From Solirubrobacteraceae bacterium (GTDB lineage: Bacteria > Actinomycetota > Thermoleophilia > Solirubrobacterales > Solirubrobacteraceae), in the NCBI GenBank assembly GCA_017882455.1, contig JADGPL010000009.1, positions 1-64,000 on the forward strand: DNA of 64,000 nt, read 5' to 3'. Below are positions 1-64,000 of this stretch, one piece after another (position 1 is the stretch's first letter; every line of letters starts with the position of its first letter). A program made the translations under genes and the position numbers. Under the pieces are notes generated by a model, which was not told the DNA's origin, made no database searches, and was given only the letters and a program-made list of their open reading frames with translations.

Positions 1-402
1 GGCAAGGTCAACCAGCAGATGCCCTATCACTGCGTGGCCAAGGCCCAGCGGGCGCTCAACGATCGGGGGCTGTCGGTCAAAGGCGCCCGCATCGCGGTGA
101 TCGGCGTCAGCTACAAGCCGGGCGTCGGAGATATTCGCGAGTCCCCGGCGTTGAAGATCATCACGCTGCTGCGCGACCTGGGAGCGGACGTTCTCTACCA
201 CGATCCCCACGTGCCGAGCCTGGCCGAGTTCGGCCTGACGAGCACTCCGTTCGAGCAGGCGTTGATCGACGCCGACCTGGCGTTGATCGTCACCGCCCAT
301 CCCGGCGTGGACCACGACCTCGTCGCGCGCCGCGCCCGCCTGGTGGTCGATCTGCGCGGGGTGACGCACGCGAGCAACGCGGCCAACGTAGTGCGGTTGT
401 GA
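1..402 (+). CDS. UDP-N-acetylglucosamine/UDP-glucose 6-dehydrogenase family, C-terminal part (5' end outside window)
   Basis: The frame is open from base 1, so the gene begins left of the window. The visible 133 residues are the C-terminal UDP-binding domain of a nucleotide-sugar dehydrogenase, with the family signature around 'VIGVSYKPGVGDIRESPAL' and then 'LGADVLYHDPHVP'. The family oxidises the C6 hydroxyl of a UDP-sugar to a carboxylate with NAD+ in the cytoplasm. The YKPG-x-x-D-x-RESPAL form is the one seen in WbpA-like UDP-GlcNAc dehydrogenases; that substrate is inferred, because the catalytic cysteine domain lies outside the window. Its stop overlaps the GTG start of the acyltransferase gene (GTGA), so the two are probably translationally coupled. 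Confidence 0.88.
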   Translation, partial: GKVNQQMPYHCVAKAQRALNDRGLSVKGARIAVIGVSYKPGVGDIRESPALKIITLLRDLGADVLYHDPHVPSLAEFGLTSTPFEQALIDADLALIVTAHPGVDHDLVARRARLVVDLRGVTHASNAANVVRL

Positions 403-1118
403 GCCCCGCCCCGGCGGCCGGCGCACCGCTCGTGGGCGCACCGCTCGTGGGGTCAGGCGCGCGCGTGGGCGAGGGCGTCTCGTTCGGCGCCTACGTGGTG
501 GTGCAGGAGGGGACTGTCATCGGCGATGGCTGCGCGATCGAGGATCACGCGGTGCTCGGCAAGCGTCCGCGCCTGGCGCGCCACTCGAGCGCGCGCGGCG
601 AGGTGGCTCCACTCGAGCTCGGCGCGAGGGTCAGCGTGGGCGCCGGGGCGATCGTCTTCGCCGGTGCGCGGATCGGCGCCGAGGTCATCCTCGGCGACCA
701 GTGCTTCGTTCGCGAGCGCAGCTCGATCGGGGAGCGAACGGTGATCGGCCGGGGGAGCGTGGTCGACAACGACGTCCAGGTGGGCGCGCGCGTGCGGGTA
801 CAGACCAATGTCTATCTGACCGCCTTCACGGTGGTCGAGGACGACGTCTTCGTGGGGCCCGGCGCGCTCACGACCAACGACGACACGATGGCCCGCCACG
901 ACGCCGAGGCGCCGATCCGCGGAGCCATCCTCCGGCGCGCCTGTCGCATCGGCGGTGGCGCAGTGCTCACCCCGGGCGTCGAGATCGGGGAGGAGGCGTT
1001 CGTGGCCGCGGGCGCCGTGGTGACGCGCGACGTCCCCGCTCGCGCGGTGGTCATGGGCGTGCCCGCCCGTGTGGTGCGCGAGGTTCCCGAGCGCGATCTG
1101 CTCGAGCGTTGGCGCTGA
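399..1118 (+). CDS. Left-handed beta-helix (hexapeptide-repeat) acyltransferase, WbpD-like
   Basis: This 239-residue protein consists almost wholly of hexapeptide repeats ([IV]-G-x-x-x-x), for example 'GARVSVGAGAIVFAGARIG' and 'ERTVIGRGSVV'. These build the left-handed beta-helix of acetyl- and acyl-transferases. The C-terminal 'VITRDV'-like turn followed by 'VVMGVPARVVREV' is typical of sugar O/N-acetyltransferases. The GTG start overlaps the stop of the dehydrogenase gene. With that enzyme and the convergent DegT aminotransferase it resembles the WbpA-WbpE-WbpD set that makes UDP-2,3-diacetamido-glucuronic acid. The exact acceptor sugar is an inference from context. Confidence 0.85.
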   Translation: MSPAPAAGAPLVGAPLVGSGARVGEGVSFGAYVVVQEGTVIGDGCAIEDHAVLGKRPRLARHSSARGEVAPLELGARVSVGAGAIVFAGARIGAEVILGDQCFVRERSSIGERTVIGRGSVVDNDVQVGARVRVQTNVYLTAFTVVEDDVFVGPGALTTNDDTMARHDAEAPIRGAILRRACRIGGGAVLTPGVEIGEEAFVAAGAVVTRDVPARAVVMGVPARVVREVPERDLLERWR

Positions 1119-1121
1119 GCG

Positions 1122-2201
1122 CTAGACGGCCTGTCGGGCGGCCGCGACGACCTCGGCGGCCTGCTCGCTGGTGAGCACTGGGCTCATCGGGATCGCCAGA
1201 TGCGTGCGCGCCGCCTGCTCGGTGCCCGCAAGCTCCACGTTGCCCCACTCGCGCATCGCCGCCTGGCGATGGACCGGGATCCGGTAGTAGGGCTTGTGCC
1301 CGATGCCCGCCGCGGCCAGCTCCGCTTCCAGGCGCTCGACGGCGGGGTGGCTGACCACATACAGGTGCCAGGCGGGCGAGGAGCCCTCGACGGCACGGGG
1401 CAGCCCGACCAGCTCCCCCAGGCCCGCATGCTCGTAGTGGAGCCCCGCGCGACGGCGGCCATCGGCCATGCTCTCGAGGTGCGGGAGCTGGACGCGCAGG
1501 ATCGCCGCCTGGAGCTCGTCGAGGCGGGAGTTGTAGCCGACCTGCTCGTAGGTGACCTTGTCGCGCGAGCCGTGGAAGCGAAGCGTGCGAGCCCTTTCGG
1601 CGATCTCCGCCTCACTGGTCGTGATCGCGCCGCCGTCGCCGAAGCAGCCGAGGTTCTTGGAGGGAAAGAACGAGAACGTGGCTACCGTGCCAAGCGCGCC
1701 TGGGCGCCCATCCTGGGCCGTCGAGCCGGCGGCCTGGGCGGCATCCTCGAGCACGGGGACCCCCAGCGCCTCGATCTCGGCGATCGGCGCCACGTTGCCG
1801 AACAGGTGCACGGCGATGACCGCCTTGGTGCGCGGCGTGAGCGCGGCGCGGACGGTCTCGGCGGTGACGCAGTAGGTCTCGGGGTCGATGTCGCAGAACA
1901 CAGGCGTCGCACCCGTCGGCGGGATCGCCTCGGCGGAGGCGTAGAAGGTGAAGGACGGCACCACCACCTCGTCACCTGCTCCCACGCCCATTGCGCGCAG
2001 CGCGATCGTGATCGCGTCGGTGCCGTTGGCCACCCCGACCGCGTGCGTGGCCCCGCAGTACTCGGCGAACTCCTGCTCGAAGGCGCTGACCTCGGGGCCG
2101 AGGATGTAGCGCTCGGACTCGAGCACGCCGTCGATCGCCCTGCGCAGCTCCTCCCGCAGCGAGATCAGCGGCGTGGAGGTGTCGAACAGGGGAACTCCCA
2201 C
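1122..2201 (-). CDS. DegT/DnrJ/EryC1/StrS family sugar aminotransferase
   Basis: PLP-dependent aminotransferase of nucleotide-sugar biosynthesis, 359 residues. 'SFTFYASAEA' (about residues 83-92) and 'FSFFPSKNLGCFGDGGAI' are family signatures, and the lysine near residue 182 in the latter is the expected Schiff-base residue. I place the start at GTG 2201, 5 bp after the gmd stop, because the protein then begins 'GVPLFDTSTP', the usual N-terminus; further upstream the frame lies in gmd antisense. Family members convert keto-sugars to amino-sugars with glutamate as donor. Its 3' end faces the acyltransferase gene with only a 3-bp gap. A WbpE-like role is plausible but not provable here. Confidence 0.9.
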   Translation of the reverse strand: MGVPLFDTSTPLISLREELRRAIDGVLESERYILGPEVSAFEQEFAEYCGATHAVGVANGTDAITIALRAMGVGAGDEVVVPSFTFYASAEAIPPTGATPVFCDIDPETYCVTAETVRAALTPRTKAVIAVHLFGNVAPIAEIEALGVPVLEDAAQAAGSTAQDGRPGALGTVATFSFFPSKNLGCFGDGGAITTSEAEIAERARTLRFHGSRDKVTYEQVGYNSRLDELQAAILRVQLPHLESMADGRRRAGLHYEHAGLGELVGLPRAVEGSSPAWHLYVVSHPAVERLEAELAAAGIGHKPYYRIPVHRQAAMREWGNVELAGTEQAARTHLAIPMSPVLTSEQAAEVVAAARQAV

Positions 2202-2206
2202 CGCGC

Positions 2207-4152
<1,946 letters not shown>

Positions 4153-4165
4153 CCGGGCACCCTGC

Positions 4166-5440
4166 TCATCCGCGCGCTCCGAGGGCGGCGAGCTCGGACG
4201 CGTAGGCGAAGACCTGGGCCACGCCCCAGCAGTTCCAAGGATCTACGATCAGGCAATCGGCGGCTGCGCGCTCGGCGATCGCGGCGAGCGCTCTCGTGTC
4301 ACAGAACTCCGAGTGGTTGCTGGCCACGATCACCAGCTCGGCACCGTCCACGGCCTCCTCGAAGGACAGCGTCGGTGTCGTCACGTGCGGGTCGTGCACC
4401 TGGACGTCTGCGAGCTCGCGCTCGAGCAGGCGAATCAGCTTGTGTGCGAGCGAGTCGCGCTCGTCGTCGGTGTCCGCCTTGAACGCGAGACCGAGCACCG
4501 CCACCTTGCGGTTGGCGAGCGTGCCCAGGCGTCGCTTGGCGCCTTCGAGCAGGAACAGGGGCACGGACTCGTTCACGCGCGAGACCGCCAGCAGCATCCC
4601 GGGCGCCGCCGAGCGCTCCTCGGAGAAGGTGAAGTCCTTGCGCAGGCAGGTTCCGGCGGTGAGGCCGGGTTGCGCAATCCCGCCCCGCGGATAGTCGCGA
4701 TTGATCAGGTCGATGACCTCGAACACGTTCGCCGCGTAGCGCTCGCAGTCCATCATCAGGAGGTTGGGCAGCGCGAAGTTCGTATAGCGCAGGATGTTCG
4801 CCCAGATCTTGGCCAGCTCCGCCTGGACCGGCGTGGTCTGCACGATCGGCGCGTGGAAGGCGCCGAACAGCTCGGCCACGACCTCGCCCGAGCGCGCGCC
4901 GACGCCGCCGATGATGCAGGGCAGCGTGTCGATCTCGGCCAGGAAGCGTCCTGCGGCAATGCGCTCGGGGGCGTGCGCCACGAAGACCTCCTGGCCGATC
5001 TCAAAGCCGCGGTGCTTGGCCAGGTAGCCGGCCACGAACTCGGTCGTGCCGGGCGCGACCGTCGAGCGTAGGATCAGCGAGTGGCCGGGCTCGAGAACGC
5101 CCAGCAGGTCATCCAGCGCGGAGCGGATGTCGCGCATGTCGATCTCGATGTGGGAGAAGGAGGGGGTTCCCAGCGTGATCACTATCTGGCGCGCCGCCGC
5201 TGCGTCCACCACGCGCTCGGACAGCGAGAGCGCTCCGCTCGCGTGCACGCGTCCGAGCACCTCCTGGGCGCCGGTCTCCTCGAACGGCATCCTGCCTTCG
5301 CGAACGGCCTGCAGCCGAGACGGGTCGTTGTCGATCCCGATCACGTCCAGGCCGCGATCGGCGAACGAGAGTGCCAGCGGCAGTCCAACGCGGCCGAGGC
5401 CGATCACGGCCACATCGGCGGTGCTCTGCGAGGGGTTCAT
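4166..5440 (-). CDS. UDP-glucose/GDP-mannose dehydrogenase family protein (nucleotide-sugar 6-dehydrogenase)
   Basis: Complete 424-residue nucleotide-sugar dehydrogenase. The N-terminal NAD domain has 'VIGLGRVGLPLAL' (residues 12-24). The central helical domain has 'AELAKIWANILRYTNFA'. The catalytic cysteine is C265 in 'GLTAGTCLRKDF', where most relatives have GGxCxPKD. The C-terminal UDP-binding domain has 'LGLAFKADTDDERDS'. The enzyme oxidises a nucleotide sugar to the uronic acid with two NAD+. It is distinct from the truncated paralogue at base 1, so the locus makes at least two uronic-acid donors or two forms of one. The substrate (UDP-ManNAc, UDP-Glc or GDP-Man) is not resolved. Confidence 0.92.
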   Translation of the reverse strand: MNPSQSTADVAVIGLGRVGLPLALSFADRGLDVIGIDNDPSRLQAVREGRMPFEETGAQEVLGRVHASGALSLSERVVDAAAARQIVITLGTPSFSHIEIDMRDIRSALDDLLGVLEPGHSLILRSTVAPGTTEFVAGYLAKHRGFEIGQEVFVAHAPERIAAGRFLAEIDTLPCIIGGVGARSGEVVAELFGAFHAPIVQTTPVQAELAKIWANILRYTNFALPNLLMMDCERYAANVFEVIDLINRDYPRGGIAQPGLTAGTCLRKDFTFSEERSAAPGMLLAVSRVNESVPLFLLEGAKRRLGTLANRKVAVLGLAFKADTDDERDSLAHKLIRLLERELADVQVHDPHVTTPTLSFEEAVDGAELVIVASNHSEFCDTRALAAIAERAAADCLIVDPWNCWGVAQVFAYASELAALGARG

Positions 5441-5518
5441 CGAGGGACTGAGGTTAGCGGCGGCCGGGCGGGCCGGCTGGTCCGCCCACCGTCCGGGCGC
5501 GAGGCCGGAAGTGCCCTC

Positions 5519-6265
5519 TCAACCGCCGGCCCCCCGACGGTGACGGACATACTGACGTGCGAAGCAGGCGATGAAGCGGGGGTTGTAGCGGGCGTAGCGC
5601 CGCCACAGTCGCCGCGGCTCACGCGAGAGGCGATAGAGCCACTCCAGCCCGGCCCGCTGCATCCAGGCGGGGGCCTGGGGCACGAGGCCGGCGTGGAAGT
5701 CGAACGCGGCGCCAACCCCGACCAGCAGCGGGGCGGCCAGACGCGGACGCATCCTCAGCATCCACTTCTCCTGCTTGGGCTGTCCGGTGCCGACCCACAC
5801 GACGGCCGCGCCAGAGGAGTCGATCGCCTCGATCACGTCACGCTCCTCCGCCTCGCTCAGCTCGCGAAACGGCGGCGAGAAGCCGCCGACGATGCGCAGT
5901 CCCGGGAAGCGCTCGCGCAGGCGCGCTTCGAGCAGCTCGAGCGCTGACGGCGAGCGCCCCCCGTAGAGATACATGGGCGTGCCCGCTGCGGCTGCCCGGG
6001 CGCAGAAGCGCGCCATCAGATCGGGACCGTAGACGCGTGTGGCGCGAGGGTTGCCCAGTGCCCGCAGCGCCCACACGAGGGGCTGGCCGTCGGGTACCGC
6101 GAGCGTCGCCCCGAGCACCGCGGCACGGGTCTGTGGGTCCTCGCGAGCCGACATCACCAGGTTCACGGCTGCGGCCGTCACATACCCGGGTGCGTTCGCC
6201 GCGATCATCGCCTCCATCCACTCGATCACCTCGTCGTAGTCAGAGACGGCGAGCTGGACGCCCAC
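5519..6265 (-). CDS. WecG/TagA/CpsF family glycosyltransferase (GT26)
   Basis: A 248-residue GT26 transferase. Family blocks are present in order: 'AVNLVMSAR', 'VPDGQPLVWALR' with the conserved Asp, 'YLYGGRSPSALELLEARL', 'VWVGTGQPKQEKWM', and the membrane-associating tail 'APAWMQRAGLEWLYRLSRE' with 'RRLWRRYARYNPRF'. The family adds the second sugar (often ManNAc or ManNAcA) to a polyprenyl-PP-sugar at the inner face of the membrane. I place the start at GTG 6265, just before the conserved GVQL strand. No ATG or GTG lies a short way upstream, and the frame continues open only as antisense of rfbG, so a slightly longer N-terminus cannot be excluded. It is transcribed divergently from rfbG. Confidence 0.9.
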   Translation of the reverse strand: MGVQLAVSDYDEVIEWMEAMIAANAPGYVTAAAVNLVMSAREDPQTRAAVLGATLAVPDGQPLVWALRALGNPRATRVYGPDLMARFCARAAAAGTPMYLYGGRSPSALELLEARLRERFPGLRIVGGFSPPFRELSEAEERDVIEAIDSSGAAVVWVGTGQPKQEKWMLRMRPRLAAPLLVGVGAAFDFHAGLVPQAPAWMQRAGLEWLYRLSREPRRLWRRYARYNPRFIACFARQYVRHRRGAGG

Positions 6266-6337
6266 GACTTCCGCGCGGGTGGGCGGCGCCGGCGCGGCCG
6301 GCGCCGAGGGGGTGGGGACGGGCGGGATGGGGATTGC

Positions 6338-7441
6338 GTGAAGATACCCGCCCTCGTGGAGATCGATCGGGACTTCTGGAGGCGCCGGCGCGTGCTGGTG
6401 ACGGGGCACACGGGCTTCAAGGGCGCGTGGCTGTCGCTGTGGCTGCAGTCTCTGGGCGCCGAGGTGACCGGTCTCGCGCCCGCTCCGCCGGCGCGTCCGA
6501 GCCTGTACGCGCTGGCGGGGGTCGGCGAGCGGATGCGCGAGCACGCCCTCGACGTGCGCGACATCGCAGCCGTGTGCGCGGCGATGCGCGAGGCGCACGC
6601 GGAGGTGGTGTTCCATCTCGCCGGCCAGCCCCTGGTGCGGCGCTCGCTGCAGGATCCCGCGGGCACCTACGCGACCAACGTGATGGGCACCGTCAACGTG
6701 CTCGAGGCCGTGCGCGTTGCCGGGGAGGACGTACGGTCGGTGGTGGTGGTGACCTCGGACAAGTGCTACGAGAACACCGGGAGCTCTCCGCGGCGCTTTG
6801 TCGAGGGGGACAAGCTGGGCGGCGCGGACCCCTACTCGAGCTCGAAGGCATGCGCGGAGCTCGTTACGGCGGCCTATCGGCGCTCGTTCTTTCACGGTCA
6901 GGATGCTCCGAGGCTTGCAACGGCGCGCGCGGGCAACGTGATCGGCGGTGGTGACCTGGGCGCCGACAGGCTCGTCGCAGACAGCGTGCGCGCGGTCGAG
7001 ACGGGGAAGCCGCTGCTCGTTCGCAGCCCGCACGCGGTGCGCCCGTGGCAGCATGTGCTGAACCCCCTCGGCGGCTATCTGCGCCTGGCGCAGGAGCTTC
7101 ACCGGAGCCCCCGCGTGGCCCGCGCCTGGAACTTCGGGCCGCCGGCCGGGGGGGCTCGCAGCGTCGGCTGGATCGTCGAGCGCCTGGAGCGGCTGTGGGG
7201 CGGCGCGCTGAGGTGGGAGCTCGACCCGGGCGTCAATCCCCCCGAGGCCGCTCATCTGGCGCTCGATTCCAGCGATGCCGAGCGAGCACTGGACTGGTCA
7301 GCGCCCTGGGACCTGGAGGAGGCCCTCGATCTGGTGGTGGAATGGCATCGTGCCCATCTGGCCGACAAGGCGATGCGGGAGGTGAGTCTGGAACAGATCG
7401 AGCGCTTCGAAAGTCGTATCGGTCGTGCGACTGGGGGATGA
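6338..7441 (+). CDS. rfbG: CDP-glucose 4,6-dehydratase
   Basis: Extended SDR enzyme of 367 residues with features specific to CDP-glucose 4,6-dehydratase: 'VLVTGHTGFKGAWLSLWL' at the N-terminus, 'VVTSDKCYEN', 'GGADPYSSSKACAELV' with the YxxxK catalytic pair, and 'RPWQHVLNPLGGYL'. It forms CDP-4-keto-6-deoxyglucose, the branch point to 3,6-dideoxyhexoses and related CDP sugars. The start is GTG 6338. No CDP-glucose synthase (rfbF) or rfbH is visible, so the rest of the pathway must lie elsewhere or the product must be used directly. Its presence beside a GDP-mannose dehydratase shows that several deoxy-sugar donors are produced. Confidence 0.95.
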   Translation: MKIPALVEIDRDFWRRRRVLVTGHTGFKGAWLSLWLQSLGAEVTGLAPAPPARPSLYALAGVGERMREHALDVRDIAAVCAAMREAHAEVVFHLAGQPLVRRSLQDPAGTYATNVMGTVNVLEAVRVAGEDVRSVVVVTSDKCYENTGSSPRRFVEGDKLGGADPYSSSKACAELVTAAYRRSFFHGQDAPRLATARAGNVIGGGDLGADRLVADSVRAVETGKPLLVRSPHAVRPWQHVLNPLGGYLRLAQELHRSPRVARAWNFGPPAGGARSVGWIVERLERLWGGALRWELDPGVNPPEAAHLALDSSDAERALDWSAPWDLEEALDLVVEWHRAHLADKAMREVSLEQIERFESRIGRATGG

Positions 7442-7621
7442 GCTCGCACGCGAGAGACATCGTCGGGCAAATGCCGGCTTCTCGAACTGGCGGCCCATAC
7501 GGAAATTCTCCCTATTCGGCGCACGACTGGCGGGGCATGGCCAGCGAGTTTCGGCACATTCGCCGAAGGGCTGAGCGCGAGGAGACTGCGCCCGTCTGCC
7601 GGGTGGCGGATACTGGGCAGG

Positions 7622-8119
7622 ATGGCGGGGAAGAATCTGGAGCGGGCGCCGGAAAAGCGCGTCGAGCAGCGCAACATCGATGTCCACGCCCGCGCAGTCG
7701 CCGCTGTTGTCGCACGCGAGGTACCTGCGGAGATCCTTGCCCCGGATTTTCGCATGGAGAACCGCGTGACAGCCGTCACCGACTACACGTATCACGGGGC
7801 TGACGGCTGGCGCGAATGGATGAGTGACCTCTTCGAAATGTTCGCCGGAGCAGCGCGCTACCGGGTGGAGGAGGAGATCGCCGCCGGAGAGGATTTCGTG
7901 GCAGCCACCTTCTGCGTGGAGGGGATCGGCGTCCGCTCGAGGATGCCGCTCAGCTTCCGTTGGGCCGGCGTCACCTGGTTTCGCGACGGGAAGGTCACGC
8001 TCGCCGTCGGCTACCCCACGCGGGAGGAGGCCCTGAGGGCTGTGGGGCTGGAGGAGCCGGCCGAGTCGCATCCCACGCGCCCAGATCGCAGAATTCGCCA
8101 AGTTCGCAGGATTCCCTAA
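7622..8119 (+). CDS. SnoaL/NTF2-like small protein
   Basis: A 165-residue soluble protein. The central part, about residues 15-130, has the pattern of an NTF2/SnoaL cone fold: an N-terminal helix with 'VPAEILAPDFRMENRVT', then 'YTYHGADGWREWMSDLFEMF' and the strand pattern 'YRVEEEIAAGEDFVAATFC'. The tail is Arg/Pro-rich. Members include polyketide cyclases, dehydratase-like enzymes and binding proteins, so no reaction is assigned. It follows a 180-bp gap after rfbG and ends 10 bp before the sigma-factor gene, suggesting co-transcription with that gene. Confidence 0.6.
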   Translation: MAGKNLERAPEKRVEQRNIDVHARAVAAVVAREVPAEILAPDFRMENRVTAVTDYTYHGADGWREWMSDLFEMFAGAARYRVEEEIAAGEDFVAATFCVEGIGVRSRMPLSFRWAGVTWFRDGKVTLAVGYPTREEALRAVGLEEPAESHPTRPDRRIRQVRRIP

Positions 8120-8129
8120 TCTCCCGCGG

Positions 8130-9563
8130 GTGAGCCCGCTGACCCTCCGTCGCTACCGAGCCGAGCGGTTGCTCGAGAGCCAGTTCAAGGGCCTGCAGGC
8201 TCCCGTCGTGGCGAACGTGGCGCGCCGCCTGCGCGGAGCGAACGTGGATCTCGATGCCTGCGATCTCGAGGCCTGCTACGCGATCGCCTGGCAGGGTCTC
8301 TACGCCGCGGTGCTCGACGGCCAGGAGATCGTCAACCCGGCCGGGTGGCTGATCCTGGTCACCTTCCGCCGCGCGATCGAGGAGCACCGAGCCCGCGCTC
8401 GCGCCCACCGCGGCGCCGATCGCGCGCCCGGGCCTGGCACTCATGGCGAGCTGGCCAACGGCATCGAGTCGGCAGCCGCGCAGGAGCACGATCTAGCCGC
8501 CGAGCTCGATGACCGCGCGCGGCTGCGTCATCTGTTCGAGGCGCTGCGCGGTCGTCTCGGCGCTCGCGAGCGCGAGGCGGCGGTGCTCTGCTATCTGCAG
8601 GGACTGCCGCGGGCTCAGGCCGCTGCGCGCATGGGCGTCAGCGAGGCGCGGATGCGCAAGCTGATGGAGGGTCGGGGACCGGGGAGGCCCGGCGTGGCTG
8701 GGAAGATGGGGGCGCTGGTTGAGACGATCCGCGACGGCGGCTGGTGCGAGGAGCAGGGTTCGTTGATGCGGGGGCTGGCCTTCGGCATCCTCGATCCAGC
8801 GGGCGAGCGCTATCGGCTCGCCCTGATGCACCGCAGCCAGTGTCCCGCCTGCCGCGCATACGTCACCTCCCTGCGCGGACTGGCCGCCACCATGCCGCCC
8901 GTACTGCTGCCGGGGGGTCTCGGGGCCCTCGCCCTCGCGGGCCTCGGAAGTGGCGCGCGCCTCGGGGGAGCGGGGACCGGCGCTCATGTGGGCCGAGGGC
9001 TTGGCGGCAACCTGCCGGCGTCAGGCGCGGCCGGCGCGGGCGCGGGCGCGAGCACGGGAAGCGCGGCCGGCGGTGGCTGGCTGCTGGCCGGCGGCGGCAA
9101 GCTCGCGGTCGGGTGCCTGCTCGCGGTGAGCGTGGGCACCGGCTGCATAGCGCTGAAGGTCGGAGCCGACCGGCCGTCGGCGCCCGCGCACGAGCACCGC
9201 GCCCGTGCTTCTTCGCCGGGCCGCAGCGCCGCGCCGCGCTGGAGCTCTCGAGCGAGCTACGACTACGCGGCTGCCCGCCTCGGGCCGCCGACGCCCGCTG
9301 CTGTCCGGGCGGAAGCTCCCTCGACGGCACAGCTCACGCCGGCCCGCAGGGTCACCCGCGAGTTCGGACCGGAGCGCGCCTCGGCCACGAGTGCCGCCAG
9401 TTCACCCACCGCCCGCGCCACGGCGCGCGCCTCCGAGGTGATCGGGAGCACGGCATCGGTAGGTGGCACATCGTCAGCTGGCGCCGCATCGGCTGGCGCC
9501 GCATCGGCTGGCGCCGCTTCGGCTGGCGCCGCGCAGGCGAACCGGGAGTTCTCTCCCGGATAA
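8130..9563 (+). CDS. ECF-type sigma factor with C-terminal zinc-finger-like motif, membrane segment and low-complexity tail
   Basis: The first 185 residues look like an ECF sigma factor. A region-2-like helix set lies around 45-95 ('PAGWLILVTFRRAIEEHRA'). A region-4 helix-turn-helix lies around 130-185 ('AREREAAVLCYLQGLPRAQA', then 'MGVSEARMRKLMEG'). H234-x3-C238-x2-C241 ('HRSQCPACRAYV') matches the HxxxCxxC signature of zinc-binding anti-sigma domains. A hydrophobic segment at about 317-340 follows, then about 130 residues of Ala/Ser/Pro/Gly-rich sequence ending in SAGAA repeats. Known ECF families with fused regulatory C-termini offer a parallel. Direct membrane tethering and self-inhibition are inferred. 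The GTG start is 10 bp after the preceding gene. Confidence 0.75.
   Translation: MSPLTLRRYRAERLLESQFKGLQAPVVANVARRLRGANVDLDACDLEACYAIAWQGLYAAVLDGQEIVNPAGWLILVTFRRAIEEHRARARAHRGADRAPGPGTHGELANGIESAAAQEHDLAAELDDRARLRHLFEALRGRLGAREREAAVLCYLQGLPRAQAAARMGVSEARMRKLMEGRGPGRPGVAGKMGALVETIRDGGWCEEQGSLMRGLAFGILDPAGERYRLALMHRSQCPACRAYVTSLRGLAATMPPVLLPGGLGALALAGLGSGARLGGAGTGAHVGRGLGGNLPASGAAGAGAGASTGSAAGGGWLLAGGGKLAVGCLLAVSVGTGCIALKVGADRPSAPAHEHRARASSPGRSAAPRWSSRASYDYAAARLGPPTPAAVRAEAPSTAQLTPARRVTREFGPERASATSAASSPTARATARASEVIGSTASVGGTSSAGAASAGAASAGAASAGAAQANREFSPG
9477..9533 (+). repeat. 15-bp tandem repeat inside the sigma-factor tail
   Basis: A unit GCTGGCGCCGCATCG is repeated about 3.8 times in a row (9477-9491, 9492-9506, 9507-9521 with one T substitution, and a partial 9522-9533). 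Being a multiple of three it stays in frame and encodes an Ala/Gly/Ser pentapeptide at the end of the sigma-factor tail. Copy number could vary by slippage without frameshift. Confidence 0.9.
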
Positions 9564-9571
9564 CGCCCGGA

Positions 9572-10879
9572 TCAGCCTTTGGGGAAGACCTTGCCGAGAC
9601 GCGCCAGCGCGAGCAGGTTCCCGCGCGGGCGCAGGCGCCCCGTTGCCACCGCCCGTAGCGGGTCCAGCCGATCGCCCACGATGTCCACCCAATCCTGGTA
9701 GGAGAGGCGCAGGCGCAAGTCCGCGCTCGAGGCCTCGCCCTGCTCCACGGTGCTCGATCCGTTGTTGACCGTCAGATGCCAGGTCGGGATGTCCGGGTCG
9801 GTGAACTCCCATTGGAAGGTCGTCGGCCGCTTGAGCCCATGGCTGGGGTTCACCTGCCGGCGGATCGTGTCGAAGAGCAGCGCGAGGGTGTCGGGATCGC
9901 GGGCCGTGGGTCCCTCGCGCACGCCGGTGATCCCGGCCTTGGCGAGTGCCTGCCCTCGCTGTGTGACCTCCAGCGGCGAGAGCCCCTGGGGCAGCAGCGG
10001 TGGTCCGGGCAGCGCCTCGAGGGGCAGGCCGGCGGAGCGCAGCTTGGTGGTCATCGAGGTGAGGCCCTCGACGCCGACCTTGTCGAATGTGTAGTTGAAC
10101 ACCGTCAGATATGTCTCGTCCCATCCGGGCGGCATCAGCACCTGGGAGGTGAACGGCGTGACCTCGCGCAGGATGCGCGCGACCGCCTTGGGAACGCGGA
10201 CCGGATCTTCTCGATTGAGGTCGGAGAGGAGCTTGACGCCGAAGCCGATGTGGCGCTGCTCATCGGCGGCGATGTTCTCCATGCCCTCGCGGAACGCCGG
10301 CAACTGGTTGCGTTCCTCGAGGTAGCTGCAGATGAAGTGCTGCCCCGGCTGGGCGAGCGAGGCCTCGATGACGATGTGGTAGAGCGTCACGGCGGCCGCG
10401 AGCTGGGCGGGCGAGCGGTCGGCGCGCAGCTCGTCGGCCATCCGGTCGAGACGATCGAAGATCTTGCGAAAGCCCGATGTGAGCTGGGGCTTGATCGCGG
10501 TGAGGCCACTGGACATCGAGCCGTCGCCGATCCCGCAGACCTCCTGCATGAAGCGCTTGAAGAAGACGGCGTGGCGCGCCTCGTCGACCTGCTGGGTGGT
10601 CAGGAAGTACTTCTGCTCCTCGCGTGGCGCGGCGTCGATGTAAGGAGAGAGGTTGTCGGCGACCGCGTCCTCCCCCCAGAAGAACAGGCAGTAGTTCCAC
10701 AGCGCCGCCTGGCGCTCGAACTCGGTGAAGTCCTCGCGCCATTGGCGCGCATCCTCGGTGAAGTCCAGCTCGGTCGCACACCAGTTGCCGCGCTCCCAGC
10801 GCGCATACAGATCCTCGTAGGAGATCGCGTCGGCCGGGAGGGCGGCCACGTCGGCGTCAGAGGTGATTGCGCTCGCCAT
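9572..10879 (-). CDS. R2-like ferritin-superfamily oxidase (ribonucleotide reductase beta-like) with C-terminal SCP2-like domain
   Basis: A 435-residue protein. Residues about 50-290 form a ferritin-like four-helix carboxylate bundle with the di-metal ligands of the R2/R2lox family: E70 ('WGEDAV'), E100-xx-H103 ('DEARHAVFF'), a later Glu in 'IVIEASLAQ', and E-xx-H in 'ADEQRHIGF'. Residues about 330-435 resemble an SCP2 sterol-carrier domain ('WHLTVNNGSSTVEQG' then 'ADLRLRLSYQDWVDIV'). The ATG at 10879 has an AGGAGC ribosome-binding site. Family members use Mn/Fe or Fe/Fe cofactors for one- or two-electron oxidations of bound lipid-like ligands. The lipid-binding extension suggests an oxidase on hydrophobic substrates rather than a true NrdB; no class I NrdA lies nearby. 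Confidence 0.82.
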   Translation of the reverse strand: MASAITSDADVAALPADAISYEDLYARWERGNWCATELDFTEDARQWREDFTEFERQAALWNYCLFFWGEDAVADNLSPYIDAAPREEQKYFLTTQQVDEARHAVFFKRFMQEVCGIGDGSMSSGLTAIKPQLTSGFRKIFDRLDRMADELRADRSPAQLAAAVTLYHIVIEASLAQPGQHFICSYLEERNQLPAFREGMENIAADEQRHIGFGVKLLSDLNREDPVRVPKAVARILREVTPFTSQVLMPPGWDETYLTVFNYTFDKVGVEGLTSMTTKLRSAGLPLEALPGPPLLPQGLSPLEVTQRGQALAKAGITGVREGPTARDPDTLALLFDTIRRQVNPSHGLKRPTTFQWEFTDPDIPTWHLTVNNGSSTVEQGEASSADLRLRLSYQDWVDIVGDRLDPLRAVATGRLRPRGNLLALARLGKVFPKG

Positions 10880-10926
10880 CGTCTTGCTCCTGTTCGCTGC
10901 GTCGCCTGGGCCAGAGTGGATAACGG

Positions 10927-10956
10927 ACGCTATCGGAATAGCGCTCGCTCTGTCAA
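10927..10956 (-). promoter_or_regulatory. Promoter with TetR-type inverted repeat upstream of the R2-like gene
   Basis: Reading on the minus strand, TTGACA (10956-10951) is followed after 18 bp by TAGCGT (10932-10927), an acceptable -35/-10 pair. A perfect inverted repeat, CGCTAT-4-ATAGCG, occupies 10928-10943 and overlaps the -10 element. The region lies between the R2-like gene and the divergent TetR-family gene, so the repeat is a likely operator for that repressor. Binding is inferred. Confidence 0.6.
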
Positions 10957-10969
10957 GTAGGATGTACGG

Positions 10970-11647
10970 ATGGCTAGCGGCGGCGGCATCGGCTCGCGAG
11001 AGGGAGCGGGCGGGGCGCGTATGACCCGGGAGCAGAGCCGCGCCAACACGCGTGAGCGGCTGCTCGCAGCGGCGCGCAGCGCCTTCGCGCGCAGCGGCTT
11101 TCACGGGGCTTCGGTCGAGGAGATCGCCTCGGAGGCGGGCTTTTCGACAGGAGCGCTCTACTCCAACTTCGACGGCAAGGAGGATCTCTTCCTCGAGCTG
11201 ATGGAGCGCGAGATCGACGAGCACGCGCGCGAGCTCGCCGACGCGGTGCGGGCGCGGGCGTCGGTGGCCGAGCGGGCGACCGGCGGGGCGCGCCAGTGGA
11301 TGACCATGATCGACCGCGAGCCCGAGCTGCTGCTGCTGTTCATGGAGTTCTGGGCCTACGGGGTGCGCGATCCGCAGGTGCGTCCGAAGGTGGCTGCGCG
11401 CTTTGCCCAGATGCGGGAGGTCCTCACACGCCTGATAGCCGACGGCGTGCGCGAGTTCGACCTCGAGCTGGCCATCCCGGCCGAGCAGCTGGCGGTGGCG
11501 ATCGACGCGCTGGCCGACGGCATCGCCCGCCAGAAGCTCGCCGACCCCGACGCCGTCCCGGACGAGCTGATGGGCACTGTGCTCTCCCTCCTGTTCTCCG
11601 CCGTCACGCGACCGGCGGCAGGCACAGACACGCGTAGTGAAGCGTGA
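10970..11647 (+). CDS. TetR/AcrR-family transcriptional regulator
   Basis: A 225-residue regulator. The N-terminal helix-turn-helix is typical: 'TRERLLAAARSAFARSGF', 'SVEEIASEAGFSTGALYSNF', then 'GKEDLFLELME'. The rest is the all-helical ligand-binding domain. The ATG at 10970 is used here; a second in-frame ATG at 11021 ('MTREQSRANTRERLL') would give a more usual N-terminus and is a real alternative. It is divergent from the R2-like oxidase gene and shares its 90-bp control region, so it probably represses that gene and itself. Its 3' end overlaps the convergent methyltransferase gene by 44 bp. Confidence 0.93.
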   Translation: MASGGGIGSREGAGGARMTREQSRANTRERLLAAARSAFARSGFHGASVEEIASEAGFSTGALYSNFDGKEDLFLELMEREIDEHARELADAVRARASVAERATGGARQWMTMIDREPELLLLFMEFWAYGVRDPQVRPKVAARFAQMREVLTRLIADGVREFDLELAIPAEQLAVAIDALADGIARQKLADPDAVPDELMGTVLSLLFSAVTRPAAGTDTRSEA

Positions 11648-12356
11648 ACGTCCGTCGCGCCAGCGGAGGGGCGAGGCGGTACAGCGCGGCCCGCACGGCC
11701 CACTTCGCGGTGGCCGCGGCCCGTGCGCCGGGGTCGGTCGCGAAGAAGAGGTGAACCGCAAGCGGCAGCGGGTCCTCGAGCTCGGCGGCGATCGACAGGC
11801 CGGCGTGGACGACGATCTGGCGTGCCGCCGAGCGATCGAGGCGCTGCAGGTGCCCGACCTCGGCCGCATGCGCGCGCTTGCCGGCTCTGCGCGCTGAGCG
11901 GTTGGCCTCGAGCGGCACCTCGACGATCACCGCGCGGCAGGCGCGCGCGACCTCGGCGAGCAGCGCTGCCGGGTCGGGCACGTGCTCGAGCACGTGCGAG
12001 AGGATCCCCAGCTCGTAGGTGCCATCGGGCACGGGCAGGTGCAGGCCGTCATATAGGTCGACCGCCTCGATCTCCGACCGCGTTCGCGCAATCTGGACCG
12101 CGGCGTCTGTGATCTCCACCCCCGAGAGCGCTCCGCCGAAGCCGCGGCGATGCAGCTCCGACAGCAGCGCCCCGTCGCCGCAGCCGACCTCGAGCGTGCT
12201 CGCCGGACGCACCCCGGCCCGCGCGCAGAGCGCGATCACGTGCTCGGCCTTGCCGACCGCGCCCAGCGCACGCCAGCGCGCATACAGCGCCGCCTCGGTC
12301 GGCTCGCTCGAGTAGGCCTCGTCGTAGAAGCTGACAAGGTCGGCAGGGTCCTCCAC
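11604..12356 (-). CDS. Class I SAM-dependent methyltransferase
   Basis: A 250-residue methyltransferase of the Methyltransf_11/23 type. 'TLEVGCGDGALLSEL' is motif I (SAM binding), 'SGVEITDAAVQIAR' follows, and 'GILSHVLEHVPDPAALLAEVARACR' is split across motifs II and III. The start at GTG 12356 is chosen because it gives 'EDPADLVSFYDEAY', the usual start of such proteins, and leaves a 13-bp gap to the divergent polymerase gene; an earlier start would run into that gene. The neighbour suggests a substrate in polysaccharide assembly, such as a sugar or lipid-linked intermediate, but none is shown. Confidence 0.88.
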   Translation of the reverse strand: MEDPADLVSFYDEAYSSEPTEAALYARWRALGAVGKAEHVIALCARAGVRPASTLEVGCGDGALLSELHRRGFGGALSGVEITDAAVQIARTRSEIEAVDLYDGLHLPVPDGTYELGILSHVLEHVPDPAALLAEVARACRAVIVEVPLEANRSARRAGKRAHAAEVGHLQRLDRSAARQIVVHAGLSIAAELEDPLPLAVHLFFATDPGARAAATAKWAVRAALYRLAPPLARRTFTLHYACLCLPPVA

Positions 12357-12369
12357 CCCGAGGATTATT

Positions 12370-14400
12370 GTGGGCGCGATGACGGCCAAGCTCACCGGGT
12401 CGCTGCGCGAGGCGCCCGCGACGGTGCCGGCGCTCGCGGCGGTGGCGCTGTTCGTGCTGTGGGCCACCGACCAGGCGGGCTATCCCGTGACCCACTGGGC
12501 CCCAGGGGGGCTGATCGTGCTGATCCTGCTCGGCATGGGTATCGGCCTGATCCGGCTGCGCCCCGCCGAGATGCCCACTCCGGTGCGCGTCGCGCTCGGC
12601 GCGATGATCGCCTACACGGCGCTCAGCTTCATGTCGATCCTGTGGGCGGCTGTTCCGGGCGATGCCTGGGAAGGGGCCAACCGGACGCTGCTCTACCTGC
12701 TGGTCTTCGCCCTGTTCGCCTGCTGGCGCCAGCGAGGCGTCGGCGCGGCGCTGCTGCTCGTGATCTGGACGCTCGCGTTGATCGTGCTGGCGGCAGTCGA
12801 TCTGCTGCACGTGAATGGGGCGAGCGGCTCACACCTGCAGGAGATGATCCCGGGCGGGCGGCTGGACTACCCCACGGGCTATCCCAACGCCAACGCGGCG
12901 CAATGGCTGATGGCGTTCTGGCCGGCCGTGCTGCTGGCGCGCAGCGAGCGTCTCCCCTGGGGGATTCGCGGTCTGCTGGCCGGCGGGGCGGTGCTGCTGG
13001 CCGAGGTGGCCCTGCTCAGCCAGAGTCGCGGCTCGCTCTACGCCACACCCGTGATGCTCGTGCTCGTATTCGCTCTGCTGCCCCGCCGGATACGCACCTT
13101 TGCGCTGCTCGTGCCCGTGGCGGGCGGCGTGGCCGCCGCTGCGCCGTCGGTGTTGAAGGTGGGCGATCACCTCACCAAAGGGGCCGTCCGCGCCTCGTCT
13201 GTGCACGGCGCTGTGACGAGCACCTTCGTGGCCGCCATCGCAGTCGGCCTGGTGGTGGCCTTGGCCGCTGCCATCGAGTCCCGGAGCACCGCCTCCACTG
13301 CGACCCGCGGTCGGCTCCGCACCGGCATCGGAGCACTCGCCGTCGCCGCGCTGATCGCGGTGCTCGCCGTTGGCCTCCTCGCCGCCGGCAATCCTGTGAC
13401 GAGGATCGAACACGGCTGGGACAGCTTCAAGGGCGGCTATGGAGAAACCACCTCGACGGGCAGCCACCTGGTCAGCGGGCTGGGAAGCAACCGCTACGAC
13501 TTCTACCGCGTGGCGCTCGACGAATTCGTGGCGCACCCGGTGGTGGGCATCGGCGCCGACAACTTTCAGCAGCAGTATCTCGCTCGTGGGCGCAGCGACG
13601 AGACGCCCCACTATCCACACAGCGTCGAGTTGCGAACCCTTACGCAGACCGGCCTGGTGGGCGCGCTGCTCGCGCTCGTGGGCCTGGCGGCCGCGCTGCT
13701 CGCCGCGGCGCGCTCGCTCAGAGGTCCCGATCCGCTGGGCGGCGCGGTTGCGGCCGCCGCTCTGGCGGGGTTCGGCTACTGGGTGGTGCACGGGTCCTTT
13801 GACTGGTTCTGGGAGTTTGCGGGGCTGGGGGCGCCCGCGTTCGCGATGCTCGGCATCGCTCTCGCGCTCGCGCCCGGGCGCGAGCCTGCCGCGCGATCCA
13901 CGGCGGGGCGGCCGGCGCTCCTCAGGCGCGCGCTGCTCGCCGCGGGCCTGCTGGTGGCGCTGGCAGCGGCGGCCTCGCTGGCGGCTCCGTGGCTCAGCCA
14001 GCTCCAGGTCGAGAGCGCCGCGCGGATCTGGACGAAGGCTCCGCAGGCGGCCTATGCGCGTCTGCGCCAGGCGGCGAAGCTCAATCCACTGAGCGACGAG
14101 GCCTACCTCGTGGCCGGCAGCATCGCCTTGCGCTACGGCGAAACGGCGCATGCGGATCGCGAGTTCGCGCGGGCGCTGTCACGTGCTCCGGGGGACGCCT
14201 ACGCCACCCTCGAGCGCGGCGCGATCGCCTCGGCCAGAGGCGAACGATCGGCCGCTCTGCGACTGCTGGGGCACGCGGTTGCGCTCGACCCGCGCGACGG
14301 CCTCGCCCGGGAGGCCCTGGCCGTCGTCCGCGCCGGCCATCGGATAAATTCCGATGAACTGAACCGCTCAATCCTTCTCAAAGCTCGCCAACTGGCCTGA
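12370..14400 (+). CDS. O-antigen ligase/polymerase (Wzy/WaaL-like) membrane protein with C-terminal TPR region
   Basis: A 676-residue integral membrane protein with about a dozen hydrophobic helices. A large extracytoplasmic loop carries the Wzy_C signature ('YDFYRVALDEFVAHPVVGIG', then 'HYPHSVELRTLTQTGLVG'). After the last helix (about residue 545) come TPR-like helices ('PQAAYARLRQAAKLNPLSDE', 'HADREFARALSRAPGDAYA'). The family polymerises or transfers undecaprenyl-PP-linked glycans on the outer face of the membrane. GTG 12370 or ATG 12379 may be the start. A second protein of this family lies at 32994-34373, so one may polymerise and the other ligate, or each may serve a different glycan. 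Confidence 0.85.
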   Translation: MGAMTAKLTGSLREAPATVPALAAVALFVLWATDQAGYPVTHWAPGGLIVLILLGMGIGLIRLRPAEMPTPVRVALGAMIAYTALSFMSILWAAVPGDAWEGANRTLLYLLVFALFACWRQRGVGAALLLVIWTLALIVLAAVDLLHVNGASGSHLQEMIPGGRLDYPTGYPNANAAQWLMAFWPAVLLARSERLPWGIRGLLAGGAVLLAEVALLSQSRGSLYATPVMLVLVFALLPRRIRTFALLVPVAGGVAAAAPSVLKVGDHLTKGAVRASSVHGAVTSTFVAAIAVGLVVALAAAIESRSTASTATRGRLRTGIGALAVAALIAVLAVGLLAAGNPVTRIEHGWDSFKGGYGETTSTGSHLVSGLGSNRYDFYRVALDEFVAHPVVGIGADNFQQQYLARGRSDETPHYPHSVELRTLTQTGLVGALLALVGLAAALLAAARSLRGPDPLGGAVAAAALAGFGYWVVHGSFDWFWEFAGLGAPAFAMLGIALALAPGREPAARSTAGRPALLRRALLAAGLLVALAAAASLAAPWLSQLQVESAARIWTKAPQAAYARLRQAAKLNPLSDEAYLVAGSIALRYGETAHADREFARALSRAPGDAYATLERGAIASARGERSAALRLLGHAVALDPRDGLAREALAVVRAGHRINSDELNRSILLKARQLA

Positions 14401-14605
14401 GCAGCCCGGACTTCTTTGCTGGACGGGACAATCGGCCTCGACAGGACCCTCGCGCTTCGCTAGCTTATAGAGCGAATCTCGTCGATCCGTCGAACCGCGA
14501 ACGCCTGGTGCGCAAGCGTGTGGCACGCGGGGGAGCCGATGGCGGGTGGATGGCATGGAGAGGCACGTATTGCTCTGCCAACGGAGGGACCCACAGCAGG
14601 GACGC

Positions 14606-15118
14606 ATGATGACAAGGCACCGCGCTACGACAACAGCCACACTCGTGTTGGCTCTCACTTTGACCGCTCCCGCTGTCGCCGGGGCCAACTCGCTGCTCAG
14701 CGGATATGGCGGGCCGGGAGAGGGCAATCAGGCGATCCTCGGCTCGGCGCTCCTGGGCGGCCCCGGCTCCGGAGGCGGGGGCTCTTCTTCAGGCGGCTCC
14801 TCAGGCCAGAGCGGCTCGGGCGGCAGTGGGGCTGCAGGGGTCACGAGCACGCGCGCCACCGGCACGCAGCGCGGTAGCGCGCGGGGCTCTCGTGGCGGGG
14901 CCCATGCGTCCCCGGGCACCAAGGCGACCGGCGGGCACACATCCGCCCCCGGCGCTCGTACGTATGAACACGCATCGAGTCCGTCCGAAAGCCGATCCGC
15001 CGTCGAGAGCTCACACATCGGGCTGTCCGATTCGGATCTCTTGTACATCCTCCTTGCGGCGGGAGCGCTGCTCCTCGCGGGCACCCTCACGAGGCGCCTG
15101 ACACGTCCTGTCTCCTAG
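14606..15118 (+). CDS. Secreted Gly/Ser-rich protein with C-terminal membrane anchor, unknown function
   Basis: About 170 residues. The N-terminus 'MMTRHRATTTATLVLALTLT' continuing to 'APAVAGA' is a signal peptide. The middle is low-complexity Gly/Ser/Thr/Ala with no Cys. The C-terminus 'LLYILLAAGALLLAGTL' followed by 'TRRLTRP' is a transmembrane anchor with a positive cytoplasmic tail. No enzymatic motif is visible; the layout is that of a surface-exposed spacer or stalk. I prefer ATG 14606 (tandem ATG at 14609), preceded by AGGGA, because it puts the signal peptide at the N-terminus. The 205-bp gap upstream must hold its promoter; no consensus element stands out. Confidence 0.65.
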   Translation: MMTRHRATTTATLVLALTLTAPAVAGANSLLSGYGGPGEGNQAILGSALLGGPGSGGGGSSSGGSSGQSGSGGSGAAGVTSTRATGTQRGSARGSRGGAHASPGTKATGGHTSAPGARTYEHASSPSESRSAVESSHIGLSDSDLLYILLAAGALLLAGTLTRRLTRPVS

Positions 15119-15136
15119 AGAAATGGGTATTGCGGC

Positions 15137-15164
15137 TAAAGGGTTGCGACGCAGGACCCGAGTA
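15137..15164 (+). promoter_or_regulatory. Sigma-28/WhiG-type promoter candidate
   Basis: TAAAG (15137-15141) is followed after exactly 15 bp by CCCGAGTA (15157-15164), compared with the FliA/WhiG consensus TAAAG-N15-GCCGATAA. A start point near 15171 would leave a leader of about 27 nt before the phosphoglycosyltransferase ATG at 15198, a sensible distance. The same spacing occurs at two other sites in the window, including one before a riboswitch. Confidence 0.55.
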
Positions 15165-15197
15165 GTCAACTAAGGGACCAACCGAGGCCCCACGCTT

Positions 15198-16733
15198 ATG
15201 GACAGCACAAGAGTCACCCAGCAGACATCTACTGCGCTCCCGCTTCGCGGAGAGCTGAGCCACGAGGCCCCGTCCCCGAGGGCCCTGCGCAGTCAGACCT
15301 TCCAGGGGCCGCTGCAGTGGGCCCTGGAGGGCGGCGGCTGGAACGTGGTGCGCCCGTCGGTCGACTTCGTGATGCTGTGGGCGGCGGTGATCGCGGCGCT
15401 CGGGGGCGTGAACGGTCTCCTGCATGTATCGGGCGTGCGCGCTCCGCTGCTCGCGCTGCCCCCGCTGGTGATGCTGCTGTTCTACCTCCGCGGGCTCTAT
15501 CAGACGCGGCTGCGGGCATTGGTGCTCGACGGGATCGTCCCAGTGCTCAGCGCCATATCCGTCGCTGCGATGGCGGTGGCCCTGCTGGGCGCCTTCCTCA
15601 ACAACCAGGTTCCCAGCGAGTCGGTGTGGCTGCGCGGCTGGTTCTTCGCGCTGATCGGCGTCGGCCTTGGCCGGATCCCGCTCGCCTTCCTGCAACGCTG
15701 GGCTCGCGCCAAGCGTCTCGTGGGCAAGCCCGTTCTGATCATGGGGGCGGGCGTGGTGGGCGCCCAGGTGGCGCGGAGGCTCGAGAGCCACCCGGAGTAC
15801 GGTCTCGCGCCGATCGGCTTCCTCGACGAGGATCCGCGCTCGGTGGCCGAGGTAGGCGGTCGCGACGTGCCCGTGCTCGGCACCGTCGAGGACCTCGACG
15901 ACACGGTCGCCCGCACGGGCGTCAAGAACCTCATCGTCGCCTTCTCATCGGTGGCCGATGCGCGCGTCAGCCGCCTGATCCAGCGCTGCCAGGAACTGGG
16001 CGTCGACGTGTCCGTCGTCCCGCGGATGTTCGACACGATCAACGACCGCGTGGGCTACGACAGCGTGGGGGGGCTCCCGCTGCTGTCCTTCAGCGCGGTC
16101 AACCCCAAGGGAGTCGAGTTCACGATCAAGCACGCTCTCGACCGCGTCCTTGCGCTGATCCTCCTGATCCTGCTCTCGCCGGTGATCGCCATCGCGGCCA
16201 TCGCCGTGCGCCTCAGCTCTCCCGGACCGGCGCTGTTCAGCCAGCGACGCGTCGGACGCGACGGCAAGGTGTTCGACTTCTACAAGTTCCGCTCGATGCG
16301 CGTTGCGCCCCGGAAGGATGGCGAGGACGAGGACACGAGCGCGCTCGACTTCCTGCTCGCCGGCGACATCGCCCCGGGGGGGGTCGAGGGCGAGGATCGT
16401 CGCACCGCGGTCGGGCGGTTCCTGCGGGGGACCTCGCTCGACGAGCTCCCCCAGCTGTTCAACGTCCTGCGCGGGGACATGAGCCTCGTCGGGCCTCGCC
16501 CCGAGCGCCCCGAGTTCGTGGAGCTCTTCAGGCACGACATCCTGCGCTACGGCGATCGTCACCGCGTCAAGTCAGGAATCACCGGCTGGGCACAGGTGCA
16601 TGGCCTGCGCGGGCAGACCTCCCTCGCGGAGCGCGTGGAGTCCGACAACTACTACATTGCCCACTGGTCCCTCGGCCTGGACCTGAAGATCCTGGCCCTG
16701 ACTGTCGTGGCGCTGTTTCGCAACGCGGAGTGA
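15198..16733 (+). CDS. Polyprenyl-phosphate sugar-1-phosphate transferase (WcaJ/CpsE-type phosphoglycosyltransferase)
   Basis: A 511-residue polytopic phosphoglycosyltransferase. Four to five N-terminal helices (about 60-165) and a CoA-binding-like Rossmann domain ('VLIMGAGVVGAQVARRLE', about 180-290) precede the bacterial sugar-transferase domain (about 310-511). That domain has its re-entrant helix ('HALDRVLALILLILLSPV'), the basic/acidic active site ('RRVGRDGKVFDFYKFRSM', 'GTSLDELPQLFNVLRGDMS', 'LVGPRPERPEFV') and 'VKSGITGWAQVHGLRG'. It transfers sugar-1-phosphate from a UDP-sugar to undecaprenyl phosphate, the committed step of glycan assembly. A sigma-28-like promoter precedes it. Confidence 0.95.
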   Translation: MDSTRVTQQTSTALPLRGELSHEAPSPRALRSQTFQGPLQWALEGGGWNVVRPSVDFVMLWAAVIAALGGVNGLLHVSGVRAPLLALPPLVMLLFYLRGLYQTRLRALVLDGIVPVLSAISVAAMAVALLGAFLNNQVPSESVWLRGWFFALIGVGLGRIPLAFLQRWARAKRLVGKPVLIMGAGVVGAQVARRLESHPEYGLAPIGFLDEDPRSVAEVGGRDVPVLGTVEDLDDTVARTGVKNLIVAFSSVADARVSRLIQRCQELGVDVSVVPRMFDTINDRVGYDSVGGLPLLSFSAVNPKGVEFTIKHALDRVLALILLILLSPVIAIAAIAVRLSSPGPALFSQRRVGRDGKVFDFYKFRSMRVAPRKDGEDEDTSALDFLLAGDIAPGGVEGEDRRTAVGRFLRGTSLDELPQLFNVLRGDMSLVGPRPERPEFVELFRHDILRYGDRHRVKSGITGWAQVHGLRGQTSLAERVESDNYYIAHWSLGLDLKILALTVVALFRNAE

Positions 16734-16797
16734 CCGTGCCGGCGCCCCGCGCACGGCGAGAGCGCGACGCCCCCGCCGCCCCGCGCAGACAGGCCGC

Positions 16798-18111
16798 TCA
16801 AATGCTCTTCTGTGCCGCCGAGCTCGGACCCGCCCAGTACTGGTAGACCCGCACCCGCAGCCCGCTCTGGCCCAGCACCGAGGGCAACGTCACCGCGTAG
16901 CGGTTGTAGCGGTTCAGCGTGAACAGGGCCCTGTAGCGAGGGGTCTGGCCCTGGTAGGCCTCCAGCTCCATGTAGTCGCCGACCGGGCCTGAGCCGCTCG
17001 CCACCACGTGCCCTGCGCGCCGAGCGAGGCCGAGCGTGACCCGAGAGGCGGGGCCGAACGGCGAGCTCAGCACGCTCGCGAGCGCGGCGAACGAGGGCTT
17101 GCGCCCGCCGCTCGCGCTCAGCACGCCGAAGTCTTCGGCGGGGAACCCCTGGAGCTTGTAGACGATCTCCGCGGACATCCAGGGTGTGCGTGCGAGCGCT
17201 CTGAAGGTGTCCGTGAGGTTGCTCGCCTGCGTCTGCGGCGTGACGCAGGGCTGTTCCTGCTCGATGTTGCGGTGGGGCAGGCAACTCGTCCAGCCGAACT
17301 CGTTGAGCCACACCGGCTTGTCATCGCCGTTCGCCAGCTGGACTTCGTGGATGGATCGCAGCGAGCCCAGCACGAGGTTGTAGAAGTGAACGGAGAGACC
17401 GTCGTAGTAGCCCTTCATGCCCGCCGCGTAGAGGGCGCGCAGGAACAGGCCGTTGGAGCCCACGAGCGAGCCGGCGAGAACCGTCATGCTCGGGTCCGCC
17501 TGCTTGATCGCCGGGTAGGCGGCCCGCAGGAGCGCGACGTAGCGCTTGGGCTTTTCGGGCCCGGCGAAGTAGAACTGGTTGGCCTGGTCGGGCTCGTTCC
17601 AGATCTCGATCGCGGCGAGCCGGCTCCCGTAGCGCTGCGCCAGAAGGGCCACGAAGGCCGCGTACTGGGACGGATCCACCGGTGGCCAGGCATTGGCCTT
17701 GCTCGATGTGATCCCGTGGCATTTGCGCAGGAGCGACGCCGGCGCCGAGGAGGCCCAGCAGGGGGTGTGGTCGACCGTCATCACCACCTGGATGCCCGCG
17801 CTCGCCGCGTCGGCGACCAGTCGGTCCATGAAGGCGAGCGACGCCGGCCACAGCTGGCCCGGGGCGAAGGGCTCCACGTCAGACCAGGGGATCTCGGTGC
17901 GCACGACCGTGGCGTTGAGGGCGTGCGCCTGGGCGATTGCCTGGTCGGCGCCGGACAGCGCGAAAGGCCCCACGCCTGCAACGTTCACGCCACCCAGTGG
18001 GGGGCTCGAGGAGAGGTGGGCACTATCGGCGGCGCTCGCGCCACCAGTCGCTGTCAGGCAAATGAGCACAGCCGCCAAAGCGAGCAGCGGCACCCCGCTT
18101 CGTCTACCCAT
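16798..18111 (-). CDS. Secreted clan-A glycoside hydrolase (GH39/GH5-like)
   Basis: A 437-residue exported protein. ATG 18111 gives a clean signal peptide ('RRSGVPLLALAAVLICLTAT' up to GGASAA); a longer reading lacks one. The body is a TIM-barrel hydrolase. E163 in 'IEIWNEPDQ' fits the clan-A acid/base (NEP), E261 in 'VWLNEFGWTS' fits the nucleophile, and H232 lies in 'LSVHFYN'. A C-terminal beta-rich region of about 90 residues follows. Such enzymes cleave beta-linked sugars, and hydrolases in export loci usually trim or release their own polymer. The linkage is unknown. It ends 64 bp after the convergent phosphoglycosyltransferase gene. Confidence 0.82.
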   Translation of the reverse strand: MGRRSGVPLLALAAVLICLTATGGASAADSAHLSSSPPLGGVNVAGVGPFALSGADQAIAQAHALNATVVRTEIPWSDVEPFAPGQLWPASLAFMDRLVADAASAGIQVVMTVDHTPCWASSAPASLLRKCHGITSSKANAWPPVDPSQYAAFVALLAQRYGSRLAAIEIWNEPDQANQFYFAGPEKPKRYVALLRAAYPAIKQADPSMTVLAGSLVGSNGLFLRALYAAGMKGYYDGLSVHFYNLVLGSLRSIHEVQLANGDDKPVWLNEFGWTSCLPHRNIEQEQPCVTPQTQASNLTDTFRALARTPWMSAEIVYKLQGFPAEDFGVLSASGGRKPSFAALASVLSSPFGPASRVTLGLARRAGHVVASGSGPVGDYMELEAYQGQTPRYRALFTLNRYNRYAVTLPSVLGQSGLRVRVYQYWAGPSSAAQKSI

Positions 18112-18200
18112 ATGGAAACACTGTAATGGATCGACCGGTGGACTCCGGGGGGTACCCGCGCCGGGCACCGGCATACCGGCGCGCGCTACCCTGGGCAGTC

Positions 18201-18287
18201 ATGTCTCCCACGTGGATCTGGATGCAGGTCGCGATCGTCGTGTTCGTGCTGGCGGGCATGATCGTCGCTGTCACCAAGCTCGTTTGA
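18201..18287 (+). CDS. Very small (28-residue) single-pass membrane peptide
   Basis: ATG 18201 to TGA 18287 encodes 28 residues starting 'MSPTWIWMQVAIVVFVLAGM' and ending in TKLV. Almost the whole peptide is one hydrophobic helix with an aromatic N-terminal belt and a single basic residue near the C-terminus. It lies between the divergent hydrolase and the universal stress protein gene. Composition and third-position G/C bias support coding, but no clear ribosome-binding site is visible and no function can be assigned. Confidence 0.5.
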   Translation: MSPTWIWMQVAIVVFVLAGMIVAVTKLV

Positions 18288-18364
18288 GTGGGTCCCGGGA
18301 GCGGGGCGGATATGATCGGCGGCCTGGGTTCGCAGTGCGGCGAACCGCAGCCAAGAGGAGGATC

Positions 18365-18808
18365 ATGTTCAGATCGATCGTGGTTGGGACGGACGGCTCG
18401 AACACCGCCGGACAGGCTGTGCGCCAGGCGGTGGACCTCGCCAAGTCCGTGGGGGCGAGCCTCGAGCTCGTCAGTGCGTACGAGCCCGTGCCGGCCCAGC
18501 GCCTGAGCGAGGAACGCCGCGACGCGCCCGAGGATCTGCAGTGGGCCATCAACCCGCGCGAGGAGGTCGACGCGACGCTGGAGGCGGCCGCCGAGATCGC
18601 CCGCGAGGCGGGGGTTGCGGTCAACGTCTATCCACGCCTGGGCGACCCGGCGGACGCGATTCTCGACGTCGCCGAGGAGCGGGAGGCCGACCTGATCGTG
18701 GTCGGCAACAAGGGGATGACCGGCGCGAAGCGGTTCCTGCTGGGGTCGGTCCCCAACAAGGTCTCCCACCACGCTCCCTGCTCGGTTCTGATCATCCGCA
18801 CGACCTGA
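18365..18808 (+). CDS. Universal stress protein (UspA family)
   Basis: A 147-residue single-domain USP. 'FRSIVVGTDGSNTAGQAVRQ' at the N-terminus contains the conserved Asp. 'ADLIVVGNKGMTGAKRFLLG' followed by 'SVPNKVSHHAPCSVLII' contains the G-2x-G-9x-G(S/T) ATP-binding motif, so this is the ATP-binding subclass. The ATG at 18365 has a strong AGGAGG site 4 bp upstream, which fixes the start against a longer open frame. Proteins of this class respond to energy or dormancy stress. It is not obviously part of the glycan locus. Confidence 0.95.
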   Translation: MFRSIVVGTDGSNTAGQAVRQAVDLAKSVGASLELVSAYEPVPAQRLSEERRDAPEDLQWAINPREEVDATLEAAAEIAREAGVAVNVYPRLGDPADAILDVAEEREADLIVVGNKGMTGAKRFLLGSVPNKVSHHAPCSVLIIRTT

Positions 18809-18837
18809 GCAGCTCGGGGCTCGCTCGCGCCGCCGCT

Positions 18838-20040
18838 TCAGGTGCGTGAGACCAGGGCGTTCGCCATCTCGGCTGCCAGCGCGGGGTCCACGTCGATGCC
18901 GAGCTGCGGGATCTCTGGTCGCAGCGTCCTCGGCAGCAGGCGCCAGAGGAGGCGGGCGCGCCCGCCGACGGCCACGACCGCGTCCGTCGTGCGCAGTTGC
19001 ATCTCGACATCGAGCGCACGCATCACAGCCAGCGGGAGCAGACGATCGAGGTGGTGCACGGTCAAGCCCTCATCGGCTTCCCCTGGTGCGCTGCGCACGT
19101 GCTCGGTGCGAGATGCCCCGGCCGTGATCAAGGCCACGTCGAGCCCGTGCTTCTGCAGGCCCGCCAGCCAGCTCGTCGCCGCCCGTATCCCCTCCTCGCC
19201 GCTGGCAACCGCCACGACCTTCACGGACCCGTTCGGCCGACGGCCGAAGTGCTCTGTGCGAGCCGCGCCCGACGTCGAGGCAGGCTGCCCGCGCAGGAGC
19301 ACGAGCGTCCAGACCAGCGCGTCAGAGGCCACGTCGAGCGAGATCTTGAGCAGCCCTCGCCAGCCGTCCCGCCAGCCCTCCTCGAGGATCGAGCGGTAGA
19401 GGAGCTTGGCGATGGGCCGCAGCACGATGCCGGTCAGATAGCCGTCGACCCGAGCGGGTCGCGCGAGGTGGCGGCTCTCCAGCCGCGCGTAGCGCCACGC
19501 GTCGAGCAGGGCCTCACGCAGCGTCCCGGCGAGCTCGTGCTCGAGATCGCCGCCGAGCACGAACGGTCGCCTGCGCGGTTCGATGCCCTCGTGAACCATG
19601 CGTGCCTCGTCGTGACGGTAGGCGCCTCGCCGAAACATCCGCGCCCGGTAGCCGGGGTACTTGGCCGAGGGCCCGAGCGGTCGGCCAAGGAAGTGGTTGC
19701 GCAGCGGGCACACTGCCATCTCGACATCCGAGGCCTCTGCCGCGAGCAGTCCTTCGATGCTCGCGCGCAGCTCCTCTGAGACGCGCTCGTCGGCGTCGAT
19801 CTCGAGGATCCACTCGCCGGTGGCGGCGTCGAGGGCGAGGTTGCGCTGGGCTGCGAAGCCGGGCCAAGGATTCTCGATCACCCTCGCGCCGGCCGCCCGC
19901 GCGATCTCGACGGTGCGGTCGGTCGACCCTCCGTCGACGACGATCACCTCATCGCAGAAGGCGACGCTCTCGAGCGCCGCCGCGAGACGCTCCTGCTCGT
20001 CCTGGACGATCAGGCAGGCTGACAGGCGCTCCCTGGACAC
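18838..20040 (-). CDS. Family 2 glycosyltransferase with extra C-terminal domain
   Basis: A 400-residue protein from GTG 20040. Residues about 1-240 are a GT-A transferase of the WaaE/KdtX-like group: 'SACLIVQDEQERLAAALESV', 'VIVVDGGSTDRTVEIA', 'WILEIDADERVSEEL' (DxD), 'YPGYRARMFRRGAYRHDEA'. Its acceptor side is membrane-proximal. Residues about 265-400 form an added domain ('VKVVAVASGEEGIRAATSWL' with later 'AVVAVGGRARLLWRLLP') that looks like an alpha/beta fold but which I do not recognise. Transcribed divergently from the GT4 gene, 23 bp apart. Some relatives add heptose or glucose to glycan cores. Confidence 0.85.
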   Translation of the reverse strand: MSRERLSACLIVQDEQERLAAALESVAFCDEVIVVDGGSTDRTVEIARAAGARVIENPWPGFAAQRNLALDAATGEWILEIDADERVSEELRASIEGLLAAEASDVEMAVCPLRNHFLGRPLGPSAKYPGYRARMFRRGAYRHDEARMVHEGIEPRRRPFVLGGDLEHELAGTLREALLDAWRYARLESRHLARPARVDGYLTGIVLRPIAKLLYRSILEEGWRDGWRGLLKISLDVASDALVWTLVLLRGQPASTSGAARTEHFGRRPNGSVKVVAVASGEEGIRAATSWLAGLQKHGLDVALITAGASRTEHVRSAPGEADEGLTVHHLDRLLPLAVMRALDVEMQLRTTDAVVAVGGRARLLWRLLPRTLRPEIPQLGIDVDPALAAEMANALVSRT

Positions 20041-20063
20041 CCGCCGGATAGTATGGCCAGCGC

Positions 20064-21185
20064 GTGCGCCAGGGCCGGATCGTCTCAATCCAAACGACGA
20101 ACGAGCGCGGCGGCGCCGAGTACGCCAACGTGGATCTGCTCGCGGCGCTCAGGGCGCGGGGACATGATGTGGTGCTGTTGACCAACTTCCCCGACCTGGC
20201 CTCGGGAGCGGGCGTCCCGGTGCGGGCGATCGACCTCGGGCCCAAGCTCGCTCGTCGCACCGTCCTGCTGGTCGTGGCGCAGGCGCCGCTGACGCTGCTG
20301 CGCCTCGCGCGCGCTCTCAGAGCGCAGCGACCCGTGGGCGCGCTGATGTTGCACTTCAAGAAGGAGCAGCTCCTCTGCGCGCTGTTGCCGCGCAGACTCA
20401 CCGGGGAGATCGTCTGGGCCGAGTGGGGACCCGTTCCGCTCCCGATGCGTCGCGGCCCGGCCCGCCTCCTGTACGCGCTCGCCGCGCGGCGAGCGCGACG
20501 GATCATGGCCATCTCCGAGGGGACCAGGCGCACGATCATCGATGCCGGCGTGCCGGCCGAGAAGGTCGACGTGGTCCCCAACCTGGTTGACGTCGAGGCG
20601 GTCAAGCCCGATCCCCGCAGCAGGACGGAGCTGCGTGCTGCATGGGGCGCCGGCGAGCAGACCCTGGTCGTGGGCTGCATCTCGCGCTTTCAGCGGCGCA
20701 AGCGCAACGACGTGGTCATCGACGCCATGGCTCATCTGGAGGGCGATGTGCAGCTGGTGATCGCCGGCGAGGGCGAGGAGGAGGCGGCCCTGCGCGAGCG
20801 AGCCGCGCCGTATGGGAAGCGCGTTCGCTTCGAGCCGAACGTGCGCGGTCACGTCGAGGCGTTCCTGTCGGCCTGTGACCTGCTGGTGTTCGCTCCGAGC
20901 CCGACCGAGGGCGAGCCGCGGGTGATCGTGATGGCCCAGCTCGTCGGGATCCCCGTCGTCGCCACCGACCCCGAGGGCGCGCAGGGACTGATTCCCCCGG
21001 GCGGTGGCACGATCGTCTCGCCGCATCACGATGCCCGCGCGCTGGCGCTCACGCTGGCGGCATATCGCGACGATCGCGAGCGCTGCCTGAGCGAGGGACG
21101 CACAGCCCGCGCCGCCACGCTGGAGAGTCACGCGCCGGAGCGGACGCTTCGTGCCGTCGAGCGTGCGTTCGGCCTGGATTCCTGA
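20064..21185 (+). CDS. Family 4 glycosyltransferase
   Basis: A 373-residue GT-B enzyme from GTG 20064. The N-terminal acceptor domain begins 'RIVSIQTTNERGGAEYANVD' with the glycine-rich GGAE motif. The C-terminal donor domain has 'VGCISRFQRRKRNDVVIDAM', 'LVIAGEGEEEAALRERA' and the E-x7-E type donor site 'SPTEGEPRVIVMAQ' then 'GIPVVATD'. It is a retaining transferase using a nucleotide sugar, acting at the cytoplasmic face. Sugar specificity cannot be read from sequence. Confidence 0.93.
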   Translation: MRQGRIVSIQTTNERGGAEYANVDLLAALRARGHDVVLLTNFPDLASGAGVPVRAIDLGPKLARRTVLLVVAQAPLTLLRLARALRAQRPVGALMLHFKKEQLLCALLPRRLTGEIVWAEWGPVPLPMRRGPARLLYALAARRARRIMAISEGTRRTIIDAGVPAEKVDVVPNLVDVEAVKPDPRSRTELRAAWGAGEQTLVVGCISRFQRRKRNDVVIDAMAHLEGDVQLVIAGEGEEEAALRERAAPYGKRVRFEPNVRGHVEAFLSACDLLVFAPSPTEGEPRVIVMAQLVGIPVVATDPEGAQGLIPPGGGTIVSPHHDARALALTLAAYRDDRERCLSEGRTARAATLESHAPERTLRAVERAFGLDS

Positions 21186-21229
21186 GACCCGGCTCACTCG
21201 GCTGCGGCAGGCTGTGCGAGTATCCGCGG

Positions 21230-22171
21230 GTGCGTTCTCGCGTCATGTCTGTCCTGGGCACGCTCGCGCTCGTCCTCCTGCTGCTGTGCGCCGCCGGCTG
21301 CGCGCAGGCGAATCCGGGGAGGCCCCTGAAGGTGCAGGCCGCCTCCGCGCTGCCCCGCTCGAAGTCCTCCCACGTGATCGTGGTCATGATGGAGAACGAG
21401 GAGGCCACCAGCATCGTGGGCGATTCAGCCGCCCCCTACGCCAACTCGCTGATTCGCCGCTACGGGCTGGCCACGCAGAGCTTCGCCATCGCCCATCCCT
21501 CGCTCCCGAACTACCTCGCCCTCACGAGCGGATCGACTCAGGGTGTGACCAGCGATTGCACCGAATGTCATACGAGTGCGATCAACATCGTCGACGAGCT
21601 CGAAGCCAAGCGCACCTCCTGGAAGGCATACATGGAGGAACTGCCCGCGCCCTGCTTCACGGGCGCTATGGCGGGCGGCTATGCCAAGAAGCACGATCCC
21701 TTCATCTACTACGACGACGTCGCCCAGTCTTCCGGGCGCTGTCACAGGATCGTCGGCTTCGGCGCCCTCAGCAGCGACCTGCGCCATGGGGCGCTGCCCA
21801 CCTTCGCCTGGATCTCACCGAATCTGTGTGACGATGGCCACGACTGCGGGGTAAGCGGTGGCGATCGGTTCCTGCGCCGTGCGGTGCCGTCGCTCTTGCG
21901 TGAGCTCGGGCCACACGGCTACCTGGTGCTCACGTGGGACGAGGGCAGCTCGAACAGCGGGTGCTGCAGCGGGGCGCAGGGCGGGCGCATAGCCACGATC
22001 GTGGCCGGCCCCGATGTGCGTAGCGGCGCACGCTACGGCGGAGCGGTCGACCACTACGGCGTGCTTGCCACGATCGAGGAATCGCTCGGTCTGCCACTGC
22101 TCGGCGGTGCGGCCGACCCGCACAGCGGACGGCTGAGCGCTCTGTTCACCCGGCCGCCTCACATCGGCTGA
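21230..22171 (+). CDS. Exported acid phosphatase/phosphoesterase family protein (AcpA/phospholipase C-like), probable lipoprotein
   Basis: A 313-residue exported protein. The N-terminus ('VLGTLALVLLLLCAAGCAQA') is a signal peptide ending in a lipobox-like AAGC. The mature part is a phosphoesterase of the alkaline-phosphatase superfamily: 'HVIVVMMENEEATSIVG' (metal/nucleophile region), 'IAHPSLPNYLALTSGS', 'DPFIYYDDV', and 'LVLTWDEGS' near the end. Relatives hydrolyse phosphomonoesters or phospholipids outside the cell. GTG 21230 or ATG 21245 may start it. Its stop overlaps the next start by one base (TGATG), implying coupling to the nucleotidyltransferase/2H gene. Confidence 0.85.
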   Translation: MRSRVMSVLGTLALVLLLLCAAGCAQANPGRPLKVQAASALPRSKSSHVIVVMMENEEATSIVGDSAAPYANSLIRRYGLATQSFAIAHPSLPNYLALTSGSTQGVTSDCTECHTSAINIVDELEAKRTSWKAYMEELPAPCFTGAMAGGYAKKHDPFIYYDDVAQSSGRCHRIVGFGALSSDLRHGALPTFAWISPNLCDDGHDCGVSGGDRFLRRAVPSLLRELGPHGYLVLTWDEGSSNSGCCSGAQGGRIATIVAGPDVRSGARYGGAVDHYGVLATIEESLGLPLLGGAADPHSGRLSALFTRPPHIG

Positions 22172-23268
22172 TGGAGTCACCTGCGATACAGCGATCGGCC
22201 TCGCCGGCGAAATTCGAGCCTCCGCTCTTTTATCGAGTGACGGGCTCGCTGAACGTCCTCGTGTGGAAGCTGCCGCTGCCTCAGCGTGCGTTGGCGCGGC
22301 TGAGCAAAACCGTATACCGCAGCCCGCCGATGCCCGGCAAGGCGGTCGTGGCGATCGTCGATGCTCTGCAAGCGGCCGGCATTCGCTGCTGGATCAGCGG
22401 TGGCTGGGGCGTGGATGCGCTGGCGGGAAGATGCACCCGCCCCCATGGCGATCTCGATCTGGTGGTTGAAGACAAAGACATCGAGCGCTCCGTCGATGTC
22501 CTGGCGGGGCTCGGATATTGGGAGTGGTATCGCGCCGAGTCGGAGGTGCCGCTGTTCTCGCGGGTGGTCCTGCACGATCACGAGACCGCCGGGCGGGCGG
22601 TCGACCTGCACCCGCTCGAGCTGTCGGGAACGCACGTGGAATTCGCCTCCGGGGAGATCGAAGGCCGCCCGGTGCCCTGCCTATCCCTGTCGCTGCAGCT
22701 GAAGACGCACTCCAGCTACCGCAAGCGCTGGCGTGATCGTTCCGATCTCGCGCTGCTGCGCAAGCTGGGCGAGGGCTCGGTGACCACGCTGATCGTGCCC
22801 GTCCCGGCGGCCGACGGACTGCTCCAGAAGTCCGCTCGTGAGGCCGGCATACCGCCCCACATCACGATCTTCTACCCCTTCCTCAACGTGCGCACGATCG
22901 ACGCCGAGACAGAGTCTGCGCTCGCGGCTCTGCTGCAGGAGGTTCCCTGCTTCGACTTCGAGCTGACCGATATCGGACGCTTTCCCGGCGTCGTGTACCT
23001 CTCGCCGGAGCCGGCCGCGCCATTCGTGGCCCTGACGCAGGCGCTCGCCGGGCGCTGGCCCGATCACCAGCCATATGAAGGCGCCTACGAGGAGATCGTT
23101 CCGCACCTCACCGTCGCCTACGGGGCCTCGATACCCGGCGGCCTGGCTGAGCGGCTGCCTGTGCGCGTGCGCGCCGAGGAGGTGTGGCTGATGAGCAAGG
23201 TCGCTCGCCGCTGGACGCGGCGCAGGGCCTTTCCCCTCGGTCCGTCTACGGGCGGGGACGCCCTGTAA
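22171..23268 (+). CDS. Nucleotidyltransferase fused to 2H phosphoesterase (LigT-like)
   Basis: A 365-residue two-domain protein. Residues about 55-200 form an aminoglycoside-adenylyltransferase-like nucleotidyltransferase: 'CWISGGWGVDALAGRCTRPH' followed by GDLDLVV, with putative metal ligands D94, D96 and D145 ('GRAVDLHPLEL') and the C-terminal 'QLKTHSSYRKRWRDRSDLAL'. Residues about 205-355 form a 2H phosphoesterase with both motifs intact, H230-x-T232 ('PPHITIFYPF') and H312-x-T314 ('PHLTVAYG'). The former family transfers NMP to small molecules or RNA; the latter cleaves 2',3'-cyclic or 2'-5' phosphodiesters. The combined substrate is unknown. Coupled to the upstream phosphatase gene. Confidence 0.85.
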   Translation: MESPAIQRSASPAKFEPPLFYRVTGSLNVLVWKLPLPQRALARLSKTVYRSPPMPGKAVVAIVDALQAAGIRCWISGGWGVDALAGRCTRPHGDLDLVVEDKDIERSVDVLAGLGYWEWYRAESEVPLFSRVVLHDHETAGRAVDLHPLELSGTHVEFASGEIEGRPVPCLSLSLQLKTHSSYRKRWRDRSDLALLRKLGEGSVTTLIVPVPAADGLLQKSAREAGIPPHITIFYPFLNVRTIDAETESALAALLQEVPCFDFELTDIGRFPGVVYLSPEPAAPFVALTQALAGRWPDHQPYEGAYEEIVPHLTVAYGASIPGGLAERLPVRVRAEEVWLMSKVARRWTRRRAFPLGPSTGGDAL

Positions 23269-23274
23269 TCGCTG

Positions 23275-24507
23275 CTAGTGGCTCCGTGCGTATTGGGAGA
23301 TTGTGTTGGCGCCGTTGTTGGTGGTGTAGATGTTGTGGCCGTCGGGGCTGATTGCGATGCCTTCGGGGTCTGCTCCGGTTGGGATGGTGGTGGGGGTGAG
23401 GGCGGTGAGGATCCCGGTTTCGCTGTTGCGGGTGTATTGCGAGACGGTGTTGGTGGTCTCGTTGGTTGCGTAGACGTTGGTTCCGTCGGGGCTGACGAGG
23501 ACGCATTCGGTGTATTCGCCTGCCGTGATGGCGGCGGTGGATGTGAGCGCTCCGGTGGTCGTGTTGCGCGTGAACAGCGTGACTTTCCCTGGGGAGGTGC
23601 TGTTCGCTACGTATACGCTTTTGCCGTCGGGGCTGATCGCGAGGTCGTGGGGGTTGACTCCGGCTGCGACGGTGGCGGGGCTGAGGGCGGTGAGTTTGCC
23701 TGTTTCGCTGTTGCGGGAGTACTCAGAGACGGTGCTGGAGTTGTAGTTGGTGGCGTAGACGCTCTTGCCGTCAGGGCTGACGGCCATGCCATGGACGTTG
23801 GCTCCTGCCGGGATCGTGGCGGGTGAGAGCGCGGTGAGCACCCCGGTTTCGCTGTTGCGGGAGTACTCCGAGACGGTGGCGGAGGAGGAGTTGGCCGCGT
23901 AGACGCTCTTGCCGTCGGCGCTGATCGTCATGCCGATCGGTCCTTCGCCTGCCGCGACGGTCGCTTTTGAGAGGGCGGTGAGCTTGCCCGTTTCGCTGTT
24001 GCGGGAGAACTCCGAGACGGTGTTGGAGTACCTGTTGGCCACATACACATCCTTGCCGTCCGGGCTGATCGCGATGCCCTCGGGCGAGTAGCCCGCTTCC
24101 ACGCTCGCCGGCGAGAGCGGCGTGAGCGCCCCCGTTTCAGGGTTGCGCGCGTACTGCGAGACGGTCGTCGTGAACCTGTTGGCCGCATACGCGCTGCGAC
24201 CATCCGGGCTCACCACCATACGCGCCACACCACTACCCGCACCCACACTCCCCGGCGAAAGCGCCGACAACAACCCGGAGCCTTCCGCTGCGAGCGCGCT
24301 CGGCGCACCGCCCAGGGATGCGACCACCAAGGCGAGGAGGAGTACGAGGGACGTGCGCCCCTGCCGCGGGCAGCGCCGAAGGGAAGGTTCGATGAACCTT
24401 CGATCACGCTCCGAGAACAGCTGTATGTCGGGCGAATTCAGGGCACGCGCTCGCCTGCGGCCCATCGCCCTCGCATGCCTCCAGTAGAACATCAGTCGGG
24501 CCTCCAT
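23275..24507 (-). CDS. Exported YVTN-type seven-bladed beta-propeller
   Basis: A 410-residue protein. A long N-terminus ends in a hydrophobic stretch ('TSLVLLLALVVASLGG', about 53-68) and APSALAAEG, read as a signal sequence. The rest is about seven units of 48 residues, each of the form 'SPDGKSVYVAN...TVSEYSRNSETGKLTAL', matching the YVTN/lactonase-type propeller. At the DNA level units are about 144 bp and very similar, implying recent duplication. Propellers of this type bind proteins or glycans at the surface; enzymatic residues of 6-phosphogluconolactonase are not evident. Its stop lies 6 bp from the convergent 2H-fusion gene. Confidence 0.85.
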   Translation of the reverse strand: MEARLMFYWRHARAMGRRRARALNSPDIQLFSERDRRFIEPSLRRCPRQGRTSLVLLLALVVASLGGAPSALAAEGSGLLSALSPGSVGAGSGVARMVVSPDGRSAYAANRFTTTVSQYARNPETGALTPLSPASVEAGYSPEGIAISPDGKDVYVANRYSNTVSEFSRNSETGKLTALSKATVAAGEGPIGMTISADGKSVYAANSSSATVSEYSRNSETGVLTALSPATIPAGANVHGMAVSPDGKSVYATNYNSSTVSEYSRNSETGKLTALSPATVAAGVNPHDLAISPDGKSVYVANSTSPGKVTLFTRNTTTGALTSTAAITAGEYTECVLVSPDGTNVYATNETTNTVSQYTRNSETGILTALTPTTIPTGADPEGIAISPDGHNIYTTNNGANTISQYARSH

Positions 24508-24604
24508 GACCGACGAAGATGTAAAGCGACTGTGACTATACAGCGCGTCGGCGCGATCGTCCAGGCGATTCCAGATACTCGACGCCTACTGCGGGCGGCG
24601 GGAC

Positions 24605-25354
24605 TCAGCCCAGATCTCTGAATGAGCCGAGCCTGCGGCCTTGCAGGGCTCGCCGCCACCCCGCTGACGTCAGGATCGCGAAGTCCATGTCACGGTCGGG
24701 GTGGACCATGATCTCGGCACTGCCACGATCGGCGAGCCGGAGTAGATCCTCGATGGACTCGTCGGTGGGCGTGGGGCCCAGTCGGTCGATCCCGTAGAAG
24801 TAGTCGGTCGTGGTCTGTCTGCGGGCGATGAGCGCGTGACGGGATCTGCGCAACAGGGCAGTCAGGCCATCTCGACCTCCATCGCCGCCGCCCGACTGGC
24901 CGGTGCGTACCGGCATGCCCTTGGGAAGCGCCATCAGCACGGTGGGGCTCAGATGCGCGTGGTTGTGTCCGTCGATGTGACTCGGATCGCCGCCGAACAG
25001 CTGGCGAAACCGCTCGAGCTGGTCCTCGACGCAGCGCCGTGCACAGGCGCTCATCACCGGATTGAACGTGAAGCGCCTGAGGCGCCTGCCGGCGAAGTAG
25101 CGTGCGAGCCGCGCCTGGCGTTCGCGTACCGGCAGGGGCGCGGCCGGATCCTCGAGCTCCTGCGTCACGTTGAGATGCAGGCCGACGGCAAGCCCCCGAG
25201 AGCGTCCGATCTCGGCCGCGCGCTCGGAGTCGCTCATGTAGACCATCGCGCTCGTGCTGGTGATGCCACCGCTCGCGAAGCACTCGGCGATCCTGTCCGT
25301 CGCGAGTCGATTTCCGCCGAAATCGTCGGCATTGATGATCAGCAGGCCAGGCAC
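24605..25354 (-). CDS. ChbG/YdjC-type carbohydrate deacetylase
   Basis: A 249-residue cytoplasmic protein with the YdjC fold. 'LIINADDFGGNRLATDRI' carries the catalytic/metal Asp pair, 'GLAVGLHLNVT' a metal His, and 'DPSHIDGHNHAHLSPTV' the further His ligands. 'EIMVHPDRD' is the usual C-terminal block. ChbG removes N-acetyl groups from chitooligosaccharides; here a substrate from the surface glycan is plausible. It diverges from the flippase gene with about 90 bp between the starts. Confidence 0.9.
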   Translation of the reverse strand: MPGLLIINADDFGGNRLATDRIAECFASGGITSTSAMVYMSDSERAAEIGRSRGLAVGLHLNVTQELEDPAAPLPVRERQARLARYFAGRRLRRFTFNPVMSACARRCVEDQLERFRQLFGGDPSHIDGHNHAHLSPTVLMALPKGMPVRTGQSGGGDGGRDGLTALLRRSRHALIARRQTTTDYFYGIDRLGPTPTDESIEDLLRLADRGSAEIMVHPDRDMDFAILTSAGWRRALQGRRLGSFRDLG

Positions 25355-25444
25355 GCGAGGAGTCTAGCCCGGCGCCCCGGCGGCTCGGCGCGGCGACCGC
25401 GTGTCCAGGGATACTGTGGCTCGCCCAAGCGCGGGCGACGCACA

Positions 25445-26893
25445 ATGTCGACTTCCGCTCGCACTGCCACCCGGCAACGCGCCGTCCACGACGTCCTGAT
25501 GCAGGTCGTCGTGCGCGTCCTGAACCTGGCTCTCGGCGTGGTCGTCACCGCGCTGATCGCGCGGACCCTCAAAAGCGCGGGCTATGGCGAATGGTCGACG
25601 ATCTTCGCGATCCTCAGCCTGACGAGCTACTTCATGAGCTTCGGCGCTGAAAGCATCGTGGTGCGTGAGGCCGCCCGCGATCCCGCGCGCGAACGCGAAT
25701 GGCTCGGGGCGATCATGGCCATGAGGCTGATCGCGCTCGCCCCCGTGATGCTGATCTCACTCGGCGCGATCCTGCTGGTCCAGCAGAGCCACACGATGCT
25801 GCTTGTGGGGCTGATCCTCGTCGTCTTCATGCCGTTCGACGGGATCGGCGTGCTGCAGCTCGTCTTCCAGCTGCGCGTCAACAACCGCATTCCGATGCTG
25901 GTGCTCACGATCAGGAGCGTTCTGTGGGGCGTCGCGGTGCTCGTGATCTATGAGCGCGGGGGCGGCATGGTCGCGCTGGCGATCGCGCTGGTGCTCACCA
26001 ACCTGGCCGGTTCGATCGTGCAGACCGTGGCCGCGCTGCGGACGCTCGGACGCTGGCCGCGGCCATCTCGCGCACGGCTGGGAGAGCTGCTGCGGGCGAG
26101 CCTGCCGCTCGGCCTCACCGGCATGCTGGTGGTGGGATACGGGCGCATCGACCAGGTGATCGTGCTGCAGGCGGTCGGCAGCAGGGCCGCCGGTCTCTAC
26201 GGCGCTGTGTACAGCGTGCTGGACCGTGCGCACTTCGTGCCCATCTCCGTACTCGTCACGCTGGCGCCGATCATGGCCGCCGCGTGGCCGACCGATCCCA
26301 CGCGCATGCTGCGCGCGGCCCGTCTGACGGCGGAGTTGATGGCGATCACCTCGCTCGGCGCGCTCGCGTTCGCATCGGTCGCCGCGACGCCGCTGGTGCG
26401 TCTCTTCTTCGGGCCCGACTACACCGCGGCGGCGCCCGCGCTGCCGGTGCTCGGCGGGGCATTCGTGTTCATCTGCTTCGGCTATCTGAACGGCAACCTG
26501 ATGGTGGTGCTCGGGCTGCAGCGGCGCTTCCTGAAGATCAGCCTGATGGCGCTCATCTTCAACCTCGCAGGCAACCTCGTGCTCGTTCCGCTCACCGGCT
26601 TCATCGGCGCGGCATGGATGACGCTGGCGACCGAGATGCTCGTGTGCGCCATGTGCCTCTCGGCGATCCTGCGCGAGCTGAAGCGTCCCTTGCCGCGCCC
26701 CGGACGGATCACCCGCACCGTCCTGGCGGCAGCGCTTCTGTTCGGCGCCCTGAGCGGGCTGAACGCGCTGAGCGCATCGCTCGTCGTCCTCGTGCTCGCT
26801 GCGTGCGCGCTCTACCCCGTGCTGCTGCTGGGCCTCGGGGCGCTGGGGCGCGAGGACATCGCGGTCGTCCTCAAGCGCGCCGAGCTGACCTGA
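25445..26893 (+). CDS. Polysaccharide flippase (Wzx/MVF-like, MOP superfamily)
   Basis: A 482-residue protein with about 12-14 hydrophobic helices and little else. The start is ATG 25445. N-terminal 'VLNLALGVVVTALIARTLKS' with 'GYGEWSTIFAILSL' is the typical first-helix pattern of Wzx/RfbX proteins, and 'LVRLFFGPDYTAAAPALPVL' near residue 325 is a widely conserved cytoplasmic-loop signature. It should move undecaprenyl-PP-linked repeat units across the membrane. It is the only flippase in the window, positioned between the two ligase-like genes it would supply. Confidence 0.92.
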   Translation: MSTSARTATRQRAVHDVLMQVVVRVLNLALGVVVTALIARTLKSAGYGEWSTIFAILSLTSYFMSFGAESIVVREAARDPAREREWLGAIMAMRLIALAPVMLISLGAILLVQQSHTMLLVGLILVVFMPFDGIGVLQLVFQLRVNNRIPMLVLTIRSVLWGVAVLVIYERGGGMVALAIALVLTNLAGSIVQTVAALRTLGRWPRPSRARLGELLRASLPLGLTGMLVVGYGRIDQVIVLQAVGSRAAGLYGAVYSVLDRAHFVPISVLVTLAPIMAAAWPTDPTRMLRAARLTAELMAITSLGALAFASVAATPLVRLFFGPDYTAAAPALPVLGGAFVFICFGYLNGNLMVVLGLQRRFLKISLMALIFNLAGNLVLVPLTGFIGAAWMTLATEMLVCAMCLSAILRELKRPLPRPGRITRTVLAAALLFGALSGLNALSASLVVLVLAACALYPVLLLGLGALGREDIAVVLKRAELT

Positions 26894-26924
26894 GTGGGCG
26901 CTCAGAACGGCGCTCACAGCCGGC

Positions 26925-27896
26925 TCATGCCCACAGGCGGCGCAGCCGCGCTCGGCGGCGCGCGGCCGACATGTCGATCATGCTGTCGTTGAGGTCGTAG
27001 TCACCGCGCTGTGCCTCGGGGATGTCCCCCGCCTCGATGCGTTCGATCAGTCGCGGCAGCGCAAGGAAGAGCTCCGGGGAGCGAAACGGCGGGTGCAGCG
27101 ACCACATGCCAGGATCCGCGCCCAGGAAGTCCACACGCGAGAGCCCCGCCTGCTCCATCGCGTCGCTGATCACCAGCTCGGCCGCGCGATAGGGAGGGTT
27201 GCCATGCAGCTTCGCCTTCATGCGGCTGGCGAGGCGGGCCGGTCCCTGCAGCTTGAGTGGCAGCAGCCGCTCGCGCAGACGTTGGCGATCGATCAGGAAC
27301 AGGCGTGTGCTGAGAGTGGGGAAGCGGAACGCGAGCGAATCGCACTCGAAGCGGGCCCCTGACTGCCTGCGCAGTCTCGCCTCGGCCATCGGTGGCCCCG
27401 GGAGGGGGCTGCAGGCCAGCACGTCGGTGTGCCCCTCCAGCAGCCGGCAGGCCTCCACCACCCACGTTTGACTGCCGCCGCCGAACATGAGGTCGGAGTC
27501 GAGGTGCAGAACGAGCTCGTGCCGGGCTGTGTGCAGACCGTGAAAGTAGGGGTAGACCGGAGCGCCCTTGGTGTCCTTGGCGGGCATCGTCGGGCGCTCC
27601 AGGAAGCTCTCGGCGACCTCGCGCATCGCCTCCGCTCCGTAGTCCACAGTCATCACATGCGCGTGGGGGTGCTGTCTGCAGAGCTCTTGCAACAGCTCCT
27701 CCATCGGCCCTTTGCGCTCCTCCCAAGCCTCGCCGAAGCGGCCGCCGTGCTTCGTGCGGTGCAGGTCGAGCGTGAAGAGGATCTCCTGCACCTGGCCCCC
27801 CCATTGGCGCAACTGATGTGGGAGCACGCTCTTCGCGTGGGGCAGGTCGGTGGGGGCGACGTTGACCTGCAGCGTCACGGGTGGAGCCTGGCCCAT
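26925..27896 (-). CDS. GT-A-like glycosyltransferase, family unassigned
   Basis: A 323-residue soluble protein. It has a DxD-type metal site at D133-S-D135 ('LVLHLDSDLMFGG') after 'YPYFHGLHTARHE', a layout matching GT-A transferases, and 'EEILFTLDLHRTKHGG'-like sequence near residues 38-52. The C-terminal half is Arg-rich ('SAARRRARLRRLW'), suggesting membrane association. I could not place it in a named family. It lies 6 bp downstream of a GT4 gene, indicating an operon. Confidence 0.75.
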   Translation of the reverse strand: MGQAPPVTLQVNVAPTDLPHAKSVLPHQLRQWGGQVQEILFTLDLHRTKHGGRFGEAWEERKGPMEELLQELCRQHPHAHVMTVDYGAEAMREVAESFLERPTMPAKDTKGAPVYPYFHGLHTARHELVLHLDSDLMFGGGSQTWVVEACRLLEGHTDVLACSPLPGPPMAEARLRRQSGARFECDSLAFRFPTLSTRLFLIDRQRLRERLLPLKLQGPARLASRMKAKLHGNPPYRAAELVISDAMEQAGLSRVDFLGADPGMWSLHPPFRSPELFLALPRLIERIEAGDIPEAQRGDYDLNDSMIDMSAARRRARLRRLWA

Positions 27897-27902
27897 CCCG
27901 CG

Positions 27903-29012
27903 TCACGCTACCAACAGCTTGCGCAGCAGCTCGGCCATGCGCCCGGTCTGGACGCCGGCGTCGTAGCGCAACTCGCAGCGCGCTCGTGCGCTCGCGGCCA
28001 GCTCGGCGCGTCGCTGTGGGCTCTCGAGCAGCCCACGCAGGCCTTCTGCCAGCGTGCGACGGTCGCTGTGGGGTACGAGCACGCCGGCGCGACCACCGTC
28101 CAAGAGGTCGGGGATACCCCCTATGCGGGTGCCGAGCACCGGCGTTCCGCACGCCATCGCCTCGAGCACGGCCCACGGCGCGGCGTCCCCCTTGGTCGGT
28201 AGGCAGAAGACGTCTGCGTCCTGCTGCAGGCGCAGCAGCTCGGGGTCTGACGGCCCGAGGCGGTGCACGCGCACGCCGGGACGCTCCCGTACAGCCGCCG
28301 GGGTCACGATGTCGAGGTCGACCGTGACCCCCAGATCGTCGCCGAGGGCGGCCAGCAGGTCCTCCCCGCCCTTCCTCTCGAAGCGACCTCCCACGAACAG
28401 GACCCGCGGTCGCTCGCGCGCGGTGCGGGCGAGCGGGCGGTAGCGCTCGAGGTCGATGCCTGGATGGTGCTCCACGACGTGTGCCTGCGGCGCGCTGCGC
28501 TCCACCGCCCGGCGCGCCCATGCGGTCCACGCGAGCACCAGCGCGGCTCGGTTCAGAGCGCGCCGCTCCAGGGCGCAGCTTGCGGCGATCGTGGCGGCCG
28601 CGTAGCGTGGAGGGCGCCACGCAGGCATCTCCCACCAGTCGCGCACGGTCGTGTCGAGAGACAGGGCCACCGGTAGCGCGGCCATCGTGTGGCCCATCGC
28701 GAACGCCACCGAATGGCTGTGCACGTGGACCACGTCCGCAGGCCACGCGCGCAGCTCACGCTGCAGCGCAGAGCGGGCGCGCAGCGACTGCACGACATGC
28801 CAGCGCGACGCCCCGAAGTCCAAGCTCGCCTTGGTGAGCAGCGGCAGCTCGCGGGTCGCCGTCCGTGCCAGTCTCCCCATCGGCGCCAGTCCGGCAAAGT
28901 GCGCGCTCACATCCGCGATGCCCGGCAGCCCGACCCGCAGAGCGGCTTCGAGCTGCCCCTGCCCCATGATCTGATGGCCGAGGTTTCCCTCGTTGAAGAA
29001 CAGCACTCGCAT
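27903..29012 (-). CDS. Family 4 glycosyltransferase
   Basis: A 369-residue GT-B enzyme. The N-terminus 'MRVLFFNEGNLGHQIMGQGQ' is the acceptor-domain start. The donor domain has 'RVLFVGGRFERKGGEDLLAA', 'VHRLGPSDPELLRLQQDADV', and the donor-binding block 'APWAVLEAMACGTPVLGTRI' followed by GGIPDLLDGG. A retaining transferase of the glycan-assembly pathway with unknown sugar. It precedes the unassigned GT-A gene in the same direction. Confidence 0.93.
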   Translation of the reverse strand: MRVLFFNEGNLGHQIMGQGQLEAALRVGLPGIADVSAHFAGLAPMGRLARTATRELPLLTKASLDFGASRWHVVQSLRARSALQRELRAWPADVVHVHSHSVAFAMGHTMAALPVALSLDTTVRDWWEMPAWRPPRYAAATIAASCALERRALNRAALVLAWTAWARRAVERSAPQAHVVEHHPGIDLERYRPLARTARERPRVLFVGGRFERKGGEDLLAALGDDLGVTVDLDIVTPAAVRERPGVRVHRLGPSDPELLRLQQDADVFCLPTKGDAAPWAVLEAMACGTPVLGTRIGGIPDLLDGGRAGVLVPHSDRRTLAEGLRGLLESPQRRAELAASARARCELRYDAGVQTGRMAELLRKLLVA

Positions 29013-29055
29013 GCGCGCTCACCGTAGCCGCCGGCGATGCCGACCGCGGATCCAC

Positions 29056-30036
29056 CTAGGCGGATCCCGGCCGGCTCCATCCGGTCGCCGTGGCGCCCAG
29101 TTCCCACGCGCCCGGCCGACGGGGGTCCTCCAGGCTCGCCGGGACCTCCAGGATCCAGCGCTCGTGCACCGCGGCCAGCGCCTGGTGGAGATCCCCGACT
29201 GAGGCAAACTCGCTTGGATCCAGCGGCTCACCGACGTCTGCGTGCATGCGGTGGCCGTCACGTCGCGCCCGCATCGGCACGATCGGCACCCCGGCCTGGA
29301 CGGCGAGCCGCGCGCTGCCCGTCGCGAGCATGACCGGCTTGCCGAGGAAACGCGTCTCGCCGCCGCCGGGCATGTCGAAGAAGAGCTGTACGACCTCGCC
29401 CTGCTCGAGCAGGGCCCGCAGCACCGGGAACGACCCGACAGAGGGCACGAGTCGCTCGTCGCGGGCTCTGATCGCCGTCCACCACCGGTCCAGGCGCCGG
29501 TCCCAATCTCCCGATCCGGCCGATTCGAAGAGCCATGGAGCGACAACCGAGTAGGGCGTGTGTCCGAGCGCGAGCACTCGCGCCATCGAGAGGAACATCG
29601 TTCCGAGGTGGCAGACGCTGATCAGCACGCCGCCGTCGAGCGCGAGCGTCCGGCGCAGCCTCTCCTCAGAGGCGGCGTCGATCGCCGGCACGATCCATGG
29701 TCTCCAGAACATGACCTCGTACACCTCGGTCTCGATCAGGTGCTGGCGTGCAAGCGCCGTGACCTCGCCCGCCCGAGCCGTCCCTGCGACGATCGCCTCG
29801 ATTGCAGCCAACGCGCGCTGGCGCGCCTCGGGATCCCGCTCCCAGAGGGCCCGCCCGCGAGCTTCGGCCCTCGCCACGGCGATGCGAAGCGGCACCATGC
29901 GTCGAAGCCACGGGGTCGTGCGCAGGCGCATGCGTGGTCCGGCCGGAGCGGATCGGCGTCGCTGCAGCGGGCGCCTCGCTGCGTCCAGCGCATCGCCCAG
30001 ATCGGAGGTGATCTCAACGGCCATCTGTGTCTTCAT
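29056..30036 (-). CDS. LpxL/HtrB-like LPLAT-superfamily acyltransferase
   Basis: A 326-residue protein resembling the lipid A lauroyl-acyltransferase family. A basic N-terminal region is followed by 'GGVLISVCHLGTMFLSMARV' where the HxxxxD catalytic motif would sit. 'VVQLFFDMPGGGETRFLG', 'KPVMLATGSARLAVQAG' and 'VPIVPMRARRDG' are the conserved substrate blocks. The expected Asp of H-x4-D is Phe (CHLGTMF), so catalysis is in doubt. In monoderm actinobacteria, related proteins acylate phosphatidylinositol mannosides or other glycolipids, a more likely role than lipid A. ATG 30036 is assumed. Confidence 0.78.
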   Translation of the reverse strand: MKTQMAVEITSDLGDALDAARRPLQRRRSAPAGPRMRLRTTPWLRRMVPLRIAVARAEARGRALWERDPEARQRALAAIEAIVAGTARAGEVTALARQHLIETEVYEVMFWRPWIVPAIDAASEERLRRTLALDGGVLISVCHLGTMFLSMARVLALGHTPYSVVAPWLFESAGSGDWDRRLDRWWTAIRARDERLVPSVGSFPVLRALLEQGEVVQLFFDMPGGGETRFLGKPVMLATGSARLAVQAGVPIVPMRARRDGHRMHADVGEPLDPSEFASVGDLHQALAAVHERWILEVPASLEDPRRPGAWELGATATGWSRPGSA

Positions 30037-30158
30037 CGTCCTTGAATCGCACGGACCTGAGGGTCGGCTCGAACATCTTGCGCGGGCGCGCTCACGTGGC
30101 CGTACCCATAGCCCTGGAGCGAGAGCGCTCTGGCGGGCGCACTACCGTGTGCAGCGCC

Positions 30159-31424
30159 ATGCGCATCCTCGTCGTCTCCACCCTCTATCCCCCCGTCGCC
30201 TTCGGCGGCTACGAGGTCGAGTGCTCAGCCGTCGTCGAACGCCTGGGCGAGCGCCATCGGGTGCTCGTGCTCACGAGCGATCACGACCGCGCGGACGCCC
30301 CCGAGCAAGCGGATGTGCGCCGGGAGCTCGCGCTGCTGGCTCCCGACGCCGCCGGGGCCATGCGCGCGCCGCTGGCATCGCTGCGGGCTGTCGGGACCGC
30401 ACGGCGGGCGCTCGAGTGGGGCCCGGACCTCGTGTATGTGTGGAACGGCTCCTCGATCCCCCAGGCGGCGCTGCGAGTGCTCGGCGACAGCGGTGTTCCG
30501 CTCGCCTTTCGCGTCTGCGAGCACTGGTTCGGGCGCCTGTTCGTGGAGGATCAGTTCCTGCGAGAGCTGTTCCCGCGCCATCGAGATCCGGCGCGTGCCG
30601 CGTGGGCGGGGGCCTGTCGCGCGTTCAACGGGCTGCCGTCGCTGCGCCTCGACCCCGCGGCAGGGCTGCGCGCTGCGATCTCTTGGAACTCCGAGGCGAT
30701 CAGGCAGATGGTCGAGGTGCCCGCGTTCGTCCAGCCGGTGCTCGAGCGAGTTGGACACTCGGTCCCCCGCTACGGCGAGCTGTATGACGCGGTGGTTCGC
30801 GAGCCGGCGCTCGAGCCGGAGATCGTGTTTCTCGGCCGGGTCACGCAATACAAGGGCCTCGCGGTGGCGATCGAGGCCCTTGCCCTGCTGCGCTCGGAGC
30901 ACGAGATCTTTGCCACGCTCGGCGTGGTCGGGCCGGAGGCGGAGGAGTACGGAGCCCAGATGCGAGAGCTGGCCGAGGCTCTCGGCGTTGCCGATTCCGT
31001 GCGTTGGCACGGCCCGACGCCGCCCGAGCAGGTAGCCGCGCTGCTCGCGAAGGCGAGCGCGATGATCGTGCCCTCGGTCTGGCGTGAGCCGTTTCCGCTC
31101 GTGACGATCGAGGGTGCTCTCGCCCGCGTGCCGCTGGTCGCCTCCGATGTGGGGGGGATCGGTGAGGGAATGCACGACGAGGAGCACGCGCTGCTGTTCG
31201 CGCCGGGCGACTCAGCGGCGGCGGCGGCGGCACTGGCGCGCACGCTGCGCGAGGTGGAGCAGACCGCCGCACGGGTGGGGCGGGCCTACGAGCGGGCACA
31301 GGAGTTCAGGATCGGCCCATACCTCGATGCGCAGGAAAGCTTCGTCCTGGACGCCCACTCGGCGTTGCAGGCTCGCGGGACGCCCGGTCGCGACCTGGGG
31401 AATCTGAGGGGCGCCGAGGCCTAA
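30159..31424 (+). CDS. Family 4 glycosyltransferase
   Basis: A 421-residue GT-B enzyme. ATG 30159 gives the standard N-terminus 'MRILVVSTLYPPVAFGGYEV', so the longer open frame upstream is not used. The donor domain shows 'EIVFLGRVTQYKGLAVAIEA', 'VGPEAEEYGAQMRELA' and the block 'PSVWREPFPLVTIEGALA' with 'VPLVASDVGG'. Its TAA stop overlaps a sigma-28-like -35 element upstream of the kinase gene, 25 bp further on. Confidence 0.93.
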   Translation: MRILVVSTLYPPVAFGGYEVECSAVVERLGERHRVLVLTSDHDRADAPEQADVRRELALLAPDAAGAMRAPLASLRAVGTARRALEWGPDLVYVWNGSSIPQAALRVLGDSGVPLAFRVCEHWFGRLFVEDQFLRELFPRHRDPARAAWAGACRAFNGLPSLRLDPAAGLRAAISWNSEAIRQMVEVPAFVQPVLERVGHSVPRYGELYDAVVREPALEPEIVFLGRVTQYKGLAVAIEALALLRSEHEIFATLGVVGPEAEEYGAQMRELAEALGVADSVRWHGPTPPEQVAALLAKASAMIVPSVWREPFPLVTIEGALARVPLVASDVGGIGEGMHDEEHALLFAPGDSAAAAAALARTLREVEQTAARVGRAYERAQEFRIGPYLDAQESFVLDAHSALQARGTPGRDLGNLRGAEA

Positions 31425-31449
31425 AGCGTGCCGTTGGCCCTGTCGATAG
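31422..31449 (+). promoter_or_regulatory. Sigma-28/WhiG-like element before the BY-kinase gene
   Basis: TAAAG (31422-31426), 15 bp, then GTCGATAG (31442-31449): the best match of the three in the window to TAAAG-N15-GCCGATAA. It ends directly at the kinase ATG (31450), so a normal start point 6-8 bp downstream would fall inside the coding region. Either translation begins later, at a non-canonical codon, or the match is fortuitous. Confidence 0.35.
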
Positions 31450-33057
31450 ATGGGTATCATCGACCCTGGTGACCTCATCAAACCCGGTGGCATAGCCCTG
31501 CCCGATCCCGAGCCCGCACCCGACATCTCAAGCGCTCCGACCGTTTCGCCGTTTGAGCTGCTTTCGGTTCTGTGGCGACGGAAGATCGTCGTGATCGTCG
31601 TGGTCGTGCTCAGCGTCGCGGTCTCGACGGTGCTCTCGGTGCGCTCCACCAAGGAGTACTCGGCCACCGCCGAACTCCTCTTCCGCGAACCCGGCTTCGC
31701 TCAGGCTCTGTTTGGCAGCAACCTGTTCTCGACGGGACAGCAGGAAGCGCAGCGCACGACCCAGACCAACATCGACGTCGTCACCTCGCTCAACGTCGGC
31801 GCGGAGGCTGCGAGCCTGCTGGCGAATCGCTTCCATGCCCACGAATCGGTGCAGTCGCTCGTGGGCTCGATCTCGGTCACGCCCAGCGCCGGCGCGGAAA
31901 TCGCGATAATCAAGGCGACCCGCCTGCATCCCCAGGAAGCCGCGGCCGTCGCCAACGCGTTCGCCGAAGGCTACATCATCTATCGGCGCCAGACGGACCG
32001 TGCTGCGGTCGCACAGGCCGAAGAACTCGTGAGCCAGTCGCTCAAGACCGCCTCGCCGGCGGAGGCGGTCAAACTCGACGAAAGCCTGCGTCAGCTCGGC
32101 GTGTTGCGATCGCTGCAGACCGGCAGCGCGGAGGTGATCGCGCGGGCGCAGCCCAACTCCACACCGGTCTCCCCCAAACCCAAGCGGGACGCTCTGCTGG
32201 GGTTCGTGGTCGGACTGCTCGTCGGCTGCGGGTTGGCGCTTCTGGTCGACTTCCTCGACCGTCGGTTGAAGACGATCGACGACTTCGAACGGGTATGTCC
32301 CGATTACACCCTGCTGGCGACGGTGCCTCACACCCGCTCCAATCTGACGGCCGCTCAGCATTCCGCCGGCCCCGGGGGCGAGGCCTACCGCATGTTGCGG
32401 GAGGGGATGCGCTTCGTCGATCCCACCGGGCTGGCGCGGTGCTTCTTGATCACCAGCGCCGACGAAAGCGAGGGCAAGAGCACGGTGGCGGCCAATCTCG
32501 CCTCGGCGCTCGCCGCGGTCGGGCGCCGCGTGATCCTGGTGGAGGCCGACATGCGCCGTCCGGCAGCAGCGGCGCAGCTCGGGATCAGCCGCAACCTCAA
32601 GGGCCTCTCGGACCTGCTCATCTCGGATGCGGATCTCGACACGCTGCTCGTACCCGTCGGCGAGGAGTCGGGGCTCCTGGTGCTGCCGAGCGGGACGATC
32701 CCCCCCAACTCCTCCGACCTGCTCAGCGGAGGACGCATGGGGGAAGTCCTCGCACGCGCAGCCGAGTCCGCCGACATCGTGATCGTGGACTCCCCTCCGC
32801 TGCTGCCCGTCGCCGATACGCGCGTGCTGCTGAGGCTATCCGAGGTCCACGGGGTGATCATGGTCGGACGAGTCGACGTCAGTCGTCGCGATCGTGTCCG
32901 GGCGGCACGCCACGTGCTCGCTCAGAGCGGACAGCGGGTCTTCGGGCTGGTGGTGACCGACGTCAAGATGACCACCGCGAGCAACTACTACTACTACGAC
33001 GAGCCCAGCCAGCCCAACGAGCGCCCGCGTCGCAGCCGAGTGGGCGCCTCCGTCTGA
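31450..33057 (+). CDS. Wzz-domain BY-type tyrosine autokinase of polysaccharide export
   Basis: A 535-residue fused co-polymerase and bacterial tyrosine kinase. TM1 lies at about 46-64 ('KIVVIVVVVLSVAVSTVL') and TM2 at about 248-267; between them is the extracellular Wzz domain. The cytoplasmic kinase has Walker A at K343-S-T ('SADESEGKSTVAANLA'), Walker A' in 'ILVEADMRRP' and Walker B in 'IVIVDSPPLLPVAD'. The C-terminal cluster of four tyrosines ('SNYYYYDEPSQ') is the autophosphorylation tail. It sets chain length and gates export with the polymerase and flippase. An in-frame TAG directly precedes ATG 31450, so the frame cannot extend upstream. Its 3' end overlaps the convergent ligase gene by 64 bp. 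Confidence 0.95.
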   Translation: MGIIDPGDLIKPGGIALPDPEPAPDISSAPTVSPFELLSVLWRRKIVVIVVVVLSVAVSTVLSVRSTKEYSATAELLFREPGFAQALFGSNLFSTGQQEAQRTTQTNIDVVTSLNVGAEAASLLANRFHAHESVQSLVGSISVTPSAGAEIAIIKATRLHPQEAAAVANAFAEGYIIYRRQTDRAAVAQAEELVSQSLKTASPAEAVKLDESLRQLGVLRSLQTGSAEVIARAQPNSTPVSPKPKRDALLGFVVGLLVGCGLALLVDFLDRRLKTIDDFERVCPDYTLLATVPHTRSNLTAAQHSAGPGGEAYRMLREGMRFVDPTGLARCFLITSADESEGKSTVAANLASALAAVGRRVILVEADMRRPAAAAQLGISRNLKGLSDLLISDADLDTLLVPVGEESGLLVLPSGTIPPNSSDLLSGGRMGEVLARAAESADIVIVDSPPLLPVADTRVLLRLSEVHGVIMVGRVDVSRRDRVRAARHVLAQSGQRVFGLVVTDVKMTTASNYYYYDEPSQPNERPRRSRVGASV

Positions 33058-34373
33058 CGCGCGACCCCCTCGGGCCTGGTGAGTCGTGTGACGCGAGTCG
33101 AGAGCACGCCTCCCATGAGTCCCAGGACGAGGTCGATCTGAGCCCAGTAGAAGCTGTCGTAGAAGACGGTCACGACGGCCATGCCGAGGATGCCCAGAGC
33201 CAGTGACAGCTCGAATCTCGGCGCCAATCCGAGGCGCAGGCATCGCCCCAGCACTCGCAGCGCCACGCCGATCGGAATCACGGCCGCCAGGAGCCCGACG
33301 AGCCCCATGTCCACCGAGATCGAGAGATAGCCGTTGTCGATCGCCCCGATGCTCGTCTTGTTGGCGGCTTCCTTCCCGGAGAAGCCCGGGGCCTGCGCAC
33401 CGAAGAACGGTCGCTTGGAGACTTCTTCCAGCGCATAGCCGTAGCTCCACTTACGGTGCGTCACCGAGTCGCTGCTGGTGATGTTGGAGCCGAGTCGCTT
33501 TTCCACGATGTGATGCAACGAGCCGGTGCTCAGGACGAGGACGACCAAGACCACGAGGCCCGCAACGATCGCTCCCAGCCCGCGCGCGTTCCCCGCCCTC
33601 GCCTGCAGAAGCACGGCGACCATGAGCATCACCACGATGGCGACCCAGGAACTCCGCGATTCGCTGAAGATGAGCAGGGCCGCGCTGCCCGCGGCCACGC
33701 CGCCGGCCAGAAGCCGCGAGCGGTTGTAGGCGTACAGCAGAGCGGCGGGGAGCAGCCCTACGACGAGTGCGCCGTAGGTGATCGGGTAGCCGACGAAATA
33801 GCCGATTCGGTTGGTCGGCGCTTTCGTGTACGCGTCGATTCCCAGCAGCCCGAGCACCAGCAGCGCGCCGAAGGCCGCGGCGAGCAGCCCGCGGCCGTCG
33901 CCAAAGCGTCGGGCACACAGAAACGTGACGCCGCCGAACAGGAAGCCGACGATCTCGACTTCGATCAGGGCGGAGATGCTGCCGAGGCTCGCGTAGATCA
34001 GGATCGCGAGGCCCGCGAACAGCAGCCCCATGAGCAGGCTGGCTCGACTTGGACGCGTCCTGCGCCCGCCGGTTGCCAGCGACCACAGCCAGGGCACCAG
34101 GGGTGCCGCCGCGATGGCGGCGCAGAGGACCTTCTGCTTGAAGATCGGCGGTTCCGCTTTCGTCGAGACGAACGGATACCAGGGGACCACCGCCACGATC
34201 GCGATCGCCCACGGGAAGGCTCGCTCTCCTGCCATCGCGAGACCCAGGACCGCCGCGAGGCTGATGCACAGCAGGATCGCGTCGCTGGGCTTTCGCACCG
34301 CGATCGCCCCGCCCGCGAGTCCGAGCAGAACGCCTGCCGCGAGGATGAGATGCCTGCGCGGAAGTACGCTCAT
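32994..34373 (-). CDS. O-antigen ligase/polymerase-like membrane protein
   Basis: A 459-residue protein with about 11-12 hydrophobic helices. The extracytoplasmic loop contains 'SDSVTHRKWSYGYALEEVSK' and 'RPFFGAQAPGF', the Wzy_C/O-antigen-ligase pattern, and 'IDNGYLSISVDMGLVGLLA' is also typical. It lacks the C-terminal TPR region of the other ligase-like protein in the locus. It likely polymerises the repeat units co-regulated with the kinase. The last 21 codons overlap the convergent kinase gene. Confidence 0.85.
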   Translation of the reverse strand: MSVLPRRHLILAAGVLLGLAGGAIAVRKPSDAILLCISLAAVLGLAMAGERAFPWAIAIVAVVPWYPFVSTKAEPPIFKQKVLCAAIAAAPLVPWLWSLATGGRRTRPSRASLLMGLLFAGLAILIYASLGSISALIEVEIVGFLFGGVTFLCARRFGDGRGLLAAAFGALLVLGLLGIDAYTKAPTNRIGYFVGYPITYGALVVGLLPAALLYAYNRSRLLAGGVAAGSAALLIFSESRSSWVAIVVMLMVAVLLQARAGNARGLGAIVAGLVVLVVLVLSTGSLHHIVEKRLGSNITSSDSVTHRKWSYGYALEEVSKRPFFGAQAPGFSGKEAANKTSIGAIDNGYLSISVDMGLVGLLAAVIPIGVALRVLGRCLRLGLAPRFELSLALGILGMAVVTVFYDSFYWAQIDLVLGLMGGVLSTRVTRLTRPEGVARQTEAPTRLRRGRSLGWLGSS

Positions 34374-34512
34374 CGTCCGCTCGCGCCCATGTCCGCGCTA
34401 CAGGCTAGCGCGTGTCGAGACAGAACTTCGCGACTGGAACGCCCTCTCGGCGACGCCTGCGAGCCCGCGCCGCTGGGTTGCCCCAGGGCCCGGGCTCGCT
34501 CGACCGCGTGGC

Positions 34513-36357
34513 TTACGCGTTCTCCTTCTTGGCGATTTCTTCGAGCACTCCGAGCACGGGGCGCGGACTCCAGCTGCCGCTGACGAAGCCCCATTTGGCG
34601 GTGGAGCTTTCGTCGTGTGATTCGTAGAACCAGATCCCCTTGACGTAGCCGGTGGCGATCAGTTCGGTGTAGACCGCGCGTACGAGTTCCGCCTGTTGGG
34701 CCGGGGAGGCCGAACCGGTGGCGCCGCCCGCTTCTGCGCGAACCCCGAACTCGCTGACGTAGAAGTCGGTGTTCGCGAATCCAAGCGACACCGCCTGGTT
34801 GTGCTCGGCCACGAGTGCGCCCGGTCCCCAGTTGTCTTCCTGGTTTTCGCCGGGCTTCCCATACGGGTGGTTCGTGAAGCCGGCCACGATCGTCTTGAGC
34901 GTCGGCTGTGCGCGGAGCGCGTCGCCCAACCAGCCCCCGCCGTACTGAACCAGCGACCAGACGCCGTTGGGGTCGTAGTCGCCGTAGTCGTTGAAGAGGA
35001 GCTTCACGCCGGTCACGCCCGCGGCCTTCACGGCGTTGTCGAGGGACACGTACATTTCTGCGTACTTGACAGGTTCCGCCTGACCGCCCTTGAGGAACAT
35101 CTCGTTGCCGACCTCCATCAGCGTGTCACCGTTGGCGGCGGCTTCCTTGACTTCGGCCAGGGCTTTGGCGGTCCATGACGCGGTTTCGACGGTGGCGAGC
35201 CGGGATCCGTCGGGCGTGTTGCCCACGATCACGATGTTGTTCGTGAAGCCTTCTTCTCTGGCGTGCTGGGGCGTGTTGAGCCCTGCCCCCGCCTCGATCC
35301 GTGCCGAGCGGAGTCCCGCGGCGAAGGTTTTCTTGGCCACTTCGGGGCCCCAGCCGAGCGCGTCGTTGGTGCCGATGATGACTCCGCTCGCGGGCGGTGT
35401 CACCGGGGGTGTGGGTTCGACGGGGGCGGCCGGGTAGGCGATCGACACTTCAGGCGCCCAGGCGCTGCCGTTGACGGCGGTGCGGATGCTGTAGTAGACG
35501 GTCGCGCCGGCCGTCGGCGTGGGTGTGAAGGAGGTGCCGCTGAGGACCGTGTACTGCGCGGCCTGGCCCGCTGCGTGCTGCATCAGCACGTAGGTGCTCA
35601 CGCCGCCAACCTGGTTCCATCTCAGGATCTGGCCGGAGACCGTGAGCACGGGGGCGCCCTGTGTGTCGACCGTTTCGACCGGGGGGGTCGGTTCGGTCGG
35701 AGAGCCGCCTTCCGCTTCGGCGGGGCGCGGGTAGGAGATCGAGACGGTGGCCGACCAGCTCGACCCGCTGAGCGCGGTGCGAATCCGGTAGCCGACGGTC
35801 GCGCCCGGCACGGGCGGCGGCGTCACGGAGGTGCCTTTGACGAGCGCGTAGGAGGTCGGCTGACCGGGTACTTTGGTTTCGACGACATAGGTGGTCACCC
35901 AGGCGACTCGCGCCCATTTCAGGGTCTGTCCCGAGACGCTGAGCTGGGGGGCCAGCAGCGCCATCCTGTACCTCGCGCTCGCCGCTCCGCGGTTGGAGCG
36001 TGCGGCCTTTGCAAGCGCTCGCGAGGCGAGCGCCAGCCTCGAGCCGGCCTGCTGGACGGCGCGGCGCTCGGAGGCGCAGCGCGCGGGGTGCCTGCTGACG
36101 CACTGCTTGAGGGCCTTGGCGTCGGTGACGAGTAGCCGGTCGGCGCGCGCGCGGCGCGAGGCGGCGCGCGTCAGGGAGCGGGGCATCACGCGGGAGGCTG
36201 TGGCCCTGGGGCCAGAGGCGGTTGTGCGCGCGCTGGCGGCGAGAGGGCTTGCTGTGATGCCTGCGCTTGCCAGCACGGTGAGGGCCGCGACTGTGAGCGA
36301 GCGCGATGCCCGCCGGTGAGCTGGTTGCGCGCCGGGGAGGGAATTCGTGGACTGCAT
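34513..36357 (-). CDS. Secreted glycoside hydrolase with two FN3-like repeats
   Basis: A 614-residue exported protein. The N-terminus is a signal peptide ('RRASRSLTVAALTVLASAG'). A basic helical stretch (50-130) precedes two similar beta-sandwich repeats, about 135-210 ('LSVSGQTLKWARVAWVTTYV') and 236-310 ('LTVSGQILRWNQVGGVSTYV'), joined by Pro-rich linkers. Residues about 325-614 are a TIM-barrel hydrolase in which E419 ('LMEVGNEMF') and E536 ('YVSEFGVRA') fit clan-A acid/base and nucleophile. It should act on extracellular glycan, probably the locus's own product. The leader carries a c-di-GMP-type riboswitch and a sigma-28-like promoter, so expression is probably tied to the motile/sessile switch. 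Confidence 0.85.
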   Translation of the reverse strand: MQSTNSLPGAQPAHRRASRSLTVAALTVLASAGITASPLAASARTTASGPRATASRVMPRSLTRAASRRARADRLLVTDAKALKQCVSRHPARCASERRAVQQAGSRLALASRALAKAARSNRGAASARYRMALLAPQLSVSGQTLKWARVAWVTTYVVETKVPGQPTSYALVKGTSVTPPPVPGATVGYRIRTALSGSSWSATVSISYPRPAEAEGGSPTEPTPPVETVDTQGAPVLTVSGQILRWNQVGGVSTYVLMQHAAGQAAQYTVLSGTSFTPTPTAGATVYYSIRTAVNGSAWAPEVSIAYPAAPVEPTPPVTPPASGVIIGTNDALGWGPEVAKKTFAAGLRSARIEAGAGLNTPQHAREEGFTNNIVIVGNTPDGSRLATVETASWTAKALAEVKEAAANGDTLMEVGNEMFLKGGQAEPVKYAEMYVSLDNAVKAAGVTGVKLLFNDYGDYDPNGVWSLVQYGGGWLGDALRAQPTLKTIVAGFTNHPYGKPGENQEDNWGPGALVAEHNQAVSLGFANTDFYVSEFGVRAEAGGATGSASPAQQAELVRAVYTELIATGYVKGIWFYESHDESSTAKWGFVSGSWSPRPVLGVLEEIAKKENA

Positions 36358-36370
36358 GCGTCAACTCCTT

Positions 36371-36440
36371 CGGTGGCTGGGCGGTCTGCTGGAGACCCCT
36401 GGCTTTGCGAGCCCGCCTCACGGCGGGGGTGCCTTTTCGA
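36371..36440 (-). promoter_or_regulatory. c-di-GMP-I (GEMM) type riboswitch aptamer
   Basis: On the minus strand the leader reads GAAAAGGCACCCC, a GC stem capped by a GTGA tetraloop (a GNRA loop), CTCGCAAAGCC, then a second helix (GGGGTCT...AGACC) ending GCCCAGCCACCGA. This follows the GEMM-I plan: AAAAGGCAAACC, a P2 hairpin with GNRA tetraloop, GACGCAAAGCC, and a second helix ending near GCCGGGUUGCCGA. The AAGGAG ribosome-binding site and ATG follow at once, so the aptamer could directly control ribosome access. Identified by eye; not scored with a covariance model. Confidence 0.78.
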
Positions 36441-36503
36441 GAATTTGCGAAGACGCTTGCGAAGTGACCCGGCGTCCTCGCCTACTAAAGCTCTGCAATG
36501 AAC

Positions 36504-36531
36504 CTCTCGGTGGAGCGCGACCCGTTCTTTA
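36504..36531 (-). promoter_or_regulatory. Sigma-28/WhiG-type promoter upstream of the riboswitch
   Basis: Minus strand: TAAAG (36531-36527), exactly 15 bp, then ACCGAGAG (36511-36504), compared with TAAAG-N15-GCCGATAA. The predicted start near 36497 lies about 55 nt before the aptamer and 140 nt before the hydrolase ATG, so the riboswitch would fall wholly within the leader. That geometry supports both calls. Confidence 0.55.
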
Positions 36532-36589
36532 GCTCCGATGAGCCAACTGGACGCGAGATGAGATGTGCACGGCTTGTTGCAGATGGCCG

Positions 36590-37717
36590 CTACGTAGAAG
36601 TCCGCAGCAGCGCGCTCAGCGCCTCGATCGAGTAGCGCTCTGCGACCAGCTCGCGCCCGTGGCGGGCGAGTTCCAGGCCGCCGTCGCGCAGGATCCCGAC
36701 GAGCGCCTGCGCGAACTGCTCGCCGTGCTCGGCGATCACGCAGTCACGCCCGTCGCTGACGGCGAGGCCGGCGGCGGCGCGCGGGGTGGCGACGACCGGC
36801 AGGCCGTAGGCGAGCGCCTCGATGAACTTCAGGGGCGTGCCTCCGCCTTGGAGCAGGGGAACCACGGCGCAGGAGGCGCGCGCGTAGGCTGCGCCGAGAT
36901 CCTCGACGAAGCCCACCGGCTCGACGCGCGGGTCCACGCCGGGCATCGCCGGCAGGCCAGCCCCGACGAGCGTGAGCCTGGTGTCGGGCAGCTCCGCCCA
37001 GACCCGCGGGAAGACCTCGTCGAGCAGGAAGCTCAGACCGTTGCGGTTGGGCGTGTAGAAGAAGCTCGCGACGAAGATCACGCGCGGCTCGGGCTGGGGG
37101 AGGGACACGGGTGTGATCCGCGCGAGGTCGACCACGTTGGGCACGTAGCGCAGGTGCGCGGTGGGGCACAGCTCGCGCGCGCCCGCGATGTCGGCCTCAC
37201 TGACCATCCATGACTCGGCCGCGCTCTCGAGCAGCCTGCGCTCGAACCTGCGCAATGTCTGGGCGGCTCCGAACCTGCGCCGGTCGATCTGATGGCGGAA
37301 GCCGGACTCGAGGTTGTGGGCGTTGTAGATGATCGGGCGGTGGCGCGCAAGACGCGCAAGCGTCGCCGCTGCGACCGGGCCGTCGGCGATCACGCGGCCA
37401 CAGTCCGGCCTTTCGGCCAGTCGCATGGCGGCGCTCCCGAGCTCTCTCGATATGCCACGCGCGAGCGCAGCGGGGACGCCCGTGAGGCGAGCGCCCGCGT
37501 AGGTGAGAAGACGTCCCGCTCCACGCGAGGGCGTGACCCCGTGCAGCTCGATGCCCGGGATCTCCTGGAAGGCTCTGTCGGGTTCCGGCGCGTCGAAGTT
37601 GACATACAGCAGTCGCAGGCCGCCCTGTGCGGCGAGCGCTCGCGCGATGCCGTAGGTGCGCAAGACGTGCCCCGAGCGCAGCACCGGAGTGTGGACTGTG
37701 ACGAGCAGATCCTTCAC
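36590..37717 (-). CDS. Family 4 glycosyltransferase
   Basis: A 375-residue GT-B enzyme from GTG 37717, which overlaps the stop of the upstream gene (GTGA). The N-terminal domain has 'TPVLRSGHVLRTYGIARALA' and 'IIYNAHNLESGFRHQIDRR'. The donor domain has 'RVIFVASFFYTPNRNGLSF', 'GLPAMPGVDPRVEPVGFV' and 'APLKF'-like 'GGTPLKFIEALAYGLPVVAT'. Its pattern (glycosyl_trans_1_4/Glyco_4 type) is common in capsule loci. It forms an operon with the following transferase gene. Confidence 0.9.
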   Translation of the reverse strand: MKDLLVTVHTPVLRSGHVLRTYGIARALAAQGGLRLLYVNFDAPEPDRAFQEIPGIELHGVTPSRGAGRLLTYAGARLTGVPAALARGISRELGSAAMRLAERPDCGRVIADGPVAAATLARLARHRPIIYNAHNLESGFRHQIDRRRFGAAQTLRRFERRLLESAAESWMVSEADIAGARELCPTAHLRYVPNVVDLARITPVSLPQPEPRVIFVASFFYTPNRNGLSFLLDEVFPRVWAELPDTRLTLVGAGLPAMPGVDPRVEPVGFVEDLGAAYARASCAVVPLLQGGGTPLKFIEALAYGLPVVATPRAAAGLAVSDGRDCVIAEHGEQFAQALVGILRDGGLELARHGRELVAERYSIEALSALLRTST

Positions 37718-38886
37718 AGCTCTTCGATCGCGGCGGCGATCTCCTCCAGGCGGCGGTCCCACGAGTGGCTCGCGGCGCCGCGCGAGCGCTCTGCCCTGCG
37801 CTGAGGGCTGTCGTGCGCGAGCACCTCCTCGAGCAGCTCCACGATGCCCTCCGGGTCCGACGCCGTGTCGATCTCGGCGATCTCCGACAGCGAGGGCAGG
37901 GGTGTTGCGACCACCGCCAACCCGGCTGCCAGATACTCATAGACCTTCATCGGGAAGATGCTGTTGGTGAGCTCGTTGCGCGCGTACGGGATCAGCCCGG
38001 CGTCGGCGCCTCGCAACACGCTCGGAAGCTGCTCGTAGGCACGTCTTCCGAGCAGGTGCAGGTTCGGCTCCGCCGCAAGCATCGACACGTCGGTGCGGGG
38101 GTCACCGGGGCCGACCGGGCCGACGAGTGCGAAGGACCAGTCGCGTCTGGCTCTGGCAAGTCCCACCAGCAGCTCCATGTCGAGCTTGGTGGAGACGACT
38201 GCGCCGATGAACACGATTCGTGGGCGTGGCAGCGCGGCGAGCGCCGGATCGACCGGACCGTGCCGCAGGGCGGTGGCGAACATGTCCGTGTCCGCCACGT
38301 TGGGCGCATACATCACCTTGTCTGAGACTTTGCGCAGTCGTTCGGCGAGACCGGGAGCGCTCGCCAGCACCAGATCGGCACGTCTCGCGAAGCGCTCCTC
38401 GGCTGCCGCGAAGGTGACGCCATCGATCCCCGGCTGGGCGGCGATGTCATCGACGCAATGGTAGATCACGAGCTCGGGGTCCAGCGCGTCGAGAAGCACC
38501 TCCGCCTGTGGGACATATGCCCACAGGATCGGCCGGCGCATGCCGAGCTTGCGGGTGGCGCGTCGCACGAGCGCAGGCAGCAGGCGCCGGTTGAAGGCGC
38601 GCGCCGCGCGGTTGGAGTGCAGCGGCAGCACGAGCGGGGAGAGGACGTGAAGACCATCGGTCGCACGGGGGCCGCGCAGCCCGTTGCGCAGCCGCTCGGC
38701 GATCCGTTTGAGGTCCCGGCCGGCGAGCTGCGGACGGCGCAGGCCCAGCGACTCGACGAACAGCACCCGATTCTCGCGCGCGAGGCGACTCATGAGATGG
38801 TGCTGGTTGGTCTGGAGGTCGGTGTCCCAGTCGGCGAAGCCGACACACACGATGTCGCGATTGCGAAGGCGTGGACGCTCGGTCAT
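37714..38886 (-). CDS. Family 4-like (GT-B) glycosyltransferase
   Basis: A 390-residue enzyme from ATG 38886. 'DIVCVGFADWDTDLQTNQHH' and 'LMSRLARENRVLFVESLGLR' are the N-terminus of the TuaH/WsaF-like GT-B group. 'LVIYHCVDDIAAQPGIDG' and 'ADLVLASAPGLAERLRK' follow, then the donor domain with 'RIVFIGAVVSTKLDMELLV' and 'SIFPMKVYEYLAAGLAVVAT'. In TuaH-type enzymes the product is a teichuronic-acid-like polymer; that parallel fits the uronic-acid enzymes at the left edge but is only suggestive. Confidence 0.88.
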   Translation of the reverse strand: MTERPRLRNRDIVCVGFADWDTDLQTNQHHLMSRLARENRVLFVESLGLRRPQLAGRDLKRIAERLRNGLRGPRATDGLHVLSPLVLPLHSNRAARAFNRRLLPALVRRATRKLGMRRPILWAYVPQAEVLLDALDPELVIYHCVDDIAAQPGIDGVTFAAAEERFARRADLVLASAPGLAERLRKVSDKVMYAPNVADTDMFATALRHGPVDPALAALPRPRIVFIGAVVSTKLDMELLVGLARARRDWSFALVGPVGPGDPRTDVSMLAAEPNLHLLGRRAYEQLPSVLRGADAGLIPYARNELTNSIFPMKVYEYLAAGLAVVATPLPSLSEIAEIDTASDPEGIVELLEEVLAHDSPQRRAERSRGAASHSWDRRLEEIAAAIEEL

Positions 38887-38989
38887 CGCGGGGCATGATC
38901 CCAGGTGGCCGCGAGCGCGCCTTGCCATGAGCGCCGTATCGCCGCGCCAGCACGCGTGGCGGTAGACCGGACTGGGTAGTCTCGCGGCG

Positions 38990-40048
38990 GTGAACGCCGA
39001 TGCCTCGAACAGCCTGACGCCGCGCGATCTGGAGCAGTTGCGCACGGCGCACCTGCTGTTCGACGCCGAGTTGCAGGGCGGCACGCTCGCCGCGGAGGCG
39101 CTCTCCGCGCCCGAGGTCCGTCGTGCCACCGCGGTGAGCCGCGTCCCGTCGCGCCCGCTGCGCCTGGCCCAGCAGGTTCGCTACAGGTTGGGAGGTCTGC
39201 GCTTCGACTCCGCGGTGCTCGAGCCGCTGCTCGCCGCCCGTCGTGCGGCGCTCGGGGCCCGGAGCGCGGCACCGCCGCGCTTTCTGATCCGCGTGGATGA
39301 GTTTCCCCACTACATGGCCGAGGACGAACCGGAGCGCTTCGGCGTGGCCCGCTTCGAGCGCTTTCACGAGATCATGAGCGCCTCGGGCGTTCCGTATCTG
39401 CTGGCGGTCCTGCCCCGGGTCAGCCATGAGCCGCTCGCCCCGACAGCGACGGGCTCGAGGGCGCTCGAGGCGGAGGAGCTCGAGATGCTCACCCGCCTGC
39501 GGGGTGAGGGGGTCACGCTGGCCCTGCACGGGCTCGACCATCGCACCCGCTTCGCCTCGCCACGACGCCATTCGGAGCTGTGCGGGTTGACCGATGCCCA
39601 GCTGGAGAGCCTGCTGGACGAGGCGCTCGGCGAGCTCGCCCCTCACGAGATCCGTCCGCAGGTCTTCGTGGCGCCCTACAACCGCTTCGACCCCGGTCAG
39701 TTCAGCGCACTCGCGCGTCGCTTCACGATCGTGTGCGGCGGCCCGGAGTCGATCGGGCTGATGGGCTTTCAGGGTGCGCCGCAGTGGCGAGGCGAGAGCG
39801 TCTACCTGCCCTCATACGCCCCGTTCTATGGTCATTGCAATGAGATCCTCCCGGCAGTCGAGCGCATGATCGAGCAGGCCTGCGGGTTGTGGATACCCCT
39901 TGTCCTGCACTGGGGCTGGGAGGCCGACGATGGCTTCTCGGATCTCGAAAGCCTCCTCGCGCGCCTGGGGCCGCACGCCGCCGACTGGGGCGAGCTCGCG
40001 AACGCGATCCAGCGCAGCCGTGCGGCCGGCAGCAGGTCACACCGGTGA
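38990..40048 (+). CDS. Polysaccharide-deacetylase-like protein (DUF2334 type)
   Basis: A 352-residue protein from GTG 38990. The C-terminal two-thirds resemble a NodB/DUF2334 deacetylase barrel: 'RFLIRVDEFPHYMAEDEPER' holds the Asp-Glu metal region, 'VTLALHGLDHRTRFASP' the His pair, and 'EIRPQVFVAPYNRFDPGQF' and 'WIPLVLHWGWEADDG' later blocks. The N-terminal ~90 residues are helical and specific to this protein. It likely removes acetyl groups from a glycan or intermediate. Its stop overlaps the next start (GTGA). Confidence 0.75.
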   Translation: MNADASNSLTPRDLEQLRTAHLLFDAELQGGTLAAEALSAPEVRRATAVSRVPSRPLRLAQQVRYRLGGLRFDSAVLEPLLAARRAALGARSAAPPRFLIRVDEFPHYMAEDEPERFGVARFERFHEIMSASGVPYLLAVLPRVSHEPLAPTATGSRALEAEELEMLTRLRGEGVTLALHGLDHRTRFASPRRHSELCGLTDAQLESLLDEALGELAPHEIRPQVFVAPYNRFDPGQFSALARRFTIVCGGPESIGLMGFQGAPQWRGESVYLPSYAPFYGHCNEILPAVERMIEQACGLWIPLVLHWGWEADDGFSDLESLLARLGPHAADWGELANAIQRSRAAGSRSHR

Positions 40049-41199
40049 GCGATGGCCTGATCGAGGATCTTCGCCGGCGCTTTCGGCGCGTGGCAGTGGT
40101 CCATGACTGGCTCACGATCCCGGGCGGATCCGAGCAGGTCGTGCTCCAGCTGCTCGAGATGTTCCCGCAGGCCGAGCTGTTCACCTCGGTGTACGACCCA
40201 AAGCCGTGGCCGGCCCAGATCAAAGAGCGCCCGGTGCATGCCTCCTACCTGAACCGGATCCCCGGCGCGGCGCGCCAGTACCCAAAGCTGCTGCCGCTGA
40301 TGAACCACGCGTTTCGCTCGTTCGACCTCTCAGGCTTCGATTTGGTGCTCTCGAGCAGCCACGCCTGCGCCAAGAACGTGCGCACGCCGCCCGGCGTGCT
40401 TCACGTCTGCTACTGCCACACGCCGATGCGCTACGCCTGGGAGGAGGGCTTTCTCACGGGGGAGCAGGTCCCCGGCCTGCTGCGCCCGCTGATTCCTGCG
40501 CTGCTCGCGTGGCTTCGCCGCCAGGATCGCGCCGGGGCCGCGGGGCCGGACGTGTTCGTGGCCAACTCGAGCTACGTGGCCGAGCGCATCGGTCGCTACT
40601 ACGGGCGATCGGCCGAGGTCGTGCACCCGCCGATCGACGTGGACCACTTCCTCGCCCTGAAACGCTCGCCGGAGGACTTCTACCTGGTCTTCGGGCGCGT
40701 GGTGCCCTACAAGCGCGTCGATCTCGCCGTCGAAGCCTGTGCCCGTCTGGGGCGCAAGCTCAAGGTGGCGGGGGGCGGCCGGGCGCTGGAGGCCGTGCGC
40801 AGGAGCGGTGACGGGAGCGCGGAGTTTCTGGGCAAGGTCTCCGAGGCACAGCGCGATGCGCTGCTCGGTGGCGCCCGCGCGCTGCTCTTCCCGGGGGAGG
40901 AGGACTTCGGCATCGTGCCCGTGGAGACGCAGGCCGTGGGGACCCCCGTGATCGCCTATGGCGTGGGCGGAGCGGCGGAGTCGGTGCTGGACGGGAGCAC
41001 GGGCGTGCTCTTCGGCGAGCAGAGCGTGACGGCGCTTGCCGAGGCGATCGAGCGCTTCGAGGGTCTCGAGCTCGACGAGCAGCGCGTGCGCGAGAATGCC
41101 CGCGGTTTCGGCGAGGCGCGCTTTCGGGCAGAGCTCGCAGCGGTCATCGACAGGGCCGCGAGCGCACGGCGCGGGGCCCCCGCGGGCGAGCATGGTTGA
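40045..41199 (+). CDS. Family 4 glycosyltransferase (WbaZ/mannosyltransferase-like)
   Basis: A 384-residue GT-B enzyme from GTG 40045. 'RVAVVHDWLTIPGGSEQVVL' and 'LHVCYCHTPMRYAWEEG' are the hallmark N-terminal motifs of WbaZ-type mannosyltransferases. The donor domain has 'FYLVFGRVVPYKRVDLAVEA', 'LKVAGGGRALEAVRR', 'FPGEEDFGIVPVETQAVGTP' and 'AYGVGGAAESV'. The GDP-mannose enzymes in the locus support mannose as donor, though this is inference. Translationally coupled to the deacetylase-like gene. Confidence 0.92.
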   Translation: MSDGLIEDLRRRFRRVAVVHDWLTIPGGSEQVVLQLLEMFPQAELFTSVYDPKPWPAQIKERPVHASYLNRIPGAARQYPKLLPLMNHAFRSFDLSGFDLVLSSSHACAKNVRTPPGVLHVCYCHTPMRYAWEEGFLTGEQVPGLLRPLIPALLAWLRRQDRAGAAGPDVFVANSSYVAERIGRYYGRSAEVVHPPIDVDHFLALKRSPEDFYLVFGRVVPYKRVDLAVEACARLGRKLKVAGGGRALEAVRRSGDGSAEFLGKVSEAQRDALLGGARALLFPGEEDFGIVPVETQAVGTPVIAYGVGGAAESVLDGSTGVLFGEQSVTALAEAIERFEGLELDEQRVRENARGFGEARFRAELAAVIDRAASARRGAPAGEHG

Positions 41200-41228
41200 C
41201 CTGTCCGGCGCCGGGTAGTGTTGGCCAC

Positions 41229-41870
41229 ATGCGCGAGGTGCTCCCCGGGGTCTTCCACTGGACGGCTCCGCATCCGAAGATCCACATCGAGGTCTCCTCC
41301 TACTGGCTGGAGGACTCCGGGGTCCTGATCGACCCGCTGGTGCCACCGCGGGAGGGCCTGGACTGGTTCGCCGAGCGCCCGGTCCCGCCGAGCGCGATCC
41401 TGCTGTCGAATCGCCATCACTACCGCGAGTCAGATCGCTTTGCCGAGCGCTTCGGCTGCACCGTTCACTGCAATCGGCGGGGCCTGCACGAGTTCTCAGA
41501 CGAGCAGGCGGTCGAGGGCTTTGACGTCGGCGAGCAGCTCCCGGGCGCAGCGGTGGCGGTCGAGTTCGGCGTCATCTGCCCTGACGACACGGCCCTGTAC
41601 CTGCCGGGCGTGCGAGCTGTGGTGCTGGCCGACGGGATCGTGCGGGGCGGTCCCCATGGGCAGCAGGACAAGCTCGGCTTCGTCCCGGATTCGCTGATGG
41701 ACGACCCGCCGGCCACCAAGCGCGGCCTGCTCGAGGCGTGCTCGCGGCTGCTTGGCGAGCTCGACTTCGACAGCCTGCTCCTGGCGCACGGCGGTCCCGT
41801 GATCGGCGACGCCCGCGAGCACCTGCAGGAGCTCCTGGACTGCGGCGGGCGTACGGCCTTCGAGATGTAG
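41229..41870 (+). CDS. Metallo-beta-lactamase-fold protein with atypical metal motif
   Basis: A 213-residue protein from ATG 41229. The fold pattern is MBL-like: 'REVLPGVFHWTAPHPKIHIE', 'GVLIDPLVPP', 'AILLSNRHHYRESDRFAERF' in place of the canonical HxHxDH loop, and 'DFDSLLLAHGGPVIGDARE' at the end. Replacement of most metal ligands in the HxHxDH position (NRHHYRES) means classical di-zinc chemistry is unlikely. Related single-domain proteins are often annotated simply as MBL-fold hydrolases. It follows the mannosyltransferase by 29 bp. Confidence 0.75.
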   Translation: MREVLPGVFHWTAPHPKIHIEVSSYWLEDSGVLIDPLVPPREGLDWFAERPVPPSAILLSNRHHYRESDRFAERFGCTVHCNRRGLHEFSDEQAVEGFDVGEQLPGAAVAVEFGVICPDDTALYLPGVRAVVLADGIVRGGPHGQQDKLGFVPDSLMDDPPATKRGLLEACSRLLGELDFDSLLLAHGGPVIGDAREHLQELLDCGGRTAFEM

Positions 41871-41930
41871 GCGAGCTCTTGGCGCGCCGGCCGGGCGCGG
41901 GTCCTCGCGCCGGGATAGGCTCGCTGGGGG

Positions 41931-42860
41931 ATGCGCGTATTCGTCACCGGCGCCAGCGGCTTCATCGGCGGGATCCTGTGTGCGGAGCTCCTGCGCGAGG
42001 AACACGACGTGGCCGCGCTGGTTCGCCGCCCCGGCTCCGAGCCGGCGGGGACCCGCGCCGTGGCAGGCGATTTGGGTGACGGCGCCCGGCTGAGCGAAGC
42101 GCTGGGTCGCGAGCGCCCGCAGTGCGTGATCCACCTGGCCGCCGAGATCGCCTCCCAGCGCAGCGAGCGCAAGGTCCGCGAGGTCAACGTCGAGGGCACC
42201 CGCCGCCTGCTCGACGCCTGCCTGTCGCTCGGCGGGGACGATCCGGCAGCGGGTCCGCGCATGGTCTTCTCCTCCACGGTGGTCACCGGCGATGCGGCCG
42301 GTGCGCTCCTCACCGAGGAGGGGCCATTGCCGGTGCAGACCCCCTACGGACGCTCCAAGCAGGAGTGCGAGCGGATGCTCCTCGACTCGGGCCTGCCCGT
42401 GGTGGTCCTGCGGCCATCCCACGTCTACGGTCCCGGCGGCTGGTACGCGCACGAGCTGATCCCGCGGCTGCGCCAGCCGGGACGCTTCGCAGTGATCGGC
42501 CGCGGCGAGAACATGTGGGACGTGGTTCACGTCGATGACGTGGTTGGCGCGCTGGCGCTCGCCGTCGAGCAAGCTCCGTCGGGCTCGATCTACCACGTGG
42601 TCGACGACGAGCCGATCAGCTTCTACGACTTCATGAGCACCACGGCAGAGGCGCTCGGCGTGGGGCCGCCGAGGCGCATCCCCGCTGCGCTCGCCCGTCT
42701 GGTCGCAGGAGCGAATGCGGTCGACGCCGTGACTCGCTCGGCGCGCTCCTCGAACGCCAAGATCAAGGCGGAGCTGGGATGGCGGCCGAGGTTCGTGACC
42801 GCTCGGGAGGGGGTTCCCGACGCGGTGGCACGACTGATGGCGTCGAGCTCGCCCACCTGA
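41931..42860 (+). CDS. NAD-dependent epimerase/dehydratase (extended SDR)
   Basis: A 309-residue SDR protein. 'MRVFVTGASGFIGGILCAEL' binds NAD(P), 'HLAAEIASQRSERKVREVNV' follows, and the active site has Ser in 'MVFSSTVVTG' and Y-xxx-K in 'TPYGRSKQECERM'. 'VVLRPSHVYGPGGWYAHEL' and 'DVVHVDDVVGALALAVE' are typical. The family reduces or epimerises nucleotide sugars or reduces other carbonyl substrates. It is at the right edge of the glycan cluster, and its substrate is undetermined. Confidence 0.88.
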   Translation: MRVFVTGASGFIGGILCAELLREEHDVAALVRRPGSEPAGTRAVAGDLGDGARLSEALGRERPQCVIHLAAEIASQRSERKVREVNVEGTRRLLDACLSLGGDDPAAGPRMVFSSTVVTGDAAGALLTEEGPLPVQTPYGRSKQECERMLLDSGLPVVVLRPSHVYGPGGWYAHELIPRLRQPGRFAVIGRGENMWDVVHVDDVVGALALAVEQAPSGSIYHVVDDEPISFYDFMSTTAEALGVGPPRRIPAALARLVAGANAVDAVTRSARSSNAKIKAELGWRPRFVTAREGVPDAVARLMASSSPT

Positions 42861-42943
42861 CAGCCGGCTCTCATTCTGGCTGGGCGGCTCCAGGACGAAG
42901 TCGGCGTGTCTGGGCCTGCCGCGCCCACCCGTCGGACGCCAGG

Positions 42944-44212
42944 TCACGCTCCTTCGTGCTGCCCCCGTGGTGTCGCGATCGCAAACGCGCTTGCGGCCTC
43001 GTCGGCGATGTGGCGGGCGATCGCCATGGAGGAGGTGGCGGCCGGGGAGGGTGCGTTGCGAACGTGCAGGGCCCGATCGGTTCGCGAGAACGCGAAGTCC
43101 TCGAGGAGCCTGCCGTCGCGGCCAAGCGCCTGGGCCCGCACGCCGGCGAACGAGGGCTCGACGTCGTTCACCTCGAGCGCAGGCACATACTGTGCGGCCG
43201 CGCGGACGAACGCGCCCCGCACCGCTGCATGGTGCAGCTCGGTCAACCCGGTCTTCCACCAGCGCGCCAGCATCCGCCAGGTGCCTGGCCAGCACAGAGT
43301 GTCGAGCAGGTCGTTCCGGCGCACGGTGGCGAGGCGGTAGGCGTCACGGGCTCCCGCCATCAGCGCGCTCGGGCCGATCAGCACCTCGCCGTCGATGTTC
43401 CTTGTGAGGTGCACGCCGAGGAACGGCAGCGCGGGATCGGGAACGGGGTAGATCAGCGCCCGTACCAGCTCGCGACGATCGGGCACCAGGCGCAGATATG
43501 CCCCTCGAAAGGGCACGATCCGGGGGTCTGGATCGGCGCCGGCGATCACGGCCAGGCGATCGGCCCACGCCCCCGCACAGAAGACCGCGTGACCGGCTTC
43601 GGTCGCGCCCTGGGAGTGCGTCAGGCGCAGCGAGCGACGGCCGCTCGCGACGCCCGTGATCTCACAGCCGGTTGCGACCGTTCCGCCCGCCGCGCGTATG
43701 TCCTCCGCGTAGGCTCGCGCCACAGCTGAGAAGTCGACGATGCCCGTTCCGGGCGAGTGAAGCCCGGCGATCCCGCGGGCGTGCGGCTCTATCTGCTCGA
43801 TTCCGGCAGCGTCCAGCCGTCGGAGACCCGGCACCCCGTTGGCCCGGCCCCTGCGCTCGAGCTCTGCGAGTCGCCCGAGCTCCGACATGTCCCTCGCCAC
43901 GATCAGCTTTCCGCAGCGCTTCGTGGCGATGCCGCGCTGCTCGCAGTATTCGTAGATCTCGCGCGAGCCCTCAACGCACAGGCGTGCCTTGAGCGATCCT
44001 GGGGCGTAGTAGACGCCGGCGTGGATCACGCCCGAGTTGTGGCTGCTCTGATGGGCGGCGATCCCTTGCTCTCGCTCGAGGACGCACACGGACGCCCGCC
44101 GGTCACGGGCGAGCAGCTCGCGCGCGACCGCGAGCCCCACGATCCCTCCGCCGACGATCGCCAGATCGCAGCGCTCGGGCGCGGGGGCGGCCTGCTCAGG
44201 TGGTTCGGACAC
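42944..44212 (-). CDS. lhgO: L-2-hydroxyglutarate oxidase
   Basis: A 422-residue FAD-dependent oxidoreductase of the DAO family. 'DLAIVGGGIVGLAVAREL' is the FAD dinucleotide motif. 'HQSSHNSGVIHAGVYYAPGS' and 'KARLCVEGSREIYEYCEQ' are the LhgO-specific substrate region, and 'GIVDFSAVARAYAEDI' and 'LHVRNAPSPAATSSMAI' match the family's middle and end. It oxidises L-2-hydroxyglutarate to 2-oxoglutarate, passing electrons to quinone, a metabolite-repair step. Convergent with the SDR gene and unrelated to glycan synthesis. Confidence 0.92.
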   Translation of the reverse strand: MSEPPEQAAPAPERCDLAIVGGGIVGLAVARELLARDRRASVCVLEREQGIAAHQSSHNSGVIHAGVYYAPGSLKARLCVEGSREIYEYCEQRGIATKRCGKLIVARDMSELGRLAELERRGRANGVPGLRRLDAAGIEQIEPHARGIAGLHSPGTGIVDFSAVARAYAEDIRAAGGTVATGCEITGVASGRRSLRLTHSQGATEAGHAVFCAGAWADRLAVIAGADPDPRIVPFRGAYLRLVPDRRELVRALIYPVPDPALPFLGVHLTRNIDGEVLIGPSALMAGARDAYRLATVRRNDLLDTLCWPGTWRMLARWWKTGLTELHHAAVRGAFVRAAAQYVPALEVNDVEPSFAGVRAQALGRDGRLLEDFAFSRTDRALHVRNAPSPAATSSMAIARHIADEAASAFAIATPRGQHEGA

Positions 44213-44319
44213 GTCGAGAGAGCGTGCCAGACCTGTCCTGCTGGGGCGCTCGCAGGCGCGCAGGCGTTGGCCTGGACGTTGGCCGGGCGTTGGCCTGGGA
44301 CCGGCCTCGCCGAGACCGC

Positions 44320-45747
44320 TTAGCCGACGACCGCGGCGGGGCCGCCGGGCGCGGTGGCGGCGGCGGCGTTGAGCAGGCCCGCCCCGTACAGGCGTTCGTC
44401 CCCGCCCCCGCCGAGCTTGGTCGCGGTCGCCTGCAGGCGCGCCGTTATCTGGGCCGGAGTGGGATGGCGCCCGAGTACGCCGCTGGCGATGATCAGGGCG
44501 GCCGCGGCGGCCACGTGGGGCGTGGCCATCGAGGTTCCTTCATAGCCGGTCGGCAGTCCGAAGCGCCTTGGCGAGCTTCCGGTGAAGGTGACCTGGTAGA
44601 TATCGCGCCCGGCGGGCAGTTCGGGGCGGCAGTTGGGATCGCCCGGCAGATCGGCATCGGCTCCGCCGCCGGGGGCCACGAGCGTCAGCCCTGAGCCGTC
44701 ATTGGAGTAGCTGGCCAGGCAGCCGTGCTCGGTGGTGGCACCCACCGAGACCACGTCGGGCCCCTTGGCCGGATAGGCGATCGCGGCGTGCCCCTCGTTG
44801 CCCGCGGCCGCCACCACGAGCACCCGACGGCGATGGGCATAGCGGATCGCTTCGATCAGCTCCGGGATGTCCGAGGCGGTCACGCCGGGCGAGAACTCGA
44901 GGCTCAGGTTGATCACCTGCGCGCCGTGCTTGACCGCGAATAGCACCCCTTCGGCGATCGTGGAGGCTTCGCCTTCGCCCTGGGTGTCGAGGACGCGCAC
45001 CGGCATGATGTGCGCGGCGAAGGCAAGGCCCGTGACCCCGTAGCGGTTGCCGGTGGCCTCGGCGATGGTTGCCGCGACGAACGTGCCATGGCCGTTGCGG
45101 TCGTTGGGGAAGCGGTTGTGGGCCACGAAGTCATAGCCCTGCACGAACGTGTGGCTGCTGAAGTCGGGCGAGCGGCGGAAGGGTCCGCGGTTGGCGTAGG
45201 CGACCCCCGTGTCGAGCACGGCCACGGTCGTGCCTCTGCCGCCGGGCGCGCCGTCCGCCGCCACGTTGGCCCACGCTTCGGGGGCGTTGATGCTGAAGGG
45301 GCCGCTGAAGTTCCACTGCAGCTGCTGCCATTCTCCCGGCGCGGTGCCCGAGCCGACGTCGTTCGGGATCAGCCCGCCCGCGGCGCGGGCGACGCTGCCG
45401 GTCGCGTGGGCAACGTAGTCGGGCACGGCCCACTGCACGTCGCGCTGAGCGCGCAGCTGGCGCAGGGCGGAGGCGACGCTCGCGCCACGCGCCAGGCGCA
45501 CGAGCATCGTGTGGGCGCCGCCGGAAGCGAGCGGGGTGCTTCGGCCAGCGCTCGCGGCGCTCGCGCGCGAGGCAGGCGCGTAGCGGACGACGATCTCGTT
45601 GGAGGCATAGCCGTCGGCGTCGACTACGGCAAGCGCGCTTGCCGGCAGGCCCATCACGCACGCCGAGAGGCCCAGCGCGAGCAGCCCGAGCAGGCGAACG
45701 CTTCGCGCGCAGGAGGAGAGCTCGTGGCGAGGGAGACAGATGGCCAT
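44320..45747 (-). CDS. Exported subtilisin-like serine protease (S8 family)
   Basis: A 475-residue exported protease from ATG 45747. The signal peptide is 'CARSVRLLGLLALGLSAC' with ASALA. An inhibitor-like pro-region (about 50-120) precedes the catalytic domain, where D179 ('VAVLDTGVAY'), H220 ('DRNGHGTFVAATIAE') and S406 ('YEGTSMATPHVAAAAALI') form the triad and N317 ('AAAGNEGH') the oxyanion hole. A longer in-frame start would overlap tadA, so ATG 45747 is preferred. It probably degrades or processes extracellular proteins. It is divergent from tadA. Confidence 0.93.
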   Translation of the reverse strand: MAICLPRHELSSCARSVRLLGLLALGLSACVMGLPASALAVVDADGYASNEIVVRYAPASRASAASAGRSTPLASGGAHTMLVRLARGASVASALRQLRAQRDVQWAVPDYVAHATGSVARAAGGLIPNDVGSGTAPGEWQQLQWNFSGPFSINAPEAWANVAADGAPGGRGTTVAVLDTGVAYANRGPFRRSPDFSSHTFVQGYDFVAHNRFPNDRNGHGTFVAATIAEATGNRYGVTGLAFAAHIMPVRVLDTQGEGEASTIAEGVLFAVKHGAQVINLSLEFSPGVTASDIPELIEAIRYAHRRRVLVVAAAGNEGHAAIAYPAKGPDVVSVGATTEHGCLASYSNDGSGLTLVAPGGGADADLPGDPNCRPELPAGRDIYQVTFTGSSPRRFGLPTGYEGTSMATPHVAAAAALIIASGVLGRHPTPAQITARLQATATKLGGGGDERLYGAGLLNAAAATAPGGPAAVVG

Positions 45748-45830
45748 GGACTTGGGTAATGATGGTGTGCCGCGCGTGCCGCGCGTGCCGAGGACGGGGA
45801 GGCACTGTCGCAGACGCGGCGGCGAGGCAT

Positions 45831-46295
45831 ATGAGCGAGCATTTCTTCCCACGCGACGACTACTTCATGCGCCTGGCCCTGCGCGAGGCCGAGCGTGCGT
45901 TGGAACACGACGACGTGCCGATCGGCGCGGTCGTGGTGCGTAACGGAGAGGTTCTCGCAAGCGGGCACAACGAGCGCGAGCTGCGCCAGGATCCCACGGC
46001 CCACGCCGAGATCATCGCCCTGCGCGAGGCTGCGCGGGCCGTCGGCAGCTGGCGCGTGCTCGACACGGTCATCTACGTCACGCTCGAGCCCTGCGCGATG
46101 TGCGCGGGCGCGATCGTGCTGGCCAGGGTTCCTCGCGTGGTCTATGGCGCCTACGACCCCAAGGCGGGAGCCTGCGGGAGCGTGCTCGATGTCCTCGGCG
46201 AGCCGCGCCTCAACCATCGCCCGGCGGTCGCCGGCGGCCTGCTCGACGAGGAGTGCGCGGAGATGCTCAGCGCCTTCTTCGCCTCGCGTCGCTAG
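45831..46295 (+). CDS. tadA: tRNA-specific adenosine deaminase
   Basis: A 154-residue zinc deaminase from ATG 45831. H58-A-E60 ('AHAEIIALREA') and P87-C88-xx-C91 ('LEPCAMCAGAIVLAR') are the catalytic and zinc residues of the CDA fold. 'RVVYGAYDPKAGACGSV' and 'LNHRPAVAGGLLDEECAEML' are TadA-specific. It deaminates A34 of tRNA-Arg(ACG) to inosine, an essential function. Immediately followed by a tRNA gene, 18 bp away. Confidence 0.96.
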   Translation: MSEHFFPRDDYFMRLALREAERALEHDDVPIGAVVVRNGEVLASGHNERELRQDPTAHAEIIALREAARAVGSWRVLDTVIYVTLEPCAMCAGAIVLARVPRVVYGAYDPKAGACGSVLDVLGEPRLNHRPAVAGGLLDEECAEMLSAFFASRR

Positions 46296-46313
46296 CCTAG
46301 GGGCCGTCGCCCT

Positions 46314-46403
46314 GGAGGGGTGGCAGAGCGGTTGAATGCGGCGGTCTCGAAAACCGTTGTGCGCCTGATTGGCGTACCGAGAGTTCGAATCTCTCCCCCT
46401 CCG
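46314..46403 (+). tRNA. tRNA-Ser (anticodon CGA)
   Basis: The 7-bp acceptor stem GGAGGGG (46314-46320) pairs with CCCCTCC (46396-46402), followed by discriminator G 46403. The anticodon loop CTCGAAA between CGGT and ACCG stems gives anticodon CGA (serine, UCG). A long variable arm with a GCGCC/GGCGT stem is typical of class II tRNA-Ser. The T arm is GAGAG-TTCGAAT-CTCTC (46379-46395). CCA is not encoded. A 46-bp stretch of this gene is duplicated 1.7 kb downstream. Confidence 0.97.
46341..46386 (+). repeat. 46-bp direct repeat, copy within tRNA-Ser (putative att site)
   Basis: Identical over 46 bp to 48024-48069. It covers the anticodon stem-loop, the variable arm and the first half of the T arm. 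The match breaks one base before on the left and at 46387 on the right. The arrangement is that of an attachment site at a tRNA gene. Confidence 0.9.
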
Positions 46404-46625
46404 TTTTTGGCTGGATTCCTGGATTCCGCGTGTTTGCAGGAGATCTGGCCAGTACGAGCCCAAGTTGGCTGTGCCTGCGAGACCGCAGGAGGACGCCCAA
46501 ACCCGCCTGAGCGGCACATGGACTGGCGCGCGATCGGCGCGCAAACGCCAAGTTGGCTCAGGGTTTGCGATTTGTCACACCGACCATCCCACAGGGGTCG
46601 GGCGTGGTGTGGGCAAATCGCCGCT

Positions 46626-47855
46626 TTACTCGTCCTCCTCGAGCCGCGGGTGTCTGCGGCGCATGAAGTCGCCGAACATCGGCGCGGTGTAGGCGTATAC
46701 GCCGTGATCGTCGCGGTAGATGAGGTTGTCGGCGATGAGTCGAATGAGGCTCTGTGAGAGCGCGCCCGTGGAGCGGCCCGTGGCTGCGTCGAGGTCTGCC
46801 TTGGTCAAGCGCTCGGCACCGAGTGATGCCGCTACTCGCAGCGTGCCTTGGTCGGCTTGTCGGGCGTCGCGGTAGCGTGGCTCGAAGAACTCCTCGTCGA
46901 GACTGCGCTGGATCGCCACGCGCTCGCGCTCGTATAGCTTGGCGGTGATCGTCGTAGTGCCCTCGAGGTCCGCCGCTTCCCAGAGTGCCTCGCCGAACCA
47001 CTGGATGAAGTAGGGATAGCCGTCGACGTCGCGTGCGACACGATCCGCGACACCCGGCCCATAGGTGATGTCGGTGGCGGGGCGCACGAGCGCTTGCGCC
47101 GCCGCGCTGAGCTTGTCGGGTCGCTCTGGCGTCAGCGAGAGGTTGTCGATCACCTCGGCTCGGAACAGGCGCTCGGCGTTGCTGCGAGCGGCGTGGATGT
47201 TGCCGACCAGCGGTGGCAGGCCGCAGAGGACCAGCATGATGGGCATCGGGTACTCGTCATCGTCTTGGACCGCCACGAGCGCTGACAGAAGCGCCCCGAG
47301 AGGAAACTGGTGCTTGGCCTGCCGGTCGTAAACGCTGTGGGCCTCGTCGAACAGAAGCGCCACACCCCGCCCCTGTGCCTGGGCAATCTCGCCGATTTGC
47401 ATGAGCGCCTCGCGCAGCCCGTCTTCAAGCAGGGTAGACGCGAACTGTTCGGAGCCAGCGCGCACCGACACACTCACCCCATCGGCGATCTGCAGCTGCA
47501 CCTGCCCGATCGCCTTCATCGCCGCGGCCACACGCTTCTTGATCCTCACCTTTACGCTCAGCGCCTCCACCGCCTCCGTCAGGTAGCCGGCGAGCGCGAT
47601 CGCGAAGTCGGCCTCCTCGCAGAGGCGCGTGCTCCAGTCCCGGCGCACGACCACCCACTCTTGGCGTCGGGCGATTCGCTCGTACTCCTTGAGCAGCACC
47701 GTCTTGCCAACGCCTCGAAGCCCTGTGATCCGTAGGTTGCGCCGCTTCTCGGGGTAGTCCTCCAGCAGACGCTGGAAGCGATGGATCTGCTGCTCACGGC
47801 CTGCCAGGTACGGCGGCCTGGTCCCAACGCCGGGGCTGTAGGGGTTCCGCGCCAT
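46626..47855 (-). CDS. P-loop (AAA/STAND-type) ATPase with C-terminal winged-helix-like region
   Basis: A 409-residue ATPase from ATG 47855. The N-terminus 'PYLAGREQQIHRFQRLLED' is the usual entry to AAA_16-type domains. Walker A is K51 in 'ITGLRGVGKTVLL'; Walker B is 'GVALLFDEAHSVYD'. A sensor-like 'LVLCGLPPLVGNIH' and an arginine in 'SNAERLFRAEVI' follow. The C-terminal ~70 residues ('LTKADLDAATGRSTGALSQS', 'LIYRDDHGVYAYTAPMFGDF') resemble a winged helix, as in archaeal-type and mobile-element ATPases. Its base composition is less G+C-rich than its neighbours. It is the sole gene in a tRNA-bounded segment, hinting at a mobile or defence-related role, which is unproven. Confidence 0.85.
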   Translation of the reverse strand: MARNPYSPGVGTRPPYLAGREQQIHRFQRLLEDYPEKRRNLRITGLRGVGKTVLLKEYERIARRQEWVVVRRDWSTRLCEEADFAIALAGYLTEAVEALSVKVRIKKRVAAAMKAIGQVQLQIADGVSVSVRAGSEQFASTLLEDGLREALMQIGEIAQAQGRGVALLFDEAHSVYDRQAKHQFPLGALLSALVAVQDDDEYPMPIMLVLCGLPPLVGNIHAARSNAERLFRAEVIDNLSLTPERPDKLSAAAQALVRPATDITYGPGVADRVARDVDGYPYFIQWFGEALWEAADLEGTTTITAKLYERERVAIQRSLDEEFFEPRYRDARQADQGTLRVAASLGAERLTKADLDAATGRSTGALSQSLIRLIADNLIYRDDHGVYAYTAPMFGDFMRRRHPRLEEDE

Positions 47856-47876
47856 TACGGAAAGTTAGCAGACATC

Positions 47877-47901
47877 ACAGATATCTGTAACCTTCTGTAA
47901 C
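47877..47901. promoter_or_regulatory. Operator-like palindrome and direct repeat upstream of the ATPase gene
   Basis: A perfect 12-bp palindrome ACAGATATCTGT (47877-47888) overlaps two direct copies of CTGTAAC (47885-47891 and 47895-47901). They lie 22-46 bp upstream of the ATPase ATG in an AT-rich patch, where the promoter should be. Self-regulation by the ATPase's winged-helix region is possible but unproven. Confidence 0.5.
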
Positions 47902-48023
47902 TTGCTGTTGGCTTTGGGGCCGCGACGTCGAAGCCGGCGCAAACCCTCAAGTAGCGATTCCGCAGGACTGGCGCGCATGCGGGCGTGCATAAGCGATTTT
48001 CGGCTCTGCAGAGCCAAAGCTTA

Positions 48024-48069
48024 GCGGTCTCGAAAACCGTTGTGCGCCTGATTGGCGTACCGAGAGTTC
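48024..48069 (+). repeat. 46-bp direct repeat, displaced tRNA-Ser fragment (putative att site)
   Basis: Perfect copy of 46341-46386: anticodon arm, variable arm and start of the T arm of tRNA-Ser. It lacks the acceptor stem and D arm, so it is not a functional tRNA. Sequence beyond the T-loop start is unrelated to the tRNA. Between it and the ATPase gene (47902-48023) nothing else is recognisable. Confidence 0.9.
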
Positions 48070-48111
48070 CCCGCAGGAAGCTGCCCAGTGCCGACGACGG
48101 TCGTCTGCTCG

Positions 48112-48173
48112 CGCCCGCTCGCGATGGCTGATCCGGCCCTCGATGCCGGTTCGGTAGCGCGCCGCTTTGGACG
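48112..48173 (-). pseudogene. Transposase remnant (DDE-type, IS-derived)
   Basis: Reading the minus strand, a stretch encodes 'PSKAARYRTGIEGRISHRE', which resembles the 'RFRxGIEGRIS-LKR' block near the C-terminus of DDE transposases. The match stops within about 20 residues: downstream the frame is unrelated and the usual Trp/Gly-rich end is absent. It sits between the tRNA fragment and plsC. Only the fragment supports the call, so the IS family is not assigned. Confidence 0.5.
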
Positions 48174-48187
48174 GTGAGATCCGACCG

Positions 48188-49072
48188 TCAGCGTCGCATG
48201 TTGCCGCTACGCACCGCGCGCAAGTGGCGCCACGGGTGTCCCAGCTGTTCGCGCAGCTGCGCTCTGGCCTTGCGTCGGCGTATCTTGCGCGGCTCGACGA
48301 TGCCGAGTAGACGGGGCGCCGCTGACGTCCGCCGACGCGCCAACAGCCCGGCACCGAGCCCGATCGCCGTGAGTCCGGCGAGGATCATGCCCGGGCGGGC
48401 CAGCTCACGGCTGTACTCGCTCTGGACGGACTGCCACAGCCGGCGGTCGACGAGCTCGCCTAGGGCATCGGGGCGCCCGGAGAGCTGGCCCGGCTCGATC
48501 GCTGGCAGGAACGTCAGCTGCACACGCCTGGGCTTGGGGAACGGTCCCAGCCACAGCCGGTGCGTGCCAGCGATCGCCGCGGGGATGATCGGGGCGCCCG
48601 TCTGCAGCGCGAGCCTGCCGGCACCGTGGTGCGGTGAGCCGAGCGCATCCGGATCCTCGACTCGCGTGCCCTCCGGGAAGATCACGAGCAGCCCACCCTG
48701 CTCGAGGATCGATCGCGCGGTCTTCATCGCCTCGACGTCGGCCTCGCCACGACGCACGGGAAACGCGCCCAGCCGCAGGAACAGCCAGCCCAGTGGCCCT
48801 TCCAGCAGCTCGGTCTTGGCCATGAAGCGCACATGGCGGCGGGTGGCGATGCCGACGAAGAAGGCGTCCAGGAAGCTCTTGTGGTTCGGCGCCACGATCG
48901 CCGCGCCATGTGAAGGTATGTGCTCAGATCCTGAGATCCGTACGCGAAACCACAGCCGCAGCGCTGGCGCCAGCAGCGATCGAATGAGCGCATACAGGCG
49001 CGTGTCAACCCCGCGCTCGCGGGCAGCCACGTGCATCCGCTCGATGCTTGTGGAAGCTTGTCCCTCAGTCAC
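48188..49072 (-). CDS. 1-acylglycerol-3-phosphate O-acyltransferase (PlsC-like)
   Basis: A 294-residue LPLAT-superfamily enzyme from GTG 49072. H64-x4-D69 ('VAPNHKSFLDAFFVG') is the catalytic motif, 'FMAKTELLEGPLGWLFLRLG' and 'VIFPEGTRVED' (132-137) are the acyl-acceptor and phosphate-binding blocks, and 'HGAGRLALQTGAPIIPAAI' is the last. It acylates lysophosphatidic acid or a similar lipid at the membrane. The C-terminal ~75 residues are Arg-rich with a short hydrophobic stretch ('MILAGLTAIGLGAGLLA'), an extension beyond the core family. Confidence 0.92.
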   Translation of the reverse strand: MTEGQASTSIERMHVAARERGVDTRLYALIRSLLAPALRLWFRVRISGSEHIPSHGAAIVAPNHKSFLDAFFVGIATRRHVRFMAKTELLEGPLGWLFLRLGAFPVRRGEADVEAMKTARSILEQGGLLVIFPEGTRVEDPDALGSPHHGAGRLALQTGAPIIPAAIAGTHRLWLGPFPKPRRVQLTFLPAIEPGQLSGRPDALGELVDRRLWQSVQSEYSRELARPGMILAGLTAIGLGAGLLARRRTSAAPRLLGIVEPRKIRRRKARAQLREQLGHPWRHLRAVRSGNMRR

Positions 49073-49869
49073 GGGGTCTCAAAAATGCCGACCGGTGCTG
49101 GCGTCATCGACCCAGAGTCTTCTCGCCCGCCTCGCGTCGCGCATCCGCGCGAGCAACGCCTCGGGATGGCGGGAGACTACGTACTGAAGCGAGGCCGAAT
49201 GAGCGGCGCGCAAGCGTTGCGCCCGCGGCGATGGTCGCGCAGCGTCCCGAGCGCAACGCGCGAGGGCCAGGGCATATCAGCGCACCCACGGCAGGAAGAC
49301 GTCGCCTCGACCGAACACGCTCAGCCCGGTGCGCCGGGTCCAGTCTGTCCGCTACGGGATCGAAGACCAGCGAAAGGTCGGCTGGAGGCTGACGGTGCTT
49401 AGCGCTGTCCAGATGACGTGAACGACCATGGCTTACGTCGCGACAGCGGGGCGGCCGGCTCCGTAGTTTCCGGCTCGATGCTGGCGGTCGCCCGCGGATG
49501 GCCGCCCCGCCGAAGGAGACTAATTTGAGCAGCGCAAGTCAAGAACACGCCGGTCGGCGGATGGTGCAGCCGGCTCGGCGCTGAAGTAACCCTCAAGGTC
49601 ATGAGCGCGCCCTCCCTCCACCAAGTCACGACTCTTCCCCGTGGGACGGAGCGGAGGGCGCTGAGGGGCCGCAACGCCGTGTTCGCCGGGGAAGTCGGTG
49701 GCGATGGCGAGAACGGCTTTCACGTCGCCGATGTGCAGGCGATGGCCGAGGCGACTGAACCGCTTGAGAAGGTCGACGCGGCGCGCTGCCGGCGGAGCGT
49801 CGCCTCAATCGACCTGACGCCACGTTGCGTCGCGCGGACGCCAATCCTCCAGCCAGCGAGCTGAACGCG
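49073..49869. other. 797 bp without a convincing gene
   Basis: Short frames exist on both strands, the longest about 120 codons, but none has recognisable motifs, a good ribosome-binding site or conserved-looking sequence. No tRNA, repeat or clear terminator is seen. The region lies between plsC and a run of small or decayed genes and may be degraded sequence. Confidence 0.6.
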
Positions 49870-50259
49870 ATGACCCCCGAGCCCTACACGCCCGTCATCG
49901 ACAAGCCGCGGCACGATCGCGCGCACGCGCGACGCGAGGCGGCTTGCGCGATCCAGCTCGTGGCGCGCTCGCTGGCGGTGGATCCCGCGGCACTCAGCGC
50001 GGCTTCCTATCGCGGCTTCTGCGCACGCCAGGGGGATCTGCACCTGCCGTCATCGCTGGCGATCAGCGTCCTGTTCGTCGGCTGGCAGCGTGCCTGCGAG
50101 CAGGTCTCAGCGCTGACCTACGACGAGGCGAACCTCGAGGCGGACGTCGTACGCATGCTCTATGGCGACCCGTCGCGCCGTCACCGCGCCTACGCCACTG
50201 CGGGCCATGACCGAATGGCGGAGCCACTCGGGACCGCGGCGGACGGGAGCGATGTCTGA
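49870..50259 (+). CDS. Hypothetical protein
   Basis: A 129-residue protein from ATG 49870, with no motif I recognise. It is Ala/Arg-rich and largely helical, with an N-terminal basic stretch ('DRAHARREAACAIQLVARSL') and 'LPSSLAISVLFVGWQRACEQ' in the middle. There is no signal peptide or membrane segment. Its stop overlaps the ATG of the baeRF-like gene (TGATG), so the two are translated together, the best argument that it is real. Confidence 0.45.
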   Translation: MTPEPYTPVIDKPRHDRAHARREAACAIQLVARSLAVDPAALSAASYRGFCARQGDLHLPSSLAISVLFVGWQRACEQVSALTYDEANLEADVVRMLYGDPSRRHRAYATAGHDRMAEPLGTAADGSDV

Positions 50260-51155
50260 TGGCGCCGCCCGCGGTGGGCACCGGCACGTTGCGCCGGCTG
50301 AGCGAGCTCCACACCGGCCGGCATCCTGTCCTCAGCGTCTACCTTGGCCTCGAGGGCGGGAGATCTCTCGAGGCAGCCGTCGAAGTGCGCGAGCGGGAAC
50401 TGGACGGCGTGATCGCTGGCATCGAGCAGGGGACGATGCAGGCCGAGGTGGGACGTCTCCACGAGGTCCTGCGGTGCATGCCCCCGCTCGCACACGGAAC
50501 GCGCAGCCTCGCCCTGTTCTCATCGGCACAAGGAGCGACAGTCGCGGCCGTGCCGCTGCCGAGCCCGATCGAGCCGCTGGCAGTCATCGACACTCTGCCA
50601 TGGCTCGAGCCGCTGGCTGGCATCTTCACCCCTGGAGATCATGCCGTCGCCGTTATTGACCGCCACGCTGGAAGGCTGTTTCGAGGCGCGCCACGAATGC
50701 TCGTGGAGTACGCGACCGTCTGCGACCGGCATCACCATCGCCCCGCATTGGGCGACTGTACGCAGCTGAGAGGCTCCTGTCCTACACAAGAGGATCCGGC
50801 GGAGCACGCGCGCAGGCTCGCAGAGCTGTTGCTGCGCGCTCACCGGCGCCGCGCCTTCGAGGAGCTTGCCGTAGTCGCCCCGAGCGGCCTCTGGCCAGCG
50901 ATCGAAGCCGCCCTGCACAGAGACCTGCGCAGCCGGCTTACCGCGCTCGTCGATCTCGAGCTGATCGATGCCTCCGTCCAAGAGATCGCGCACGCGTTCA
51001 GCCGGCATGCCCGTAGTGGGCGTGCCGCACACCCGGCGTGCTCGAGCAGCACGCGTCCACCGCTGGCCGGCGCGATCAGCACCGCACGTCACGCCACCAT
51101 CCTCGCCCTGCCCGAGTCGACGCCCGAGCACGCTCTCACCGCGGCCGCCGGATGA
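50259..51155 (+). CDS. Bacterial archaeo-eRF1 (baeRF)/Vms1-like protein
   Basis: A 298-residue protein. The N-terminal 'HPVLSVYLGLEGGRSLEAAV' and 'THGTRSLALFSSAQGATVAA' follow the pattern of actinobacterial proteins often labelled peptide chain release factor 1-like. 'DHAVAVIDRHAGRLFRGAPR' and 'EELAVVAPSGLWPAIEAALH' are the middle (RNase-H-like) domain. The characteristic GGQ loop of a hydrolase is not seen. Relatives act in ribosome rescue or stasis. The C-terminal 50 residues are low-complexity and look frameshifted or decayed compared with longer relatives. Confidence 0.65.
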   Translation: MAPPAVGTGTLRRLSELHTGRHPVLSVYLGLEGGRSLEAAVEVRERELDGVIAGIEQGTMQAEVGRLHEVLRCMPPLAHGTRSLALFSSAQGATVAAVPLPSPIEPLAVIDTLPWLEPLAGIFTPGDHAVAVIDRHAGRLFRGAPRMLVEYATVCDRHHHRPALGDCTQLRGSCPTQEDPAEHARRLAELLLRAHRRRAFEELAVVAPSGLWPAIEAALHRDLRSRLTALVDLELIDASVQEIAHAFSRHARSGRAAHPACSSSTRPPLAGAISTARHATILALPESTPEHALTAAAG

Positions 51156-51171
51156 TGATTGAGCGAGCGCC

Positions 51172-51345
51172 GTGGAGATCGAGGCGTATGGCCGGGTTGA
51201 CGTGCTCGTCAACAATGTCGGGCAGGGTCTTCACGTTATGCTCGAGGAGCTCGACCCGGCCGACCTGCGTGCCGTGTTCGAGCTCGACGTGGTCGCGTCT
51301 CTGGTGGGCATGCAGGCGGCGCTCCCGCTGATGCGGACGCTGCAG
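51172..51345 (+). pseudogene. Short-chain dehydrogenase fragment
   Basis: A 58-codon stretch encodes 'YGRVDVLVNNVGQGLHVMLE' followed by 'DLRAVFELDVVASLVGMQAA' and LPLMR, the central part of a classical SDR (NNxG motif and following helices). The N-terminal Rossmann glycine motif and the catalytic Ser/Tyr/Lys part are both missing. Sequence beyond is unrelated, and the ribonucleotide reductase gene starts about 90 bp later. It is a remnant left by deletion or insertion. Confidence 0.75.
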
Positions 51346-51431
51346 CGAGCCTCCGTAGCTCTCCCCGATGTCGGCGCAGGCACGGGGTGTGATGCTGATG
51401 GGCAGTTGTCCACGAGTGCCGGGGGATCGAG

Positions 51432-53498
51432 ATGGGAAGCGCTGCGTCGGAGCATGGGTCAGACGTGCCGCGCATGTTCATCGTGGAGGGGCAGGATCCG
51501 TTCGCGGTGGTCGGGTGGGGGACTCGCTCGGTGGCGGTGCGCTCCGAGGATGGCCAGGTCGCGTTCGCGTGCGAGCGGGTCGAGGCTCCGACGAGCTGGT
51601 CGGACACCGCTGTGGCGACGGTTGCGCGACGATACTTCGCTCGCCACGCGGACGGTTTGCAGGAGCACTCGGTACGGCAGCTCGTCGAGCGTGTCGCGGG
51701 CGCAATCGGTGGTTGGGCGCGGGCTTCGGGGCAGGCCTGCGATGAGAGCCAGCGCGTGGCGCTGGAAGCTGAGCTGACGGCGCTCGTGCTGAGCCAGCGC
51801 GGCACGTTCGCGACGCCGGTGTGGCTGAATGTGGGCGTCGAGCGCGAGCCGTTCACCTCGGCGTGCTTCATCTTGGAGGCGGAGGATTCGATTCGCGCAC
51901 TGCTCGACTGGAACGCGCGCGAGGGGGTTATCTTCCAGCAGGGCGGTGGCACCGGCGTGAACTTGTCGGGGGTGCGCTCCTCGCGCGAGCCCGTCTCGCG
52001 CGGAGGATTGGCGAGCGGTCCGGTGTCGTTCATGCGCGCCGCGGACGCGTGGGCGGCGACGATCCGCTCAGGCGGGCGCGCGCGGCGGGGAGCCAAGATG
52101 GTCGTGCTCGACGCCGAGCATCCCGATGTGTTCGAGTTCATCGCTTGCAAGGCGCGCGAGGAGGAGCACGGCGCCGCGCTCGTGGCCGCCGGTTTCCAAC
52201 CGCAGGAGGCCGTGGCGTCGCTCGCCTTCCAGAATGCCACGCACGCGGTGCGGGTGAGCGACGAGTTCATGCGCGCCGCGACGGATGGTCGTGAGTGGGC
52301 GCTGCGAGCCGTCACCAGCGGCGAGGTGGTCGAGACGCTCCCCGCGCGCGAGCTTCTGCGTGCGTGCGCGCGGGCCGCGTGGGTGTGCGGGGATCCGGGG
52401 CTGCAGTTCGCGGACACGATCGAGCGCTGGCACACCTGTCCGCGTTCGGGTCCGATCACCGCCTCCAATCCCTGCGGTGAGTTCCTGCACGTGGGGGAGT
52501 CGGCCTGCAACCTCGCGACGCTCAACCTCCTCGCGTTCCTGCGGGAGGACCGTTCGTTCGAGGTCGAGGCGTTCGTGCATGCGGTCGAGCTGCTGGTGCT
52601 CGCCCAGGACGCGATCGTGGACGGCTCGTCCTATCCGACCGAGCGCATAGCGGAGGGCACGCGTCGTTTTCGCCCGATCGGCATCGGCTATGCCAACCTC
52701 GCTGCGTTGCTGCTGACCATGGGAATCGCCTATGACTCTGTCGAGGGGCGGGCGTGGGCGGCGGCGATCACCGCGCTGATGACGGGCGCCGCCTACCGGC
52801 GCTCGGCGCGACTGGCGGCGACACTCGGCCCGTTCGCCGAGTTCGCTTGCAACCGCGAGCCGATGCTCGCCGTGCTGGCCGCCCACCGCGACGCCGCCGC
52901 GCGCATCGGCCGCGACGCGCCCGCCGAGGTGCTGGCGGCGGCGCGCGGGGCGTGGGATGAGGTCCTGGCGGAGGGCGCCGCGCACGGGCTGCGCAACGCA
53001 CAGACGACGCTGATCGCGCCAACGGGCACGGTCAGCCTGATGCTCGACTGCGAGAGCACCGGCATCGAGCCCTACTATGCGCTCGCCGGGCGCAGGCACC
53101 TGGTCGATGGCGGCGAGCTGCACTTTCAGAGCCGAGCGGTCGTTGACGGGCTGCTCGCGCTCGGCTACTCCACCCACGCTCTGGAGGAACTCGGCGAGCA
53201 CGCGCTGGACCACGGCCACCTCGTCGGTGCGCCGGCGCTGCGCGCCGCCCACGCGGCCGTCTTTCACACCGCGAGCGGCCCTGACCCGGTGCCCGTCGAC
53301 GGGCACCTGCGGATGGTTGCCGCCGTACAACCGCTGCTCAGCGGGGGCGTCTCGAAGACGCTCAACCTGCCTCACGACACTCCGCCCGAGAGGATCGAGT
53401 CGATCTTCCTCGATGCCTGGCGGCTGGGCCTGAAGGCCATCTCGGTGTACCGCGAGGGCTCGAAGATCGGTCAGCCGCTGCAGGGCGCCGAGGACTGA
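51432..53498 (+). CDS. nrdJ: Adenosylcobalamin-dependent (class II) ribonucleotide reductase, short form
   Basis: A 688-residue class II RNR. The ten-stranded barrel is present with C145 ('TSACFILEAEDS') and C359 ('ESACNLATLNL') as the reducing pair, the thiyl-radical site N-P-C348-G-E350 ('ASNPCGEFLHV'), and substrate loops 'GGGTGVNLSGVRSS' and 'TLIAPTGTVSLM'. It reduces ribonucleotides with coenzyme B12, without oxygen dependence. The frame stops just after 'KAISVYREGSKIGQPL', where many relatives continue over 100 residues to a C-terminal Cys pair. Reduction must therefore use another protein, or the gene is 3'-truncated. ATG 51432 is used; ATG 51474 is a possible alternative. Confidence 0.9.
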   Translation: MGSAASEHGSDVPRMFIVEGQDPFAVVGWGTRSVAVRSEDGQVAFACERVEAPTSWSDTAVATVARRYFARHADGLQEHSVRQLVERVAGAIGGWARASGQACDESQRVALEAELTALVLSQRGTFATPVWLNVGVEREPFTSACFILEAEDSIRALLDWNAREGVIFQQGGGTGVNLSGVRSSREPVSRGGLASGPVSFMRAADAWAATIRSGGRARRGAKMVVLDAEHPDVFEFIACKAREEEHGAALVAAGFQPQEAVASLAFQNATHAVRVSDEFMRAATDGREWALRAVTSGEVVETLPARELLRACARAAWVCGDPGLQFADTIERWHTCPRSGPITASNPCGEFLHVGESACNLATLNLLAFLREDRSFEVEAFVHAVELLVLAQDAIVDGSSYPTERIAEGTRRFRPIGIGYANLAALLLTMGIAYDSVEGRAWAAAITALMTGAAYRRSARLAATLGPFAEFACNREPMLAVLAAHRDAAARIGRDAPAEVLAAARGAWDEVLAEGAAHGLRNAQTTLIAPTGTVSLMLDCESTGIEPYYALAGRRHLVDGGELHFQSRAVVDGLLALGYSTHALEELGEHALDHGHLVGAPALRAAHAAVFHTASGPDPVPVDGHLRMVAAVQPLLSGGVSKTLNLPHDTPPERIESIFLDAWRLGLKAISVYREGSKIGQPLQGAED

Positions 53499-53574
53499 AT
53501 GCGAGCAGCGCTCCGCCCGTGCTGCTCTCGATGCACAGTCGAGCGTTGCGATCGCACAGCGCCCGCGGGGGAGC

Positions 53575-54441
53575 TCACAGATCATCCGAGGACCGCTCGC
53601 TCGCGCGCGCCCTACGCGCAAGGCGGCGCGCCTCGCGCAGCGGCTCAGGCGCTCGCACCAGAGCTGTCGCCGCCAGGACGACCGAGCAGGCGGTCTCGAT
53701 ACCTGTCCTCCATCCAGGATGGACCGCGAGTGGACGCGCTCGCCGCTGCGTGCGCAGCCAGCATCCAACCGTCTCTCCGTCCAGCATCAGAGGGCTGCGT
53801 GCGCCGCGATCCTCCGGCGGCCATTCCCCCGCCGCCAGCAAGGGCCTGTGCGTCACGCCCACCGTCGGCACGCCGATGACCGCCCCGAGCTGGAGCGCAA
53901 GGCCGGCTCGGCGAGGATGGTCGCGTCCGGTCGCGTTTACCAGGAGCACGTCGGGAGCCCGCGGCAGCGCCGCGACCGCCGCCTCCAGCAGCGGGCCCTC
54001 ACGCAAGGCGAGCAGGCCCGGACGGTAGGCGGCCACGACACGGCCCCTCGCAAGGGCGCGTGCGACGACGCGCCGCTCGAACGTCACGGCCGCTGCCGCC
54101 CAGCTTGGCTCCCCCTCGACACCTCGAGGCCGCGCGTCGCGGGCAAAGCACACGAAGCACCCTCCGATCGCATACGCATTCGCTGGCGGCTGCCATGGGG
54201 GCGCCTGCGACAGCGCCAGCTCGCGCTGCGCGCCTCGCAGCGCCTCGGCGGACGTGGGCCAGGATGCGCGCCAACCAGCCGCGGCGTGGCTCACGGCCGG
54301 CCTGCGCCCACCGGCCATGTCGAGAAACACGTCGCGCCCGCGAAAAGAAAAGGTGCGTCCACCGTCGAGCGAGTAGCGATACCTGTCTCGATTGCGCTGC
54401 GGAACGGGTGCATGGATGCGACCTTTCTGTAGGGACTGCAT
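53575..54441 (-). CDS. Endonuclease V homologue lacking catalytic residues
   Basis: A 288-residue protein whose residues about 60-260 align with endonuclease V (Nfi) blocks: 'AYAIGGCFVCFARD' (family: IAGxDVxF), 'YRPGLLALREGPLLEAAV' (YxPGxLxFRE), 'PDVLLVNATGRDHPRRAGLA' (VDGHGxxHPRRxG) and 'VPTVGVTHRPL' (PTIGVAK). The active-site Asp of the first block is Phe and that of VDG is Asn (VNA); only the Glu of the RE motif remains. Deaminated-base cleavage is therefore unlikely. An N-terminal extension of about 60 residues is not typical. It ends 77 bp from nrdJ, convergent, and is divergent from the ArsA gene. Confidence 0.8.
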   Translation of the reverse strand: MQSLQKGRIHAPVPQRNRDRYRYSLDGGRTFSFRGRDVFLDMAGGRRPAVSHAAAGWRASWPTSAEALRGAQRELALSQAPPWQPPANAYAIGGCFVCFARDARPRGVEGEPSWAAAAVTFERRVVARALARGRVVAAYRPGLLALREGPLLEAAVAALPRAPDVLLVNATGRDHPRRAGLALQLGAVIGVPTVGVTHRPLLAAGEWPPEDRGARSPLMLDGETVGCWLRTQRRARPLAVHPGWRTGIETACSVVLAATALVRAPEPLREARRLARRARASERSSDDL

Positions 54442-54522
54442 GCTCGTATTCTTGCGTCCCGAGGACGCGCTCTACATGGACAGCGGTGTGGCACGAGGGT
54501 TACGAGAACTAGTGTCCATCCG

Positions 54523-55434
54523 ATGCATGGCCTGTTCGACCACTCGCTGCTCGTCGTGACGGGCAAGGGCGGAGTGGGGAAGTCCACGGTGGCGGCGGCC
54601 CTTGGCCTGGCCGCCAGCGCGCGCGGGCTGCGCACGATCGTGGTCGAGGTGGCCGCCCGCGAGGACGTCGCGCGCGCGCTTGCGTCGAACGTGGCGGGTG
54701 TGTACGCCGAACGAGCCCTCGACGAGCGCCTGCACCACATCTCGATCGATCCCCAGCATGCGATGGAGGAGTACCTGCGCGGAGCGCTTCCCCTCGGGGC
54801 CCTGGCCGCGCTGCTCTCGCGCAGCAGGATCTTCACGACGCTGATCGCCGCGGCGCCGGGCATGCGCGAGCTGCTGACGATGGGAAAGGTGTGGGAGCTC
54901 GCCCAGCACGAGCGACGCGCCCGTGATGGGGAGCCCTATGACCTGGTCGTGCTCGACGCGCCGGCCACCGGACATGGCCTGGCGATGTTGCAGGCGCCAC
55001 GCACGTTCGCAACGGTCGCCCGAGTGGGCCCGGTCGCCGGGCAGGGACGGGCGATTGCCGACTTCCTCGTCGATCCGCGCCGCACCGCGGTGCTGGCCGT
55101 GTCAACCGCCGAAGAGATGCCCGTCACCGAGACGCTGCAGCTGCGCTCGCAGCTGGGCAAGCAGTCGGGCCTGGACCTTTCACTGGTCGTCGTCAACGCC
55201 GTCGTGCCCCACCGCTTCTCCGCTGCAGACGAGCGGACGCTGAGGGCGGCACCGCGCTCGCCGGCGAGCCATGCTGCGCTCTTCGCGGCCACCTGGACGC
55301 GCCAGCAGCATGCTCAGATCACAAGGCTCCGGCAGAGCCTCCCGGGCGTGGCGCTCGTGACGCTCCCGTTCGTGTTCCGCTCCGCGCTGGATCGCGCGGC
55401 GCTCGAGCTGCTCGCCGGGGAGTTCGAGCCATGA
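54523..55434 (+). CDS. ArsA/Get3-family ATPase (first of two)
   Basis: A 303-residue P-loop ATPase. 'LLVVTGKGGVGKSTVAAALG' (deviant Walker A, about 9-28) and 'YDLVVLDAPATGHGLAML' (switch II region) define the family, together with 'VSTAEEMPVTETLQL'. It is shorter than typical ArsA halves. Paired ArsA-like ATPases are common in actinobacteria next to regulator genes, and no arsenite or tail-anchor genes occur here. Its stop overlaps the next start (ATGA), so the two are one translational unit, probably a heterodimer. Confidence 0.92.
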   Translation: MHGLFDHSLLVVTGKGGVGKSTVAAALGLAASARGLRTIVVEVAAREDVARALASNVAGVYAERALDERLHHISIDPQHAMEEYLRGALPLGALAALLSRSRIFTTLIAAAPGMRELLTMGKVWELAQHERRARDGEPYDLVVLDAPATGHGLAMLQAPRTFATVARVGPVAGQGRAIADFLVDPRRTAVLAVSTAEEMPVTETLQLRSQLGKQSGLDLSLVVVNAVVPHRFSAADERTLRAAPRSPASHAALFAATWTRQQHAQITRLRQSLPGVALVTLPFVFRSALDRAALELLAGEFEP

Positions 55435-56576
55435 GCATCGCGCAGTGCCTGGCCGGCAAGCGGATCTGCATCTGCACAGGCTCGGGCGGTGTGGGCAAGA
55501 CGACCACGGCCGCCGCCGTCGCGATCGGGCTCGCTGCGCGCGGCCAGCGGGTCGCCGTGGTGACGATCGATCCGGCGCGTCGACTGGCAAGCTCCCTGGG
55601 GCTCGAGCAGTTGGGCAACGAGCCCCGCCTGGTCGATCCCGCCCACTTCGCCGGCCAGGGGATCGAGCTGCACGGCGAGCTGTGGGCGATGATGCTTGAT
55701 GCCAAGCGCACCTTCGATGAGCTCGTCGAGCTGCTCGCGCCGGATGCCGCTACGTGTGAGGAGATCCTCGCAAACCGCATCTACCAGGAGCTCTCGAGCG
55801 CAGCAGCCGGCTCGCAGGAGTTCACCGCTGTGGCCAAGCTCTACGAGCTGGACGCCTCCGGCCGCTTCGACGCGATCGTTCTCGATACGCCACCGTCGCG
55901 CAACGCGCTGGACTTCCTCGATGCTCCTGAGCGACTGACGAGGTTCCTCGAAGGTCGGGCGCTCAAGGTCATCGCCGCGCCCACCGGAGCGGCCGCCGCG
56001 TTCGCGGCGCGCGGGGGCGGGCTCGCGTTCTCCGCCCTGCGTCGCGTGACCGGCGTCGACCTGCTGGCGGACCTCAGCGTGTTCTTCCGCGCGCTGAGCG
56101 GCGTCGTGGACGGGTTCGCCGAGCGCGCGGGCGCCGTCGGGCGACTGCTCGGCGACCCTGCCACCACCTTCCTGATCGTCACATCGCCCGAGCCCACACC
56201 CGTCGAGGAGGCGATCTTCCTTCGCCGGCGACTGGGGGAGGCCGGCATGCCGGTCGGCGCCTTGATCGTCAACCGCGTGCGCCTGCTCGCACGCACCCGG
56301 CCGGCGATCGATGAGGACTCTCTGGCGGCCGACTTCGGCGGTGACGCCGATCTGGCCGCGAGATCCATGCAGGCGCTCGCAGACCTGCGGGCGCTCGCGC
56401 GGCGCGACGCCGCAAGCATCCGGCGCCTGTCCTCCGCCCTAGGCGACGGGCGCCCAATCCTCGTGCCTCAGATGGATCTGGAAGTCGGCGACGTGGCCGG
56501 GCTCCTCGGCGTCCAGCGCTTCCTCTTCGCTTCGCCGCAAGAGCGAGCCGCTCTGCTGGCCGAGGAGGCGTTCTGA
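55431..56576 (+). CDS. ArsA/Get3-family ATPase (second of two)
   Basis: A 381-residue P-loop ATPase. Walker A is 'CTGSGGVGKTTTAAAVAIG', followed by 'VAVVTIDPARRLASSLGLEQ'. Switch II is 'FDAIVLDTPPSRNALDFLD', and 'FLIVTSPEPTPVEEAIFL' is the later conserved block. The 'DPARRLASSLG' form is the one found in the second member of actinobacterial ArsA pairs. Coupled by ATGA overlap to the first. The role of such pairs is not settled; membrane-protein targeting and sporulation-like functions have been suggested for related pairs. Confidence 0.93.
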   Translation: MSIAQCLAGKRICICTGSGGVGKTTTAAAVAIGLAARGQRVAVVTIDPARRLASSLGLEQLGNEPRLVDPAHFAGQGIELHGELWAMMLDAKRTFDELVELLAPDAATCEEILANRIYQELSSAAAGSQEFTAVAKLYELDASGRFDAIVLDTPPSRNALDFLDAPERLTRFLEGRALKVIAAPTGAAAAFAARGGGLAFSALRRVTGVDLLADLSVFFRALSGVVDGFAERAGAVGRLLGDPATTFLIVTSPEPTPVEEAIFLRRRLGEAGMPVGALIVNRVRLLARTRPAIDEDSLAADFGGDADLAARSMQALADLRALARRDAASIRRLSSALGDGRPILVPQMDLEVGDVAGLLGVQRFLFASPQERAALLAEEAF

Positions 56577-56650
56577 GCACGGTCGGCCTGAGCCGCTGAA
56601 GCTGAGACGGCACAAGTCCCGCGAGCGGGTGCTGACGCGTCTACGCAGAC

Positions 56651-57271
56651 TCAGAGCGTCGCGCGGCGGCGGGTGAGCAGACGCAGGCGCGCAGCCTCCT
56701 CGCGTTCGCCCTCCTCGAGGCTCAGCTCGAGCGCGGCCAGCTGGGCCTCCTGGCGGGGAACCAGGCGTCGCTCGATCGCACGCGCGCGGCGGGCGACGGT
56801 GGAGAGCTCCTGCGAGACCTGTGCGAGCGCGATCTGCGCGGCGGCCTGCGCGGCGGCGACTCGGGTTGCGCGGCGGTAGGCGAGCGCGGCGTAGTGCAGA
56901 GCCGAGCTTCCGCCGAGCGAGGAGATCGGTGGCGCAGGGCCCTGCTCGAGGCCGGAGATGCGCGGTCGGACGATGCCCATCAGCGGCTCCCAGGCGACCG
57001 TCAGCTCCGGCGCGCGCCGGGTCAGGGAGGCGATTCGCGCGATCTCGCTGGCGTCGTCGAGCAGGGCGGAGCGGGCGAGCCAGCGCTCGGCCTCGGCGAC
57101 CGCCTGCGCCCACTCCGTGGCGGCCGTGGCAGCTGCGTCGCGCAGCCGCCGCTGCTCGGCCAGCAGCGCCTGGCGCTTGCGTGAGAGCAGGTCGGCGCCA
57201 CGGCGCGCGACCGCGAGCCGCCGGCGCAGCACGAGCCGCGCCGCCTTACCCGACGTGCCCGTGCTCGGCAT
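56651..57271 (-). CDS. ntpD: V/A-type ATP synthase subunit D
   Basis: A 206-residue central-stalk subunit. The long antiparallel coiled coil is evident: 'LRRRLAVARRGADLLSRKRQ' followed by 'ALLAEQRRLRDAA' at the N-terminus and 'QELSTVARRARAIERRLVPR' near the C-terminus. Its start (ATG 57271) lies 26 bp inside the upstream B gene, and the 3' end of the operon is here. It couples catalysis in A3B3 to rotation of the c-ring. Confidence 0.93.
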   Translation of the reverse strand: MPSTGTSGKAARLVLRRRLAVARRGADLLSRKRQALLAEQRRLRDAAATAATEWAQAVAEAERWLARSALLDDASEIARIASLTRRAPELTVAWEPLMGIVRPRISGLEQGPAPPISSLGGSSALHYAALAYRRATRVAAAQAAAQIALAQVSQELSTVARRARAIERRLVPRQEAQLAALELSLEEGEREEAARLRLLTRRRATL

Positions 57272-58703
57272 CGGGCTCCCCCCCTCGGTAGCGTGCGGCG
57301 AGGGTCTGGCGGCTGACCATCGTCAGCGCGGAGGCCGGCAGGCGCGAGGCCACCTGCCAGCCGAGGTCGAGCGTCGCCTCCACCGTGCGCGCCTCCTGCT
57401 GGCCCTGGCTGAGGAACTCGCGCTCGAGCGCAGCGCGAAACGCGAGCAGGCCCTGGTCGGCGGCGGGCAGCGCATCGGCGCCGACGATCTCCGCGAGTTC
57501 GGCCGCTTGCAGCGCTCGGGCCATCAGCGAGTACAGCTGGTCGGAGAGCTCGAGATGATCCTCGCGTGTCAGCTGCTCGCCGGCGCCACGGCGCATCAGG
57601 CGCGACAGCGACCCCATCAGATCCAGCGGCGGGTAGACGCCGCGGGCGTGCAGGTCGGCCGCGAGCACGAGCTGGCCCTCGGTGATGTAGCCGGTGAGAT
57701 CCGGCACTGGATGGGTGATGTCGCCGGCGGGCATCGTCAACACCGGCACGAGTGTCACCGACCCGCGCCGGCCGCGCATGCGACCGGCGCGCTCGAACAG
57801 CGAGGCGAGATCGCTGTACAGGTAGCCCGGGTAGCCCCGGCGCGTTGGGACCTCGCCGCGGGCGGCCGACACCTGGCGCAGTGCCTCCGCGTAGTTGGTC
57901 ATGTCTGCCAGCAGCACCAGCACGTGCCGGTCGCACTCGAAGGCGAGGTGCTCGGCGACGGTCAGAGCCAGCCGCGGCGTCATCAGGCGCTCGACGACCG
58001 GGTCGTCGGCCGTGTTGATGAACATCACCGTCTCGCGCTCGCCGGCGCGCGTCTCGAGCGTGTCCCGCAGCGAGGCCGCGTCGGCGTGGGTCACCCCGAG
58101 CGCCGCGAACACGACCGCGAACGGCTCGCCCGCGACATTCGCCTGGACGGCGATCTGGGCGGCGAGCTCCAGGTGCGGAAGCCCGCCGACCGAGAAGATC
58201 GGCAGCTTCTGGCCCCGCACGAGCGTCGCGAGCCCGTCGATCGCGCTGACACCGGTGATGATCGGCTCGCTGGGCGGGATGCGCACGGCGGGGTTGATCG
58301 GCGTGCCGTTGATCTCGCGACGGTGACTGCCGAGGATCGGGGGGCCTCCATCGAGCGGCTCTCCGCGACCGTCACACACCCGACCGAGCCACTCCTCGGT
58401 GATCGGCACGCTCATCGGGCCTCCGCCGAAGGCGGTGCGTACCCCATTCAGGCGCATGCCCGCAGTGCCCTCGAGCACCTCTACGATCGCGTGGTCGAGG
58501 GAGACGTCCAGGACGACGCCGTGGCGCACCTCGCCGTCGACCAGCCGGATCTCGGCCACCTCGTTCCAGCCGATGTCCTGCACGCCCTCGATGACGATCA
58601 ACGGACCGCGAATCGAGGCTGTCGAGCTGTACTCGATCGGCTGCGGCTCCGGCTGCACCGGCTCGTCCCGGTGCTCCTCGCCCGGCATGCGCGCCGCTGT
58701 CAT
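57246..58703 (-). CDS. ntpB: V/A-type ATP synthase subunit B
   Basis: A 485-residue non-catalytic nucleotide-binding subunit. 'EYSSTASIRGPLIVIEGVQD' is the N-terminal beta-barrel; 'SEPIITGVSAIDGLATLVRG' and 'QKLPIFSVGGLPHLELAAQI' take the place of a P-loop, as in B subunits. 'PAGDITHPVPDLTGYITEGQ' follows. ATG 58703 overlaps the A-subunit stop (ATGA), so the start is well supported against a longer frame. Confidence 0.95.
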   Translation of the reverse strand: MTAARMPGEEHRDEPVQPEPQPIEYSSTASIRGPLIVIEGVQDIGWNEVAEIRLVDGEVRHGVVLDVSLDHAIVEVLEGTAGMRLNGVRTAFGGGPMSVPITEEWLGRVCDGRGEPLDGGPPILGSHRREINGTPINPAVRIPPSEPIITGVSAIDGLATLVRGQKLPIFSVGGLPHLELAAQIAVQANVAGEPFAVVFAALGVTHADAASLRDTLETRAGERETVMFINTADDPVVERLMTPRLALTVAEHLAFECDRHVLVLLADMTNYAEALRQVSAARGEVPTRRGYPGYLYSDLASLFERAGRMRGRRGSVTLVPVLTMPAGDITHPVPDLTGYITEGQLVLAADLHARGVYPPLDLMGSLSRLMRRGAGEQLTREDHLELSDQLYSLMARALQAAELAEIVGADALPAADQGLLAFRAALEREFLSQGQQEARTVEATLDLGWQVASRLPASALTMVSRQTLAARYRGGEPDAEHGHVG

Positions 58704-60427
58704 CGCGGCCGTGCGATTCGGCTTTGGATCTCGGCTCCCAGCCGCGTTACCGCGTCGACGTCGTCGGCGGGGCACTCGTCGCGGACGCGCGCGACGTCGG
58801 AGAGGTCGAGCGCTTCGATGCGCTCGATCGCGGTGCCCCCGTTTGCCGAGGCAAGCAGCGCTCGGTTGATGTCGAGCACCAGTGCGAGCAGCGCGGCCTG
58901 CTTGGCGGGAGCGCAGTAGCGATCGTTGAGACTCAGCGCGCTCTGCTGGAGGACTCCCTCGCGCAGCAGCCGGGCGCAGATCAGCGCGACGCGCTCGGGG
59001 CTCGGCAGGCTCTCGACACCCGTCAACTGGGCAATCGACTCGATCCGATCGGCGTCCATGAGCAGCTGCAGGGCTTCGCGCCGGCGCTGTGCCCAGCCGT
59101 CGTCGCCCTCGGCGGCCTTGAAGGCCGCGAGCGATTCGGCGTCGCGAGAGGAGGAGTCGGTCCAGCTGATCGCCGGGTGATGGCGGGCATAGGCGAGCTG
59201 ACGGTCGAGCGACCAGACGGCCCGCACGAACCGTCGCGTGTGCGCCGTTACCGGCTCGGCGAGGTCACCGCCGGGGGGAGAGACGGCGCCGAGGATCGTA
59301 ACCGACGCCTGCGCACCGGCCAGCGTCTGAAAGCGCCCGGCGCGCTCATAGAAGGCGGCCAGCGTCGAGGACAGCTCCGGCGGATAGCCCTCCTCGGCGG
59401 GCAGCTCCTCGGTGCGTGCCGCCGACTCGCGCAGCGCCTCGGCCCAGCGGGAGGTCGAGTCGGCGATCACCACCGCGTCATAGCCCATGTCGCGGTAGTG
59501 CTCGGCGACCGTCACGCCCGTGTAGATGCTGGCCTCGCGCGCCAGCAGCGGCATGTTCGAGGTGTTGACGATCGTGACGGTGCGGTCCATCAGCCGCTGG
59601 CCGCTGCGCGGGTCCTCGATCGCGGCAAAGTCCTCGAGCAGCTCAGCGAGCTCGTTGCCGCGCTCGCCGCAGCCGACGTAGACGATCACGTCGGCGTCGC
59701 ACCACTTCGCGATCTGCTGGAGCAGCAGCGTCTTGCCCGTGCCGAACCCGCCCGGCACCCCCGCGGTGCTGCCCTGGCAGAGCGGGAACAGCAGGTCGAC
59801 GACGCGCTGCCCGGTGATCAGCGGCCGGCCGGAGGACAGGCGCCCGGCGGCCGGCCGCGGGCGGCGCACGGGCCACGTGTGGGCCAGCGTGATCTCGTGT
59901 CCGGCGACGGTCGCGATCGTCTCGCCGACCGTGACCTCGCCCTCATCGGCGATCGTCTCGATCGTGCCGGCGAGCTCGTGCGGTACGAGCGCGCGGTAGG
60001 TGATCGCGTCGGTCTCGGGCACCGTGCCGAGCACCGCACCGGGCTCCACCTGCTCGCCGGGGCGAACGCTCGGCGTGAAGCGCCAGCGCCGCTCGGGGTC
60101 GAGCGCGCCGCGGAGGGCCCCCGGCTCGAGCCACGGACCTGCGTCCTGCAGGCGCCGCAGCATCCCGTCGAAGACGCCGCCGAGCAGGCCGGGACCCAGC
60201 TCGGCGCTGAGCGGACGCCCAGTTGCAAGCACCGCCTCGCGCGGGCGCAGCCCGGAGGTCTCCTCGTAGACCTGCACGGTCGCGCTCTCGCCCGCCAACG
60301 ACAGCACCTCCCCCGCCAGCTGGCGCGATCCGACGGTCACGAGTTCCGCGACGCGCAGGTCGCACCCCCCCGCGACCTCGACGAGGGGCCCGTTCACGCG
60401 GGTGATCGTGCCGGCGCTCAACTCCAC
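58700..60427 (-). CDS. ntpA: V/A-type ATP synthase catalytic subunit A
   Basis: A 575-residue catalytic subunit from GTG 60427. The P-loop is 'GVPGGFGTGKTLLLQQIAKW' (K232), with the family's non-homologous insert (about 110-195, 'RWRFTPSVRPGEQVEPGAVL'). 'YVGCGERGNELAELLEDF' carries the catalytic Glu, and 'GAVSPPGGDLAEPVTAHTRR' is the A-subunit signature. It hydrolyses or makes ATP in the A3B3 head. Its start overlaps the E-subunit stop by 10 bp. Confidence 0.96.
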   Translation of the reverse strand: MELSAGTITRVNGPLVEVAGGCDLRVAELVTVGSRQLAGEVLSLAGESATVQVYEETSGLRPREAVLATGRPLSAELGPGLLGGVFDGMLRRLQDAGPWLEPGALRGALDPERRWRFTPSVRPGEQVEPGAVLGTVPETDAITYRALVPHELAGTIETIADEGEVTVGETIATVAGHEITLAHTWPVRRPRPAAGRLSSGRPLITGQRVVDLLFPLCQGSTAGVPGGFGTGKTLLLQQIAKWCDADVIVYVGCGERGNELAELLEDFAAIEDPRSGQRLMDRTVTIVNTSNMPLLAREASIYTGVTVAEHYRDMGYDAVVIADSTSRWAEALRESAARTEELPAEEGYPPELSSTLAAFYERAGRFQTLAGAQASVTILGAVSPPGGDLAEPVTAHTRRFVRAVWSLDRQLAYARHHPAISWTDSSSRDAESLAAFKAAEGDDGWAQRRREALQLLMDADRIESIAQLTGVESLPSPERVALICARLLREGVLQQSALSLNDRYCAPAKQAALLALVLDINRALLASANGGTAIERIEALDLSDVARVRDECPADDVDAVTRLGAEIQSRIARPR

Positions 60428-60956
60428 AGCGCCGCCACCTCGTCGTCCAGCTGGGCCAGGCAGCGCTTGACCTGCGTCGAGAGCGAGTAGTCGATCTGAC
60501 GGCCCGGAGCGTGGGCGATGATTCCGCCGCCAGGCGCGTCGGTGATCTCGACGTCCGCTCCCAGGCGTTCTCGCGCGTCGCCGATCAGCTGCTCGGTCAC
60601 CGCCTGGTAATCCTCACGGTGGCTCGACGCCTGCTGGGTGACCTCGCGGGCGACGGTGGCGTAGACCTCCCGGCGCGCCGACAGCAGCAGCTCGTGCGCG
60701 TTGCAGCGCGCGGCGGAGAGCACCCGCCGCGCATCGTCCTCGGCGGCCCGGCGGGCAGTGGTGAGCGAGTCCTCGCGCAGCTCCTCCGCGCGCTCGTGGG
60801 CCGCGGCGAGCGCGGCGGCGCTGCGGTCCAGCGCCTGGGCGCGCAGGCGCTCGGCCTTCGCGTGGGCGTCGTCCAGCGCGGCGCTCCGAAGTGGCGCCCA
60901 CGGATCCACCTGCGCGGACGCACGCGTCGCGGCCGCCGGCGCGCGGGGCGAGCGTC

Positions 60957-60960
<4 letters not shown>
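60418..60960 (-). CDS. ntpE: V/A-type ATP synthase subunit E
   Basis: A 180-residue peripheral-stalk subunit. A long Ala/Arg/Glu-rich helix ('LDDAHAKAERLRAQALDRSA', 'TTARRAAEDDARRVLSAARC') precedes a globular C-terminal part ('GGIIAHAPGRQIDYSLSTQV'), as expected for E. The TTG at 60960 overlaps the F stop (TTGA) and gives this length; a GTG further in ('VDPWAPLRSAALDD') is the alternative. Confidence 0.85.
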
Positions 60961-62983
<2,023 letters not shown>

Positions 62984-62997
<14 letters not shown>

Positions 62998-63910
62998 CCG
63001 CACGCTCCCGCATTCGTCGGCTGCCGCCGAGCGCCGCGATCGCCAGCGCCTGAGCTGCTCGCCGCGCATCGGCCGCGAGCAGCGCGACGGTCCCGACCAC
63101 CAGCGCGGGCGAGCCGACCGGGCTTCGCATCAGCGCCTGCGCGTCGTCCTCGACGCGCCGCCACCAGGCCAGCTCGGCGCGCCACAGCTGTTCGGGCCGC
63201 TCCACCTCGTGCAACACCCAGCCGATCCTCGCGGGCAGGCGTGCGGCGAGCTCCGGCACGCTCCTCGCCGAGAGCCAGCTCGCGCTCACTCCCGGCAGCG
63301 CCAGCAGCAGCCGCGGGTCCTCGCCGCCGCCCAGCAGCAGCTCGCGCGCCACCAGCAGCGCCAACGCCGCCTGCGCCCATTCGCCGGCCGCGCCCCCGTG
63401 GTCGATGACGCGCCGCGCCCAGCCGGCGCGCAGCGCCAGATGCAGAGCGGGCGGCTCTTCGCTGGCGGGCTCTCCCCAGGGCGAGCTGGCGAGCGCCGCG
63501 CGGACCTCCGCGAGGCTGCGTGCCGGCTCGACGCGGGGCCAGACGGTGGCGAGGCCGCCGAGCTCGAACGGCGGCGGGGAGCCGGCCCCGGTGACGATCC
63601 AGGCGATGTGGTGCTCGATGTTGACGAGCTCATACCAGGCGGCGATCGCGCGCAGCAGCACGGCCCCGTCCGGGGGCAGCCAGCCGGCGAGGATGCGCAG
63701 GTGCCACAGCGCGGTCGCGGCGACGGCGCGCTGCGCGGGCGCGAGCTCCTGCGCCGCGCCGAGCTCGCGGCCGTAGGGACTTGCCAGCAGCAGGCGCTGG
63801 GCGGCGGCGAAGGAGCTCTGCGCGGCCAGCCCGCGCGCGGGCTCCTCGCCCAGGCGACGCTCGAGCAGCAGCCTGCCGCGAACCGTGCCCGCGATCCACT
63901 CGGCGCTCAA
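62984..63910 (-). CDS. ntpC: V/A-type ATP synthase subunit C
   Basis: A 308-residue subunit from TTG 63910, overlapping the upstream stop (TTGA). It is all-helical and Ala/Leu/Arg-rich: 'AIAAWYELVNIEHHIAWIVT' matches the conserved WYD/xNI region of C (AtpC, d-type) subunits. It is the cap linking the central stalk to the proteolipid ring. The identification rests on this block and on operon position. Confidence 0.82.
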
Positions 63911-64000
63911 CGGGCCCCCCGCACGAGCAGCCCCAGCACGTCCTCGACGACGGTCGGCGTGCGCTGCGCGGCCCGCTCGCGCAGGCGCCTCGCCTCCGCG
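63907..64000 (-). CDS. C-terminal end of a V/A-ATPase peripheral-stalk subunit (G/H-like), cut by window edge
   Basis: The last 30 codons of a gene that begins outside the window: an Arg/Ala-rich helix ending 'RTPTVVEDVLGLLVRGAR'. Its stop overlaps the C-subunit TTG start. In comparable operons the gene before I/C is the small coiled-coil G/H subunit, which this tail fits. Identity is inferred from position. Confidence 0.6.
   Translation of the reverse strand, partial: AEARRLRERAAQRTPTVVEDVLGLLVRGAR

Follow-up and report, generated by a model that had tools for sequence, protein, structure and literature searches.

A gene of a Solirubrobacteraceae bacterium joins a nucleotidyltransferase (NT) and a 2H phosphoesterase (2H) in a single chain, which raises the question of whether the two halves act together and, if they do, on which substrate. 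The gene lies within a stretch of 64,000 nucleotides (the window) from a genome of 3.3 Mb that is 95% complete; it runs from position 22171 to 23268 on the forward strand, starts with ATG, and encodes 365 residues.

Domain composition of the fused protein

A preliminary description of the locus had placed a nucleotidyltransferase and a 2H phosphoesterase within one open reading frame, and both assignments were confirmed by Pfam matches far above the gathering cut-offs. The PF10706 profile (Aminoglyc_resit, Lnu/ANT(2'') type) matched residues 59-196 (22345 to 22758, forward strand) with an E value of 2.7e-23 and a score of 83 bits against a cut-off of 21, and the PF13563 profile (2_5_RNA_ligase2) matched residues 226-342 (22846 to 23196, forward strand) with an E value of 2.3e-21 and 77 bits against a cut-off of 27. 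PF14907 gave only a sub-threshold match, and the PF02834 (LigT/ThpR-like) profile had no match in the fusion protein of the window. The active-site residues that had been proposed were all found in place: D94, D96, and D145, which do not vary when the fusion is aligned with plasmid LnuC and six other sequences, and the two HxT motifs H230IT and H312LT, which are 82 residues apart. The fusion is a real joining of two known domain families. Upstream of the NT domain, the alignments revealed a conserved basic N-terminal segment (FEPPLFYRVTGSLN..YRSPPMP, residues ~16-55, 22216 to 22335, forward strand) that is missing from most of the stand-alone PF10706 proteins examined. An amphipathic helix was sought at the N terminus and is not claimed here, the hydrophobic moment not being consistently above that of shuffled sequences, and a structure prediction from the single sequence reached a pLDDT of 32.5.

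The nearest characterized relatives of the NT half are the resistance enzymes LnuA/LnuC and ANT(2'')-Ia, of which LnuA (4fo1, E value 3e-10) and ANT(2'')-Ia (4wqk) are also the nearest PDB sequences. They share with the fusion the GGWGxDAL..TRxHxDLDL and (V/I)DLH motifs and the catalytic Asp triad, and this kinship could suggest a lincosamide or aminoglycoside resistance enzyme carrying an accessory domain. However, the identity to LnuC is only 29%, and the NCBIfam Lnu and ANT(2'')-Ia models gave 28-48 bits against cut-offs of 300-350, the best being Lnu(AN2) with 47.7 against 340. The fusion also differs from these enzymes in the extra basic N-terminal segment, the absence of one insert, the C-terminal 2H domain, and a chromosomal context of polysaccharide genes. 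By the sequence tests run, the fusion is not a recognized antibiotic-resistance gene, and a resistance function appears most unlikely.

The PF13563 match and the two HxT motifs assign the C-terminal half to the 2H phosphoesterases (PF13563/PF02834, LigT/ThpR-like), from which it differs in being joined to an NT. No PDB sequence relative of this domain was found at E<5. Streptomyces plasmids encode a stand-alone "2'-5' RNA ligase family protein" with ~39% identity across the 2H domain, but it has no adjoining NT in the region inspected. As a separate observation, such plasmids also carry PF10706-type proteins under the annotation "amino acid transporter" (L102:4052-4540, CP108998.1), an apparent misannotation.

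Fused and split relatives within a polysaccharide cluster

Two further species of the genus carry full-length fused homologues, one of up to 398 residues with 59% identity (G019) and one of 395 residues with 50% identity and a longer linker (G013). In a third species (G017) NT and 2H are two genes, NT first, that overlap by ATGA, and a further genome (G010) carries NT alone, outside the polysaccharide cluster. The fused homologues and the overlapping split pair show that the gene is neither a chance open reading frame nor a sequencing or assembly join, and thus the concern that two genes might have been joined in one strain only is ruled out. For the domain-architecture search that had been recommended, overlapping samples of genomes were surveyed at the level of the order (232), the class (399), and the phylum (396), and the single-chain fusion appeared in the genus of the window only; the fusion is rare and lineage-restricted. 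Viral contigs scanned for relatives yielded nothing, phage and plasmid searches returned the halves only as stand-alone proteins and no fusion, and a scan of genome contigs gave one weak 2H match.

The window comprises a large surface-polysaccharide cluster. It encodes a Wzy_C O-antigen ligase/polymerase (12379 to 14400, forward strand), an initiating sugar-phosphate transferase of PF02397 (15198 to 16733, forward), a GT2 glycosyltransferase recognized by Pfam (18838 to 20040, reverse), a group 1 glycosyltransferase (20064 to 21185, forward), a YdjC-type carbohydrate deacetylase (24605 to 25354, reverse), a Wzx-type flippase (25500 to 26893, forward, start approximate), and a second Wzy_C protein (32994 to 34373, reverse), together with GDP-mannose and UDP-glucose type enzymes and several glycosyltransferases. 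The clusters of G019, G013, and G017 all conserve the group 1 glycosyltransferase; in G019 and G017 the GT2 gene adjoins NT-2H and a YdjC gene is also nearby. Beside the fusion lies a gene for a lactonase-type beta-propeller repeat protein (23275-24507, reverse strand), conserved also in the clusters of G013 and G017, and the genes at 57246-64000 (reverse strand) resemble, judged by eye, an operon for a V/A-type ATP synthase.

All four NT-2H loci of the genus (window, G019, G013, and G017) lie inside a homologous polysaccharide cluster. A marker glycosyltransferase of this cluster was present in 6 of 24 genomes of the genus, and NT-2H was found in four of these six and in none of the 18 genomes without the marker. 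Two genomes (G007 and G016) have the cluster without NT-2H, several genomes being incomplete drafts, so that NT-2H is an accessory module.

The gene immediately upstream encodes an exported PF04185 phosphoesterase (21230 to 22171, forward strand), to which the fusion had been said to be translationally coupled. The overlap is real, since the two genes share TGATG at 22169-22173 (phosphoesterase TGA at 22169-22171, fusion ATG from 22171). However, in G019 and G017 the phosphatase gene is located elsewhere in the cluster, away from NT-2H, and G007 has the phosphatase in its cluster without NT-2H. A conserved coupling was therefore rejected, and the arrangement in the window is local.

Linkage of the two domains in other lineages

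When 248 genomes of the neighborhood of a more distant genome, G639, were searched with profiles, four had strong matches to NT and 2H alike, each time within 4 kb of each other. Pfam identified a single open reading frame with the order Wzy_C-PF10706-Wzx in G639 and G813, two genomes of one genus in family f62, and one with the order PF10706-Wzx in G821, from family f114; both families belong to the phylum of the window but differ from its own family. These frames have about 1290-1400 codons (1.3-1.4 kaa), and 2H is encoded ~3 kb away from NT, on the other strand. Such NT-Wzx polypeptides (L108:6358-10233, in G639, L124:8891-12886, and L123:2714-6769, all reverse strand) are an unusual architecture in their own right.

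Two further pairs, each from another lineage, lack polysaccharide neighbors: in G797 the NT and 2H genes overlap by ATGA, in this order, on a 6-kb contig with no polysaccharide genes, and in G201 they are adjacent. The pair thus need not be bound to glycans everywhere. In G999 a Wzx gene lies directly upstream of NT at a contig edge, and in G616 a glycosyltransferase cluster surrounds a stand-alone 2H gene (L134:5121-6577, forward strand) that immediately follows an NDP-sugar-type NTP_transferase gene. A broader search of the class found three genomes (G762, G1020, and G1179) with the two halves on different contigs, so that co-occurrence alone does not amount to linkage. In one genome (G056) a small PF01909/PF04439-like nucleotidyltransferase comes after a 2H gene, and a PF10706 NT and an APH-type phosphotransferase lie nearby (L024:9085-9414, 9497-9928, and 6777-7766, all reverse strand); a near-identical NT copy is present on another contig (L073).

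All linked copies retain both HxT motifs and the Asp/Glu triad. In the NT tree the linked label requires five changes, at least three of which are forced by well supported branches; in the 2H tree the branches are so poorly supported that no more than one change in linkage is forced. Repeated gain of the linkage, or a single old origin plus losses, is possible from these sequences. The separate overlapping genes of G017 and the lone NT of G010 would fit two cluster enzymes with different substrates and no mechanistic tie that became one chain when a stop codon was lost. Nevertheless, the recurrence of the linkage in five lineages and the forced changes on the NT tree make such a fortuitous union rather unlikely, and the same recurrence supports the functional NT/2H pair that had been postulated.

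The polysaccharide-assembly context of the linkage extends over three lineages. When the 85 genes immediately adjoining ~59 NT or 2H loci that lack the linkage were scanned with Pfam, no GT, Wzx, or Wzy family occurred in at least two members among the matches listed, beyond which singleton matches may exist. This control indicates that the polysaccharide context tracks the linked pairs and not PF10706 or PF13563 generally. It supersedes an earlier tblastn comparison (linked 6/8, unlinked 4/64, p 3e-5, lineage-collapsed p 0.006), which was circular for L108, L123, and L124 because their matches come from L108-derived references.

The preliminary description had considered an antibiotic, a nucleotide signal, or RNA as substrate, none of which is supported, since the linked pairs are mostly found in surface-polysaccharide assembly with no resistance, defense, or RNA genes recognized alongside. 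An enzyme of RNA ends, or of a toxin-antitoxin or defense system, would combine tRNA nucleotidylation with processing of 2',3'-cyclic phosphates; 2H enzymes do cut phosphodiesters beside hydroxyls, and those of the LigT type take 2',3'-cyclic nucleotides and 2'-5' linkages as substrates (PMC5283653). However, no family of the PADLOC-DB models matched at E 0.01, PHROGs gave no match, and among the genes adjoining the fusion no toxin, antitoxin, or RNA gene was recognized in what is a polysaccharide context, and we consider this assignment very unlikely.

A possible role in surface-glycan tailoring

The NT-2H linkage is well supported, and from the sequences we infer a chemistry and a substrate. 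That the linkage recurs speaks for a function shared by the two halves, most likely in polysaccharide tailoring. We tentatively favor, as a reading with a little less than an even chance of being correct, a bifunctional enzyme that performs two tailoring steps in a surface-polysaccharide pathway, NT nucleotidylating a sugar and 2H then acting on the phosphodiester. The PF10706 enzymes that have been characterized (ANT(2''), Lnu) transfer a nucleotide to hydroxyls of sugar-containing antibiotics, and because the context is rich in sugars, the simplest acceptor would be a hydroxyl on a sugar of some intermediate in polysaccharide assembly. NT would thus transfer NMP from NTP to such a hydroxyl, the intermediate probably being lipid-linked and located at the cytoplasmic face. 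Proximity of NT to the membrane is suggested by the Wzy-NT-Wzx polypeptides: the termini of Wzy and Wzx are normally cytoplasmic, so that a fused NT would sit where NTPs and lipid-linked sugars meet. The 2H domain, which follows NT in the chain, would then hydrolyze or transphosphorylate the NMP-sugar diester, and the presumed product would be a glycan from which the nucleotide is removed or on which the phosphate is left. A more specific proposal, which we regard as quite unlikely, is a new route of glycan phosphorylation in which the fused 2H would cleave the P-O5' bond of the added NMP, leaving a phosphate, or a cyclic phosphate formed through a neighboring hydroxyl, on the polysaccharide repeat.

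The two opposed-looking chemistries in one chain, and the direct fusion of NT to Wzx, and in two of the three genomes also to Wzy, could point instead to a regulatory pair in which some protein encoded in the cluster, for instance Wzx, Wzy, or a glycosyltransferase, receives a nucleotide from NT and is freed of it by 2H. The model for such a pair is the adenylyltransferase/adenylyl-removing enzyme GlnE, which shares with the fusion the idea of opposed nucleotide-transfer domains in one chain but in which both domains are NTs, the substrate is a protein, and there is no 2H. The characterized PF10706 members use small molecules, and to our knowledge no 2H enzyme removes AMP from a protein; a regulatory function is therefore unlikely.

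A search of the open-access literature yielded no account of polysaccharide clusters with an NT-2H pair. A PF10706 match is usually taken to mark an antibiotic-resistance enzyme and a PF13563 match a 2'-5' RNA ligase, and the linkage suggests that some members of each family cooperate in surface-polysaccharide formation. The fusion offers a compact, assayable protein with both steps in a single chain, and if the polysaccharide role is true, automatic annotations would need to be corrected and a glycan modification not described so far would be indicated.
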